A stretch of 64,000 nucleotides of DNA from Lunularia cruciata (taxonomy: Eukaryota > Streptophyta > Marchantiopsida > Lunulariales > Lunulariaceae). The stretch lies in contig OX419758.1 in assembly GCA_948567375.1 (NCBI GenBank), forward strand, positions 67,113,965 to 67,177,964, read 5' to 3'. The notes under the pieces were generated by a model. The model was not told where the DNA came from and did not search any database. It saw only the letters and a program-made list of their open reading frames with translations. The position numbers and the translations under genes are program-made. The first letter of the stretch is position 1. Every line of letters starts with the position of its first letter. This document shows positions 1 to 64,000 of the stretch, piece after piece.

Positions 1-373
1 ATGAACAACAATTGGATCAAGGCTTCCCATCACTAACTCCATGAATGCAAACCTCAATTTTGCTACCATCCAACCTCAAAAGTCATCACGCTATAGAATT
101 TGAAGCTTGATGAGAAAAGGATTCAAGAGTGGTAGATTGGGAGCATAGATATCTCCTACTCAAGTGCTTCTTTTGAAGTTGCATTACAACTCTCACTCCC
201 CATATCCTCTTCCTGCTTGAGATTGTTTAAACTAAAATATACACCCCTTCTATCAACTCTCCACCACCTATATATAGAAGAGTCCTCAAAGAAGACAAGA
301 CCATAATACACATGGCCAATTTTATACATGTACATACATTGCTCACATGGCAAGAGATCAACTATGTGTTCTA
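1..373. other. Unassigned flank
   Basis: I recognise no gene or element domain here. A TATA-like run (TATATATAG, about 269-278) lies in a promoter-like context on the minus strand, so this could be part of another LTR. The short open frames lack any protein signature. The stretch ends where the A1 LTR terminus (TGAGCC, reverse complement of GGCTCA) begins. Confidence 0.3.
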
Positions 374-1061
374 TGAGCCAGCCTATCTCTCACTTAGGAA
401 AAACCTCTGATGGCTATTATAGTAGTGCATCATGGACTAAGAAGGCAAGGAACCCCAACTCCATCATACTCCTCCAATGCTAACACTCCAAGACTCAAGA
501 CATTGTTCACTAAAAAACTCAATGAGAGAGAGATAGTTGCAAATGAAAGGATGATGAGTATCTCCTCACCCCTAGTTTATATACTTGTGAAATAGTTATG
601 CACCAAAGCTACTATTTACAATAGTAACTCAAGTAACTAGGCTAAAAATCAAGTAAAGTCAAAAAGTATAAAGGAATATATATCCACATGGGCATATTCC
701 ACTAAGCATGTGATTTTATCTTGATCCAACTACTAAGTCAAGGATTCCTTCACATCGGGTATCCTTGGACTAGAGAAGAATCCAAAACAAAAAGGATTGT
801 TGGCCCAAGAGTTCTCAACTCTTTCCTCAAAGCCAAACACCTAGGAATTAAACCAAGTCAACACACTAGAATCCAAAATGGTGTTGATCATCTTTTCAAC
901 TTCCTCTAAAGTAAGGTCCCTTCTATCTTAGCTATAACTAACTTTAGCTAATCATGACTAATGTAGAACCATCCTTTATCTCCATATAAAATATCTCTCA
1001 AGTATTTTTAATGCTAAGCTAAAGATCATTATACCACACATATGCATAAATGGGTGTTACA
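374..1061 (-). repeat. 3' LTR of A1
   Basis: This 688-bp LTR reads TGTAACACCCAT... from 1061 down to ...GGCTCA at 374 and aligns throughout with the A3 LTRs. Next to it inside the element is the same short polypurine-like tract and integrase tail as in A3. Its outer flank is TTCTA, and no matching partner duplication is visible. Confidence 0.88.
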
Positions 1062-2625
1062 TTTACTCCCAGACTATTTTTTCACTTTGTCCTCAAAGTG
1101 AAGGTCTCTCTACCTTCTATGATGCATTTTCAACTTATCATGGTTAATCCTATCAAAGTGTCTTCCTCCCAACTCCTTGAGATCATAGGTGTAATTACCC
1201 TACACCTTCTCCACTATGAAAGGTCCAAAGTATTTTGGAAAAAACTTCTTTTGCACTCTCTTGAATCAAATGGAATCAAATAACATTACTCAATCACCTT
1301 CTTTGAAAGGCTCTACCTTCTTCGTGCCTTACCTCTTGTCATAGTTCTCCTTTTGTTTCCTTTGGTCTTGTATGCTCAAAGCATAGCAACTGCTCTTACC
1401 TCTTCCAACTCCATGAGTTGATCCTTCCTTGACTTCTTTGCATCTCTCTGAGTGCTCCTAGTAGGCATAATAGTATCTTGGCTAGGAGTAAATCCTTGAG
1501 AAGAATGCACATCCTTTGAAAAACAAGTTGTCTTCTTCTCTTGTGGCAAAAGATCCAAATTAAGACCCTTGGACTTTGAGCACTGTCCCTTCTCATACTT
1601 GCCCTCAACCACATCTATAGATGCTATCCCTTTACCTTTGTTTGGATTAGGAGCCACTTGGGTTTCACTACCTCCCTCTTTCCCTCTATTGGCTCCTTCA
1701 TAACCCCTTCCTCCATGGTAAGTGGAATTTGGGCAATTCCTTTGGATGTGACCTCTTCCTCCACAACCAAAACAATTTTTATCATTGTAATTGTTGGTTG
1801 GTTGGTTGGATGGCCTCCTCTATATGGATAACTTCCATAATTCCTAGGCCCTTTTGCCACATTCTGATCCATCTTTCTCTTCTCCCATAGTTGCACCACA
1901 TTGATCTTGAGATCTGCAAGTTGTTTGTGATGGTTTGAAGTGGATCCTTTGGTGGAGGTGCAAAAATTGGAGCAATTACTACTTGTGGTGCAACCCTTGC
2001 TTCCAAAGTATCATAATTTCCTCCATACTTGTAGGCTTGAGGAGGATGCACAACCTCCTTCACCACCAAATCACTCTCATTTCCTTCCAAACTCTCCTCC
2101 ATACAAATTGCGATCTTGATAGCTTCAACCTTGGAAGAAGGTTTTTCATATCTCACCTTGCTTCTAATTTGTGGTCTCAATTCTCCCACAAAATTCTTGG
2201 TGAGCATGGCCCCTATGCCAATCATAGTAGTCTTCACATCATCCTTACTCTTCCTCAACACTATGTAAAATCTAGACTCTAACTTTTCCACTCTTTCCAC
2301 ATAGACTCTCACTTTTTCTCCATATCCTTGCTTGAAAAAGGTAATCTCACTCATCAATCTCTCATAACTCTCATCTAGAAGAAAGTTCTCAATGAATGCT
2401 GAAGTCAAACTCTCCCAAGACTCTTCTTGCACATCTTTCTTCTCTCTTTTTTGGTATTCTGACTCATACCATGTAAGTGATGGATCCTCAAAAGAAATTT
2501 GGTAATAATGAGGCCCACTCATTCTTCCTCATCTCATTGTTTCCTATGCAAGCTCTCTTGAAGTCTCTCACAACGGCCTCCACATCTTCTCCATCCTTGC
2601 CAAAGAAAACTGGAAGTTTCTCCAT
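1062..2625 (-). pseudogene. A1 gag with truncated pol tail
   Basis: The frame starts at the ATG at 2625, giving MEKLPVFFGKDG as in the other family A gags. The Retrotrans_gag-type body lies at about 2520-1900 (SLTWYESEYQ, IENFLLDESYERLM). A Gly-rich linker and CCHC knuckle region follow at about 1830-1740, reached only through frameshifts. After a Lys/Thr-rich stretch the sequence jumps at about 1447 to the integrase C-terminal tail (LMELEEVRAVAML, then TGA at 1378-1376). Stops and frameshifts break the frame. Gag would form the virus-like particle. No RT or integrase core remains, so mobilisation would need help from another copy. Confidence 0.8.
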
Positions 2626-2961
2626 CTTAACCTCTCACTATCTTTCTTTTCTCTCAAGTTTTTCTTTTTTCTTTTCTTTTCTCTCACTCTATAACTAATA
2701 GGGTATGTATACAACTAACACCATTTGAGCGTAATCCACCCTAGGGAACACAAAAGGTTTAGGTTGCTCCAAGATTTCTATAGCAATATCAAATTGTAGA
2801 GTGCATATTAATCAAACCTTCATGGATAGTTTATCCATAAGTTGAAAGATTATTTCCATCACTTATCTTGAGAACTAGCTAATGAAGGTGATAGTATTTC
2901 TGTAGTGATACTAAGACTCTCTCCAAGATCATTCACCAAAGTCTCCAAAACTAATTTTCCT

Positions 2962-3420
2962 CTACTCTACACTCATGTCCTTTGGAAGTCCTTCAACCCC
3001 AGAAGTCTCACACAACTCTTTGGTTTTAGATCTTCTCCCTCTCAATCTTGGTGAAGAAGGTCCAACATGCAAACCCAAGTCAAGTAATCCTCTCCTTTCT
3101 CTCAATCTCTTGCTCCCAAAGGTCAATGGACATGAACTTGCCTTATATCCCTTCTCTCCACATAGAAAGCACTTAGACTCACTCTTTCCTCCAAGAAGTG
3201 TAGGTTTTTGGATCCTCTCAACACTCTCTTCAAATTCTATTCTAAACTTTCTTTTCCTCAAATCCACCCCTAAAATCACCTCAAACCCTTGGGAACCTTA
3301 CATAGTCTTAATTTCCACTCTTGATGACTCTCCATATTCCCAAGATGAATCTAAACACTCAAACATGCTTTTTGTTGCTCTCAAACTCCTCATGCATGAG
3401 ATCTCAACTCTGCAGAGTAG
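2962..3420 (-). pseudogene. A1 leader ORF with zinc-knuckle-like motif
   Basis: Between the leader and gag, family A carries a second reading frame. In A1 it contains CFLCGEKGYKASSC (C-X2-C-X4-Y-X4-C, with Tyr where His is expected), then a basic stretch and a Cys pair (CETS). The same protein can be read in A2 and A3. Upstream the frame continues to about 3420 with one stop. The function is unknown. It could be an accessory nucleic-acid-binding protein or a captured host fragment. Confidence 0.5.
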
Positions 3421-3969
3421 ACCTTTCCTCAGATCACTCAATTGGTATGTCATAGTCCTCTAAAAAACATTGTTAGAGGACAATTTGAGAGAGGGACATT
3501 TGATCACTAACTTAGGGTGTCCCTCCTTTAAAAAATTTAGATCTTTTCATTGAGCTATTTGGCCTAAGCATCTTTCTATCCAGCACATATATTTCAGATT
3601 TGGTATGAAAACCATTGTGGTACCCACATTTTTTGTTTTTCTATGGTTAGAAGTGATTAAGAGACGAAGTAAGCACAAAAAAGTTGAATTGCAGACAAAG
3701 AAGAGGTGAAAGTGACTTCGGAGGAAAGCCAAAGAAGCTGACTTTGGATCCGATGACGGAGGTACTCGGAAGAGGAGTATGCTGGAAAAAGGCCGAAGAT
3801 CATTGTCTTTGGGTTGGAAGACGCAGGAAAGATGAAGACAGTTTAACAACCTCTGTATGTGGCAAGAAAGTACATTTCAAGAAACGGCAGGGATAGAATA
3901 AGCATATCTTGATAGTGACCGGGAGTGCACGCAGAAGAGAGAAATTCATAGACTAAAATTGACTGAAGA

Positions 3970-6517
3970 ATGACTATGATTTGGGGCAATATAAAATTGT
4001 GATTGCATAGGAGGAAGTTGAAACCTCTGAGTAAATTTCCAATTCCTTTGAGTAGTTTTCCTGCAGTAATGCGTGTCGGAAAGCCCGTCGAGAGTGAGAT
4101 TTTCCGGAACCCTGAGGGAGTTAGAGTGTCTCGTCCAGGAGAGGGTCTGATTTTCCAACAGTGTAGAACGAGAGAACAAATCATGGCAAAGAAGGTGGCC
4201 AACATGCTAGCATTGAGAGGTTTTGCAATTCAAAGAATAGATGTAGTAGCTAGAATCAAAGTCTTGGTTAGACTTCGTATTACATTTTTAGCATGGAACT
4301 GGAATTTCCGTTTCCCGGGGGTAATGGCAGAGATTGCTGCCAGTAATTGTGAGGAGGGTCCTGAGGTGGAAGGGAAGAGAGGCAATCCGGCTCGATGGAC
4401 TGAGTTGGATTGGAAGTTAGTCCTGGGGAGAGAAGCAGGAGAGCCGACAGGGATCACCTTCTATCAGAAGTGTGATGCTGCAGAAGAGACGGCGGAGATC
4501 CGTAACTCGTTTTTCACTCCAAGAACCACGAATGGTTACAAGGTGGAATCCTATCGGGACCCGATCCAAAGAAGTATCGTGGAGGCAATGATGGCCATGT
4601 TCAAGCCAAAATGAATGACCTACGTGACCATGCAGCAAGCAGTCTTCTTCCATCAGATGTTTGCAGGAGTTCCAGTGAATTGGGCGAAGTGCTTCCATCA
4701 CCAAACAAGGTAGATGGTGGTGAATTGGAGAACGGGCTCACCACCGCATTATTTTGCACCGTTTGCGGCTCATTTCTACTTTGGGCTGAACTTGCTGTTT
4801 GAAGATGAGCGTCATCATATGGTGTCGCATATGCACCCCAATTTGAGATGGGAAGCAGACGATGAGGAGCGCCAGTATATGCTTCATCTGCAAGCGAATG
4901 ACAAGTACTTTGCAAGGACGGGACAGTGGAAAATTGAAGATGTTACCAGTCCAAAGACAAAGAAGCAAAGTAAACCCAAAGAAGCCAAGACGTCTCCCAT
5001 GCAAAGAAAGACTCGGCGGCTGATGATGAAGACCACTAAAGTTGTAAGAGGGGCATCATCGGGATTGGAGTCTGAAGAGGAAACTGAGTCACAAGAAGAG
5101 GACTCGGAAGAAGAAGAGCTCACCTTGAAAGGTGAGGAGTCTGGGAGTGACAGTGAGGGAGAGCCCAAATCCAGCAATTGGTGGTAGTAAGTGAGGCTGG
5201 TCAGGCGATGGTGGAGAACACGTCAAGACCAGAGGAAGAGGCAGAGAATCCCACAGGGCCGAGTTCAAGAGGCCAAAACAAAGACAATGTTGATACAATG
5301 AAGATACAAAGATTGCGACTTCAGATGAAGGAGCCGATGATGGAGAAGAAGACTCCAAACAAAGATGGCAAGGAAGAAGAAGAACACTTCGTCGGGATAT
5401 CATATTTGATGAAGGTAGTCAAACCATTGCTGGAGCTATTGAAGGAGAATTGAAGTGTAATTCCCCAAGATCACAGAAAGGGGATGAACAAATTGCAGAT
5501 GGTGAAGTATCTAGTGAGTGAAGTGAAGGAGTTGCAGGAACAACAAGTCCAAAGAAGCACGGAAGTGGAAGAACTTTGGAGGGAGGAAAGCTTGAGGAAG
5601 AAAATGCTGAGCATGCTACAAGGAAGTTGCGCCAAGAAGGAGAGGGAATTGCAGAAGCAAGCCAGAGAATTGAAGGAGCAGGTGATGTGGTTGAGCAAAA
5701 TGAAGGAGGAAGTGAGTGATGTGTGCATCAAGAATATCCATTTTAAGGCGATGAACATCGTGATGGAGCAGGAGTTGGACAGCTTGAAGAAGAGTGCCGC
5801 AACAAAAGATCAAGCATGGTAGAGAGAGTTGGCGACCAGACAAGAAGAAGAAGAGCAATTGCGAGAACTTGTCAAGAGCGCGGAATGGCAAGGTATGCAG
5901 TATGCAAAGGAGAAGAAGATGCTCGCTGTAGAATACGAAGACGAGTTGAAGATGTATCGCGAGGAGTTGAAAGTAGAACGCTCTCAAGGATATGAGTCAG
6001 AATCAGTAAGAGAAGTTGCAGGGAGGTTAAGAGATATCTTAAGCACAGAGGCTGAAGGGAGATTGGAGGAAGCCCGCCTACATGAGTTGAAATTACTTGT
6101 GCAGGAAACCCGGAAGCGAAAAGCCAAAGATGTGGATATGAACACATTGCTGATTTGGTTGAGAGAACATGTAGATAGGAAAATGTTGGAGGTAGAGAAT
6201 AATGTTAGTCTTGGACTGGATTTGGTAAATTCGGAGTTAGAGAAAATTCAGTATAGTGTGACAGTGGAGAAGAAATCCAATGTTGCAGAAGTAGGAATAC
6301 AAGTGTCATCGGACTTGAGAATTGACACATTAGAGAAGAGTGGGTTGAGAGATAAGAATGTAATAGATTACCCATGAGCTCAATTATAGATTGTAATGAA
6401 GAAGTCGTAGAATTATTAAAGAAATTAGTAGAATCCGTCATACTCGAAGAAGGTGAAATAGTAGGAAGATCATTGGGTTTGGAAACCGATGATGAGGTAG
6501 TCATCGGATCGGGATAA
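3970..6517 (+). pseudogene. LTR-encoded ORF, copy 1 (globular, acidic, coiled coil)
   Basis: The family's long U3 reading frame starts at ATG 3970. Residues 1 to about 330 look globular, with the conserved blocks RITFLAWNWNF, TNGYKVESYRDP and HYFAPFAAHFYFGLNLL. An acidic Ser/Glu-rich segment follows (about 5040-5180). The last 400 or so residues are heptad-rich coiled coil (about 5480-6380). In-frame stops occur at 4000 (TGA, where copy 2 has CGA), 4612, 4711, 5451 and 5820. Frameshifts occur near 5170 and 6370. I recognise no known enzyme motif. A distant link to plant transposon-protein domains is possible but unproven. Confidence 0.7.
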
Positions 6518-6637
6518 GTGTCGATTTTGAGATAGGAAAGGGCAGATATGAAGAGATAGATTGTCCCTTGGGATCTATAGGTAGGAAAGGATGTTAGGAA
6601 GCGGTGCCTAGGTAGGCAAGTCTGTCATTTGCTTCAG

Positions 6638-6646
6638 TATTTAAGG
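6638..6646 (+). promoter_or_regulatory. TATA-like box of D-LTR1
   Basis: TATTTAAGG lies after the ORF and about 670 bp before the LTR end. The equivalent box is conserved in the other D LTRs (52301 region, 56705). That position would make everything upstream, ORF included, U3, and leave a short R-U5. Confidence 0.45.
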
Positions 6647-7714
6647 GGAGCATTTGCAGTACAATGTTATTCAGTATTCATATTTTTGAAGATAGATAAA
6701 GCAAAGTGTTGTTCTCAGTACTCGTCGCTTAAGCTTAATTCCGATTGTCAATTTTGTGTTTGTGTTTGTGAGTGTGTGGAGAATTCCAAAGAGCAAGTCA
6801 GTGTGTTTGTGGATGTTGGGAGTCTACAGGCTTGATCTTCATTCTGTGTGTTTGATCCTGAGTGAAGTGCATCGGAGCAATGCCTTGACAAATCTCAGAG
6901 GAATTGTAGTGTTGGTAGTATTCTGCATTGGTGAGTGCAGCACAAAGTTGATGTGAAGCAATTTCAATCGAGGAAGTTGTGCCTTTAGTGGAGGGGTGGA
7001 ACACAATTCTGAGGCAAAATCTGTCTTTGCAGTGAAGTGCCGTCTTTGGGAGAATCTGAATCATCACAATCAAGAGTTGTTTGGACAGAATTTGCTATGT
7101 TGTGATTATGTGTGTATATTCGTGACAAGTTGTCAAGATTGTGAGCTTGTTACTCTCTTTTGGGTGTAGTTTCTACCTGAGAGATTAAAGAAGCCATCAA
7201 GAAGAACTGCAATTGTGACTTTTATCTTTGTATTTGACCAATTCTGGATAGTATCTCTGCGGGAACAAACTTTACTGACCCGATTACCGCAAAAGTGATA
7301 TTTGCCAGGTTGTCACAACCACACCCTCACTTTAAAAACTTATAACCTTATGTGTAAAAATGATCTCTCTCTAAATTTTGTGTCAATAGGTAGAATACAA
7401 TGCATTGAATTTTCTTTAAAATTTTCAAAATCATCCACTAAAAATTGAAGAATTGGCATAAATTTCTGTATAATTTTCTAGAGAGCATTCTATTGCGGGA
7501 GTAGTTTACCCTATCAACTTCCAAAAATTCTAGCCCAATGCGGATAAAAGCTCTCACAATAATTTCAAATGTGCTTACTGGAAAATAACCCAAGCTATCA
7601 TGTATAGAAATTTCAAGTCTAGATCTAGAACTTGATATTGTGCTCAAAATCACCTTAATCTCCAAAAATCTGGAATCCACCTCACACAATCTCTCCAAAT
7701 CCTCTCATGTGTAG

Positions 7715-8403
7715 TGTAACACCCATTTGTGCATGTGTGTGGTATTATGATATTTAGCTTTGTATTACAAATACTTGAGAGATATTATTTATATCGAGTT
7801 AATTGATGGTTCTACATTAGTCATGATTAGCTTAAGTTAGTCATAACTAAGATAGAGAGGACCTTACTTTAGAGGTAATGGAAAGGATGAGCACCGCTAA
7901 TTTGGATTCTAGTGTGTTGACTTGGTATTATTCCTAGGTGTTTGGCTTTGAGGAAAGAGTTGAGAACTCTTGGCCCGCAAGCCTTTTTGTTTTGGATTTT
8001 TCTCTAGTCCAAGGATAGCCTATGTGAAAGAATCATTGACTTAGTAGTTAGGTCAAGATAAGATCACATGGTTAGTGGAATATGCCCATGTGGATGGATG
8101 TTCCTTTATATTTTTTGAATTTACTTGACTTTAAGTCTATTTAATTGAGTTACTATGGTAAATAGTAACTTCGGTGCGTAACAATTTCACAAATATATAA
8201 ACTAGGAGTGAGGAGGTACTTATCATCCTTTCATTTGCAACTATCTCTCTCTCATTGAGTTCTCTAATGAGCAATGTCTTGAGTCTTGGAGTGTTAGCAT
8301 TAGAGAAGTATGATGAAGTTGGGGTTCTTTGCCTTTTTAGTCCATGGTGCACTACCATAATAGTCATCAGAGGTTCATCCCGAGTGAAAGACATGCTGGC
8401 TTA
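7715..8403 (+). repeat. 5' LTR of A2
   Basis: TGTAACACCC... runs to ...GCTGGCTTA, about 689 bp, and aligns end to end with A3's LTRs. The terminal CA is mutated to TA. It is directly followed by the primer-binding region. Confidence 0.85.
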
Positions 8404-8406
8404 GAT

Positions 8407-8425
8407 ATTTGGTTTTGTTGCCGGG
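8407..8425 (+). other. Primer-binding site of A2 (tRNA-Asp-like)
   Basis: TTTGGTTTTGTTGCCGGGA sits 3 bp after the LTR. It resembles the plant tRNA-Asp complement TGGCGCCGTTGCCGGGGA used by Tat/Athila-type elements, with several changes. Confidence 0.6.
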
Positions 8426-9249
8426 ACCTATTTACAAGGAAAGATAATGTTTTGCATTCAATTCTACATTAGGTAGAAGGAGGCTATGAGAACTCACTTG
8501 GAGAGAAAATTAGGAGAGCATAAAACTGAACTTATGTTAGGGACCAAGATTCATTTGTATAGTATGAAGTTCATTATGATGTCTTTGAGGTGATTTTGTA
8601 CATCTTGTACACATGAGAGGATTTGGAGAGATTGTGTGAGGTGGATTGCATATTTGGGGATCCATGTGATTTTGGGAAAAATCTCAAGTTTGAGATCTGG
8701 ACTTGAAATTTCTGCACATGATAACTTAGGTTATCCTTCAGGAAACACACTTGAAATTATTATGAGAACTATTATGCGCATTGGGCTAGAATTTTTGAAA
8801 GTTGATAGGATAAATTGTTCCCACAACTACATGCTCTCTAGAAAAATGTACATAGTCTGCAATTTCTTCAATTTTGAATGGATTTTTCTGAAAATTTAAA
8901 AAAAATTCAATGCATTATACCTTACCTACTGACACAAAATTAGAGAGAGTTCATTCTTGCATAAAGAGTTATGAGTTTTTAAAGTGAAGGTGGTTATTTT
9001 TAGACCAAATCTAAAATATGTGTGCTAAATAGAAAGATGCCAAGGCAAAATAGCTCAATGAAAAGATCTGAAATTTTTCAAAGAGGGATGCCCTAGAGCA
9101 ATGATTAATTGTGTAAAATTTTAGAGGACTGTGACATACCGGTTGAGAGATTGAGTGACATTGTGGGGAATGGTCAATTTTGCAGAGTTTAGATCTCATG
9201 CATGAGGAGTGTGAGAGCAAAAAAAAGTATGTTTGAGTGTTTAGACTCA

Positions 9250-9650
9250 TCTTGGGGACATGGAGTTTCACCAAGAGTGGAAATTGTGATTATTAAAGGT
9301 TATTCAAGGGTTTGAGGTGATTATAGGGGTGGATTTGAGAAAAAGAGGGTTTTAAATAGAATTTGAAGAGAGTGTTGAGGGGATCCAAAAGCCTACACCA
9401 CTTGGAAGAAAGAATGAGTCTAAGTGCTTTCTATGTGGAGAGAAGGGACAGAAGGCAAGTTCATATCTATTGACTTTTAAGAGCAAGAGACTGAGGGAAA
9501 GAGAGGCTTACTTGACTTGGGTTTGCATGTTGGACCTCCTTCACCAAGATTGGGATGGAGAAGATCTAAGACCAAGGAGTTGTGTGAGGTTTATGGAGTT
9601 CAAGGACCTCCAAAGGACATGAGTATTGTGGAGTAAAAGTAGTTTTGGAG
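9250..9650 (+). pseudogene. A2 leader zinc-finger-like ORF (broken)
   Basis: This matches the A1 and A3 leader ORF: FEESVEGIQKP, then CFLCGEKGQKASS, in which His and the last Cys are both replaced. The frame is broken soon after the Arg-rich stretch. It confirms that this ORF is a family trait, now decayed in this copy. Confidence 0.5.
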
Positions 9651-9957
9651 ACTTTGGTGAAGGATCTTGGAGAGAGTCTTAGTATAACTACAGAAATACT
9701 ACCACCTTCATCAACTAGTTCTCAAGATTAGTGATAGAAATAAGCTTTCAACTTATGGATAAATTATCCATGAGGGTTTAATTTATATGCCCTCTAGGAT
9801 TTGATGTTGCTATAGAAATCTTGGAGCAACCTGAACCTTTTGTGTTCCCTAGGGTGGATTACTCTCAAATGGTGTTTGTCATGTACATACTCTATTAGTT
9901 ATACAGTGAGAGAAAAGAAAAAAAATTAAGAAAAAAGAAAAAAAGTGAGGGGTTATG

Positions 9958-10736
9958 ATGGGGAAACTTCCGGTTTTCTTTGGCAAGGATGGAAAAGATA
10001 TGGAGGCCTTTTTGAGAGACTTCAAGAGAGCTTTCATAGGAAACAATGAGATGAGGAAGAATGAGTGGGCTTCATTATTACCAGATTTCTTTGAGGATGC
10101 ATCACTTACATGGTATGAGTCAGAATACCAAGAGAGAGAGAGGAGAGATGGGCAAGAAGAGTCTTGGGAAAGTTTGACTTCATCACTCATTGAGAACTTT
10201 CTTCTTGATGAGAGTTATGAGAGGTTGATGAGTGAGGTTACCTTTCTCAAGAAAGGAGATGGAGAGAAAGTGAGAGTTTATGTGGAAAGTGTGGAAAAGT
10301 TAGAGTCTAGATTTTGCATAGTGTTGAGGAAAAGTGGGGATGATATGGAGATTACTATGATTGGCATAGGGGCAATGCTCACCAAGAATTTTGTGGGAGG
10401 ATTGAGACCACAAATTAGAAGCAAGGTGAGATATGAGAAACCTTCTTCTAAGGTTGAAGCTATCAAGATCACAATTTGTATGGAGGAGATTTTGGAAGGG
10501 AATGAGAGTGATTTGGTGGTGAAGGAGGTTGTGCATCCTCCTCAAGGTTACAAGTATGGTGGAACTTCTAATACTTTAGTAACAAGGGTTGCACCATAGG
10601 TAGTAGTTGCTCCAGTTCTTGCACCCCTACCAAAGGATTTACTCCAAACCATCACTGAACAACTTACAGATCTCAAGATCAATATAGTGCAACTATGGGA
10701 GAAGAGAGAGGTAGATCAGAATGTGGAGAGAGGGCC
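9958..10736 (+). pseudogene. A2 gag (truncated)
   Basis: Gag starts at ATG 9958 (MGKLPVFFGKDGKD), after a poly-A-rich stretch that is the same in A3. The frame is open through the capsid-like region (ASLTWYESEYQERERRDG, MIGIGAMLTKNFVGGLRPQ) to a TAG at 10597, where A3 has CAA. It reads on to 10736 before the element is cut. The zinc knuckle and pol are missing. Of the three family A gag copies, this one has the longest open N-terminal part. Confidence 0.8.
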
Positions 10737-10857
10737 TATGGTACCTATATTTTTGTTTTTTTTCTTATTTTTGAAGAAGAAGTGTACAGAAGAAGTTGGA
10801 TTGATCAAGAAATTTGTTTGGGAAAAGACAACTCAAACACTAACAAAAGAAGAGTGT
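10737..10857 (+). other. Inverted scrap of family D (LTR start joined to gag-side sequence)
   Basis: The first 60 bases resemble the start of a D LTR (TATGGTACCTATATTTTTG, then the GAAGAAGAAGTGTACAGA block also seen at 53650). The next 60 match, on the opposite strand, the D1 region near 16170-16250 (AAGAAATTTGTTTGGGAAAAGA). The following D1 integrase reads on the minus strand, so this is an inversion or template-switch junction between A2 and D1. Confidence 0.5.
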
Positions 10858-11620
10858 CTTCCTCCAACAATTGTTCCTCATAGAGAATCCAATATGTCAA
10901 TACTTAAAATTCAATTGGTAGTACGAGGTGCAAGTTGTATGTCAAGAAGTATGGAGTTTGCTTGGTTGTGATCTTTTTTGTCTTTTGATATGCCCACAAG
11001 GTGGGTGGTAACTTTGTATCCCAATCACAGGCATAATCGACAGTCACCTTATTCAAAATTGGCAGAGTAACCCATTTGCCTTCTTCATGAGGCCATTTGC
11101 TTTGGGATTATAAGGAGTCATCTTCCGATGTTTAATTTGAAAGTATTTGGTTGACACCTCCATCATAGAGTTCAAAAAATGTGTCCCTCTTTCATTGACC
11201 AATTCTAGAGGACATCCATATTGAGAGATGGTATTTTGAAAGAAAAATTCTGCCACTATTTATGCATCATCTCTGCGAGTTACTTTAGCTTTAACCATCT
11301 TTGTAGGTATGTATCATTTTCTCGTGACTCGGGTTACCGGTTGTATTGGTCCCAAAAAATTGATTCCCCATTTCTCAAATAGGGCAAATGGTAAAATTGG
11401 TCTCAAAGGTCATTGGGAAGTAGCCGTCAGCTTCCTCATTCTCTGACAAGCATCACAGCTTCGGATATAGGCATGCATGTCTTTATACATCATAGGCCAC
11501 TAGTATCCCAAGGAAAGAATCTTCTTTATAGTATTCTTTATGGCATAGTGTCCTCCCAATGCTTTAGAGTGTAAAGACTCAATTAATCCTCCAACTTCGT
11601 ATGACTCCAAGCTTTGCCAA
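10858..11620 (-). pseudogene. D1 integrase fragment
   Basis: The readable part (11256-11053) carries the rve core around ISQYGCPLELVNERGTHF. The second catalytic Asp of the D,D,E triad is replaced (NER instead of the SDK seen in D+). The Glu position reads NGLMKKANG, so the acidic residue is lost. Stops separate it from the HHCC part upstream. The C-terminal tail breaks at about 10858 after a block matching EERLLEEE of D+. It is not functional. Confidence 0.7.
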
Positions 11621-11727
11621 AGTACTTCATCTTCGCCCATCTTGAATAAAATGTTGTGTTTAAGCTGATATGGCCCCTTTCTTTTGAGAAAGACTGCAAT
11701 TTGATCCGGGTCTAGCCCATCAGGACA

Positions 11728-12290
11728 CTAGAGAGTATGCATATAGTGATATTTGGCTCCATACCTTGTACTTTGCATTGTTGTCAAATGATATAGCTCT
11801 TCGTCACGGAACCGATTGTCAATCTCCCATTCTTGGTCTTGAGTTTCTAACTTCGAGAAGAAGTCCACATTAGAATGCAAGGCTCCTTTCCTTACTTTTA
11901 CAATATATGTGAATTCTTGTAATAACAAGATCCATCTAGCAATTTGCCTGGACAAATCTGCCTTCTTGACCAAATGTTGCAACACGTAATGATCAACATA
12001 GAAGACAAACTTGTATCCCAATAGGTTGTGGTGAAACTTCTTGTAGGCATAAACCATTCCAAGTGCTTCTCTTTCAATCGTCAAATAGTTTTTTTTTGAA
12101 ACTGAAAGTTGTCGGCTTGCATAATAAATTGGGTAATCTTTCTTCTTGTTGTCCTTTTGACTCAAGACTACTCCAATTGCCATGGACAAAGTATCCACAT
12201 ATACATGAAAAGGGCATTTCCAATTTGGAGCCCTCATGATTGGTGCTTCAACCAGTTTCTTCTTCAATACCTAGAAAGCTTCTTATTGAC
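11728..12290 (-). pseudogene. D1 RNase H domain
   Basis: The frame runs from KKKLVEAPIMRAPNW to the region after the RNase H core. It shows the typical gypsy blocks YASRQLS, LTIEREALGMVYAYKKF and YVDHYVLQHL, then ARWILLLQEF and a DFFSKLE tail (DxLSRL in intact elements). Catalytic positions are partly retained (VDT, E, VDH). It continues the RT frame through a stop at about 12270. Confidence 0.75.
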
Positions 12291-13120
12291 TTGCTTCTCA
12301 TAGGTAGTCTTCGGACTTCTTCAAAAGCTTTGTGAAGGGTGCAAACAAGCACCATGTAGTTTTAAACAATGTGTTTGTAGTATCCGACATGTCCTAAGAA
12401 GGCTCTTAGCTCCTGGATGTTTTTCAAGGATTCCAAAGTTTAGATAACTCTTACCTTCTCAACATCAACTTCAATACCTCGGCTTAACACCCAATGCCCC
12501 AAAAGAATTCCCTCCTTCATTGTGAAGAAGCATTTCTCTAGGTGTAATGACAAACCGGCAAACCAACACCTTCCAAAAGTTTAGCAAAGGTAATCTTGAT
12601 GTACATCTCTTCATCCTAACATACAAAAATCATCAATGAAGACTTCCACAACTTTGTGCAAGAAATCCTTGAAAATGGCATTCATCATCCGCTGGAAAGT
12701 AGCAAAAGCATTACACAACCCAAAAGGCATTGATTGTAAGCAAAAGTGCCCCAATTGGTAGTGAATGTTTTTTTATCCTTGTCCTCCTCTTGGATGGATA
12801 CTTGATTGTACCCTAAAAATCTATCAAGAAAATTGTAACAAGGATGACCAACTACTTGATACAAAATTGTATCTGTAAAAGGCAAGGGATGATGATCCTT
12901 CCTTGTGACTACAATCAATTTGTGGAAATCTTGGCACACTTGAATCTTCCCAATTTTCTTCTTTGGGATAATGAAAATGGGTGAAACCCACTCACTGCTT
13001 AAGATAGGAAAGATTATTTTGGCTCCCAAGTACTTGTTGATTTCATCTTTCACCAAGAGCGAGTACTTTGAGTTCAAGCGGTACCATCTTTGCCAAACCA
13101 GAATTGCACCTTCAACTAGA
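12290..13120 (-). pseudogene. D1 reverse transcriptase
   Basis: From about 13080 downwards the RT fingers and palm can be read: VKDEINKYLGAK, EWVSPIFIIPKKKIGKI, VCQDFHKLIVVTRKDHHPLPF, then [12 protein letters not shown]. The catalytic box is FIDDFCML at about 12640, so the Asp pair is intact. Frameshifts separate the palm halves. It would copy element RNA to DNA in the virus-like particle. This copy is inactive. Confidence 0.78.
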
Positions 13121-13753
13121 TCAATCCGATGTTGTCCAAATTCTCATGGAATACCCGGCATTTGATCAATAGACCAGGCAAAATTCATCATGGAATGCTA
13201 TAAATAAGGCAATGGATCCTACCAATTCCTCTAAAGTGACTGTCTTCAAAATTTTCAAAATTTTTCCTTCAATTAAGACAACATCTTGATAGTCATCAGG
13301 GTTGATGACTCCTTCAACATGACTAACTTGGCTCAATGTAAGTCAAGCCACCATGAAACCCCCTTCCTCCGAGTCATGTTCACCCAAGGCAAGGTCATAT
13401 GGGTCTTTGTCTTCAACATCCACCTCGTAACATTCCAATTAATTGACTTGGACTTTGTCTTTGGAATCTTCTAAGGACAAAGATGATGAGTCTTTGGATT
13501 CATCCTCATGTTCTGACAAACTTATTTTCTCAAGATGGGGAACCTTTGTCCAACTCACAGTCACCAGCTTTTGGTCTTCGGATGAAATTTCCTTAAACCG
13601 CAACTTTTGTTGATACCAATCCACCACAACTTGGGCAAATGTACAACCAAGGTCTTTTGGTCAAGAGTGGGTAGCTAGTTTTGGTCACTAGTTGCAACAT
13701 AATGTAGTTCAACTTGAAGAGCATGCCTCTAATGATCACGGTAATGTTTGACA

Positions 13754-14194
13754 TCATGCCCATGGCCGTCTCCTAGTTTGGTTTGCAAATTTCAAGACTC
13801 GGGGTGTTGGCTCAAACGTATGGTACCCTAGCCAATTTGCAATGTCTTTGGTCATGACATTCACACCGGAACCTGAATCAATGGGTATCAACATGATCAT
13901 GCACCTTGCAATCTCCACATCAACTTTGGGAGATCCCTGATCCTCTTGTTCAATACAATAAATGGCTAGCAGGTCTTTTTTAGACATCGCCCTTACTTTC
14001 TTGAGAGTGAAATTTAGTTGCTTCTTGTACAACTTATTATCTTCCCACAGTTGCTTGAATGTGATGTTTGTACTTGTGGATGCCAAATCTGCTACAATAT
14101 CATATTGAGGTACTCCCTCCAATTTCACCTTCTTTGCCTTCTTTGATGGGTTCAAAATCTCACCCTCTTCAAATTTGACTTTGGGGTTCTTCAT
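13754..14194 (-). pseudogene. D1 protease region
   Basis: A 146-codon open stretch contains the aspartic protease active site LIPIDSGSGVNVM, followed by NWLGYH and the second strand. Basic, gag-like linker lies upstream (KKAKKVKLEG). D-S-G is intact. The frame closes before the flap and then changes frame towards RT. Confidence 0.7.
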
Positions 14195-15036
14195 GATGGT
14201 GATGGGGGTACTATTGGTCTTGACCCAAGGTTCCTAGGGTTGGCCCACCTTGGCTTGCACAAGATTCTTTACTTTGGATCTGATGTCCGCCAGAAAAATT
14301 GGAGGCTTTGTCTTTATCTCCTCCTCCAAACTCATCTCCCGAGTTTTGAGTACCGCTTCCTTGAGTTCTTTCTACAAGGCTTTAGCTTTGGTTTTTGTGA
14401 GGATCTTTTCTTCCTTGGCAAAAAGGATTGACTTTGGGTGCAAACTCTTTGCCTTTCGTGAGGACAAAGAGGTCCTACTTAGTTCCTTGGGATCACGCTT
14501 CTTCTTACGCTTCTGGCACACATCTCAACCGTCAAATTTTGAGGTCTGACCATTCACCTTCAAAGGCCGTGCTCCCTTCTTGAGGTCTCTCCTCCCAAGT
14601 GTTATACAATTTACATTGGTATCACCCTTCGTCTAGAGTGTAACACGCTGGGGTCTGTACATATTTTACAAGTGGCTTTGGGTTTGGGGGATGAGGGGAT
14701 TGGTTCCCCTTATGACTCGATCCTTTACAATTCCCACATAGGAGAACATACTCAATTTGACATCTTGGCTATGGACAGTTTGGAGACCAATGTCCCATCA
14801 AGCCACATTGTAGCATGCTCCAGATGCAACATTCTGAGGTCCATTTTGGTTGCTCATTGGTGGTATTTGTGGGGGAGCATTGAGATTATACTCCCTTGGT
14901 CCAAACCTTGGACCTTGGTACAATGTGCTTGCCTAAGGTGGTACCTCTTGGGTTTGGTACACCGCCTCGTCTTCCTCTTCCTAGATCCATCCTAGAACCC
15001 AATCAATTTGCTGCACCAATAATGCATTACAAGTAT

Positions 15037-15985
15037 TGCATTCTGTGTTTGCATGGCCTGACATGCCACACATGGTGCACCATACTTTAGATCAGCCGAA
15101 TAATGGAGGCTTCCTTTGGTCCTTCATCCCAATCATCTGGATCTTAAAATTCAAAAAACCTCTTATAAGAGCATCCAGCTTGGTATCTACTTCATGTACA
15201 CTCTTTGCTGGGATGTCAATGGTTTCTTGCCTCCATGACTTTGTATTTTGCTTGGCTTTGATTCTTCTTTGGATTCCAAAGAAGAACTTGAAGACATGGA
15301 GGATTCCTCCAAAGAAGGGGATATATTGCAAGAAGCTCTCCTTCTGGGCTTCTTGACTTTCTTCTCCTAGTTTCTTCAATTACCGGCAGAGTGAGAGTGA
15401 GCCGCCTCATAGCAGGCAACATGTTTGAGTACCTTATCCTGGGAAGTTACATTCCTCTCCTTGGAAAAGATCCAAATCTTTGGTGAAAGTCCTCCCAAGA
15501 ACTTAGTAATGGCTTTGGCATCAAAGTAACCCACCACACCCAATTGCTTCAGAACTTGGTTGAAGAGCGCCATGAATCGCTCAGAGTAGTCTCTCAACTT
15601 CTCCTTCTTGCCTCTATCCAAATCATTGAGCGCCACAAGGAAGCTCCTGTCGTTATCAACTTCCCAGAAGCGTTCCAAGAAATTGGTTCTAAAGTCTGCC
15701 CAATCCGCCGGTATGAACGCTTTTTAGGTTACATGGTGTACCAACTCCAAGCTTTCTTCCAGAGCAAGCTTGGAAAGATTCTCAAGTGATCCGCTAGGTC
15801 ATGTTCCTTGTTGGCAAAGGAGATGACTTTGAATTCTTTGATGAATTCATCTGGATCTTCATCTTATTCTATCCCCTTGTACTTCTGATAGGCGTGTCGG
15901 GTGATAGGTAACAAAGTCATCATTTGACTCAGTGGGATTGACTATGGTAGAGTTGAACTTGAGAAAGCCGAGGAACTAGTGGGTA
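15037..15985 (-). pseudogene. D1 gag with CCHC zinc knuckle
   Basis: The capsid-like part (15678-15376 and upstream) has the Retrotrans_gag signature: KLRDYSERFMALFNQVL, a hydrophobic helix and FLGGLSPKIW. A perfect knuckle, CTMCGMSGHANTEC (C-X2-C-X4-H-X4-C), is encoded at about 15078-15037. Stops and frameshifts interrupt it. The order gag, knuckle, protease, RT is standard for Ty3/gypsy. Confidence 0.72.
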
Positions 15986-16587
15986 TGGACATTGTGTTGA
16001 TAGCCTAGGGGCTCCAATTAGTCAAGTTCAAAGTGGGGTTTTCCTTGAAAATTACTTCTTCTCTATTTGTGTCAACTTCAACCCAAGTAGAAACAAGAGG
16101 TTCAACACCTTCAAAGTGTTCTCCAAAATTCCTTCAAGACAATCAAGGAATTGTGCATAAAAGATGTTGACACTCTTCTTCCGTTAGTGTTCCTACTATC
16201 TTTTCCCAAACAAATTTCTTGATAAAGTCAACTTCCTTTACAACTTTAGGGGAAGTAGGTGTACTAGGTCATAACAAGTTTGTTTGCCCACTGGAGTCTT
16301 TGTTCTTCTTGGAAGATGGAGAGGAAAAGTAGCCTTGCCACCCACCTTTGTGTTCTTTTGTTTGAGTTTTTGCAAAGCTCCTTGAACTTTGTGAAGAAGT
16401 TGAAAGTCCAATGCCTCCAGTTTGGTTTTGTCAAAAGTGGATTAGATCTTTAGGCATTCTTCTTCTTCACAATTCAATGTTAGTCTTTGAACTCTCTCTT
16501 CCCATTGTTCTCTCAATGCAAACATTCATATTGCTTGGACACCCAGTTTCAAAATTGGCTTTGTATTCTTCCACTTCCAAGATTTGT

Positions 16588-16606
16588 ATCCCCGGCAGAG
16601 GCGCCA
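16588..16606 (-). other. Primer-binding site of D1 (tRNA-Asp-like)
   Basis: On the minus strand TGGCGCCTCTGCCGGGGAT follows the LTR end (...GTTGTCACA) after 7 bases. It differs little from the plant tRNA-Asp complement. This fixes the inner LTR border at 16614. Confidence 0.75.
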
Positions 16607-17520
16607 AAAATCATGTGACAACCCAATGTTGTGGGCTTTTTCTAGTCTCGAGGGTGCACTAGGCACATGGCGGCTTGTGCTAAGTTTGATCCTATTTTCA
16701 CTACTTTGCAGTTCCCATAGTCTAACGTTTTCTTACCTCCCTGGATTGTTGGAGACCTCTCCTTAGCTAGTTCATGTTGTTCACTAGTCCTTGAGCTTGG
16801 TTCTCCTTGAAAGGGTTGTTTAGCATTGACTTTGCAGAACTGATCTTGTCATGAGTGCTTGGTATTATGGTTTCTACCTCTACGTGGTCTTGTATCCTAT
16901 TTTCTGTCAGATTTGGCAATGGCACGGGTTTTGGTTGTTTGTAGGCTAGGCCAGGTGATCAATAAAATCTGGAAGGAAGTGATCTAATCCAACAAAAACT
17001 CAGTACACAGATCATTGAAGCACGTCATTCACATAGACCGGACTGAGCTCCTAGGATGGGGTTTTCCCTTGGTGCTGGCCACAACTCATACCACACATCC
17101 GCTTCTAGGAATTTATCATTCATAGAAATTTCAAACAATGGAACTCACAAGTTTCGACAAGTTGAGCATTTCTAGTCTAGACAATGCCTGCCCTAAGATT
17201 GCAATGGATCACCAAATCAGCCGGAGCACTCTGCACACACTATGTTTGACAATGTTCAAAGCAACTCACCCTCCAAATTCCTTTGCTGTCCTATGCCCTG
17301 ATCTGTAGTCCAGAGTCACTCCATTCAGCCATGGCTGCCAACTTGCAGTGTCCTTCCCAGCTTCAGATGGACTGACACACTTCAGAATTCCTCCGAGCCG
17401 TTTCTTCTCTTCAAGCCTTTTTTATTTATCTCAAAGCACATTCATTCTCTCGAATCTCTGTCCCTGAAGCGTTGCCCAGCCAGAATTCTCCAATTCGTAA
17501 TTTTCATTCTGCTGTTTAGA

Positions 17521-17960
17521 AGCCACAACTCAAAATTTGCACTATCTTCTCTCTCACTTCTCAGGTCGGCACTCAGTCTCTAAAGCACTGTTTGGGCAGA
17601 ACTCTACAACTTGCACCTTCTCACTTCTGTTCATGAGCCACAACTTGAAATTTGCACTCTCTTCTCTCTCACTTCTCAGGTCGACACTCAGTCTCTAAAG
17701 CACTGTTCAGGCAGAACTCTACAACTTGCACCTTCTCTCTTCAGTTCAGGAGCCATACTCAAAATTTGCACTCTCTTCTTTCTCAATTTAGGAGCCATAA
17801 CTCAAAATTTGCACTCTCTACTCTCTCACTTCTCAGGTCGGCACTCAGTCTCTAAAGCACTATTCAGGCGAAACTCTACAACTTGCACTTTCTCTCTTCA
17901 GTTCAGGAGCCACAACTCAAAATTTGCACTCTCTTCTCTCTCACTTCTTAGGGCAAACAA
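17521..17960. repeat. Tandem array, about 115-bp unit, roughly 4 copies
   Basis: Units begin GAGCCACAACTCAAAATTTGCACTC and recur at about 17519, 17635, 17749 (shortened), 17790 and 17907. Each contains TCTCACTTCTCAGGTCGGCACTCAGTCTC and a CAGAACTCTACAACTTGC block. It lies inside the D1 LTR. Confidence 0.8.
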
Positions 17961-18184
17961 ATCCTTGCAAAAATTCTCTTCAGTCCAAGTTCTCTCACAA
18001 TAGCTCTCATACCTGCAACTTTCATTCAAAATTCCTCTCCTCCTCTCTCTATCTTGTCACTCTCCAGAGATCCTTCAAAACATCCTCCAGCTCTCTTGGT
18101 CACTCAAGCTTTCCCTTGTTCCTGCAACAGCCAAGACTCAACTCCCAAAATTTCTCCTCCTCTTCCCTTGCTCTTTCACAGCCC

Positions 18185-20045
18185 AAAGATATAAAAAATT
18201 CCCCTCTTTTCTTTTTTTGTCCCAAGAGCCAACTCTTCACATTCAAAATTTCCCCTTCTTCCTTCTCCAAGCCCTGCACAGCCCTGCACACTCAAAAATT
18301 CCCCGCCTCTCTTCTGTCCCAACAGCCAGCTCTTCACATTCAAAAATTCTCCTTCTTTCTTCTCTAAGTCCTGCATAGCCCTGCACACTCAAAAATTCCC
18401 CTCTTCTCTTCTGTCCCAGCAGCCAGCTCTTCACATTTGGAATTTCTCCTTCTTCCTTCTCCAAGTCCTGCACAATCAAAAATTCCCATCTTCTCTTTTT
18501 GTCTCAAGAGCCAACTCTTCACATTCAAAATTTCCCCTTCTTCCTTCTCCAAGCCCTGCACAGCCCTGCACACTCAAAAATTCCCCGCCTCTCTTCTGTC
18601 CCAACAGCCAGCTCTTCACATTCAAAAATTCTCCTTCTTTCTTCTCTAAGCCCTGCACAGCCCTGCACAATCAAAAATTCCCCTCTTCTCTTCTGTCCCA
18701 GCAGCCAACTCTTCACATTCAAAATTTCTCCTTCTTCCTTCTCCAAGTCCTGCACAGCCTTGCACAATCTAAAATTCCCCTCTTCTCTTCTGTCCCAGCA
18801 GCCAGCCCTTCACATTTTAAAGTTCTCCTTCTTTCTTCTCTAAGTCCTGCATAGCCCTGCACAATCAAAAATTCCCCTCTTATCTTTTGGCCCAGCAGCC
18901 AGCTCTTCAGATTCAAAAATTGTCCTTCTTTCTTCTCCACTCCTGCACAGCCCTGCACAATCAAAAATTCCCCTCTTCTCTTCTGTCCCAACAGCCAGCC
19001 CTTCAGATTCAAAAATTCTCCTTCTTTCTTCTCGAATCCTGCACAGCCCTGCACAATAAAAAAATTCCCCTCTTCTCTTCTGTCCCAACAGCCAGCCCTT
19101 CACATTCTAAAATCCTCCTTCTTCCTTCTCCAAGTCCTGCACAGCATGTACAATAAAAAATTCCCCTCTTCTCTTCTGTCCCAGCAGCCAGCTCTTCACA
19201 TTCAAAATTTCTCCTTCTTCCTTCTCACAGTCCTGCACAGCCTTGCACAATCTAAAATTCCCCTCTTCTCTTTTGGCCCAGCAGCAAGCCCTTAACATTC
19301 AAAAATTCTCCTTCTTTCTTCCCCAAGTCCTGCACAACACTGCACAATAAAAAATTCCACTTTTCTCTTCTGTCCCAACAGCCAGCTCTTCAGATTCAAA
19401 AATTCTCCTTCTTTCTTCTCCACTCTTGCATAGCCCTGCACAATCAAAAATTCCCCTCTTCTCTTCTGTCCTAGCAGCCAACTCTTCACATTGAAAATTT
19501 CTCCTTCTTCCTTCTCCAAGTCCTACACAGCCTTGCACAATCAAAAATTCCCCTCTTCTCTTCTGTCCCAGCAGCCAGCCCTTCACATTTGAAAGTTCTC
19601 CTTCTTTCTTCTCTTAGTCCTGCACAACCTTGCACAATAAAAAATTCCCCTCTTATCTTCTGTCCCAGAAGCCAGCTCTTCAGAGTCAAAAATTCTTCTT
19701 CTTTCTTCTCCACTCTTGCACAGCTCTGCACAATCTAAAATTCCCCTCTTCAATTCTGTCTCAGCAGCCAGCCCTTCACAGTTGAAAGTTCTCCTTCTTT
19801 CTTCTCTAAGTCCTGCACAACCTTGCACAATAAAAAATTCCCCTCTTCTCTTCTGTCCAAGCAGCCAGCCCTTCACATTCTAAAATCCTCCTTCTTTCTT
19901 CTCTAAGTCCTGCACAACCATGCACAATCAAAAATTCCCCTCTTCTCTTCTGTCCTAGCAGCCAGGTCTTCAGATTCAAAAATTCTACTTCTTTCTTCTC
20001 CAAGTCATGCACAACCTTGCACAATAAAAAATTCCCCTCTTCTTC
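18185..20045. repeat. Tandem array, about 97-bp unit, roughly 19 copies
   Basis: The unit contains AAAATTCCCCTCTTCTCTTC, TGTCCCAGCAGCCAGCTCTT, CACATTCAAAAATTCTCCTT and CTTTCTTCTCCAAGTCCTGC in succession, ending in GCACAGCCCTGCACAATC. Spacing between units is 86-98 bp, mostly 96-98. The plus strand is pyrimidine-rich. The minus strand is largely open in several frames, but successive units shift frame, so I treat it as an LTR minisatellite and not a gene. Confidence 0.88.
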
Positions 20046-20676
20046 CTGTCTCCAATCACACCTAGCCCAACAAAACAAAAATTTCCCTCTCACCTTCATG
20101 TTCCTGTTCAAGGCAAACCCTCCCAATCTCACTCTCTTGCTCTTGCCATAATTTAGCACATTTCATGTGAAAATCAACTCCTTCCTTCCTGTCTCTGGTC
20201 ACACCCCAACCAGCAAAACAAAATCATTCCCTCTCCTTTCACAGTCCGGTTCAAGGCAAACCCTCTCGATCTCACTCTCCTATCCTGTCACAGCCCTAAG
20301 ATATCAAAGCATCTCTCCTCCTCCCCTGTCCTGTTACTGCCCTAAGATTTCCTTTGAAGCATTCTCTAGGTGCTCTTGGTCACTCGAAGCATCTTCCTTA
20401 CTGATTTTCCTCCTTGTCACTCCTACAAGGCTCCTTGTCTACTCAAAGCATCTTCCTTAAACCCCACTGGCCTTGTCACTACCCAAAGATCCTTCAAAGC
20501 ATCCTCTAGGTGCTCTTGGTCACTCAAAGCCCTTCCTAACTGATTTTCTTCCCTGTCCCTCCAAGTTCTCTCTGGAAACATTGTCCTCATCCTTCTTTTC
20601 CCACAAAATTCTTTTTTCTCCTTCACCTAGGAAAATGCTCTCCCCTCCAATAACATCAAACTTGAGCTCATGTAAC

Positions 20677-23600
20677 TGTGACAACCCGGCAAATATCACT
20701 TTTGCAGTAATTGGGTAAGTAAAGTTTGTTCCCGCAAAGATATGATTCAGAATTGGTCAAATACAAAGCAAAGTAACAATTTCAATTCTTCTTGGGTTCT
20801 TCTTTAATCTCTCATGTAGAAACTACACCCAAAAGAGAGTAACAAGCTCACAATCTTGACAACTTGTCATGAATGTACACTCCTTAATCACAACATAGCA
20901 AATTCTGTCCAAACAAATCTTGATTGTGATGATTCAAGTTCTCCCGAAGACGGCACTTCACTGCAAAAATGACTTCACCTCAGAATTGTGTTCCACCCCT
21001 CCAATGAAGGCACAACTTCCTTAATCAAAATTGCTTCACATCAACTTCACACTGCACTCACAAATGCAGAATACTACCAATACTACAATTCCTCTCCAAT
21101 CTATCAAGGCATTGCTCCGATTGCACTTCACTCAAGATCACACATACAAAATGAAGATGAAGGCTACGGAATCCAACATCCAACAAGCACATTGACTTGC
21201 ACTTTGAATTTCTCCACACACTCACAAACACACACAAAAACTAGACACTCGGAATGAAGCTCAAGCAATGAGCACTGAAAATAGCACTTCACTTTATCTA
21301 TCTTCAGAAATATGAATACTGAACAACATCACACTACAAATGCCACTCTTAAATAGTGAATCAAACGACAACTAATAATTTTTTTACAACAACTCTTCTA
21401 ACCTACAGATCCAATTGACAATGCAACCCTTCATATCTACCTCTTTAGATCTCAAATCTATTTCTACCCCAATCCGATGTTTACCTCGTCATCTGCTTTC
21501 AAACCCAATGATCTTCCTATCATCTCTCCTTCTTTGTGTATATCTAATTCTACTAAATCCTTCACTACTTCTACTATCTCTTCTCTGCAATCTACAATTG
21601 AGGTCATCGGTAATCCATCTACTTCCTTATCTCCTGACCCACTCTTCTCTAATGTGTCAAATAACAAGTCCAAAGACACCTGAATTCTTACTTCTGCAAC
21701 ATCTGACTTCCTCTCCTCTGTCACACTACTCCTGATTCGCTCTAACTCTGACTTGACTAAATCTAATCTGAGACTGACATTGTCTCCTAATTCTAACATC
21801 TTCCAATCTATTGGCTCCCTTAATTGGATCAGCAAAGTGTTCATATCCACATCTTTGGCTCTCCTCTTTCAAGTTTTCTGCACAAGCAACTTTAACTCAT
21901 GTAGACGTGCTTCTTCCAATCTCCCTTCAGCCTCTGTGCTCAAGATTGCTCGCAACTTTCTTGCAACTTCTCCTACTGATTCAGCCTCATAACCTTGAGA
22001 TTGCTCTGCCTTCAACTCTTCATGATACATCTTCAACTCATCTTTGTACTCAACAGTGAGCATCTTCTTCTCCTCCATATACTATGAACTCTGTAACTCA
22101 GCACTTTGAACTAGCTTGTGCAATCTTTCTTCTTCTTGATGCCTGACTGCCAACTCTCTCTGCCATGCTTGATCCTTCCCGGCTGCACTCTTCCTCAAGC
22201 TTTCCAACTCCAACTCCTACTTCATTATTGCGGCCATTATCGAGCTTCCTTCTTCCTTACCTACTAAAATTGGCCCTGTAGGGTACTCCTTCCGTCTTTT
22301 AGCCCCCTTCTCTTCCACAATTAGGGCTACGCAATGATTCTTCTTTCCTGGTACACTATCAATCTTGACAAGCTTCACCCACTCCAACCGATTGCTAAAC
22401 CTTGTGTTCCCCCTCACTCTCACTTCCGGATTCCTCACTTTGTAAAGTGAGTTTGTCTTCTTTTGAGTCCTCTCCTTGAGACTCTGTCTCCCCTTCAGAC
22501 TCGGTTTCCGACGGTGCTTCTCTCACCATCTTCTTACTCTGCAGAACCAGTCTTTGGGTCTTCCTTTGTGCTAAAGGTGACCTTGCATCTTTGAGTTTAT
22601 TGCGCTTCTTCTTCTTTGGACTTGTTACTTCTTCCATCTTCTATTGTCCCATACTCAAGAAGTGATCATCAATTGCTCGCAAGTGTGCCATATATTGTTG
22701 CTCTTCTTCATCCACTTCTTGTCATAAATCAGGATAGAAATGCAACACCATGCAACGCCTCTCCTCTGCAAACAGCAAGTTTAACCCAAAATAGAAGTGT
22801 GCTGCAAAAGGTGTGAAATAATGTGGAGGCGAACCTATCCTCCAATTGACTACCATTTGCCTCTTTTGTTGGTGAAAACACTTCCTCCAATTCACCTTCA
22901 CTCCTACAAACATCTGGTGGAAAAAGACCACCTGCTGCATGTTCACGTAAGTCATTTGTTCTGGTTTGAACATGGCCATTATTGTCCCCACAATACTTTG
23001 TTTAATTGGGTCCCAATAGGACTCCACCTTGTAACCATTCGTTGTAGGCAAAGCAAAGAATAAATTTTGGATCTACGCCGTCTCCTCTACAACATCACAT
23101 TTCCAATAGAAGGTGATCCTTGTTGGTTCTCCTGCTTCCTTCCCCAACACTAACCTCCAATCCAACTCAGTCCATTGAGCCGGATTTCCTCTCTTCCCCT
23201 CAACTTTGGGGCCTTCCTCATAATTATTGGCAGCTATCTTTGCCATGACTCCTTGAAAATTCCAATTCAGATTCCATGTTAAGAAAGTAATACGAAGTCT
23301 ATTCAAGACTTCAATTCTTGCTACGATGTCTATTCTACAAATTGCAAAAATTTTCATTGCCAGAGCATTCATGACCTTCTTTTCCATGATCTACTCTCTT
23401 GTTCTTCTTCACTAGAAAACTATTCCTTCTCCTAGACAAGACACTCTAACTCCTTCTGGATTTTGGAAAATTTCACTCTCAATTGGCTTCCTGACATACA
23501 TTACTATAGGACAACTACTCAAAGGGACTGGAAATCTACTTGACATATTCATTTTGTCCCTACGCAATTGCAGTTTTATATTACTCCAAATTGCAGTCAT

Positions 23601-23957
23601 TCTTCAATAAATTTCAAAATTGACTTCCCCTTCTTCTGCGTGTTGCTGTCCTATCATTGTCAAGACATGCTTCTTCTGCCTCTGCCATTTCTTGAAGTGT
23701 ACTTTCTTGCCATGTACCAAGGTTGTTAGATGGTCTTCATATTGGCCTTTGCTTCCCAATCCAAAGATGATGCTCTTCAGACTTCTTTCTTCGTACCCCT
23801 CTCTTGAGTACCTCCATCATCGGATCCGATCTTGACTTCTTTGGATTTCCTCCAAAGACACTCTTGTCCATTCCTTCTTTTGCAATTCAGCTTTCTTTGT
23901 TTACTTCTTCTCCCAAATGCTAATAAACAAAAAAAAACAAAAAATGTGGGCACCAGA
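20677..23957 (-). mobile_element. D-LTR3: solo LTR of family D
   Basis: It runs on the minus strand from TCTGGTGCCCACATTTTTTG (23957) to ...GCCGGGTTGTCACA (20677). An exact 5-bp duplication, GTAAC, flanks it (20672-20676 and 23958-23962). It is 3,281 bp, shorter than D-LTR2 (about 3.76 kb) because of internal deletions in the ORF. It sits inside the D1 LTR. Confidence 0.88.
21464..23600 (-). pseudogene. LTR-encoded ORF, copy 3
   Basis: Starts at the ATG at 23600 (MTAIWSNIKLQLRRDKMNM) and ends with DDEVNIGLG before a stop at 21464. The N-terminal block (FAICRIDIVARIEVLNRLRI, YFTPFAAHFYFGLNLLFAEE), the acidic middle (SEGETESQGEDSKEDKL) and the coiled-coil tail are all recognisable. Several stops and a deletion between the acidic part and the coil shorten it. 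It is close to copies 1 and 2 (subfamily I). Confidence 0.7.
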
Positions 23958-24166
23958 GTAACCTAACATTATTTCTCAACTCCAGCCACCCAAACACAAT
24001 CCTCAAGCTAATAACACCACAACCTTTTCCCAACTCCACCATAACATAGTAAATATTTCCCGTGGCAAGGTAGCAACCAATCAACTCCTAAAACATATTG
24101 AACATGACCCCTGAAACAACTTCTAAACTTGCACATCAAACCTCAAGGTTACACATGTGCTATATT

Positions 24167-26803
24167 CCTGACAACACCGGAAAATATCACTTTTGTGATA
24201 ATCAGGTAAGTAAGTTCATTCCCACAAAGATACTAGTCAGAAATGTCCAAATACAAAGTCAAATGTCACAATGTAGTTCTTCTTGGTTTTGTCTTTAATC
24301 TTTCAGGTAGCAACTACACCTAGAAGACAATAACAAGCATTGATTTGCAGTCTTGTCAAAATAATTTGTCACACTTAATTACAACTCCGTCAAATTTTAA
24401 CTAACAATCTTGATTGTGATGATTCGTTCTCTCTCAAAAATGGCACTTCATTGCAAAACAACTTTGACTCAGAATTGTGTTCCACCCCTCCACTGAAGGC
24501 ACAACTTCCTTGATCAAAATTGCTTCACATCAACAATGCACTACACTCACAAATGCTAAATACTACCAACACTACAATTCTTCTTAGATCTATCAAGGCA
24601 TTGCTCCAATTGCACTTCACTCAGGATCAAATACATAGAATAAAGATCAAGGCTGCAACCAACATCCAACAAACACATTGACTTGCATTTCAAAATTCTC
24701 CATATGCTCAAAAACACAATCACAATGTTGATACTCAAAATTAAGCTCAAGCAATAAGCACTACTTCACAACACTTTGCTTTATCTATTCTCAAAAACTA
24801 TGAGCACTAAACAACATATGAATGCAAATGCCACCTTTAAATAGGCAAAGCACTTCAGCAATTATCTAACAACTATATGTTCTACAATAACTTTTCTAAC
24901 CTACAGATCCAAAATGACAATGCACCGCTTCATATTGCCTCTTCAAATCTCAAAACTCTTCCTACTCCAATCCAATGTCTACCTCTTCCTCGGCTTCCAA
25001 ACCCAATCCCAAAGTAACCTTACATACTACTCTATCCTCGGGTTTCCCAACTTCTAATTTTTCCACCAATTCTAACACTCTTAACACAATTCTAACACTT
25101 CATGCCAATCTTCTCAATAAATTGCTAGCTCTGCCTCAAATTTGGCCTTCATTGTCTCCTTCTCCTTCTCTTTTTGCACTACCTTCTCTTCCAAATTACA
25201 AAGTAACTCCCTCAATCTTTCTTCTTCTCTATACCCCACTGTTAACTCTCTTTGCCAGAGCTGCTTCTTCTCTTCTACACTTTGCATTGCTCTATTGAGC
25301 TCTTGCTCCTTCTCTACTACTCTTGCCATAACACTGATGATCTCTAATCAAGAATCAACAAACTGCTATTTCAAGATTTCATACTCAACTATTTGTCTTT
25401 CACTAGCTAGGACATTTTGCTCTATTACTCTCTTTTTACTTCCTACTTCTCTCTACAAGTTCTCAATTACTTGATTTTTACTACTACATCTACTCATAGT
25501 ACTTTGCTCCTCTCCTTGGGTTAGACTCTCCTTCAACTCCAAGTCCTCTTCTTCTAACCTCACCAATATTTGCAACACAGTCTTTACTTCCGGACACTCT
25601 AATTGCATCTCTTTCTTCTTCTCTTCTAGCTTTATCATCAATGGGCATACAATCTCCTATAGATACTCCACTCCTCCACTCTGATTCACTTCTGCTTGTA
25701 GGCTTTTCTTGTTCTTTGCTTCATCTTCCCCTAACACTCTTCTCCTAAGCCAAAGTTGCCTTATTAGAAGGGATTGCTTGCTCCCCAAACTTTCACTTTC
25801 CATTTCTCTTGTTCAACTCGGCCTTGACTCATTTGTCACTTTTCTTTTGGACAGACACCTCTCTGAATGATAACTTGATAACTTGTCCATGCTTTTGATC
25901 TACAGAATGTATTGCTGCTCCTCCGCATCAGCATCTCTTCTTAAGTTGGGATGGAAGTGCGACACCATCTTGTGTCTTTTTGCCACGTCCAACATATTTA
26001 ATCCCAAATAAAAGTGGGCTGCAAACGGCACAATATATTGTGGAGATGACTTGTCTTGCAAATTCCACACCATTTGCCTTGTGCATTGATGGAAGCACTT
26101 TGCCCAATTGATTGGTTCCCCTGCAAACATCTTATGGAAGAACACCGCTTGATGTTTCATCACATAAATGGTTTTTTTGCTTGACGATAGCCATCATTGC
26201 TCCTACAATGCCTCTCCTCACATGGTCCTTGTAACTCTTGACTTTATAACCATTCTTCATACATTTTGCAAAAAAGTCATCTTGCACTTCTTAGGTTTCT
26301 TCAACTACTTCTCCTTTCCCCAAGAATGTGGCTCCCTGCTCTTCACCCGCCTCTCTTCTGAGTACTAACCTCCAATTTGACTTTGTCCATCAAGCAAGAT
26401 TTCCTCTCTTGCCCTCTACCTTGGGTCCATTGAGACATTTACTCTCAATGATCTTGGTCATGAAACCTAGAAAACTAAGGTTCTAGTTCTATGCTAGAAA
26501 TGTGATCCAAAGCCTGCTCAAGACTTTGATTCTTATAATCACATCTAATCTCCAAATCGGATGATTTCTCACTATGAATTTGGAGTTGTTCTTTCCACCA
26601 CCCATCTTACTCTCCTCCACTCTAGGTTGGTGACTACTCTTTGACCGACTCATGGACTTACTCTCCTTACTTCTTCTCAATGCACAAGCACGTCTCTTAC
26701 TACACTCTCTTTTCCATTATCTCCCTCAAGATGACTGCTTAATGGCGATGGGAAATTACTTGTCATCTCTTTGTCTATATCCCAAAGTTTATAGTGATGT
26801 GCT
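24167..26803 (-). mobile_element. D-LTR4: truncated family D LTR
   Basis: The 3' end (CCGGTGTTGTCAGG, mutated) lies at 24167. The LTR runs on the minus strand to about 26803, where D-LTR5 begins (TGTGACACCCCGGCAAATATC read on plus). The first 380 or so bases of the LTR are missing. Its ORF is of subfamily II, like the D+ LTR. D-LTR5 may have inserted into it, but the partner junction is lost. Confidence 0.72.
24990..26640 (-). pseudogene. LTR-encoded ORF, copy 4 (subfamily II, fragments)
   Basis: Readable pieces include GGGKNNSKFIVRNHPIWRLD, KHQAVFFHKMFAGEPINWAK and YIVPFAAHFYLGLNMLDVAK (about 26160-25900). Coiled-coil pieces (RVVEKEQELNRAMQSVEEKK) follow at about 25330-25114. Deletions and stops separate them. 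The order is the same as in the intact-frame copy 2. Confidence 0.6.
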
Positions 26804-27708
26804 TGTGACACCCCGGCAAATATCACTTTTGCGGTAATCAGGTAAGTAAAGTTTGTTCCCGTAGAGATACGAGTCAGAAATGTCTAAATACGAGGTCAAA
26901 CAATAATAATGTAGTTCTTCTTGGTTGCGTCTTTAATCTCTCAAGTAGAATCACACCCAAAAGAGAGTAATAAGCACTAATTCTCAATCATGAATTAACA
27001 CTCCTTAATCACAACTCCTTCAATTCTTTCCAAACAATCTTGATTGTGATGATTCAGGCTCTCCCAAAAATAGCATTTCACTGCAAAATGACTTCGCCTC
27101 ACAATTGTGTTCCACCCCTCCATTGAAGGCACAACTTCCTCAATCGAAATTGCTTCACATCAACACTACGCTGCACTCACAAATGCAGAATACTAACAAC
27201 ACTACAATTCCTCTCATATCTGTCATGGCGTTGCTCCAATTGCACTTCACTCAAGATTAAACACACAGAATGAAGATCAAGGCTACGAAATCCAACATCC
27301 AGCAAACACTCTGACTTGCACTTTGAATTTTTCCAAACACTCACAAACACAATCACAACGTTGATACTTGGAATCAAGCTCAAGCGACGAGCACTACTTC
27401 ACAGCACTTTGCTTTATCTATTCTTAGAAATAATGAGCACTGAACAACATTAGATTGCAAATGCCACTCTTAAATAGTGAAGTTATTGACGGTTATTTTC
27501 CTAATGTACCTCTTCCTAATAACTCTACAAACCTGCAGATCTGAAATGACAATGCACTTCTTCATATCTACCTATTCAAATCTCAAATTGGTTACTAATC
27601 CGATCCGATGTCTACTTCTTCCTCGGCTTTCAAACCCGATCCCAAAGTGACTTCAATTCCTACTACTCTGTCCTTGGGTTTCACAATTCCTACATCTTCT
27701 ACCAGATT

Positions 27709-28398
27709 TGTAACACCCATATGTGCATGTGTGTGGTATTGTGATATTTAACTTGGTATTACAAGTACTTAAGAGATATTATTTACATAGAGATAAAGGA
27801 TGGTTCTATATTAGTCATAGTTAGCTAAAGTTATTCATAGCTAAGATAGAGGGGACCTTACTTTAGAGGAAGTAGAAAAGATGAGCACCACTATTTTGGA
27901 TTTTAGTGTGTTGACTTAGTATTATTCCTAGGTGTTTGGCTTTGAGGAAAGAGTTGAGAACTCTTGGGCCCGCAAGCCTTTTTGTTTTGGATTCTTCTTT
28001 AGTCCAAGGATAGCCTATGTGAAGGAATCCTTGACTTAGTGGTTGGGTCAAGATAAGACCACATGCTTAGGGGAATATGCCCATGTGAATGGATATTCCT
28101 TCCTACTTTTTGACTTTACTTGACTTTTAGTCTAGTAACTTGAGTTACTACGGTAATTAGTAACTTTGGTACGTAACTATTTCACAAGTATATAAACAAG
28201 GGGTGAGGAGGTACTCATCATCCTTTCATTTGCAACTATCTCTCTCTCATTGAGTTCTCTAGTGAGCAATGTCTTGAGTCTTGGAGTGTTAGCCTTGGAG
28301 GAGTATGATGGAGTTGGGGTTCCTTGCCTTCTTAGTCCATGGTGCACTATCATAATAGCGATCAGAGGTTCATCCTGAGTGAGAGACAGGCCGGCTCA
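27709..28398 (+). repeat. 5' LTR of A3
   Basis: 690 bp from TGTAACACCC to GGCTCA. It contains a GTAAC-rich cluster and a TATATAAAC box and is followed by the primer site. Confidence 0.93.
28134..28197 (+). promoter_or_regulatory. Family A LTR promoter: GTAAC cluster and TATA box
   Basis: GTAACTTGAGTTAC (inverted repeat GTAAC/GTTAC), GGTAATTAGTAAC and GTACGTAAC lie within about 45 bp. TATATAAAC at 28189-28197 follows. The block is kept in A2, A3 (both LTRs), A4 and A5. This is a plausible U3 core promoter with a repeated activator site. The factor is unknown. Confidence 0.6.
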
Positions 28399-28401
28399 CA
28401 T

Positions 28402-28421
28402 TTTTGGTTCCGTTGCCGAGA
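28402..28421 (+). other. Primer-binding site of A3
   Basis: TTTTGGTTCCGTTGCCGAGA begins 3 bp after the LTR. It shares CCGTTGCCG and flanking bases with the plant tRNA-Asp complement TGGCGCCGTTGCCGGGGA. The same site follows the A5 LTR. Confidence 0.65.
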
Positions 28422-28441
28422 CCTCCCTAGAAGGCAAGATA

Positions 28442-28612
28442 ATGTTCCGCGTTCAGTTCTACATTAGGCAGAAGGAGGCTATGAGAGCTCACTTGGAGAG
28501 AACATTAGGAGAGAAGAGGGCTGAACTTATGTTAGAGAACCAAGATCCATTTGTATACCCTGTAGTTCATTATGATGTCTTTGAGGTGATTTCGTACATC
28601 TTGTACACATGA
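28442..28612 (+). CDS. Family A leader ORF, about 56 codons
   Basis: ATG 28442 opens MFRVQFYIRQKEAMRAHLER and ends at TGA 28610. The sequence is charged and helical. The same reading, with changes, appears in A2 (about 8450) and A5 (about 63840), including the position of the TGA. It may be a small leader peptide or a leftover of a longer captured gene: a further protein-like stretch (ERLCEVD...HFFNF) follows in a shifted frame at 28616-28878. No known domain is visible. Confidence 0.35.
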   Translation: MFRVQFYIRQKEAMRAHLERTLGEKRAELMLENQDPFVYPVVHYDVFEVISYILYT

Positions 28613-29126
28613 GAGGAATTGGAGAGATTGTGTGAGGTGGATTGCAGATTTTGGGGATTAAGGTGATTTTGGGCAAAATCTCAAGTTTGAGATCTGGACT
28701 TGAAATTTCTATACATGATAGCTTGGTTTATCTTACAGTTAGCACACTTGAAATTATTATGAGAGTTACTATGCGCACTCGGCTAGAATTTTTGAAAGTT
28801 GATAGGGTAAACTGCTCCCGCAATTGCATGTTCTCTGGAAAATTGTACAGAGTCTGCCATTTCTTCAATTTTCAGTGAATTGTCCTGAACATTTCCAAGA
28901 AAAATGAGTGCATTGTATCCTACCTGCTGCCACAAAAATGAGAGAAAGATCGTTTTTGCGCAGGGCGTTATGAGTTTTTGGAGTAAGGGGGGTGGTTTTC
29001 AAACCAAATATGAAACTTGTGTGCTGAATAGAAAGATGTCTAGGCCAAAGGCTAAATGAAAAGATCTGAAATTTTGCAGGGAGTGATATCATAGAGTTGT
29101 GATCAAGTGTAAAATTTCAGAGGACT

Positions 29127-29730
29127 GTGACATACAGGTTGGGAGATTTGAGTGACATTGTGAGGAAGGGTCAATTCTGTAGAGTGGAGATCTCATGCAT
29201 GAGAAGTTTGAGATCAACAAAAAGCATGTTTGAGTATTTAGATTCATCTTTGGAACATGGAGGGTCATCAAGAGTGGAAATTGAGATTATGCAAGGTTCC
29301 CCAAGGGTTTGAGGTGATTGTAGGGGTTTATTTGAGGAAAAGAGAGTTTACAATAGAATTTGAAGAGAGTATTGAGAGGATCCAAAAACCTACACCACTT
29401 GGAGGAAAGATTGAGTCTAAGTGCTTTCTATGTAGAGAGAAGGGACATAAGGCAAGTTCATATCCATTGACCTTTGAGAGCAAGAGATTGAGGGAAAGGA
29501 GAGGCTTACTTGACTTGGGTTTGCATGTTGGACCTTCTTCACCAAGATTGGGAGGGAGAAGATCTAAGACCAAGGAGTTGTGTGAGGTTTGTGGAGTTGA
29601 AGGACTTCCAAAAGGACATGAGTGTAGTGGAGTAAAAGCACTTTTGGAAACTTTGGTGAAGGATCTTGGAGAGAGTCTTAGTACAGCTACAGAAATACTA
29701 CCACCTTCATCAGCTAGTTCTCAAGATTAG
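29127..29730 (+). pseudogene. A3 leader ORF with zinc-finger-like Cys pairs
   Basis: Two overlapping frames (29127-29312 and 29257-29730) are joined in A1 by one base fewer in a C run, so A3 has a frameshift near 29290. The protein contains CFLCREKGHKASSYPL (C-X2-C-X4-H, last Cys replaced by Tyr), a basic segment (KRLRERRGLLDLGLHVG), then CEVCGVEGLPKGHEC (C-X2-C-X8-H-X-C) and an acidic tail. It lies between the leader and gag, an unusual place for a retrotransposon ORF. A nucleic-acid-binding accessory role is a guess. Confidence 0.5.
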
Positions 29731-29965
29731 TGATGGAGATAATCTTTCAACTTATGGATAAACTATCCATGAGAGTTAGATTAATATGCACTCTAGGATT
29801 TGATGTTGCTATAGAAATCTTGGAGCAACCTGAACCTTTTGTGTTCCCTAGAGTGGATTATTCTCAGATGGTGTTAGTCATGTATATACTCTATTAGTAA
29901 TAGAGTGAGAGAAAAGAAAAGAGAAAAAAAAATTTGAGAGAAAAGAAAAATAGTGAAGGGTTAAG

Positions 29966-32900
29966 ATGGGGAAACTTCCGGTTTTCTTTGGCAAGGATGG
30001 AGAAGATGTGGAGGCCTTTGTGAGAGACTTCAAGAGAGCTTGCATATGAAACAATGAGAGGAGGAAGAATGAGTGGGCCTCATTATTACCAGATTTCTTT
30101 GAGGATACAACGCTTACATGGTATGAGTCAGAATACCAAAAGAGAGAGAGGAGAGATGGGGAAGAGGAGTCTTGGGAGACTTTGACTTCAGCACTCATTG
30201 AGAACTTTCTTCCTGATGAGAGTTATGAGAGATTGATGAGTGAGGTTACATTTCTCAAGCAAAAAGATGGAGAGAAAGTGAGAGTCTATGTGGAAAGAGT
30301 GGAAAAGTTGGAGTCCAGATTTCACATAGTGTTGAGGAAGGGTGGGGATGATGTGGAGACTACTATGATTGGCATAGGGGCCATGCTCACCAAGAATTTT
30401 GTGGGAGGGTTGAGACCACAAATTAGAAGCAAGGTGAGATATGAGAAACCTTCTTCCAAGGTTGAAGCTATCAAGATCGCAATTTGTATGGAGGAGAGTT
30501 TGGAAGGGGATGAGAGTGATTTGGTGGTGAAGGAGGTTGTGCATCCTCCTCAAGGCTACAAGTATGGTGGAACTTCTGATACTTTGGTGAAAAGGGTTGC
30601 ACCACAAGTAGAAGTTGCTCCAGTTCTTGCACCTCCACCAAAAGATCCACTCCAAACCATCACAGAACAACTTGCGGATCTCAAGATCAATGTGGTGCAA
30701 CTATGGGAGAAGAGAGAGGTGGATCAGAATGTAGGGAGAGGGCCTAGGAGTTATGGAAACTATCCATATAGAGGAGGCCAACCAGCCAAAAATTTCAATG
30801 ATAGAAATTGTTTTGGTTGTGGAGGAAGAGGCCATATCCAAAGGAATTGCCCAAATTCCACTTACCATGGAGGAAGGGGTTATGAGGGAGCCAATAGAGG
30901 GAAAGAGGGAGGTAGTGAAACCCAAGTGGCTCCTAACCCCAACAAAGGTAAAGGGATAGCATCCATAGATGTGGTTGAGAGCAAGTATGAGAAGGGAGAG
31001 TGCTCAAACTCCAAGGGTCTTAATTTGGAGCTTTTGGCACAAGAGAAGAAGAGAACTCGTTTTGCAGAGGATGTTCACTCTTCTCAGTGATTTACTTCAA
31101 GCAAGGATACTCCTATGTCTACTAGGAGCACTCGCACCTCAACACCATCAACAACAAAGACTCCAAGGAAGAAGTTGGGGATGGAGGACTTCTTGATCTC
31201 AAAGCAACAATGGAACTACAATGTGTTGGAGGATGTTGGTAGTCACAAGGCTAACATCACAGTTGGCCAATTAATTGATTTGAACCCTACCTTGAGAAAG
31301 GAGCTTAAAGGTGGTTTGAGTTCTACAAGGAGCAAGAAGAAGAAGAAGGCAAAAGTTCCAATATCAATGGGGGTGGTGGATGCCAAGCCAGCACCATGGG
31401 AGGCTTGTGAATATGCCTCCAAGATTAATGTGAGAGTGAATGGTCACAACATCAAGGATGCATTGGTTGATGGAGGATCAGCAGTGAATGCCATGTCAGA
31501 AAGGTTGATGAAGAAGTTGGGTATGATACCCTCAAGACCTTCAATATTTGTGGTGAGCATGGCAAACAAGCAACAAGTTCAACCAGTAAGAGTGATGGAT
31601 AAGGTGGTAGTTTCAGTTATGGGAGTTCAAAATCTCATGACTTTCCAAGTCTTGAAAGATTCAAGCTATGACTTACTTCTTGGGAGGCCATGGTTGAGAG
31701 AAGCACGCACAACTGATCGATGGCACAAAGGGTACTTGAGGATTGGGCCATCAAACCATAGAGTCACAATTCCTATGACTAACACCACCAACACTTCACA
31801 TTCAGATACACCATCTTTTGATTATTGGGAATCAGATTCTGAAGAAGGAGCTTCAGGTGTGGACACAAGCATGGAGGAAGAGACTTCCACGGAGGAGGAT
31901 GAATCTGAATCTGAATCTGAATCTGATTCAGATGTGTATCCCTTGTGTGCTATGGATTTTGCACCTAAGCGTGAGGTTTTGAAGGACCCAGAAAAATCAC
32001 CATTGACACTTGAGGAGGTAGAGAGAAGGTTAGCTACCCTCAAGTATGGCCCAAAGGTTACCAAGGAGGAGAAGGTGAGATTTGAGGAGATTTTCCGCAA
32101 GTTCATCCATTTGTTTGCTTTTAGTTACAAGGATTTGAAGGAAGTCACCTTGGAGGAGCACAAGATAGAGGTGGAGTCACATGCAAGACCAATCCGCCAA
32201 AAGCAACGTCGCATTAGCCCACCAATATCTTTGGTTGTGAAGGAGGAGATTGATAAGCTCAAGGAGGCTGGATTTATCTTTGAGGTGGAGAATTCAGAAT
32301 GGGTGTCTCCAATTGTCATTGTGAAGAAAAAGAATGGCAAGCTTTGGGTATGTGTGGATTACAAGAAGCTCAATGCTGTTACCAAGAAGGACTACTACCC
32401 ATTGCCGTTCATTGATGAGATCTTGGAGGAGGTTGCAGGTCATGAGAGGTACAGTTTTGGAGATGATTATAGTGGATACAACCCAATCAAGATTGCACCA
32501 GAGCATCAACAACTCACCACATTCACCACACCTTGGGGAACTTACGCTTTCAAGGTCATGCCTTTTGGGCTTTGCAATGCTCCAGCCACATTCCAACGGG
32601 TCATGAACAAGGAATTTGAACCTTTCATTGGGAAATTTGTGAGAGACTTCATTGATGACTTTTGTGTTTATGGAAGCAAGGAGGAGCACTTTGAGCACCT
32701 AATCAAAGTCTTGCAACGCTTGGATGAGGCAACTGCATCACTCAACCCAGAGAAGTGCATTTTTGGATGTGAAGAAGGTCAACTTTTGGGTCACATCATC
32801 TCCAAGGATGGAATAGCAGTTGATCTTGAGAAGGTGAGGAAAATCTCAGACCTTCCATTCCCTTCAAGCTTGACAAAGTTACACCAATTCTTGGGGATGG

Positions 32901-34804
32901 TTGGATACTATAGGAGGTTCATCTTCTCATTTTCCAACAAGGCTTATGCATTGACCATCTACATGAAGAAGGGTGTAGATTACATGGTGATTTTGGAAGA
33001 CAAGGAGGCTCTCAAAGCTTTTGAGGAGCTCAAGCAATCCCTTGTTGTAGCTCCAATTCTTGCTAAACCTGATTGGAGTAAGCCTTTCATCCTCTACACT
33101 AATGCTTCTAATGTAGCTATAGGATGCACTCTTAGTCAATTAGTCCAAGATGGGCATGATCATCTAATAGCTTATGCTAGTAGGAAGATGGTTTCAACAT
33201 AGAAGAACTACTCTGTCATGGAGAGAGAAGGGTTGGCAGTGATCTTTGGTCTCAAGAAGGTTAGACACTACTTGATTGGAGGGAAAGCCACCATTGTAAC
33301 GGATCACAAGGCTTTGAAGTACATCTTCAACAAGCCTAATGTTGAAGGAAGACTAGCAAGGTGGATGATACTCTTGTTTGAGTATGACTACACCATTGAG
33401 GATAGGCCAGAAAAGAAACATGCAAATGCTGATTTGTTATCTAGAGCCTATGATCATGATGGAGATGAGCCAGTGGATGATTCCTTCTCGGATGAGGAGC
33501 TCATGACAATCTCAGTCACTCAAGAGGTTCCAATGGAGTACAAGGAGATTGTGGATTTTGTGACAAGAGGTAACTATCCAGAAGGGATGCATGCTAGAGA
33601 GAGGAAGGCCCTTGCAGCAAGATCTAGACCTTACACAATGGTGGAGGATATTCTTTTTCACCAAGGAGCAGATGGTCTACTTCGAAGAGCAGTGGGTAAG
33701 GAAGAGTCTATCCTACTCATAAAGGAGTTTCATGAAGGTTTAGTATGTGGAGGACACTTTGCAGGAAAGGTGACTGCTTTCAAGATTCTAGATGCAGGTT
33801 ACCATTGGAGAGGGATTTTCAAGGATTGTCTTGATTATTGCAAAAGTTGTCATGTTTGTCAAGCTTTTGCTAGAAAGTCTACATCCACTCCACCACTTAG
33901 ATCAATTCCATAACTAGGACCTTTTGAGAAGTGGGGAATTGATTTTGTAGGTCCTCTCAATAGAACCCCAAGGAACAATCGGTACATTGTGGTAGTTACT
34001 GATTACCTTACCAAGTGGGTTGAGGCTAGACCATTGAGGGACAAGAATGAAGATGAAGTGGGTAGATTTCTTTATGAATACATTATCACTAGGTTTGGAT
34101 GCACTTTGGAGTTGGTTTCTGATAGAGGAGGAGAGTTTACAAGAAGCATTACTACAGCCATGCTATGACATTTCTCTATCACACATAGAGTAACTACATC
34201 CTATAAGCCAAATTCCAATGGCTTGGCAGAGAGAACCAATCAGACCTTGTGCATGATGTTGGCCAAAGATGCAGAAATGGAGGGGGCTAAACATCATTGG
34301 GACAAGAGGATTCATGCAGTTTTGTGGGAGTATAGGACAACCATGAAGACTTCCACCGGATATTCTCCATTTCAATTGGTGTATGGTATTGAGTCTACCT
34401 TGCCTATTCTCTTTGATCTTCCTACCTTCCAAAGCATTCATAGGAGATTGAAGAAAGCACAAGGAGGTGATGCATAGAAGTCAAGGAAGGATGAACTCAT
34501 GGAGTTGGAAGAGGCAAGAGCAGTTGCTATGGTTTGAGTGGAGCAAGCCCAAAGGAAACAAAAGGAGAGCTATGACAAGAAGCAAGGCAAGAAGAAGGTG
34601 GAGACTTTCAAAGAAGGTGATTGGGTAATAATGTTTGATTCCATTCGATTCAAGAGAGTGCAAAAGAAATTTTTGCCTAAGTACTTTGGACCTTTCATAG
34701 TGGAGAAGGTGTGGGGCAATTACACCTATGATCTCAAGGATTTGGGAGGAAGACACTTTGATAGCATCAACCATGATAAGTTGAAGATGTACCATAGAAG
34801 GTAG
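29966..34804 (+). pseudogene. A3 gag-pol polyprotein (one frame, seven stops)
   Basis: From ATG 29966 a single frame of about 1,612 codons runs to 34804 with no frameshift. Stops are at 30047, 31088, 33200, 33911, 34166, 34475 and 34535. Order: gag capsid; CCHC knuckle CFGCGGRGHIQRNC (about 30810); Lys-rich linker; protease ALVDGGSAVNAM (catalytic Asp at 31469, D-G-G form); acidic Ser/Glu repeat (about 31900); RT with FIDDFCVYG at 32648 and [13 protein letters not shown]; RNase H with VTDHKALKYIF and ANADLLSRAY; integrase with HHCC (GGHF, CKSCHVC) and D,D,E (GIDFVGPL, SDRGGEF, GLAERTN); then the C-terminal tail. Catalytic residues look intact, so decay is recent. The TGA at 34535 is shared with A1 (1376-1378). 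Confidence 0.92.
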
Positions 34805-34837
34805 AGAGACCTTCACTTTGAAGACAAAGTGAAAACT

Positions 34838-34852
34838 TAGTCCGGGGGTAAA
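34838..34852 (+). other. Polypurine-like tract of A3
   Basis: AGTCCGGGGGTAAA lies directly before the 3' LTR. The same tract precedes the LTR in A1. It would prime plus-strand synthesis. Confidence 0.5.
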
Positions 34853-35542
34853 TGTAACACCCATATGTGCATGTGTGTGGTATTGTGATATTTAACTTGG
34901 TATTATAAGTAATTAAGAGATATTATTTATATAGAGATAAAGGATGGTTCTATATTAGTCATGGTTAGCTAAAGTTAGTCATAGCTAAGATAGAGAGGAC
35001 CGTACTTTAGAGGAAGTAGAAAAGATGAGCACCACTATTTTGGATTTTAGTGTGTTGACTTGGTATTATTCCTAGGTGTTTGGCTTTGAGGAAAGAGTTG
35101 AGAACTCTTGGGCCCGCAAGCCTTTTTGTTTTGGATTCTTCTTTAGTCCAAGGATAGCCCATGTGAAGGAATCCTTGACTTAGTGGTTGGGTCAAGATAA
35201 GACCACATGCTTAGGGGAATATGCCCATGTGAATGGATATTCCTTTCTACTTTTTGACTTTACTTGACTTTTAGTCTAGTAACTTGAGTTACTACGGTAA
35301 TTAGTAACTTTGGTACGTAACTATTTCACAAGTTTATAAACAAGGGGTGAGGAGGTACTCATCATCCTTTCATTTGCAACTATCTCTCTCTCATTGAGTT
35401 CTCTAGTGAGCAATGTCTTGAGTCTTGGAGTGTTAGCCTTGGAGGAGTATGATGGAGTTGGGATTCCTTGCCTTCTTAGTCCATGGTACGCTACCATAAT
35501 AGCCATCAGAGGTTCATCCTGAGTGAGAGACAGGCCGGCTCA
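34853..35542 (+). repeat. 3' LTR of A3
   Basis: 690 bp, the same length as the 5' LTR, with about 16 substitutions. The TATA box has changed to TTTATAAAC. It ends GGCTCA and is followed by the target duplication CAGATC. Confidence 0.93.
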
Positions 35543-38187
35543 CAGATCTAACAATTCTTTTTCTTGATCTGACATTTCACTAGTGGGTAATCTATCTAAC
35601 TCCTTATCTGCTGCCCACTCTTCTCTATTGTCTCCAACGGTAACTCCAAAGACATCTGCACTCCTACTTCATCTACTTCAGGTTTTGCTCTAACATCTTT
35701 CCAAAGTTTATCTTTCTCTTACTTCACTAGATCTAATCTAATCATGATATTGTCTTCTACTTCTAATATTTTCCTATCTACACAAGTTCTGAGACTAATT
35801 AATAGAGAATTCAAGTCTATATCCTTTGCATGTCTCCTCCTCGTCTCCTACACAACAACTTTAACTCGTGCAGCCTTGTTTCTTCAATGCAAACATTGGC
35901 CTCTGTACTCAGCATCGCATTCATCTTGATTACGATCTCCTTCAATGGCTCCAATCTCATCTTCCTTTCACGCTCCCAATCTGCAAGCCAATCTTCCGTG
36001 TACATTGCCAACTCTGCTTCAAACTCGACTTTCATAGTTTCCTTCTCCTTCTCCTTCTGCACATGCTTCTTGTCTTGATTACGAAGTAACTCTCATAATC
36101 CCTCTTCTTCCCTATATCTCACTGTCAACTCCCATTGCCACATTTGCTTCTTCTCTTCTACACTCTCCATCACTCTATCAAGCTCTTGTTCCTTCTCTAC
36201 TACCCTCACCATAGCATGGATAATTTCTAGTCTTGAATCAGCAAACTGCTGCTTCAAGATTTTGTACTCAGCTACTTGTCTCTCCCTTGCTATATCACTC
36301 TTCTTCACAAGGTCCTCTTGATACCTCACTTCTCTTTTCAAGTTCTCAATCACTTGACACTACACTACTGCATCCCCTTGTAGTACTTCCCTTTCCTCCT
36401 CACCTCTGATTATACTCTTCTTCAACTTCAAGTTCTCTTCTTCTAGTCTTCCTAATACCTGCAACACAATCTTCACCTTTGGACACTTCGACTGCATCTC
36501 TTTCTTCTTGTGCTCTAGCTTCACTAACAACATGCACACAATTTCTCACAAGTACTCCACTCCATCACTTGCAACTACTTCAACCTGCAGAGTGATCTCC
36601 TTCTTCACCTCTTCTTCTCCCAATACTCGCCTTCTTCTCTGTAGTCGTCATATTGGAATAGATGCTTCACTTCCCAAACTAGCATTCTCCTCTTCCCTTG
36701 CCTTGCTCGGACCTTCCTCACACTTTGCCTTGCTCCTCAACCAAACTCCCCTCTGAATCGTAATCTTCTTCTCCTCCGGCTCGGGTACCTTGTCCTCCAA
36801 CTTTGCATTATTCTCTTCCTCGAGCTACACCCAAACTTCTTCTTCTATAGGTACCAACGTCATCTCTCTACCTTCATCGCTATCACTACTTGTATCCCCA
36901 CTTTGTAGCGTGAGCCCAGGTTCTTCCTTGTGTTCTGAGTCTTTAGACTTGCACTCCGCTTTGCCTTCCAAGTCTTCCATCAATGATGCAATCACCATCA
37001 TATCTTTCCTCGGGTTTCCTCTCTTGGTCTTCCGAGGTCTCATCTTCTCTACATCTTTGCCTTCTCCTTGTTGACTCCACTTCTTTGACTTTGGAGTACT
37101 TACTTCTACCAGCACACTCTTCCCCGTCTACGCGTAGTACTCATCAGTGCTTTGGATTTGAAGAATATACTATTGCTCTTCCGCGTCGACTTCTCTTCTC
37201 AAGTTGAGATGAAAGTGAGACACTATTCTGTTGTGCTCCACCGCATTGAGCAAATTCAACCCAAGGTAGAAATGTGCTGCAAACGGCACGATGTAGTGGG
37301 GAGGCGACTTTTCCCACAAATTCCACACCATCTACCTTGTCCTTCCATGGAAGCACCTCGCCCAGTTGATAGGTTCTCTTGCAAACATCTTATGGAAGAA
37401 CACCACTTGGTGTTTCATCACATAAGTCATTTTCTCCGGCTTCAGGATTGCCATGAGAGCACTCACGATCCCTCTCTTCACTGGATCTTTGTAACTCTCG
37501 ACCTTATACCCATTCTTTGTCCTCTTCGAAGAGAAGGCATCCCTCACTTCTTGGGTTTCTTTGGCTACCTCTCCCTTCTCAAAGAACGTGGCACCTTGCT
37601 CCGTGCCTGCCTCTCTTCCGAGTACCAATCTCCAATCCGACTCTATTGAGTGAGCCGGATTTCCTCTCTTCCCCTCTTCCCGGGGCCATTGAGACACTTA
37701 TTCTTGATTATCTTGGTCATGAATCCTGTAAAACTTACGTTCCATTTCCACGCCAAGAATGTGATCTGAAGTTGGCTCAAAACTTCAATTCTTGCAATCA
37801 CATCTAACCTCCAAATCGCATGATTTCTCACTATGAATTCAGAGTTCTTCTTCCCTCCTCCCATCTTTCCTGCTTCCTCACTGTCTCTCGGGTTAACGTT
37901 CTTGAATTCTTCTCTACAAACTAGCATTTTCAAAGATAGTCACTTCAAAGGAGTTGGTAGGATACATTGCCTTACTTATAGAATTCCATGATATATTTAC
38001 CTAGTCTATTGACGGGTGAATATATCATGGGTATTCCATGAGAATTTAGAGAACACCAGATTGATCTGGTTGAAGGTGCAGTTCCGGTTTGGCAGGGACA
38101 ATACCGCATGAACCCAAAGTACTCACTCTTGGTGAAGGATGAAATTGACAAGTACTTGGGAGCCAAAATAATCTTTCCTATCTTAAG

Positions 38188-38632
38188 TGTCACGCCATTT
38201 GTAGTTCCGCATCTAGATGCTCGGACACTCTAGTTCTAGTGATGGTAGTTAGAGTTATTCTAGCAGTTTCTCAGGGACTACTTTCCGACGGTTAGATTTT
38301 GTGTTCGGGGTACTGACTTCACGGTGAGGCCCACCGTCACTTTGCACCGTTTGCACCGTCAAGTGTGCCGTCAGCGGGACCGTTAGGGTTTTAGGGCTAG
38401 CTCGAGTCCAGGGGGTTTTGAAGTGAGCTCCAGAGAGCTCACTTCTCTGATGTTGAGCCTTCGAGTTCCTGGCTATGGTGGACAGAGGCCGGCAAGCGTC
38501 ACCTGGATTCTCTATGCTTGAGTGGGTGTGGCTTGACTGTAATCAGTGCCCAGTTGTTGGTAGTTTATAGAGTGACAGATCAAGTACTGATCTGAGTTGA
38601 GTTGAGTTGAGAGTGTTAAGCAATCTGATTAT
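38188..38632 (+). repeat. 5' LTR segment of C (lacks 107 bp)
   Basis: TGTCACGCCATTTGTAG... to ...AAGCAATCTGATTAT aligns with 46073-46522 with few changes and a 5-bp gap (TATAG). The final 107 bp of the right-hand LTR are absent here and instead appear before it (45964-46070). Confidence 0.85.
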
Positions 38633-38642
38633 ATCAAAGAAG
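38629..38642 (+). other. Primer-binding site of C (tRNA-Met-like, weak)
   Basis: TTATATCAAAGAAG directly after the LTR segment resembles TGGTATCAGAGC, the initiator tRNA-Met site common in plant elements. TATCA and AG match. It is degenerate, so this is tentative. Confidence 0.4.
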
Positions 38643-39366
38643 TGAAGTTAGGGGGAAATCGGGTGCAGGAATGTTGAGTGTTGGTGGTATCTCCAAGCTT
38701 GGTGGATCGTGGTAGCTCGATTCAGGTTCTGTGTTTCCCTAGTGTGCAGAAGCTCGTGTAGTTGATGCAAATTTGGCAGTTAGGCAGACGGTGTGCGGAA
38801 GCACTGGCCAAATTTCGAGCAAAGAAGGAGCAATTTTCAAGCAGTGTTGTGATTTTGAGCTCAGGAGGTGAAGGCATGACCAATTTGCTACGAGTTGGGC
38901 TCAAAAAGTGAAATTGAAGGTGGAGTTGGAAAGCTCTTCTCATGAAATTGTGATTTGGAAAAACCCGTTTTGTCAATTTGGCTCGAGTGGAAAGTTAGTA
39001 GGGGATTTGGCAAACATCCATCTTTAGGGTTTACGTTAGATTTTACGTCAGATTTTACATCAGATTTTGGGCCAAAATTGGAGGAGTTTCACTGTTTGGC
39101 CAGATTTGGAGAAGTTTTGCTAGTTTGGAGGAGTTTCGCAGATTTGGACAAGTTTCGCCAATTTTGGAGGAGGTTCGAAGTGGCAACAAGAAATGCCTCA
39201 TTTGGCTGAATTTTGGCGTTTCGAGGCTTTGAGGCATAGGGTTGTGGGCTACGAAGGTCTAGAAGGGCCAGAAGGGCCAGCAAGCCAGCTTGCTGGCGTG
39301 AGGCTAGCTAGTTTAGTGTAGATCTTGGTCATTGGTTAGCAAAATCTGCCTTTCTTGCTAGATTGT

Positions 39367-39433
39367 GCGCAACAGGGATTGACCCCTAGATCTCTTGTTC
39401 CTAGACTGGTGCCCTAGCCAACTGGTCCACCCT
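39367..39433 (-). other. tRNA-like relic in C leader
   Basis: The minus strand reads GGACCAGTTGGCTAGGGCAC (A-box/D-arm-like), then GTCTAGGAACAAGAG, then AGGGGTCAATCCCTG (B-box/T-arm-like). The spacing suits a tRNA. The acceptor stem does not pair, so it is a degenerate tRNA-derived sequence and not a working gene. A perfect 9-bp hairpin lies nearby at 39277-39296. Confidence 0.35.
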
Positions 39434-39948
39434 CACTTGTTGTCATAGTGATTGTGCCACTGTTATCTATACACATGTAGCTTTGGCTAGGAGAGGCAGT
39501 TTGATCCCATTCTTGGTGATCCTAGTAGCTTAGGACTTAGATACGAACTACTCTTATGTCAAATGCCAAATGGTGGCAGAGTCAGTCCCGTGTTGTGTTA
39601 TGAGATGGAGGGTTTTTGTTTAGATTTCTTGTGATTGGATCCCCTCCATTCTCTGATTCTTGTTTGTGCACCACGTTTGTGTGAGGTGCCCTGACTTTTG
39701 AGCGTTGGTGCTCTGGTGTGCTCTCGGTGGTGAGGCTAGAGTGATGACCAGTCAGACTACCTTTGTTTCTCTCCGGTGAGGCAAGAAGTGATGACCTGCA
39801 GACCATGAGAGTGTGTGTTATGATGGCAGGTTACAGGTTGCCCTTCCCTTAGTGTAGTTATCTCGGTAGAGTTACATTAGTGGGTGGTGTTTAGTTGGTG
39901 TTGGCACGTGGTGGTGTTGGCACTTAGTGGGGTACTTGCGGTTGCGAC

Positions 39949-42121
39949 TTGCAATTGCAGTTGGTGGTTCGGGTTTGCTGTTGCAGTTATGTGGTCACGA
40001 CAGAGTTCTTTGGAGATTCTAGAGGAGTTAGCCCTGCAGTACGCAGTGGGTTTACTCGGAGTGGTGCTCGGTATCAGCCTGTATCTCAGGTCCCAGTGAG
40101 GGAGGAGATTGACTCTGAGTTGGAGTTGGACACAGGAGCTGATTCAGTTGAGAGTGCACTTGGTGTGTCCGCACCGTTGTTGTGGGACATGGACGAGATT
40201 TATGGGGCCTCCAAAGGCCCTAGGCGTTACTCTGGTACAGTGGGTACCATTGAGTTGGATGACTTCATCCAAGAGTTCGATAGTTGGTGTGATCTGCAGT
40301 AGATGCGGAACCCGACTTTGTTCACACCCTTCATGGCATGGAAGGGGTTGTTTCAGCACTTGGAGGGTCCACCAATGGATGATTACCATGAGTTCAGGAG
40401 AGCTTATTTGGAGGAGATTGAGTTATGGAGACAGTATTGGTCTCCACACTATGTCTCCATCACTTCAGGCTTGGTGGCCAGGAGTAGATCGGCTGTACCT
40501 ACGAGTTCTAGCTCGAGTAGTGTGGGTGGAGCTAGTGGAGGTGCACTAGCTGGAGATAGTGCTACTACGAGTGGAGGTACCACTGCAGGAGGTGGTGTGG
40601 TACCGGGGTTTAACCCCATGGTTGAGTTCTTCCTATGTTTGAGGCAAAACTACCAGGGAGTGCGGACTGACAAGCTGAGGAGCTTGCAGGAGTTCCAACG
40701 GAAGGCTGGAGAGAGCCTACGCGAGGCATATACTCGCATGAGGCGGCTGATCAGTTTCACTCAAGGAGTTACTGAGGCCCAGGCAGTCCAGTTTTGGTAT
40801 GGGATACTGGACAGGGAGTTGCAACGTAGAGTTCATGATGCTACGTTGTTGCAGGCTACTTTGCCCACTTTGGCAGTAGTCTTTGGTTTGGCTGAGCATA
40901 TTGAGCTCAACATGGTGGAGGAGAGAGTGGTGACAGCTGGATTTGGTAGAGAGACCTCATCCACGGTTGTGACTTCTTCTAGAGTGCAGCAGAGTGCAGC
41001 AGAGTGCACCCCGCCCAATTGGTTTTCGAAGACAGGGTGGACAGCCCAGATCCTATGGAGCGAGTGGAGGGCCTAGTGGAGTTAGACCCTTACCCTCATT
41101 TTTGGGTCAGCAGCAGCCAGTGAGTGGTGGTGTTGCTTGTTGGACTTGTGGTGGACCTCACCATAGGAGAGAGTGTACTCAAGGCAGCGGACCTGATACC
41201 TCTGGTGCATCATAGCCAGCACAGAGGCAGTGTGAGCATTGCCACAAGTTTGGTCACACTAGTGACCGATGTTTTGACCTACACCCGGAGTTACGGAGTG
41301 GTAGGGCTGCTATGGCAGGTAGTAGAGGAGCTCCAGTTCATGGAGGACGAGGTGGTAGAGGTGGTGGTAGAGGATCTACACCTAGTAGGGGTGCAGTACC
41401 TGCCCTTACTTCTGACACAGCTATGGCTACTCGGATTGAGCAGAGATTGGCTAGTATGGCTATTGCTCAGAGGAGATCAGATTTGGGTGCTGAGGCTTCC
41501 ACCTCATATGCTGGTGATAGAGATGCTTTGGACTTCATGTGCGGAGCAGCACAGGTGGATGCATCTGCAGCAGTGACTAGGAGTGCAGTACGTGCTCCAG
41601 AGCCTAGAGGAGCATCAGTGGAGTTGGACCCACAGAGAGGAGAGGTTGGGAGACAGGTCAGACTTCCCCAGTCTTTCACGCTATCTGAGGCATTGCAGAT
41701 GACATCCATGGTTCTTAGACGTCCCAGTGCAGGTGTGGTAGGTGGTGATGGAGTACTCGATGGAGTACCTGCTAGTCAGCCACCTGCTACTACACAGACT
41801 GAGTCTAGCATGATGTTGGGGGCGGCTCAGCTGATTATGCAGCATCCTTTATTTTCAGCCAGTGACATGTTTACATTGGGAGTTGATCCAACCCTAGTGT
41901 TCCGGTTGGCTGCCACGTTGTGTGAGAGTAGGGATGGTGCAGTTCCTACTACTAGAGCAGAGGTGGTTGGTAGTGGAGCTGACTTGGTTGAGGAGCATGG
42001 GATCCGTTCAGCGACCAGTGGTTTATGGCAGGCAGCAGCGGCTAGACTGGAGGAGTTGCCAGCTAGACCGGCCTTTGAGAGAGCGCGGTTTACACCTGGT
42101 GTTGTCCTATTGGATAACTAG
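39949..42121 (+). pseudogene. C gag (capsid and two zinc knuckles)
   Basis: The frame enters at about 39990. The first in-frame ATG is 40189, and an ACG earlier may be a mutated start. The Retrotrans_gag-like part lies at about 40600-40930 (KLRSLQEFQRKAGESLREAY, MRRLISFTQGVTEAQAVQFW). A stop is at 40300. A triplicated GAGTGCAGCA run near 40985 coincides with a +1 frame change. The other frame then shows CWTCGGPHHRREC and a perfect knuckle CEHCHKFGHTSDRC followed by LHPEL. Arg/Gly-rich and low-complexity sequence continues to a TAG at 42119. Gag would package the element RNA. Confidence 0.78.
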
Positions 42122-42169
42122 AGGGGGATCTTTCATTTAGTGGGACCTTCAGGGAAGGTCTATACACCA

Positions 42170-42620
42170 TAGAGAGTCTTGTTAGACTCTGGTGCGCAGC
42201 CCCTTATGTTGGGGAAGGTTACAGTTGTTGGTCTGGAGTTACGGAAGACCGATGTGGAGAGGTGTCCATTTCAGATCCAGACATCTCTAGGTGGTGGTTC
42301 GACACAGTACATCACACGTGGGGAGCTTGTTGTCCAGGTTCAGCCTGGTCATCCGACTGATAGCTCGGTGGTGAGAGCTCAGGCTATTGCGACGATAGCT
42401 GAGTCATATGATGTGCTAGTTGGGGGAGCAGTGTTATACCCTATGGGTTTCAGCATTGACTATTGGGAGGAGATAGCCTCTTATAGACCTGGTTGGCAGT
42501 CTGGTGAGGGACGGGTATGTCGCCTACCAGTACGCTTTAGTAGTGGTAGTCTTGGCTCACTACAGTCCGGGACCATGGCAGCATCAGTTTTAGCTTTCAG
42601 CGGTGTAGTTACTTGGCCTG
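42170..42620 (+). pseudogene. C aspartic protease
   Basis: VLLDSGAQPLMLGK (active site D-S-G) follows a TAG at about 42168. Then come hydrophobic strands, DVLVGGAVLYPMGFSID and a Pro-rich linker. The size and place after gag fit a retropepsin-like protease. The frame is open from here to 43060, through the linker into the methyltransferase. Confidence 0.75.
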
Positions 42621-42892
42621 GTGACTTGTTGGAGGGGAATGCCCATGCAGAGGATACTCTAGTACCAGAGGAGATCACTCGGCTATGGAGTACGAGTGGG
42701 ATTGTTCCATCCACCTTGGATGTTCCATTGTGGAGTTCAGAGGAGGCATTGCAGCAGCATGCAAATCAGTTGGTGCAACAGGCTTGGAGTGGAGCCTTCG
42801 TACCATCAGGGGATGAGTGTGAGGATGAGCCTCCAGAGGCAATTGCTTTGACACCTCTGGATACCACACTCATTGCTTGGCAGTATCCAATA

Positions 42893-43834
42893 GAGGGGAT
42901 ATGTCTATTGGAGTTGTTTGGTGGGATCAGCATCGGACTAGCTACGGTGTTACAAGCAGGTATCCGAGTACAGAGGTACTTGTATGTAGAGAGAGATGAG
43001 ACTGCTAGGCGAGTCTCTCTACATCATGTGGCACACTTGGCCTATCGGTATCCGGAGTTATAACCGATGTCAGCAGTCAGAGGTTACCAGAAGGCCTTAC
43101 CAGGAGACATTTCCTTACTGGGGGCGCATGACCTAGAGAGACATGGGCCTATTCACTTGGTGATTTCTAGATGGCCATGTCAGGGACATACACATGCGGG
43201 CCGTGGTTTGGGTCTTCAGGATCCTTGTTTTGGTGTGTTTTGGGAGATGTTATGGATACTACAACATCTCTAGGTTCATCAATCTGTTTCTCCAACTTAC
43301 CTTTTGGAGAACGTTCCATTGATGGGTGATTCTCGCACTAGAGTGGTGGCGAGTACACATCAGGTCCATTCATGGATGGGACCTGCTGTATTGTTAGATG
43401 CAGCCAGAGTGGGATCACGGGCTCATCGTCTTCGTCTTTGGTGGACGAACCTCTTACCCAGAGAGGTTCTGCAGCGTAGTTATGATGGGATTCAGCGACT
43501 AGACCACATTCTTGTTGATGATATCTTGGATGTTGGACGTCAGTCTCAGATAGTGGTAGTGGCTGATAGGTCACCTATGGCAGTGGTGAACCTAGTTGGA
43601 CAGCCTAGAGTTGCATTTCCCACACTCATGAGTTTCCCAGGCTCTCATGCTTTTCAAGAGGGAGGACCTGGACTTGTTTGGGACTCACAGTTACAGTAGT
43701 TGGTGGAGCCCAATGCTGATGAGAGAGAGCGGGCGATGGGTTTTCGCACCGGTATTACCGCTGTTCCAACAGTGTCAGAGGCATCCATGCGTCAAGTGTT
43801 AGGTCAGGCTATGGACTTGAACTGTTTGACCTAG
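42893..43834 (+). pseudogene. Cytosine-5 DNA methyltransferase domain inside retrotransposon pol
   Basis: About 310 codons show the C5-methyltransferase motifs in canonical order. Motif I (SAM site) is LLELFGGISIGLATVLQAG (42905); VERDETARRVSLHH follows; motif IV WPCQGHTHAGRG has the catalytic Cys at 43178-43180; motif VI is LLENVPLM (ENV at 43307); motif VIII is SRAHRLRLWWTN (about 43415); motif IX-like is RERAMGFRTGIT; motif X is VLGQAMDLN (about 43810). The PCQ Cys and the ENV Glu are retained. Stops occur at 43061, 43271, 43697 and 43831. It sits in frame between protease and RNase H, so it belonged to the polyprotein. It would methylate cytosine in DNA, possibly the element's own. Order I to X excludes the permuted DRM type. 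Confidence 0.88.
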
Positions 43835-43837
43835 ATT

Positions 43838-44428
43838 GTGAGCCTTGGTTTGGCAGAGCAGCGTAGGATGCGCTTGATAGGCATCACCACTCGGACACTT
43901 GTGAGCCCTGTGCCTAAGTATAGTTCATATGAGGGAGAGTGCTTGGCAGCAGTTTGGGCAGTAGCACATTTCCGATGTTACCTGTTTGGTAACGCCTTCA
44001 CTCTCATCACTGATCATCAGCCGCTGAAGTGGTTGATGGAGTCCGACAAGCTTTCAAGGAAACTTGCACGATGGGCTCTGATTTTACAAGAGTATGATTT
44101 CACGGTTGTTCACAGACCTGAAGTGGTGAACCATGATGCAGATGGGTTGAGTAGAAACCCATGTCCCAGCCAGCAGGATCAGACCGGAGCATGTTGGCAT
44201 GGTAAGACAGATGAGGAGATGGTGCCAGGTTGGCATACATCAGCCTTTCTGTGTATATTTGCAGAGACTTTGGTGGTATCTCTCTCAGCGCATAAAGGAG
44301 GAGTTATTGAGGTCACAGATCTAGAGAGTGAAGATATTGGTACAGTTCAGCGAGACATTCATGATGATGTCTTAGTGATGGACTATCTTTGCACTGGTGT
44401 TGTGGGTGGCACAGTTGGGGCCAAGTAG
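43838..44428 (+). pseudogene. C RNase H, with RT deleted upstream
   Basis: After AEQRRMRLIG the frame jumps to KYSSYEGECLAAVWAVAHF, which starts gypsy RNase H. LITDHQPLKWLM, LARWALILQEYDF and NHDADGLSRNP follow, so the key acidic residues are present. In Ty3/gypsy about 250-300 residues of RT should precede this. No RT motif (GLCNAP, xxDD) exists anywhere in C, so an in-frame deletion at about 43880-43918 removed it. The frame ends at TAG 44426. Confidence 0.85.
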
Positions 44429-44429
44429 A

Positions 44430-45610
44430 GAGACCGTGTTCTTCAGTGAGCTAGACGGTTCAAATTGGAGGGTAGACACCTTTTGCGTGTATGGGAGGAT
44501 GGTAGAGTGCGAGTAGTACCACTTCCATCACAGAGACCACAGTTGGTCCGTCATGCTCATGAGGAGCTAGGACATTTTGGAGTAAAGCGTACATATAGCT
44601 TACTCCAGAGTCATTATTGGTGGCGCGGTATGCAGACCGAGGTACAGCAGTTTGTTGCCAGATGTGTGGTTTGTGACCGAGTTAGAGCATCATTCAATGC
44701 TCCTACGCCACAGTTACACCCATTACCTATCATGGGATTGGGTTACCGTTGGATTTCGGACTTCGCCGGACCTTTACCGCTGACTGTGAGACATCATCGG
44801 TATGTTTTGGTGATGGTGGAGCACTTCTCCAAGTGGATTGAGTTGGTGGCACTTCCTGACAAGTCTAGTGAAGGGACAGCTTACTCGTTCCTGGATCGAG
44901 TTCTTAGTCATTTTGGTGCACCAGCTGAGGTTTTGACTGATCAGGGTACAGAGTTCTTGGGAGAGTTTCAGGTCTTGTGTGACAAGGCTTTGATTGATCA
45001 TCGTACTACATCCCGAGATCACCCTGAGGCAGATGGCTTAGCAGAGAGAGTGGTTCAGACGGTGAAGAGAGGATTACAAAAGTATGGTTTGCAGAGAGGC
45101 CACTTGGGAGATTGGGATCTCCAGTTACCTTGGTTGGCCATGGGCTATCGGTTCAGCCGGCAAGCCTCCTTAGCATCCTTCTCTCCATACTTTCTACTCT
45201 ATGGACGAGATCCAGATTTACCTGTAGCCATTCGTTGAGATGCTACTGTAGTTTTGGACTTGGATGACCCCGATGTATGGATGAGCGCATGTTCTCAGCG
45301 GGCAGAGATCTTTCGGAGAGTGATGTCGATGGCCTTTGAGAACTTGGCGATTGCTCAGCATAGAGATACTTTATGCTATGCTACCATTTGAGGAGGAGGT
45401 TATAGACCCTCGATCCGTCCATTTCATCCAGGCGACTATGTATATCTACAGCAGACAGCACCGACGACACTTGATGTTTCTACAGGCCGCACTATCTTGA
45501 GAGTGCGTGAGGTTTTGCCATCTAGAGTCCTTGTGTTAGAAGGACGTGATGGTGTTGTTTGGAAGGATCATGTGCGCAATTGTGCACCATGCCACCTTCC
45601 AAACATTGAT
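44430..45610 (+). pseudogene. C integrase
   Basis: The HHCC zinc domain reads HAHEELGHFGVKR ... CVVC. The catalytic core has D (WISDFAGPL), D (VLTDQGTEFLGEF) and E (ADGLAERVVQTVKRG), all intact. A C-terminal GPY/F-like region follows (RPFHPGDYVYLQQ, VLVLEGRDGVVWKDHV). Stops at 44453, 45236 and 45390 are each TGA where CGA (Arg) fits the context. It would insert element cDNA into the genome. It continues in frame into the PHD finger. Confidence 0.88.
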
Positions 45611-45655
45611 GGTACTATGGACCCAAGCTTGGCACTTGTACGTGCAGGCTTGAGG

Positions 45656-45790
45656 TGTATGTTATGTGGCTCTTCTGGTGGAGCTGCTACTATGTTAGTG
45701 TGTGATAGCTGTTTGAGAGGATGGCATATGGCATGTATGACTCCTCCCCTCACGGTGGTTCCTCAGGGACAGTGGTTATGTCCTAGATGT
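45656..45790 (+). pseudogene. PHD finger at the integrase C-terminus
   Basis: RCMLCGSSGG ... LVCDSCLRGWHMAC ... GQWLCPRCT gives C-X2-C-X11-C-X2-C-X4-H-X2-C-X14-C-X2-C, a full C4HC3 PHD finger, with the usual Trp before the last Cys pair. All eight zinc ligands are present and the 99-codon frame here is open to its TGA. Plant chromoviruses carry a chromodomain at this spot to read histone marks, so a targeting role by analogy is likely but unproven. The element as a whole is broken. Confidence 0.9.
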
Positions 45791-45963
45791 ACTTGACCTA
45801 TAGCTAGTTCATTCTTTATATGGTATAGATTGCAGACAGGCGACTAACGATGGGGCTCCATAGCACCCGGCCTCCTGATCTTTGCCCATTAGAGGGTATA
45901 CCATATACTTAGAGTAGATGGCTATTTGGAGTTAGAGGGACCTAACCGCCAGCTAGGGGGGCA

Positions 45964-46070
45964 ATTGTGGCACTTTAGAGTCTCTGTATGACTTATGTGT
46001 GAGTTGTGCTTTTATAGTGTATGATGTTGACAGCAATGTATGTTGTGTAGCGATGTATATACGCACGACA
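45964..46070 (+). repeat. 107-bp direct repeat, first copy (second at 46521-46627)
   Basis: ATTGTGGCACTTTAGAGTCT... to ...TATACGCACGACA occurs here after the G-rich tract (CTAGGGGGGCA) and again at the extreme right end of C, with only two differences. Each copy has a TTTTATAG box (46010 and 46567). Between the copies lies TGTCACGCC...TGATT, the part also found at the left end. GACAGCTGTC at 46067-46076 is a perfect palindrome at the junction. Confidence 0.9.
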
Positions 46071-46072
46071 GC

Positions 46073-46627
46073 TGTCACGCCATTTGTAGTTCCGCATTTA
46101 GATGCTCGGACACTGGAGTTCCAGTGATGGTAGTTAGAGTTATTCTAGCAGTTTCTCAAGGACTACTTTCCGACGGTTAGATTTTGTGTTCGGGGTACTG
46201 ACTTCATGGTGGGGCCCACCGTCACTTTGCACCGTTTGCACCGTCAAGTGTGCCGTCAGCGGGACCGTTAGGGTTTCAGGGCTAGCTTGAGTCCAGGGGG
46301 TATAGTTTTGAAGTGAGCTCCAGAGAGCTCACTTCTCTGATGTTGAGCCTTCGAGTTCCTGGCTATGGTGGACAGAGGCCGGCGAGCGTCACCTGGATTC
46401 TCTATGCTTGAGTGGTTATGGCTTGACTGTAATCAGTGCCCAGTTGTTGGCAATTTATAGAGTGACAGATCAAGTACTGATCTGAGTTGAGTTGAGTTGA
46501 GAGTGTTAAGCAATATGATTATTGTGGCACTTTAGAGTCTATGTATGACTTATGTGTGAGTTGTGCTTTTATAGTGTATGATGTTGACAGCGATGTATGT
46601 TGTGTAGCGATGTATATACGCACGACA
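46073..46627 (+). repeat. Right-hand LTR of C
   Basis: 555 bp from TGTCACGCC to CGCACGACA, with TGTC/GACA inverted ends, followed by the TAAG duplication. If the polypurine tract and primer site define the LTR instead, it starts at about 45966 (TGTGGCAC) and ends near 46511-46522, and the last 107 bp are an extra partial LTR. Confidence 0.75.
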
Positions 46628-48888
46628 TAAGCAATGAGTGGGTTTCACCCATTTTCATTGTCCCAAAGAAGAAAATTGGGAAGATTGGAGTGTGCCAAGA
46701 TTTCCGCAAGAAAGGATCATCATCCCTTGCCTTTTACCAATACAATTTTGGACCAAGTAGTTGGTCATCCTTGCTATAGTTTTTTTGATGGATTTTTAGG
46801 GTATAATCAAGTGTCCATCCAAGAAGAGAACAAGGGTAAAACTACATTCACTACTGATTGGGGCAACTTTGCTTACAATCAAATGCCCTTTGGGTTGTGT
46901 AATGCTCTTGCTACTTTCTAGTAAATGATCAATGCAATCTTCAAGGATTTTTTTCCACAAATTTATGGAAGTCTTCATTGATGATTCTTGTATGTTTGGG
47001 CAAAGAGATGTACATTTGGATTACCTTTGCCAAACTTTTGAAAGGTGTCGGTTTGTCATTACACATGGAGAAATGCCTCTTTGCAATGACAGAGGGAATT
47101 CTTTTGGGGCATCAAGTCTCAATCCAAGGTATTGAAGTTGATGTTGAGAAGGTAAAAGTTGTCTCAGCTTTGGAATCCATAAAAAACATACAAGAGTTGA
47201 GAGCCTTCTTAGGATATGTCAAATACTACAGATGCTTTGTTTCAAACTATGTGGTGCTTGTTGCACCCCTTAAAAAGCTTCTAAAGAAGTCTAAAGACTA
47301 TTTGTGGGAAGCAAGTCAAGAAGAAGCTTTCCAGGTATTGAAGAAGAAACTGGTTGAAGCACGAATCACGAGGGCTCTGAACTGGGAATGCCCTTTTCGT
47401 ATATATGTGGATACTTTGTCCATGGCAATTGGACAAAGTATTGAGTAGTCTTGAGCAAAAGGACAACAAGAAGAAGGATTACCTAATCTATTATGCCAAC
47501 CAACAACTTTTAGTTTCAGAGAGAATTATTTGATGAATGAAAGAGAAGCACTCAGAATGGTTTATGCCTGCAAGAAGTTTTGCCACTACCTGTTGGGATA
47601 CAAGTTTGTCTTCTATGTTGACCATTACATGTTGCAACATTTGGTCAAGAAAGCAAACTTGTCTGGGCAAATTGTTAGATGAATCTTGTTATTACAAGAA
47701 TTCACATATATTGTACAAGGAAAGGAGCTTTGCATTCTAACATGGACTTCTTATCCAGGTTAGAAACTCAAGACCAAGAATAGGAGGTCGACAATAGGTT
47801 CCATGACAAAGAGTTATATTAGTTAATAGCAATGCAAAGTACAAGGTATGCAGCAAAATATCATTATCTTCATACTCTCCAATGTCCTGATGGGCTGGAC
47901 CCGGAGTAGAGGGCAGTCTTTCTCAAGAAAATGGGGCCATATCAGCTTAAACATAGCATTTTATTCAAGATGAGGGAAGACGAGGTACTTTGGTGATGCT
48001 TGGAGTCATACGAGGTCGGAGGAGTAATTGAGACTTTACACTCTGAAGCATCTGGTGCACATTATGCCTTGAAGAATATTATAAAGAAGATTCTTTCCTT
48101 GGGGTACTTGTGGCCTATGTATAAAGACACACATGCCCATATCCAAAGCTATGGCACTTGTCAGAGAACAAGAAAGCCAACGGCTACGTCCCAATGGCCT
48201 TTGAGACCAATTTTACCATTGGCTCTATTTGAAAAATGTGGAATTGATTTTGTAAGACCAATACAATTTGTAACCCAAGTCACAAGAAAACAATACATTT
48301 TGGTTTGCACTAACAATGCTACCAAGATGGTCGAAGCTGAAGCAACTCACAGAGATGATGCAAAAACAATGGCAGAATTTTTCTTTCAACATATCATCTC
48401 TCGATACGGATGTCCTCTAGAATTGGTCAGTGACAAAGGGACACATTTCTTGAATTCTATGATGGAAGCGTTAACCAAATACTTTCAGATTAAACATAAG
48501 AAGACTACTCCTTATAATCCCAAAGCAAATGTGTGGTGCACACATTTTCCTTTTTTTGATCTATTTATTAGCATTTGAGGGAAGAAGTAAACACAGAAAG
48601 CCAAATTGCAAAAGAATGAATGGACGGAAGTGACTTTGGAGGGAATCCAAAGAAGGTGAGATCAGATCCAATGATGGAGGTACTCAAAAGAGGGGTACAA
48701 TGGAAAAAGTCCAAAGAGCATCATCTTCGGATTGGGAAGCACAGGCGATACAAAGACCATCTAAAAACCTTTGTACGTGGCAAGAAAGTACACTTCAAGA
48801 AACGGCAGAGGCAGAAGAAGCATGTCTTGACAATGATAGGACAGCAATACGCAAAAGAGAGGAAGTCAAATTTGAAATTGACTGAAGA

Positions 48889-51800
48889 ATGACTACAATT
48901 CGGGGTAATATAAAATTGCGATTGCGCATGGACAAGTTGAATATGCCAAGTAAATTTCCAATTCCTCTGAGTAGTCATCCTGCAGTAATGCATGTTAGGA
49001 AGCCAATTGAGAGAGCAATTTTCCAAAATCCAGAAGGGGTTAGAGTGTCTCATCCAGGAGAAGGCATAGTCTTTCAGTGCCAAAGAACGAGGGAGTAGAT
49101 CATGGCAAAGAAGGTCACAAATGCTCTGGTGGTGTAAAGTTTTGCAATTTGTAGGTTAGATGTGGTAGCCAGAATCAAAGTCTTGAATAGACTTTGTATT
49201 ACATTTTTAGCATGGAATTGGAATTTCAGTTTCCTAGGATTGATGGCAGAGATAGCTGCCAATAATTGTGAGGAGGGCCCTAAAGTCAAAGGGAAGAGAG
49301 GGCATCCGGCTTGATGGACTGAGTCGGACTGGAGGTTAGTGTTGGGGAAGAAAGCAAGAGAATCGATGGGGATCACCTAATATCGGAAATGTGATGCTGC
49401 AAAAGAAACGGCAGAAATCTAAAATTCTTTCTTTGCTCCGAGAACAACAAATGGTTACAAGGTGGAGTCCTATTGGGATCCGATTAGACAAAGTATTGTG
49501 GGGGCAATTATGGCCATGTTCAAACCAGAACATACAACTTACGTGAACATGCAGCAAGCAGTCTCCTTCCACCAGATGTTTGTAGGGGTAAAGGTGAATT
49601 GGGCAAAGTGTTTTCACCACCAAACAAGGCAGATAGTGATCAATTGGAGGACAGGTTTGCCTCCCCATTATTTTGCACCATTTGTAGCACATTTCTACTT
49701 CGGTTTGAATTTGCTAACAATAGAGGAGAGGCATTGCATGGTGTCACATTTCCATCTTGATTTAAGATGGGAAGCGGATGAAGAAGAGCAACAATATATA
49801 ACACACTTGCGAGCCAATGATGACCACTTCTCGAAGACGGGATAATGGAAGATGGAAGAAGTCACAAGTCTGAAGAAGAAGAAGCGCAATAAACCCAAAG
49901 AAGCAAAGTTGCCTCTAGCTCAAAGGAAGACTTGAAGATTGGTTTTGCAGAGTAAGAAGATGGTGAGAGAAGCATCATCAAAATTAGAGTCTGAAGAAGA
50001 AACAGAGTCGCAAGGAGAGGAATCAGAAGAAGATGAACTCACTTTACAAAGTGAGGAGTTTGGAAGTGAGAGTGAGGGGGAACCTGAGGTTCAGCAAGCG
50101 GTTGGAGTCAGTGAAGCTTGCCATGCAATAATTGACAGAGTACTTGGAACAACGAATCACTGCGTAGCCCTGGTGGTAGACAAGCACAGGCCGGAAAAAT
50201 ACAAGGAGTATCTTGCAGGGCCAAGTTCAATAGGTAAAGAAGAAGAGAGCTCAGAAGCGGTGTCTCTAAAGATACAAAGATCACGACTTTGGCAGAAGGA
50301 GCCGATGGAAGAGCCAAAGTACAAAGATGGGGACAAAGAGGAAGAGAACTTTGGTGGGGTATAGTATCTAACGAAGGTTGTCACAACATTCCTGGAACTA
50401 TTGAAGGAGCATTAGAAAGTAATTCCCCAAGATCGTAGAAAGGTGACGAATGAGTTGCAGGTGGTGAAGTATCTGTTGAGTGAAGTGAAGGGGTTGCAGG
50501 AGCAAGAAGTCCAAAGAAATGAAGAAATTGAAGAACTTCGGAGGGATGAAGCCTTGAAGAAGAAGACTTTTGAGATGTTACAAGAGAGTTGTGAGTCAAG
50601 AGGGAAAGAACTGCAGAAGCAAGCGGAGGAATTGAAGGAGCAGGCAATGTTGCTGAGCAAAATGAAGGAGGAAGTGAGTGATGTGTGCATCAAGAATATT
50701 CATTTGAAGGCAACGGCAGCGATAATGGAGTAGGAGTTGGACAGCTTGAAGAAGAGTGCAGCCGGGAAGGATCAAGCATGGCAGAGAGAGTTAGCAATCA
50801 GGCATGAAGAAGAAGAAAGATTGCCTGAGCTGGTACAAAGTGCTGAGCTATGAAGTTCACAATAGGCAAAGGAGAAAAAGATGCTCGCTGCTGAGTACAA
50901 AGATGAGTTGAAGATGTACTGTGAAGAGCTGAAGGCAGAGCTGTAACACCCATTTGTGCATGTGTGTGGTATTGTGATATTTAGCTTGGTATTACAAGTA
51001 CTTAAGAAATATTATTTATATAGAGATAAAGGATGGTTCTATATTAGTCATAGTTAGCTAAAGTTAGTCATAGCTAAGATAGAGGGGACCTTACTTTAGA
51101 GGAAGTAGAAAAGATGAGCACCACTATTTTGGATTTTAGTGTGTTGACTTGGTATTATTCCTAGGTGTTTGGCTTTGAGGAAAGAGTTGAGAACTCTTGG
51201 GCCGCAAGCCTTTTTTTTTTGGATTCTTCTATAGTCCAAGGATAGCCCATGTGAAGGAATCCTTGACTTAGTGGTTGGGTCAAGATAAGACCACATGCTT
51301 AGGGGAATATGCCCATGTGAATGGATATTCCTTTCTACTTTTTGACTTTACTTGACTTTTAGTCTAGTAACTTGAGTTACTACGGTAATTAGTAACTTTG
51401 GTACGTAACTATTTCACAAGTATATAAACAAGGGGTGAGGAGGTACTCATCATCCTTTCATTTGCAACTATCTCTCTCTCATTGAGTTCTCTAGTGAGCA
51501 ATGTCTTGAGTCTTGGAGTGTTAGTCTTGGAGGAGTATGATGGAGTTGGGGTTCCTTGCCTTCTTAGTCCATGGTGCACTACCATAATAGCCATCAGAGG
51601 TTCATCCTGAGTAAGAGACAAGCCAGCTCACAGAGCAATCATGAGGGTATGAATCGGAATTGGTGGGAGACATGGCAGGAAAATTGAGAGCTATGTTGTG
51701 CACTGAGGTTGAAGGGAGATTGGAAGAAGCACGTCTACATGAGCTAAAATTGCCTGTACAGGAAACTCGGAAGAGGAGAGTTAAAGATGTAGATATGAAT

Positions 51801-52175
51801 ACTTTGCTGATCCGATTGAGGGAGAGAGTAGATCAGAAGATGTTAGAAGTAGGGGACAACGTCAGTCTCTGATTAGATTTAGTCAATTCAGAGTTAGAGA
51901 GAATTAGGAATAGTGTGACAAGGGAGAGGAAGTCCGATGTTGCAGAAATCGGAATACAAGTGTCATTGGACTTGTTATTTGATACATTAGAGAAGAGTGG
52001 GTCAGGAGATAAAGAGATAGATAAGTCACTCCTTAGTGCAATTGTAGTTCCTAGTAAAGAAGTAGTAGAAATAGTGAAGGAATTAGTAGTTGTAGATATA
52101 CCCAAAGAAGGAGAAGTGATAGGAAGATCATCGGATTTGAAAGTTGATGATGAAGTAGACATCGAATCGGAGTAG
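48889..52175 (+). pseudogene. LTR-encoded ORF, copy 2 (863-codon frame)
   Basis: From ATG 48889 (MTTIRGNIKLRLRMDKLNM) one frame runs to the stop at 52173 once the 695 bp of A4 plus duplication are subtracted: 863 codons and no frameshift. Nonsense codons break it, for example before IMAKKVTNAL and near 49131, 49315, 49378, 49420, 49843, 50362 and 50413. Parts: globular residues 1-330 (ARIKVLNRLCITFLAWNWNF, TTNGYKVESYWDP, HYFAPFVAHFYFGLNLL); Lys-rich KKKKRNKPKEAK; acidic SEEETESQGEESEEDEL; then about 400 residues of coiled coil. No known domain recognised. It could be an accessory structural or regulatory protein. Confidence 0.75.
50942..51630 (+). repeat. A4: solo LTR of family A
   Basis: 689 bp, TGTAACACCC...CAGCTCA, with a perfect 6-bp duplication CAGAGC (50936-50941 and 51631-51636). 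Removing it rejoins the coiled-coil frame of the LTR ORF exactly. It is the third layer of nesting (D+, then D-LTR2, then A4). Confidence 0.93.
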
Positions 52176-53603
52176 TAAGAGTTTTGAGATAGGAAGAGGC
52201 AGATATGGAGAGATGGATTGTCAGTTTGGATCTGTAGGTAGTAAGAGATGTTAGGAAGTGGTGCATAAGTAGGAAAAACTGCCATTTGCTTCAGTATTTA
52301 AGGAGAGCATTCGTAGTACTATGTTGTTCAGTATTCATATTTTTGAAGATAGATAAAGCAAAGTGTTGGGTTTCAATACTCGTCGCTTGAGCTTAATTCC
52401 GATTGTCAATTCTGTGTTTGTGGTTGTGAGTGTGTGGAGAATTTTGAAGTGCAAGTCAATGTGTCGGTGGATGTTGGATTTTGTAGCCTTGATCTTCATT
52501 TTGTGTGTTTGATCTTGAGTGAAATGCAATCAGAGCAATGCCTTGACAAATCTGAGAGGAATTGTAGTGTTGGTAGTATTCTGCATTTGTGAGTGCAGCA
52601 CGAAGTTGATGTGAAGCAATTTCAATCAAGGAAGTTGTGCCTTCAATGGAAGAGTGGAACACAATTCTGATGCAAAACCATTCTTTGTAGTGAAGTGCCG
52701 TCTTCGAAAGAATCTGAATCATCACAAATCAAGAGTTGTTTGGATAGAATTTGCTATGTTGTGATTATGTGTGTGTGTGTGTGTATTTGTGACAAGTTGT
52801 CAAGATTGTGAGCTTGTTACTCTCTTTTGGGTGTAGTTTCTACTTGAGAGATTAAAGACGCAACCAAGAAGAACTACATGTTAATGTTTGACTTTGTATG
52901 TGACCAATTATGAATCATATCTCTACGGGAACGAACCTTACTTACCCAATTACCACAAAAGTGATATTTGCCAGGTTGTCACAAAATGGCCTAACAAAGA
53001 AGGGCAATGGGTTACTCTACAAAATTATGAATAAGGTGATTGTCAATTATGCCTATGACTAGGATACAAAGTTACCAGCCGTGTTGTGGGCATATCAAAC
53101 GACAAAAAATATTACAACCATACTCCATACTCCATACTTCTTGACATACGGCTTGCACCTCCTACCAGTTGAATTTGAGGTACCAACGTATCGGATTTTG
53201 TGTGAGGAACGGTTGTTAGAGGAAGAAAGTCAAGATCTTTGGATCCATGAACTGATATAGTTAGAAGAGAAAAGAGACAATGCAATGCAAATCACAAAAG
53301 AAGTACAAGAACAAAGGAAGGTTAGGCACAATAAGCACATCAAGACTATGATGGTTTGCAAGGGCAACTTGGTTTTGTTATACAACAATTGCCAAATATT
53401 TTTTCCAAGCAAACTGCATTTGAGATGGATGGGTTCCTATCGAGTCCTTCATCTTTATGACAACGGGTCCATCCAACTTGCAGACTTGGAGGGGCAACTA
53501 TTTGCTACTCGAGTTAATGGGTGGAGAGTTTGGAAATATTGGACGATAAACTTGGAGGTCTTTAAGACACCCAAGGTCTATGTTCACGAGGACGTTCTTA
53601 TTT

Positions 53604-53616
53604 GAGGGAGGAGGTA
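53604..53616 (+). other. Polypurine tract of D+
   Basis: GAGGGAGGAGGTA follows the integrase stop and directly precedes TGTGGTACCC. It fixes the start of the D LTR. Confidence 0.75.
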
Positions 53617-54129
53617 TGTGGTACCCACATTTTTGTTTTTTTCTTATATATGAAGAAGAAGTGTACAGATGAAGTCATATTGCACTTGTATAACATCAAA
53701 AGGTGAAGAATGGAGTCGTCGGGTTGTAATCCAAAGTAAAGTGACTTTGTGTCAAAAGACAAAGTACTCGGAGGGGTCATATCAGCATTCAACCCAAAGT
53801 AAGGAGAATTTGGCTTGGGGGCGCTCAACCAAAGGCAAGGATAGTGTAACAACTTTCCTTTGGGGTTGAACATTCAAGAAGGTACCGCGCATAAAAAATG
53901 GTTGGCCTATGAGCGGGAGAAAATCAATAGTGATAGGAGTATGTAGGAGGTGTGATTTCTTGTAGAAACTCAAAGTGAAGAAAGACGGAAGAGGCTGCCA
54001 CTATAAGATTTGGGATAGAGCCAAAGAGATGACAAGTAACTTTCCAGTGCCATTAAGAAGTTGTCTTGAGGGAGATCATAGAAAAGGGAGTGTAGTAAGG
54101 GACGCATTGGTGCATCGAGAGGAAGTTAG

Positions 54130-56587
54130 GAGAGTTAGTCCGAGAATCAGTTAGAGTGGAGGAGAGTAAGATGAGAGGTGGGAAGAAGAACTTGGAATTC
54201 ATAGTGAGGAATCATGGGATTTGGAGATTAGATGTGATTGCAAAAATCAAAGTCTTGAGTAGACTTTGGATCACATTTTTGGCGTGGAACTGGAACCTTA
54301 GCTTTTCAGGTTTCATGACCAAGATTATCGAGAGTAAATGTCTTGATGGACCGGAGGAAAAGGGGTAAGAGAGGAAATCTGGCTTGCTAGTTAGAGTCGG
54401 ATTGGAGGTAAGTACTCAAAAGAGAGGTGGTTGAGGAGTACGATGCCACGTTCTTGGGGAAAGTGGAAGTTGCTGAAGAAACCCAAGAAGTGAGAGATGC
54501 ATTTTCTTCAAAACACACAAAGAATGGTTATAAAGTCAAGAGCTATAAGGATTCTCTGAGGAGAAGCATTGTAGGAGCAATGATGCTTATCTTCAAGCCG
54601 GAGAAAACTACCTATATGATGAAGCATTAAGCGGTGTTCTTCCATAAGATGTTTGCAAAAGAGCCAATCAAGTGGACGAAGTGCTTCCATCAGCATACAA
54701 GACAAATGGTGTAGAACTTGTGGGACAAGTTGCCTCCACACTACATTGTGTTGTTTGCAGCCCACTTCTATTTGGGATTGAATTTGCTAAATTTGGCAAA
54801 GAGACACAAGATGGTATTGCACTTCTATCCTGATTTGAGAAAAGATTTTGATGCAGAGGAGCAGCAATACATTCTACAAATCAGAAGTAGTGATGAGTAC
54901 TATGCACAAATGAAGCAGAGCATGCATGTGGGGTTGAATACTCCAAAGTTGAAGAAGAGGACTCAATGAGGAGAAGAAGAAGAAGTAGCGGCGATGAGAC
55001 AGTGGAAGATCAAAAAAGTAAACCCGAGGAAAGGCCTGGTGGTAATTGCATCATTGGAAGAAGAATCAGAAGGGGAAGCCAAGTATAGGTCAGAAGACAC
55101 AAAGAAGGAGGAAGAACCTGAACTCATGTTGCAGAGTGGTGAAGCAAGCAGTGAGAGTGAAGATGGAGTAGAGATGCAGCTTGTACCAGAGGAAGACGAA
55201 GAGAAGTTGGAGATGGTAGAGGCATGTAACTCAAGACAAGAAGAAGAAGTTCTAGAGAAGGAGGAAAAGAGGCTGATCATTCAGAGAGGTGTCAGTTCCA
55301 AAAGGAAGGTGACATATGATGTGGGGCCGAGTAGAAGAAGAGAATTGGAGAGTGGAAGTTCATGAAGTGAAGAATCTATCCCCATAAGATGACTACAACT
55401 AAGAAGAAGAGTGTCAAGTGAAGAAGAAGTAAAGAAGGAGAAAAGCCTGCAAGCTAAGGTAAACTAGAGTGGAGGAGTAGAGTATTTGTGGGAGGTTGTA
55501 TGCCCATTGTTAGTGAAGTTGGAAGAGAAGAAGAAAGAGATGCAATCAAAGTATCCTGAGGTAAAGACTGTGTTGCAAGTGTTGGTGAGATTAGAGAAAG
55601 AGAACTTGGAGTTGAAGGAGAGCCTAATCCAAGGAGAGGAGCAGAGGGAAGTACTATGAGTAGATTCAGTAGTATAGAATCAATTAATTGAAAATTTGAA
55701 GAAGAAAGTAGGAAGTATAGAGAGGATAATCAAGTAGAATATCATAGCAAGAGAAAAATAGAGAGCGGAGTATGAAATCTTGAAATAGCAATTTGCTGAT
55801 TCAGAATTAGAAATCATTCATGCTATGGCAAGAGTAGCAAAGAAGGAGCAAGAGCTTGATAGAGTGATGGAGAGTGTAGAAGAGAAGAAGCAGCTTTGGC
55901 AAAGAGAGTTGACATTGAGATATAGAGAAGAAGAAGGATTGCATGGTTACTTTGTAATCTGGAAGAGAAGATTGTTCAAAAGGAGAAGGAGACAATGAAG
56001 GCCAAATTTGAGGCAGAACTGGCAATGTATAGGGAAGATTGGCTGGTGCATCAAGAATAGGAGAGAAAGATGAGGCTTGAGCCACTAAGAGAGATTGTAA
56101 CGAAGATGAATGTGATGTTGAGTACAGAAGCCAATGTGAGGATTGAGGAAACAATATTGCATGAGTTGAAGTTGTTGGTGTAGGAGACAAGAAGGGGAAA
56201 TACAAAAGATAAAGATTTGAATGTTTTGTTGATTAGTCTCAAAACTTGTGTAGATAGGAAGACATTGAAAATGGAAGACAATATCACGATCAGATTAGAT
56301 TTAGTTAGGCTAGAGATAGATAAACTTTGGAAAGATGTAAGAGTAAAGCCCAAAGTCGATGAAGCAGGAGTACATATACCTTTGGAGTTACCATTTGAGA
56401 CATTAGAAAAGAGTGGGTTGGAAGATAAAGAGTTAGATAAGATGCCTACTAGTGTAATTGTAGTTTAGAGTGAAGAAGTAGAAATAGTGAAAGATTTAGA
56501 AGACTCAGATAGACCTGAGGACAAAATAGTATGTGAGATTACTTTGGGATTGGAAGCCAAGGAAGAAGTAGACATTGAATTGGATTA
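54130..56587 (+). pseudogene. LTR-encoded ORF of D+ (subfamily II)
   Basis: Pieces read MRGGKKNLEFIVRNHGIWRL, KVLSRLWITFLAWNWNLSFS, TKNGYKVKSYKDS, HYIVLFAAHFYLGLNLLNLA, an acidic Glu/Ser block (55040-55240), a coiled coil with KEQELDRVMESVEEKKQLWQ (55840-55900) and KTCVDRKTLKMEDNITIRLD near 56240. It ends before TAG 56586. Stops and frameshifts are frequent. The same blocks with many replacements in subfamily I show that this was a real protein before the subfamilies split. Confidence 0.7.
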
Positions 56588-56704
56588 GAAACAATTTTGA
56601 GATTTTGAGAGGCAGATATGAAGAGGTGCATTGTCATTTTGGATCTGCAAGTAGGAAAATTTGTTAGGAAATGGTATAGTGGTTAGTAATTGTTGATTGC
56701 TTGC

Positions 56705-56712
56705 CTATTTAA
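56705..56712 (+). promoter_or_regulatory. TATA-like box of the D+ 3' LTR
   Basis: TATTTAAA lies about 120 bp after the ORF end, at the same relative place as TATTTAAG in D-LTR1 and D-LTR2. Confidence 0.45.
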
Positions 56713-57383
56713 AGGAGGCATTCATAGTATGTTGTTGTTCAATATTCATAATTTCTAAGAATAGATAAAATGAAGTGCTGATTTTGGTGCTTGTTGCTTG
56801 AGCTTGATTCCGAGTATCAACATTGTGATTGTGTTTGTGAGTGTGTAAAGAATTTCAAAGTGCAAGTCAATGTGCTTGTTGGATGTTGGATTCCATAACC
56901 TTGATCTTCATTCTGTGTGTTTGATCCTAAGTGAAGTGCTATTGGAACACTGCCTTAAGAGATCCGAGAGGAATTATAGTGTTGTAGTATTTTGCATTTG
57001 TGAGTGCAGTGCAAAGTTGATGTGAAGCAATTTTGATCGAGGAAGTTGTGCCTTCAGTGGAAGAGTGGAATACAATTTTGAGGCAAAGTTGTTTTGCAGT
57101 GAAGTGCAATTTTTAGGAGAATTTGAATTATCACAATCAAGATTGTTTGGAAAGATTTGATGAAGTTGTGATTATGTGTGACAAATTGTTGTGATGAGAC
57201 TACGATTCAATGCTTGTTACTCTCTTCTAGGTATAGTTGCTACTTGAGAGATTAAAGAAACAATCAAAAAGGACTACATTATGACATTTGACTTTTTATT
57301 TGACCAATTCTGAACTGTATCTCTACGGGAATGAACTTTACTTACTTGATTACCGCAAAAGTGATATTTGCCAGATTGTCACA

Positions 57384-59945
57384 GGTATCCAACACATGAT
57401 ATAGGCATCTAAGTAGAGAAAGTGGGGAAAGTTGCTTATGACCACATAGGTACCTACCTTGTTTTGTCATTGATAAAATTAAATTTTGAAAATACTCTTT
57501 GTACCAAAACATATCTTGGAATGGATATTTAAAAATAATAATTTCTTTCTTTTTCTTAAAACTTAGTCTCTTTTATGCTTTCTTTATCAAACCTTGCTAT
57601 TCTTAAGTTACTCTAGGTATTATTAATTTTTTAAATTATGTTAAAATAAATATTATACTCAAGATAAATATTATTTTATTTATATTTTGAAGTTAATAAA
57701 ATGAATTTCTATACAAAAATAGATAATTGAATTTCCATATCTTGGTATATGTGTATATTATGTCATTTTTGATTGGTAAGAAAACTCTAAATTTTTTTAC
57801 ATACTTTGAACAAAACATTTGTAACATAAACTCTCAAATCAACATAAGTTGAAACTTGTATAAAGTTTATAAACATAAATTCACATTGAAAATATGGATG
57901 CTAGAGAAATTGCATATTTTCAATAAAATATTGAATTTGAAGACATTCTTCTAGTATTTAGGTCATTAATTTAGCTTACCTTTCAAGACCAAAATTGTTA
58001 ATTACCATTCTCACTAGATTAGATATACTTTAATCTTTATAAGATTTAATAGTATCCTATAAAGGCCTCAAAAACAAAGTTTCATATAATGAAGTTTATT
58101 TCATTTGCAAAGCTTGCTTTGAAACTAAGGTATCAATAGTTAAAGCAAAATTTGGAACTGAGTTTTCTACAAAAAACAGCCTATTAGATATAGTTAAATC
58201 TCTATGAGATTGAATAGTCTCCTATGAAGGCATTGGAAACAAAGTTTCATACAATGAAGTTTATTTCATTTACAAAGCTTGCTTGGAAACCAAGGTATCA
58301 ATAGTTTAGAACACAATTTGGAATTGAGTTTTCTACACAAAAAACCCATGCAAACTTGAATAGAAAACTGCTGAGATTCCATATAAATTAAAAATTGTCT
58401 AAGCTAAGTCTCTATTGTCTGTTTCATCTAAAAAATTTATGTATCTTTGGACCTTATAAGAAATTGGATATTTATCTTTACATTCTAGATAGAATACATC
58501 ATGTTATTTTATCAATCATAAATTTTATTTTACCAAGTGCTCTTGAAACTCAAATACAATCATGTACTTGTAAACCTTCATGCAAGTAAATATTATGATG
58601 AAGTTTCCATTGATACACATCAATGGTATGTACTTAGGGCCCATTGATCAAACAAAAAGCCTTTCACTATTTTCTAGCTTGTTCATAAAGTTTTGAGCCA
58701 AAGCATCTTGTCACATTATGATTGATGCACCAAATGTTTCTCTTCCTAGTCCATAATTTGTTCTTGCTAATGGCTAAAATACATCTTCCAACTTAGGGTA
58801 TCCTTGCTCTAGTATCCTATTTTGAGTTTTCTTAATCTACTCTATACAATGATTTCTTCCATATTCTATCATATATTCTAGATCTTTTGGAATATCTTGC
58901 ATTTTGGAGCTTCTTTCATTATTATAATAAATTCATCTTAAACAATTCATTATCGAACCTCAACTTTTCATCAAATACATATTTTTCTTTCACTAACTTA
59001 GTTTTCTTAAAAATAATTTAAGTTAACAATTTACCAAGGTTGGAAGAGGGTCGTATAACATTTACCTTTGGCATAGACAAGAGAACCAAACAGAAGAAAG
59101 ATGAATAAGTGAGAGCGCAAAAGGAATGAGCTCAAAGTAGATGGACCAAAAGGAGATCTTGCACCAAAGGATTTTGACTAGGAAAAACTTTGACATGACA
59201 AACCTTTGGCATTGTAAATGCTTGCCATCACCAACCTCTGGCCTGGAAAAACCTCCAGCTTGGGAACCATTTGGTACAAGACACCTTTGGCCTCAAATTC
59301 AATCAGTTCAAATGGATGCTGATTGCTTGAATATGCAGCTACCAAATACAAACCCATAATTAATAACCATTTGATTGTATCAGAATGTTTACATGTGTGG
59401 GTCACTATTGCTCATCCAAGGTGCAACTACCAAAATCTCATAACACATGAGCAAAAACCTTAAAACTTGGACCAGGTCAGTCACTTTTCACTTTGTCAAG
59501 CTAGATAAGTGCAAGCCCTAGTCAAATAATAACTTTCCCTACCTTTGGCAAGAAACCCCTGAAAGTTAGAGCCATAACGTGAGCAAGTAATTCCAAAAGC
59601 TACACAATAGATTTTCTTTCACTTGTGCAATAAATAGTCATGACCTTAGTGAATAGAGCACAAAGATGTTGTAGAAAAGTGCTCCAAGTCACTTGGATTG
59701 ACCAAGTGGGCAATCCACTAAGGAGAAAAAAATTTATAGCAAGAAACTTGAATTATTATTGTGGTATTGAAGATTGAGTGATCATGCAATGATCTTTGAG
59801 ATTTGGGACAATAGAGATTTAGGGACAAGGATTGTATAAGAAAATGTCTTTGCTTAGATGGAAGACCATAATAAAGAAGTGTTGGGACATGAGAAATCAC
59901 CACCAAACACCATGATCTTAGATGCGTAGTAGACTCACTCACATT
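57384..59945. other. AT-rich unassigned DNA
   Basis: This is the only long stretch without recognisable element sequence. It has short open frames without protein character and one tandem duplication (58021-58348). Repeated ACCTTTGGC/CCTCTGGCC-like motifs occur at about 59060-59290. It may be old intergenic DNA or a very decayed element. I see no gene, tRNA or rRNA. Confidence 0.4.
58021..58348 (+). repeat. Tandem duplication, 165-bp unit, two copies
   Basis: AGATATACTTTAATCT... (58021-58185) and AGATATAGTTAAATCT... (58186-58348) share AAAGTTTCATA, AATGAAGTTTATTTCATTT and AAGGTATCAATAGTT in the same order. Divergence suggests an old duplication. Confidence 0.8.
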
Positions 59946-60333
59946 TGTAACACCCATTTGTGCATATATGTGCTTTGTGATTTTTAGTTTGGTATTATAA
60001 GTACTTGAGAGATATTTTTATATAGAGACAAGTATAGTTCTACATTAGTCATGATTAGCTAAAGTTAGTCATAAAATAGAGGTGGACTTACTTTAGAGGA
60101 AGTAGAAAAGATGAGCACCACTATTGTGGATTCTAGTGTATTGACTTGGTATTATTCTTAGGTGTTTGGCTTTGAGGAAAGAGTTAAGAACTCTTGGACC
60201 CACAAGCTTTTTTATTTGAGATTCTTCTATAGTCCAAGGATAGCCCATGTGAAAGAATCCTTGATTTAGTGGTTGGGTCAAGGTAAGACCACATGCTTAG
60301 GGGAATATGCCTATGTGAATAGATATTTCTTTT

Positions 60334-63300
60334 AAGAGAAGAAGAACTCCAAATTTGCAGTAAGAAATCATGCAATTCGGAGGTTAGATGTGATCGCAAG
60401 AATTGAAGTCTTGAGCAAACTTTGGATCACATTCTTGGCATGGAATTGGAATGTGAGCTTTCTATGGTTCATGACTGAGATAATCGAGAGTAGATGTCTC
60501 GATGGCCCCAAGGAAGAGGGGAAGAGAGGTAATCTGGCTTGTTGGACGGAGTCGGATTGGAGGTTAGTACTTGGAAGAGAAGTAGGCACGGAGCAGGGTG
60601 CCACGTTCTTGGGGAAGGGAGAAGTAGCAGAAGAAACCCAGGAGGTGAGAGATGCTTTCTCTTCAAAGCGCATGAAGAATGGATACAAAGTAGAGAGTTA
60701 CAAGGATCCTGTCAAGCAAGGGATTGTGAGTGCTCTAATGGCAATCTTGAAGCCAAAGAGAACAACTTATGTGATGAAGCACCAAGCGGTGTTCTTCCAT
60801 AAGATGCTTGCAGGAGAGCCAATTAATTGGGCAAAGTGTTTTCATGGGTGAACACGACAGATGGTGTGGAATTTGCGGGATAAATTGCCTCCGCATTACA
60901 TTGTGCCATTTGCAACACATTTTTATCTGGGGCTGAATTTGCTCAATGCGGCGGAGCGCAACAGAATGGTGTCATATTTCCATCCCGACTTAAGAAAGGA
61001 TGTTAATATAGAGGAACAGTAGTACATTCTTCAGATCAGGAGCAGTGATGAGTACTACGCACAGACAGGGAAGAGTGTGCAGTTGGACATGAGTACTCCA
61101 AAGTCAAAGAAGAGGAGTCGACAAGGAGAAGGAGAAGATGTCAAGAAAATAAGACCTCAAAGACTAGAAAAGTAAACCCAAGGAAAGGTATGGTGGTAAT
61201 TGCATTGTCGGAGGAAGAATTGGAAGGCAAAGTCAAGTGCAAGTCCGAAGACTCGGAAAGAGAAGAAGAACCCAAGCTCACACTACAGAGTGGAGACACG
61301 AGTAGTGAAAGCAATGATGGAGGAGAGATGAGATCGGTATCCGAGGAAGAAAAAGTCACGATGGAGATAGAGGAGAAAGGTAACTCGAAGTTAGAAGACA
61401 AAGTGCTAGAGCAGGAAGAAAGGAAAGTTACCATTCAATGAGGAGTTTGTTCCAAGCAAAAGGTGAAGTGTGAAGCGGGGCCAAGTAAGATAAAAGAAGA
61501 GGAAAATGAAAGTTTGTGGAGTGAAGCATCTATTCCTATACGGCGACTATGGCTCAGAAGGCAAGTGTTGAGTGAGAAGAGATGAAGAAGGAGATCACTC
61601 CACAAGTCGAGGTAACTCCGAGTGAAGGAGTGGAATACCTATGGGAGGTTCTATGCCCCTTATTGGTGAAGTTAGAACACAAGAAGAAGGAGTGTAGTCG
61701 AAGTGTCTGGAGGTGAAGATTGTATTGCAGGTGTTAGCACGATTAGAAGAAGAGAACTCAAAATTGAAGAAGAGTATAATCTGGGGTGAGGAGGAAAGGG
61801 AAGTACTATGGGTAGATGTAGTAGTATTGAATCAAATGATTGAGAATTTACAAAGAGAAGCAAGGAATTTGGAGGAGATGATAGAGCAGAGTGTCATAGC
61901 AAGGGAAAGACAATTTGCTGAATATGAAATCTTGAAGCAGTAGTTTGCTGATTCAAGACTAGAAATTATCCATGCTATGGCAAGAGTAGTAGAGAAAGAA
62001 CAAGAGCTCAATAGGGTGATGGAGAGTGTAGAGGAGAAGAAGCAATTGTGGCAACGAGAGTTGACACTGCGGTATAGAGAAGAAGAGAGGTTGAGGGAGC
62101 TACTTTGTAATCAAGAGGAAAAGATTGTGCAAAAAGAGAAGGAAAAGGAAACTATGAAAGCCGAGTTCAAAGCAAAATTGGCAATGTACAAAGAAGATTG
62201 GCTTGCAGATTGAGAACATGAGAGGAAAATGAGATTGGAGCCATTAAAGGAGATTGTGATCAAGATGAATGCGATGTTGAGTACAAAGGCCAGTGTGCAC
62301 ATCAAAGAGACGAGGAGGAGACATGCAAAGGACAAAGACTTGAATGCTTTGTTGATCAGTCTAAGAACTTGTGTAGATAGGAAGATATTGGAAGTAAAAG
62401 ACAATATCACAATTAGATTAGACTTAGTCAAATTAGAGATAGATAAACTTTGGAAGGATGGCAGAGCAAAACCCAAAGTAGATGAAGTAGGAGTGCAGAT
62501 GTCTTTGGAGTTACCATTGGAGACATTAGAGAAGAGTGGGTTGGGAGATAAGGAGTTAGAAAGATTACCCACTAGTGGAATTTCAGATCAAGAAAGAGAA
62601 CTGTTAGATTTGGTAGAGGAATTAGGAGTTGTGAAACCCAAGGAAAGAGAAGTAGTGAGTGAAGTTACTTTGGGTTTGGGTTTGAAAGCCGAGGAAGAAG
62701 TAGACATTGGAGCAGATTAGAAATAAAATTAAGATTTGAAGAGGCAGATATGAAAAGGTGCATTGTCATTTTGGATCTACAGGTTTGTAGAGTTGTTAGG
62801 AAACGGTATAGTTGTTAGAACTGTAGATTGCTTCACTATTTAGGAGTGGCATTCATAGGAAATTATTGTTCAGTGCTCATAATTTCTGAGCATAGATAAA
62901 GCAAAGTGTTGTGAAGCAGTGCTCGTCGCTTGAGCTTGATTCCGAGTATCAATGTTGTGATTGTGCTTGTGAGTGTGTAGAGAAATTCAAAGTGCAAGTC
63001 AATGTGCTTGTTGGATGTTGGATTCTGCAGCCTTGATCTTTACTCTGTGTGTTTGATCCTGAGTGAAGTGCAATCAAAGCAATGCCTTGACAGATCTGAG
63101 AGGAATTGTAGTGTTGGTAGTATTCTGCATTTGTGAGTGTAGTGCAAAGTTGATGTGAATAAATTTTAATCAAGGAAGTTGTGCCTTTGGTGGAGGAGTA
63201 GAACAAAATTCTGAGACGAAGTCATTTTGCAGTGAAGTGCCATTTTTGGGAGAGCCTAAATCATCACAATCAAGATTGTTTGGAAAGAATTGAAGGTGTT

Positions 63301-63515
63301 GTGATTAAGGAGTGTTACTTTGTGACAAGACTGCAAATCAGTGCTTGTTATTCTCTTCTGGGTGTGGTTTCTACCTGAGAGATTAAAGACAAATCCAAAA
63401 AGAACTACATTGTTACTATTTGACTATGTATTTGGACATGTCTGACTTGTATCTCTATGGGAATGAACTTTACTTACCCGATTACCGCAAAAGTGATATT
63501 TGTCGGGTTGTCACA
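60334..63515 (+). mobile_element. D-LTR6: 5'-truncated family D LTR inside A5
   Basis: It starts within the ORF (GAAGAAGAACTCCAAATTTGC) and ends GTCGGGTTGTCACA at 63515. The first 560 or so bases of the LTR and a little of A5 are deleted, so no duplication can be seen. Subfamily II. The TATA/R-U5 tail is complete. Confidence 0.8.
60350..62720 (+). pseudogene. LTR-encoded ORF, copy 6 (subfamily II)
   Basis: Long open parts: 60390-60851 (KLWITFLAWNWNVSFLWFMT, KRMKNGYKVESYKDP, AVFFHKMLAGEPINWAK), the acidic part at 61190-61441, and coiled coil at 61713-62213 and 62229-62720, ending EEEVDIGAD. Stops (TGA at 60849, TAG at 61940, TGA at 62211) and frame changes occur. It is the best-preserved subfamily II copy. 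Confidence 0.72.
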
Positions 63516-63800
63516 CTTGACTTTTAGTGTAGTAACTTGAGTTACTACAATAATTAGTAACTTTGGTACGTAAATATTCTACAAGTATATAAACAAGGGG
63601 TGAAGAGGTACTCATCATCCTTTCATTTGCAACTATCTCTTTCTCATTGAGTTCTTTAGTGAGCAATGTGTTTGAGTCTTGGAGTGTTAGCCTTGGAGGA
63701 GTATGATGGAGTTGGGGTTCCTTGTCTTCTTAGTCCATGATGCACTACCATAATACCCATCAGAGGTTCATCTTGAGTGAAAGACAAGCAGGTTCACATT

Positions 63801-63822
63801 TTTGGTTCCATTGCCATGACCT
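63801..63822 (+). other. Primer-binding site of A5
   Basis: TTTGGTTCCATTGCCATGAC is 4 bp after the LTR end and matches the A3 site with two changes. Confidence 0.55.
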
Positions 63823-64000
63823 CTCTAGAAGGCAAGATATGTTCCGTGTACAATTCTATATTAGCTAGAAGGGGGCTATGGAGCTCACTTGGAGAGAACA
63901 TTAGGGAAGGAGAGGCCTAAACTTATGTTTCAGAACCAAGACCCATTTTTCTACATTGTAGTTCATAATGATGTCTTTGAGATGATTTTGTACATCTTGT

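Follow-up and report, generated by a model that had tools for sequence, protein, structure and literature searches.

The locus examined here raises the question of whether a retrotransposon can carry a DNA methyltransferase as a component of its own and, if so, what the enzyme would do for it. In the window (the whole stretch of DNA analysed, 64,000 nucleotides long) the original prediction had placed a cytosine-5 DNA methyltransferase at 42893..43834, within a Ty3/gypsy retrotransposon. Translation and database matches confirm the predicted motifs, their order and their in-frame position, with an aspartic protease ahead and an RNase H behind; the domain is indeed present over that span, but it runs on to about 43870 and is broken by four stops. 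The retrotransposon extends over 38188-46627 (8.44 kb, plus strand), and its features, with identities to related proteins and to the related contig L017, are the following:

38184..38187, no strand: left copy of the target site duplication TAAG (from joining the flanks)
38188..38632, plus strand: terminal repeat A1, starting with TGTC (alignment to A2)
38633..40188, plus strand: 5' leader, assigned by exclusion, without a protein match from the relatives tried
40189..41049, plus strand: N-terminal part of gag in frame 1, with a stop at 40300 (tblastn, 63% to residues 1-274 of Marchantia P0124)
40988..42121, plus strand: C-terminal part of gag in frame 2, with CCHC-like knuckles (tblastn with P0124; cysteine pattern as read)
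42173..42559, plus strand: aspartic protease-like domain (LLDSGAQ), 63.7% to P0124 and 45% to L017
42875..43870, plus strand: predicted DNMT3-type C5-cytosine methyltransferase domain with four stops (motifs, sequence, profile, fold)
43913..43916, plus strand: deletion junction, where alignments of relatives end or start
43916..44200, plus strand: RNase H, N-terminally truncated (PF17917, 5.4e-22)
44450..45235, plus strand: integrase, zinc-binding H2C2 and rve core (PF17921, 7.3e-19; PF00665, 5.4e-13; 71.9% to L017)
45392..45793, plus strand: C-terminal region of the integrase and PHD finger (PF00628, 3.6e-11; 64.1% to L017)
45954..45961, plus strand: polypurine-like run TAGGGGGG, with a putative role as such
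45964..46070, plus strand: repeat B1, ending with GACA (alignment to B2)
46067..46076, no strand: palindrome GACAGCTGTC at the B/A junction, within a 16-mer identical in L017
46073..46522, plus strand: repeat A2 (alignment to A1)
46521..46627, plus strand: repeat B2, with GACA as the right end (alignment to B1)
46628..46631, no strand: right copy of the target site duplication TAAG (from joining the flanks)

By descent the element is of Ty3/gypsy type, as RNase H is followed by an H2C2-rve integrase and the sequence is Ty3-like: 43856-45790 is 62% identical to the L017 frame containing RT, RNase H, integrase and PHD, and the RNase H stretch (43871-44200) is 67.9% identical to L017 and 70.6% to Marchantia P0129. 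The gag region (40189-42121) spans a frame change, and its N-terminal part matches Retrotrans_gag below threshold (16.9 of 24.1 bits). The protease has no Pfam match in the window; that of L017 matches Asp_protease_2, also below threshold.

The translation of 42875-43870 (frame 2) contains, in the order I, IV, VI, VIII, IX, X, the letters LELFGG (I), WPCQG (IV), LLENV (VI), AHRLRLWWTN (VIII), PT (IX) and ERERAMGF..LGQAMDLN (X), which we take to be the C5-methyltransferase motifs of those numbers and names. The stops lie at 43061, 43271, 43697 and 43832, and were written as X in the query used against the protein database. With this query 205 proteins are found at E 1e-3 or better, far beyond chance; the top match among the best 120 of the 205, P0002, is 71% identical over 99% of the query (E 3.9e-153). 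When the window methyltransferase is compared to the PDB with phmmer, DNMT3A is found at 3.5e-7; 29 of the 30 chains listed are DNMT3A/B/C, and the remaining one, Basigin (E 0.4), is noise. A profile of 29 relatives matches DNMT3A at 2.5e-21, 4onj at 2.9e-11, DRM2 at 1.5e-8 and DNMT2 at 7.7e-6; DRM2 and 4onj (PDB title 'DNA methyltransferase', which we take to be a DRM) are matched only at profile positions 23-149 of 444. The structure model of P0002 (mean pLDDT 88) has DNMT3A 6f57 as its best fold match (E 2.9e-18, TMt 0.83, TMq 0.65), and the 50 chains shown by the fold search are all DNMT3 entries. The outcome of the Pfam check suggested with the original prediction was divided: the window copy stays below the DNA_methylase cut-off (14.7 against 22 bits) and its stop-split pieces have no Pfam match, but the profile is passed by P0002 and L017 (42.7 and 45.9 bits), as well as by P0124, P0129 and P0158; no DNA_methylase match appears for P0165 in the Pfam scan.

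In the comparison of the window methyltransferase with L017, second codon positions differ least (0.312) and third positions most (0.624), the third positions differing from this sole DNA relative at 0.56-0.71 of codons. The PCQ cysteine is retained in 83 of the 91 rows of the tree described below (5 gaps, 3 other residues) and the ENV glutamate in 86 (K in 5). Because of the motif order, the protein and PDB matches, the profile and the P0002 fold match, we judge the domain to be real, and sequence and fold together assign it to the DNMT3 type, with the order I-IV-VI-VIII-IX-X and DNMT3A/B as best match. In the DRM class the order is rearranged, with VI-X before I-V; a DRM-type enzyme was rejected, as the order is not rearranged here and DRM2 trails DNMT3 in the profile search.

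The window methyltransferase shares 70% identity with Calypogeia P0122 and at most 69% with Marchantia proteins. In the Calypogeia, Sphagnum, Marchantia and metagenome relatives the protease precedes it and, in those with an RT (P0129, P0155, L017), the RT follows it; as an example, P0129, a partial Marchantia entry, is a single protein with DNA_methylase, RVT_1 and RNase H. The tree consists of 91 rows, 78 of the 168 BLAST-matched sequences having been excluded for coverage under 75% (Riccia P0068 and Marchantia paleacea P0036 among others). In this tree all retained rows from Calypogeia, Sphagnum and Marchantia join the window in one clade of 28 rows (100/94), to which the L017 group (25 rows, 100/99) does not belong. 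A host DNMT3 gene captured by or inserted into this one copy, with no role in the element, could look as broken as the window copy does, but this origin is scarcely credible when Calypogeia, Sphagnum, Marchantia and metagenome relatives have the domain at the same position and the catalytic residues are kept among them. The original prediction was to be abandoned if other copies lacked the domain and a host gene matched it far better; what we find is the methyltransferase at the same place in the relatives, and no cellular DNMT3 named either among the best 120 of the 205 matches or among 54 matches of a second search, most matches of both being nameless.

Three metagenomic proteins (P0157, P0158 and P0165), 36-38% identical and far out on long branches of the tree, contain a related methyltransferase in what is apparently, unlike in the window, a different place. 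P0158 reads RT-RNase H-methyltransferase, P0165 methyltransferase-integrase-PHD, and P0157 holds the H2C2 part of the integrase; pieced together from the three, these lineages would have the enzyme between RNase H and integrase. The methyltransferase is thus placed differently across lineages and the Gag-side place is not universal, which indicates that the domain was moved or gained more than once. Among viral contigs, the scan with P0003 gave 7 matched stretches with no relative confirmed, that with a query labelled A1 gave 16 loci with partial methyltransferase matches (27-57% identity), and that with the second frame of L017 gave no relative among 6. The genome-contig search returned 7 loci, namely L017 and six Streptomyces or Saccharothrix records, the latter with short matches covering at most residues 391-501 of the query.

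L017, an intact relative, is a 9285-base contig in a cyanobacterial metagenome assembly, with a 127-base end overlap that closes it into a 9158-base circle, as expected if the assembler collapsed the repeats. Its most likely source is contamination by eukaryotic, perhaps algal, DNA; another relative, P0025, bears a name that assigns it to a Candidatus Obscuribacterales MAG, and both are likely mis-binned eukaryotic DNA. The first frame of L017 consists of a gag-like part (29-34% to the window gag), the sub-threshold aspartic protease and DNA_methylase, so that Gag-protease-DNMT3 forms one open frame, ending in TAG CAA TCA; the second frame, in phase after this one TAG, contains RVT_1, RNase H, integrase and PHD. 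The TMV-type read-through context is TAG CARYYA, and the L017 stop fits it; each strand of L017 has TAGCARYYA a single time, the plus-strand occurrence being at the stop (0.19 expected from base shuffles). The stop is therefore leaky-looking, in a context seen in one DNA sequence, the other relatives being available as proteins. Among these, motif X was placed in 119 of 167 related proteins, partial entries included: the protein ends 86-141 residues past motif X in 63 of the 119, earlier in 41, and further on in 15 (including the Marchantia models P0127, P0129 and P0132). Sixteen proteins end 86-92 residues past the motif (two from Calypogeia, four from Marchantia, of which two are partial entries, and ten without species name), and 9 end at exactly 108 residues. 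An open reading frame ending ahead of RT as a common trait of the relatives is supported but not proved by these protein sequences.

When the relatives are used as tblastn queries, no RT of the methyltransferase-element family is found anywhere in the 64,000 nucleotides of the window. Within 38188-46627 the second frame of L017 and Marchantia P0129 align only from RNase H onward; the matches of their RT parts, at 25-33%, lie in other Ty3 elements of the window. The alignments of Riccia P0068, of P0003 and of P0124 stop one residue before a junction near 43914, and the RNase H alignments of L017 and P0129 start directly past it. Thus RNase H directly follows the methyltransferase because the RT is missing: with respect to L017, the losses are estimated as the 77-residue tail of the methyltransferase, the stop, and about 418 residues spanning RT and the beginning of RNase H, in an in-frame deletion of about 1.5 kb. 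Without an RT, the window copy is a deletion derivative and not an autonomous member. It also has 12 premature stops in the coding region (1 in frame 1 and 11 in frame 2, leaving out the natural end at 45794), and is dead and unable to make the methyltransferase.

A1 and A2 differ by 15 mismatches and one gap over 445 aligned positions, and B1 and B2 at 2 of 107, or 17 of 552 aligned positions for both repeats together. Neutral decay, simulated on the L017 frames at set fractions of this divergence, yields 2.8 stops at half divergence (95% range 0-5.9); with C to T and G to A as the sole changes, it yields 4.5 (0.8-8.5) at half and 9.1 (4.2-14.4) at full divergence. The copy may have been defective before insertion and then moved in trans; alternatively, the stop excess could stem from a biased decay process or from gene conversion among the repeats, the latter of which would also hide the age of the insertion. 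This excess depends on the decay model, and 12 stops are not outstanding at full divergence with C to T or G to A decay. It is quite possible, even if we lean the other way, that the copy arrived autonomous, lost its RT after insertion and decayed in place: the junction is a simple internal deletion and the range at full divergence covers the 12 stops, whereas half divergence would account for only 2.8 or 4.5 of them.

The terminal sequences are arranged in the DIRS-like order A-coding-B-A-B. Joining the flanks with one TAAG kept gives the uninterrupted reverse transcriptase frame of an outer Ty3 element, and a sibling of that element without the insertion, at 13252-12584 on the minus strand, represents the empty site (84% to the joined flanks in an alignment of 679 columns and 28 gaps that crosses the junction). 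Both the 4-base target duplication and the empty sibling site point to an insertion made by an integrase. Membership in DIRS was rejected on account of this duplication and of the rve integrase in place of a tyrosine recombinase. An ordinary LTR was also rejected: reading the repeat as B+A puts the polypurine run just before B1 and the leader after A1, but there are no TG..CA ends and the TAAG duplication does not fit, and for this reason the ends are placed at the start of A1 and the end of B2.

The order A-coding-B-A-B is that of a two-repeat circle opened at B/A, and would be explained by an integrase that uses a circular or permuted intermediate. L017 and the plus strand of the window each contain the 16-mer CACGACAGCTGTCACG a single time, in the window at the B1/A2 junction, and the polypurine G run is separated from the GACA end by 109 bases in the window and 108 in L017; with both conserved, a rearrangement by chance is unlikely, and the B/A junction stands out as a predicted functional site, in an integration geometry known from one copy and one collapsed relative. 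The layout might instead be a single accident, the insertion of an opened two-LTR circle, with no meaning for the family. Only one complete copy was read, and a two-LTR circle opened inside the second repeat gives exactly this order; such an accident nonetheless appears improbable, since L017 shares both the B/A palindrome and the 109/108-base spacing, and DIRS-like repeats are stated for the Klebsormidium nitens element KnitGypsy-Dnmt3 in the legend of Fig. 4c of de Mendoza et al. 2018 (PMC5890265, cited here and below from the parts available).

The seed-plant host entertained by the original prediction is not supported by a neighbouring Ty3 element. Among the best 120 of 1334 matches to an unrelated Ty3 pol at 31091-33199, Marchantia polymorpha reaches 71% over 99% of the length and Riccia 66% over 58% and 75% over 30%, with other liverwort rows at 39-56%, versus 31-46% for fern (Adiantum), pine (PITA, which we take to be Pinus taeda) and apple. 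Because, among annotated matches, this pol is closest to Marchantia and Riccia, the host is likely a liverwort, as judged from sequence comparison. The surrounding sequence (27709-35585) is probably a Ty3 element: LTR-like repeats are found at 27709 and 34853, and gag and PR-RT-RNase H are encoded in long open frames at 30050-33913 (best match Marchantia, 71%). A further LTR-like copy is located past the interrupted outer element, at 50942, and 17 overlapping-register repeat copies with a period of about 97 bases occupy 18178-20113, where the sequence is markedly rich in C (GC skew -0.63 at 18001-20000).

What, then, would the enzyme do in an intact element? DNMT3-type enzymes methylate de novo. 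In the reading that we favour, and which we consider probable, intact members make the DNMT3 as the C-terminal part of a Gag-protease protein, and methylate their own cDNA in the particle before integration, the window copy being a decayed one. As the fusion to Gag-protease lies upstream of the stop in L017, the DNMT3 would be made at the level of Gag, with RT and integrase at a lower level through leakage of the stop, and would be packed in particles in larger amounts than RT. Inside the particle the enzyme would methylate the newly made cDNA; the integrase would then join this DNA at the palindromic B/A junction (GACA.GC.TGTC), leaving circularly permuted ends, and the PHD finger may help in choosing chromatin targets. 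New copies would enter the genome already methylated and look like resident DNA, the premethylated cDNA being taken as such or protected. The present copy would have been moved in trans by autonomous relatives. CpG depletion was considered as a sign of self-methylation and is not seen: the observed/expected ratio is 0.45 in 38188-46627 versus 0.23-0.33 in the surroundings, so that the less depleted element bears no compositional trace of special self-methylation.

The same idea of premethylated cDNA was proposed by de Mendoza et al. 2018, who report that SymbioDIRS-Dnmt3 enzymes methylated CG in yeast and that SymbioLINE-Dnmt and KnitGypsy-Dnmt3 gave no methylation there, a result that they call inconclusive (PMC5890265). 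This last observation would agree with a role other than on DNA, such as methylating RNA or binding nucleic acids within the particle, which seems decidedly improbable to us because the nearest solved relatives are the DNA enzymes DNMT3A/B and DNMT2 is a far weaker match in the profile search (7.7e-6 versus 2.5e-21). An action on host chromatin or on other elements, through silencing or a change of the epigenome, is compatible with the DNMT3-type fold, and effects on host methylomes are discussed in the same paper; we regard it as rather unlikely, as fusion to Gag-protease would put the enzyme in the particle and the K. nitens methylome is described as land-plant-like (PMC5890265). Methylation of the element's own cDNA remains the favoured reading.

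These results can be compared to what is known of methyltransferase-carrying elements. The titles, abstract starts and passages retrieved from the literature contain no description of such elements in bryophytes, nor do the parts available of PMC8616336, PMC12344493 and PMC10538959; likewise they contain no description of an integrase-type target duplication on split repeats, or, in a search not aimed at read-through, of a Gag-side position with a leaky-looking stop. The present element extends methyltransferase-carrying retrotransposons from algae to land plants, and Marchantia genetics, with annotated copies, makes it testable what is gained by methylating DNA. If the plan of Gag fusion, leaky stop and split repeats is true, the enzyme is a particle component at structural level and not a minor domain of Pol; if the integration on split repeats is true, an element of the integrase class has converged on DIRS-like ends.

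SymbioDIRS-Dnmt3 of Symbiodinium shares a DNMT3-type enzyme and A-coding-B-A-B repeats, but uses a tyrosine recombinase (PMC5890265), whereas the window element has a DDE-type rve integrase and a 4-base target duplication. PpDNMT3 of Physcomitrella (Yaari et al. 2019, PMC6453930) also has a catalytic domain of DNMT3 type, unlike that of the rearranged DRMs, but is a cellular gene for which the parts available of that paper mention neither Gag nor protease nor integrase. Among described elements, KnitGypsy-Dnmt3 from the charophyte K. nitens, called Gypsy by its authors, is the nearest: as the original prediction held, a Ty3/gypsy-type element with a C5-methyltransferase is of a kind known from Klebsormidium (PMC5890265). 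It has the same class of enzyme, without DRM rearrangement and with conserved catalytic residues, and joins the Gypsy domain set to a DIRS-like repeat layout (PMC5890265, text and legend); since the window element has a DNMT3 in its polyprotein, Gypsy domains and DIRS-like repeats, it belongs to this kind. The differences are in the host (a charophyte versus a likely liverwort), in the RT, which the window copy has lost, in the enzyme, which in RT-bearing relatives lies ahead of RT and in L017 within the Gag-protease frame versus a 'Pol polyprotein ORF', and in the PHD finger of the window element and L017, a term absent from the available text of the paper (PMC5890265). That the L017 group is the KnitGypsy-Dnmt3 lineage is a suspicion, as no row named K. 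nitens is among the matches listed for the window methyltransferase. The presence of the domain in liverworts, Sphagnum and a metagenome lineage represented by an intact element suggests an acquisition older than the Klebsormidium lineage, or horizontal spread. Tentatively, algae and bryophytes might share one old streptophyte lineage of DNMT3-carrying Ty3/gypsy elements, with the enzyme fused in bulk to Gag before a leaky stop, methylation of cDNA in the particle, and permuted integration at B/A by a DDE integrase.
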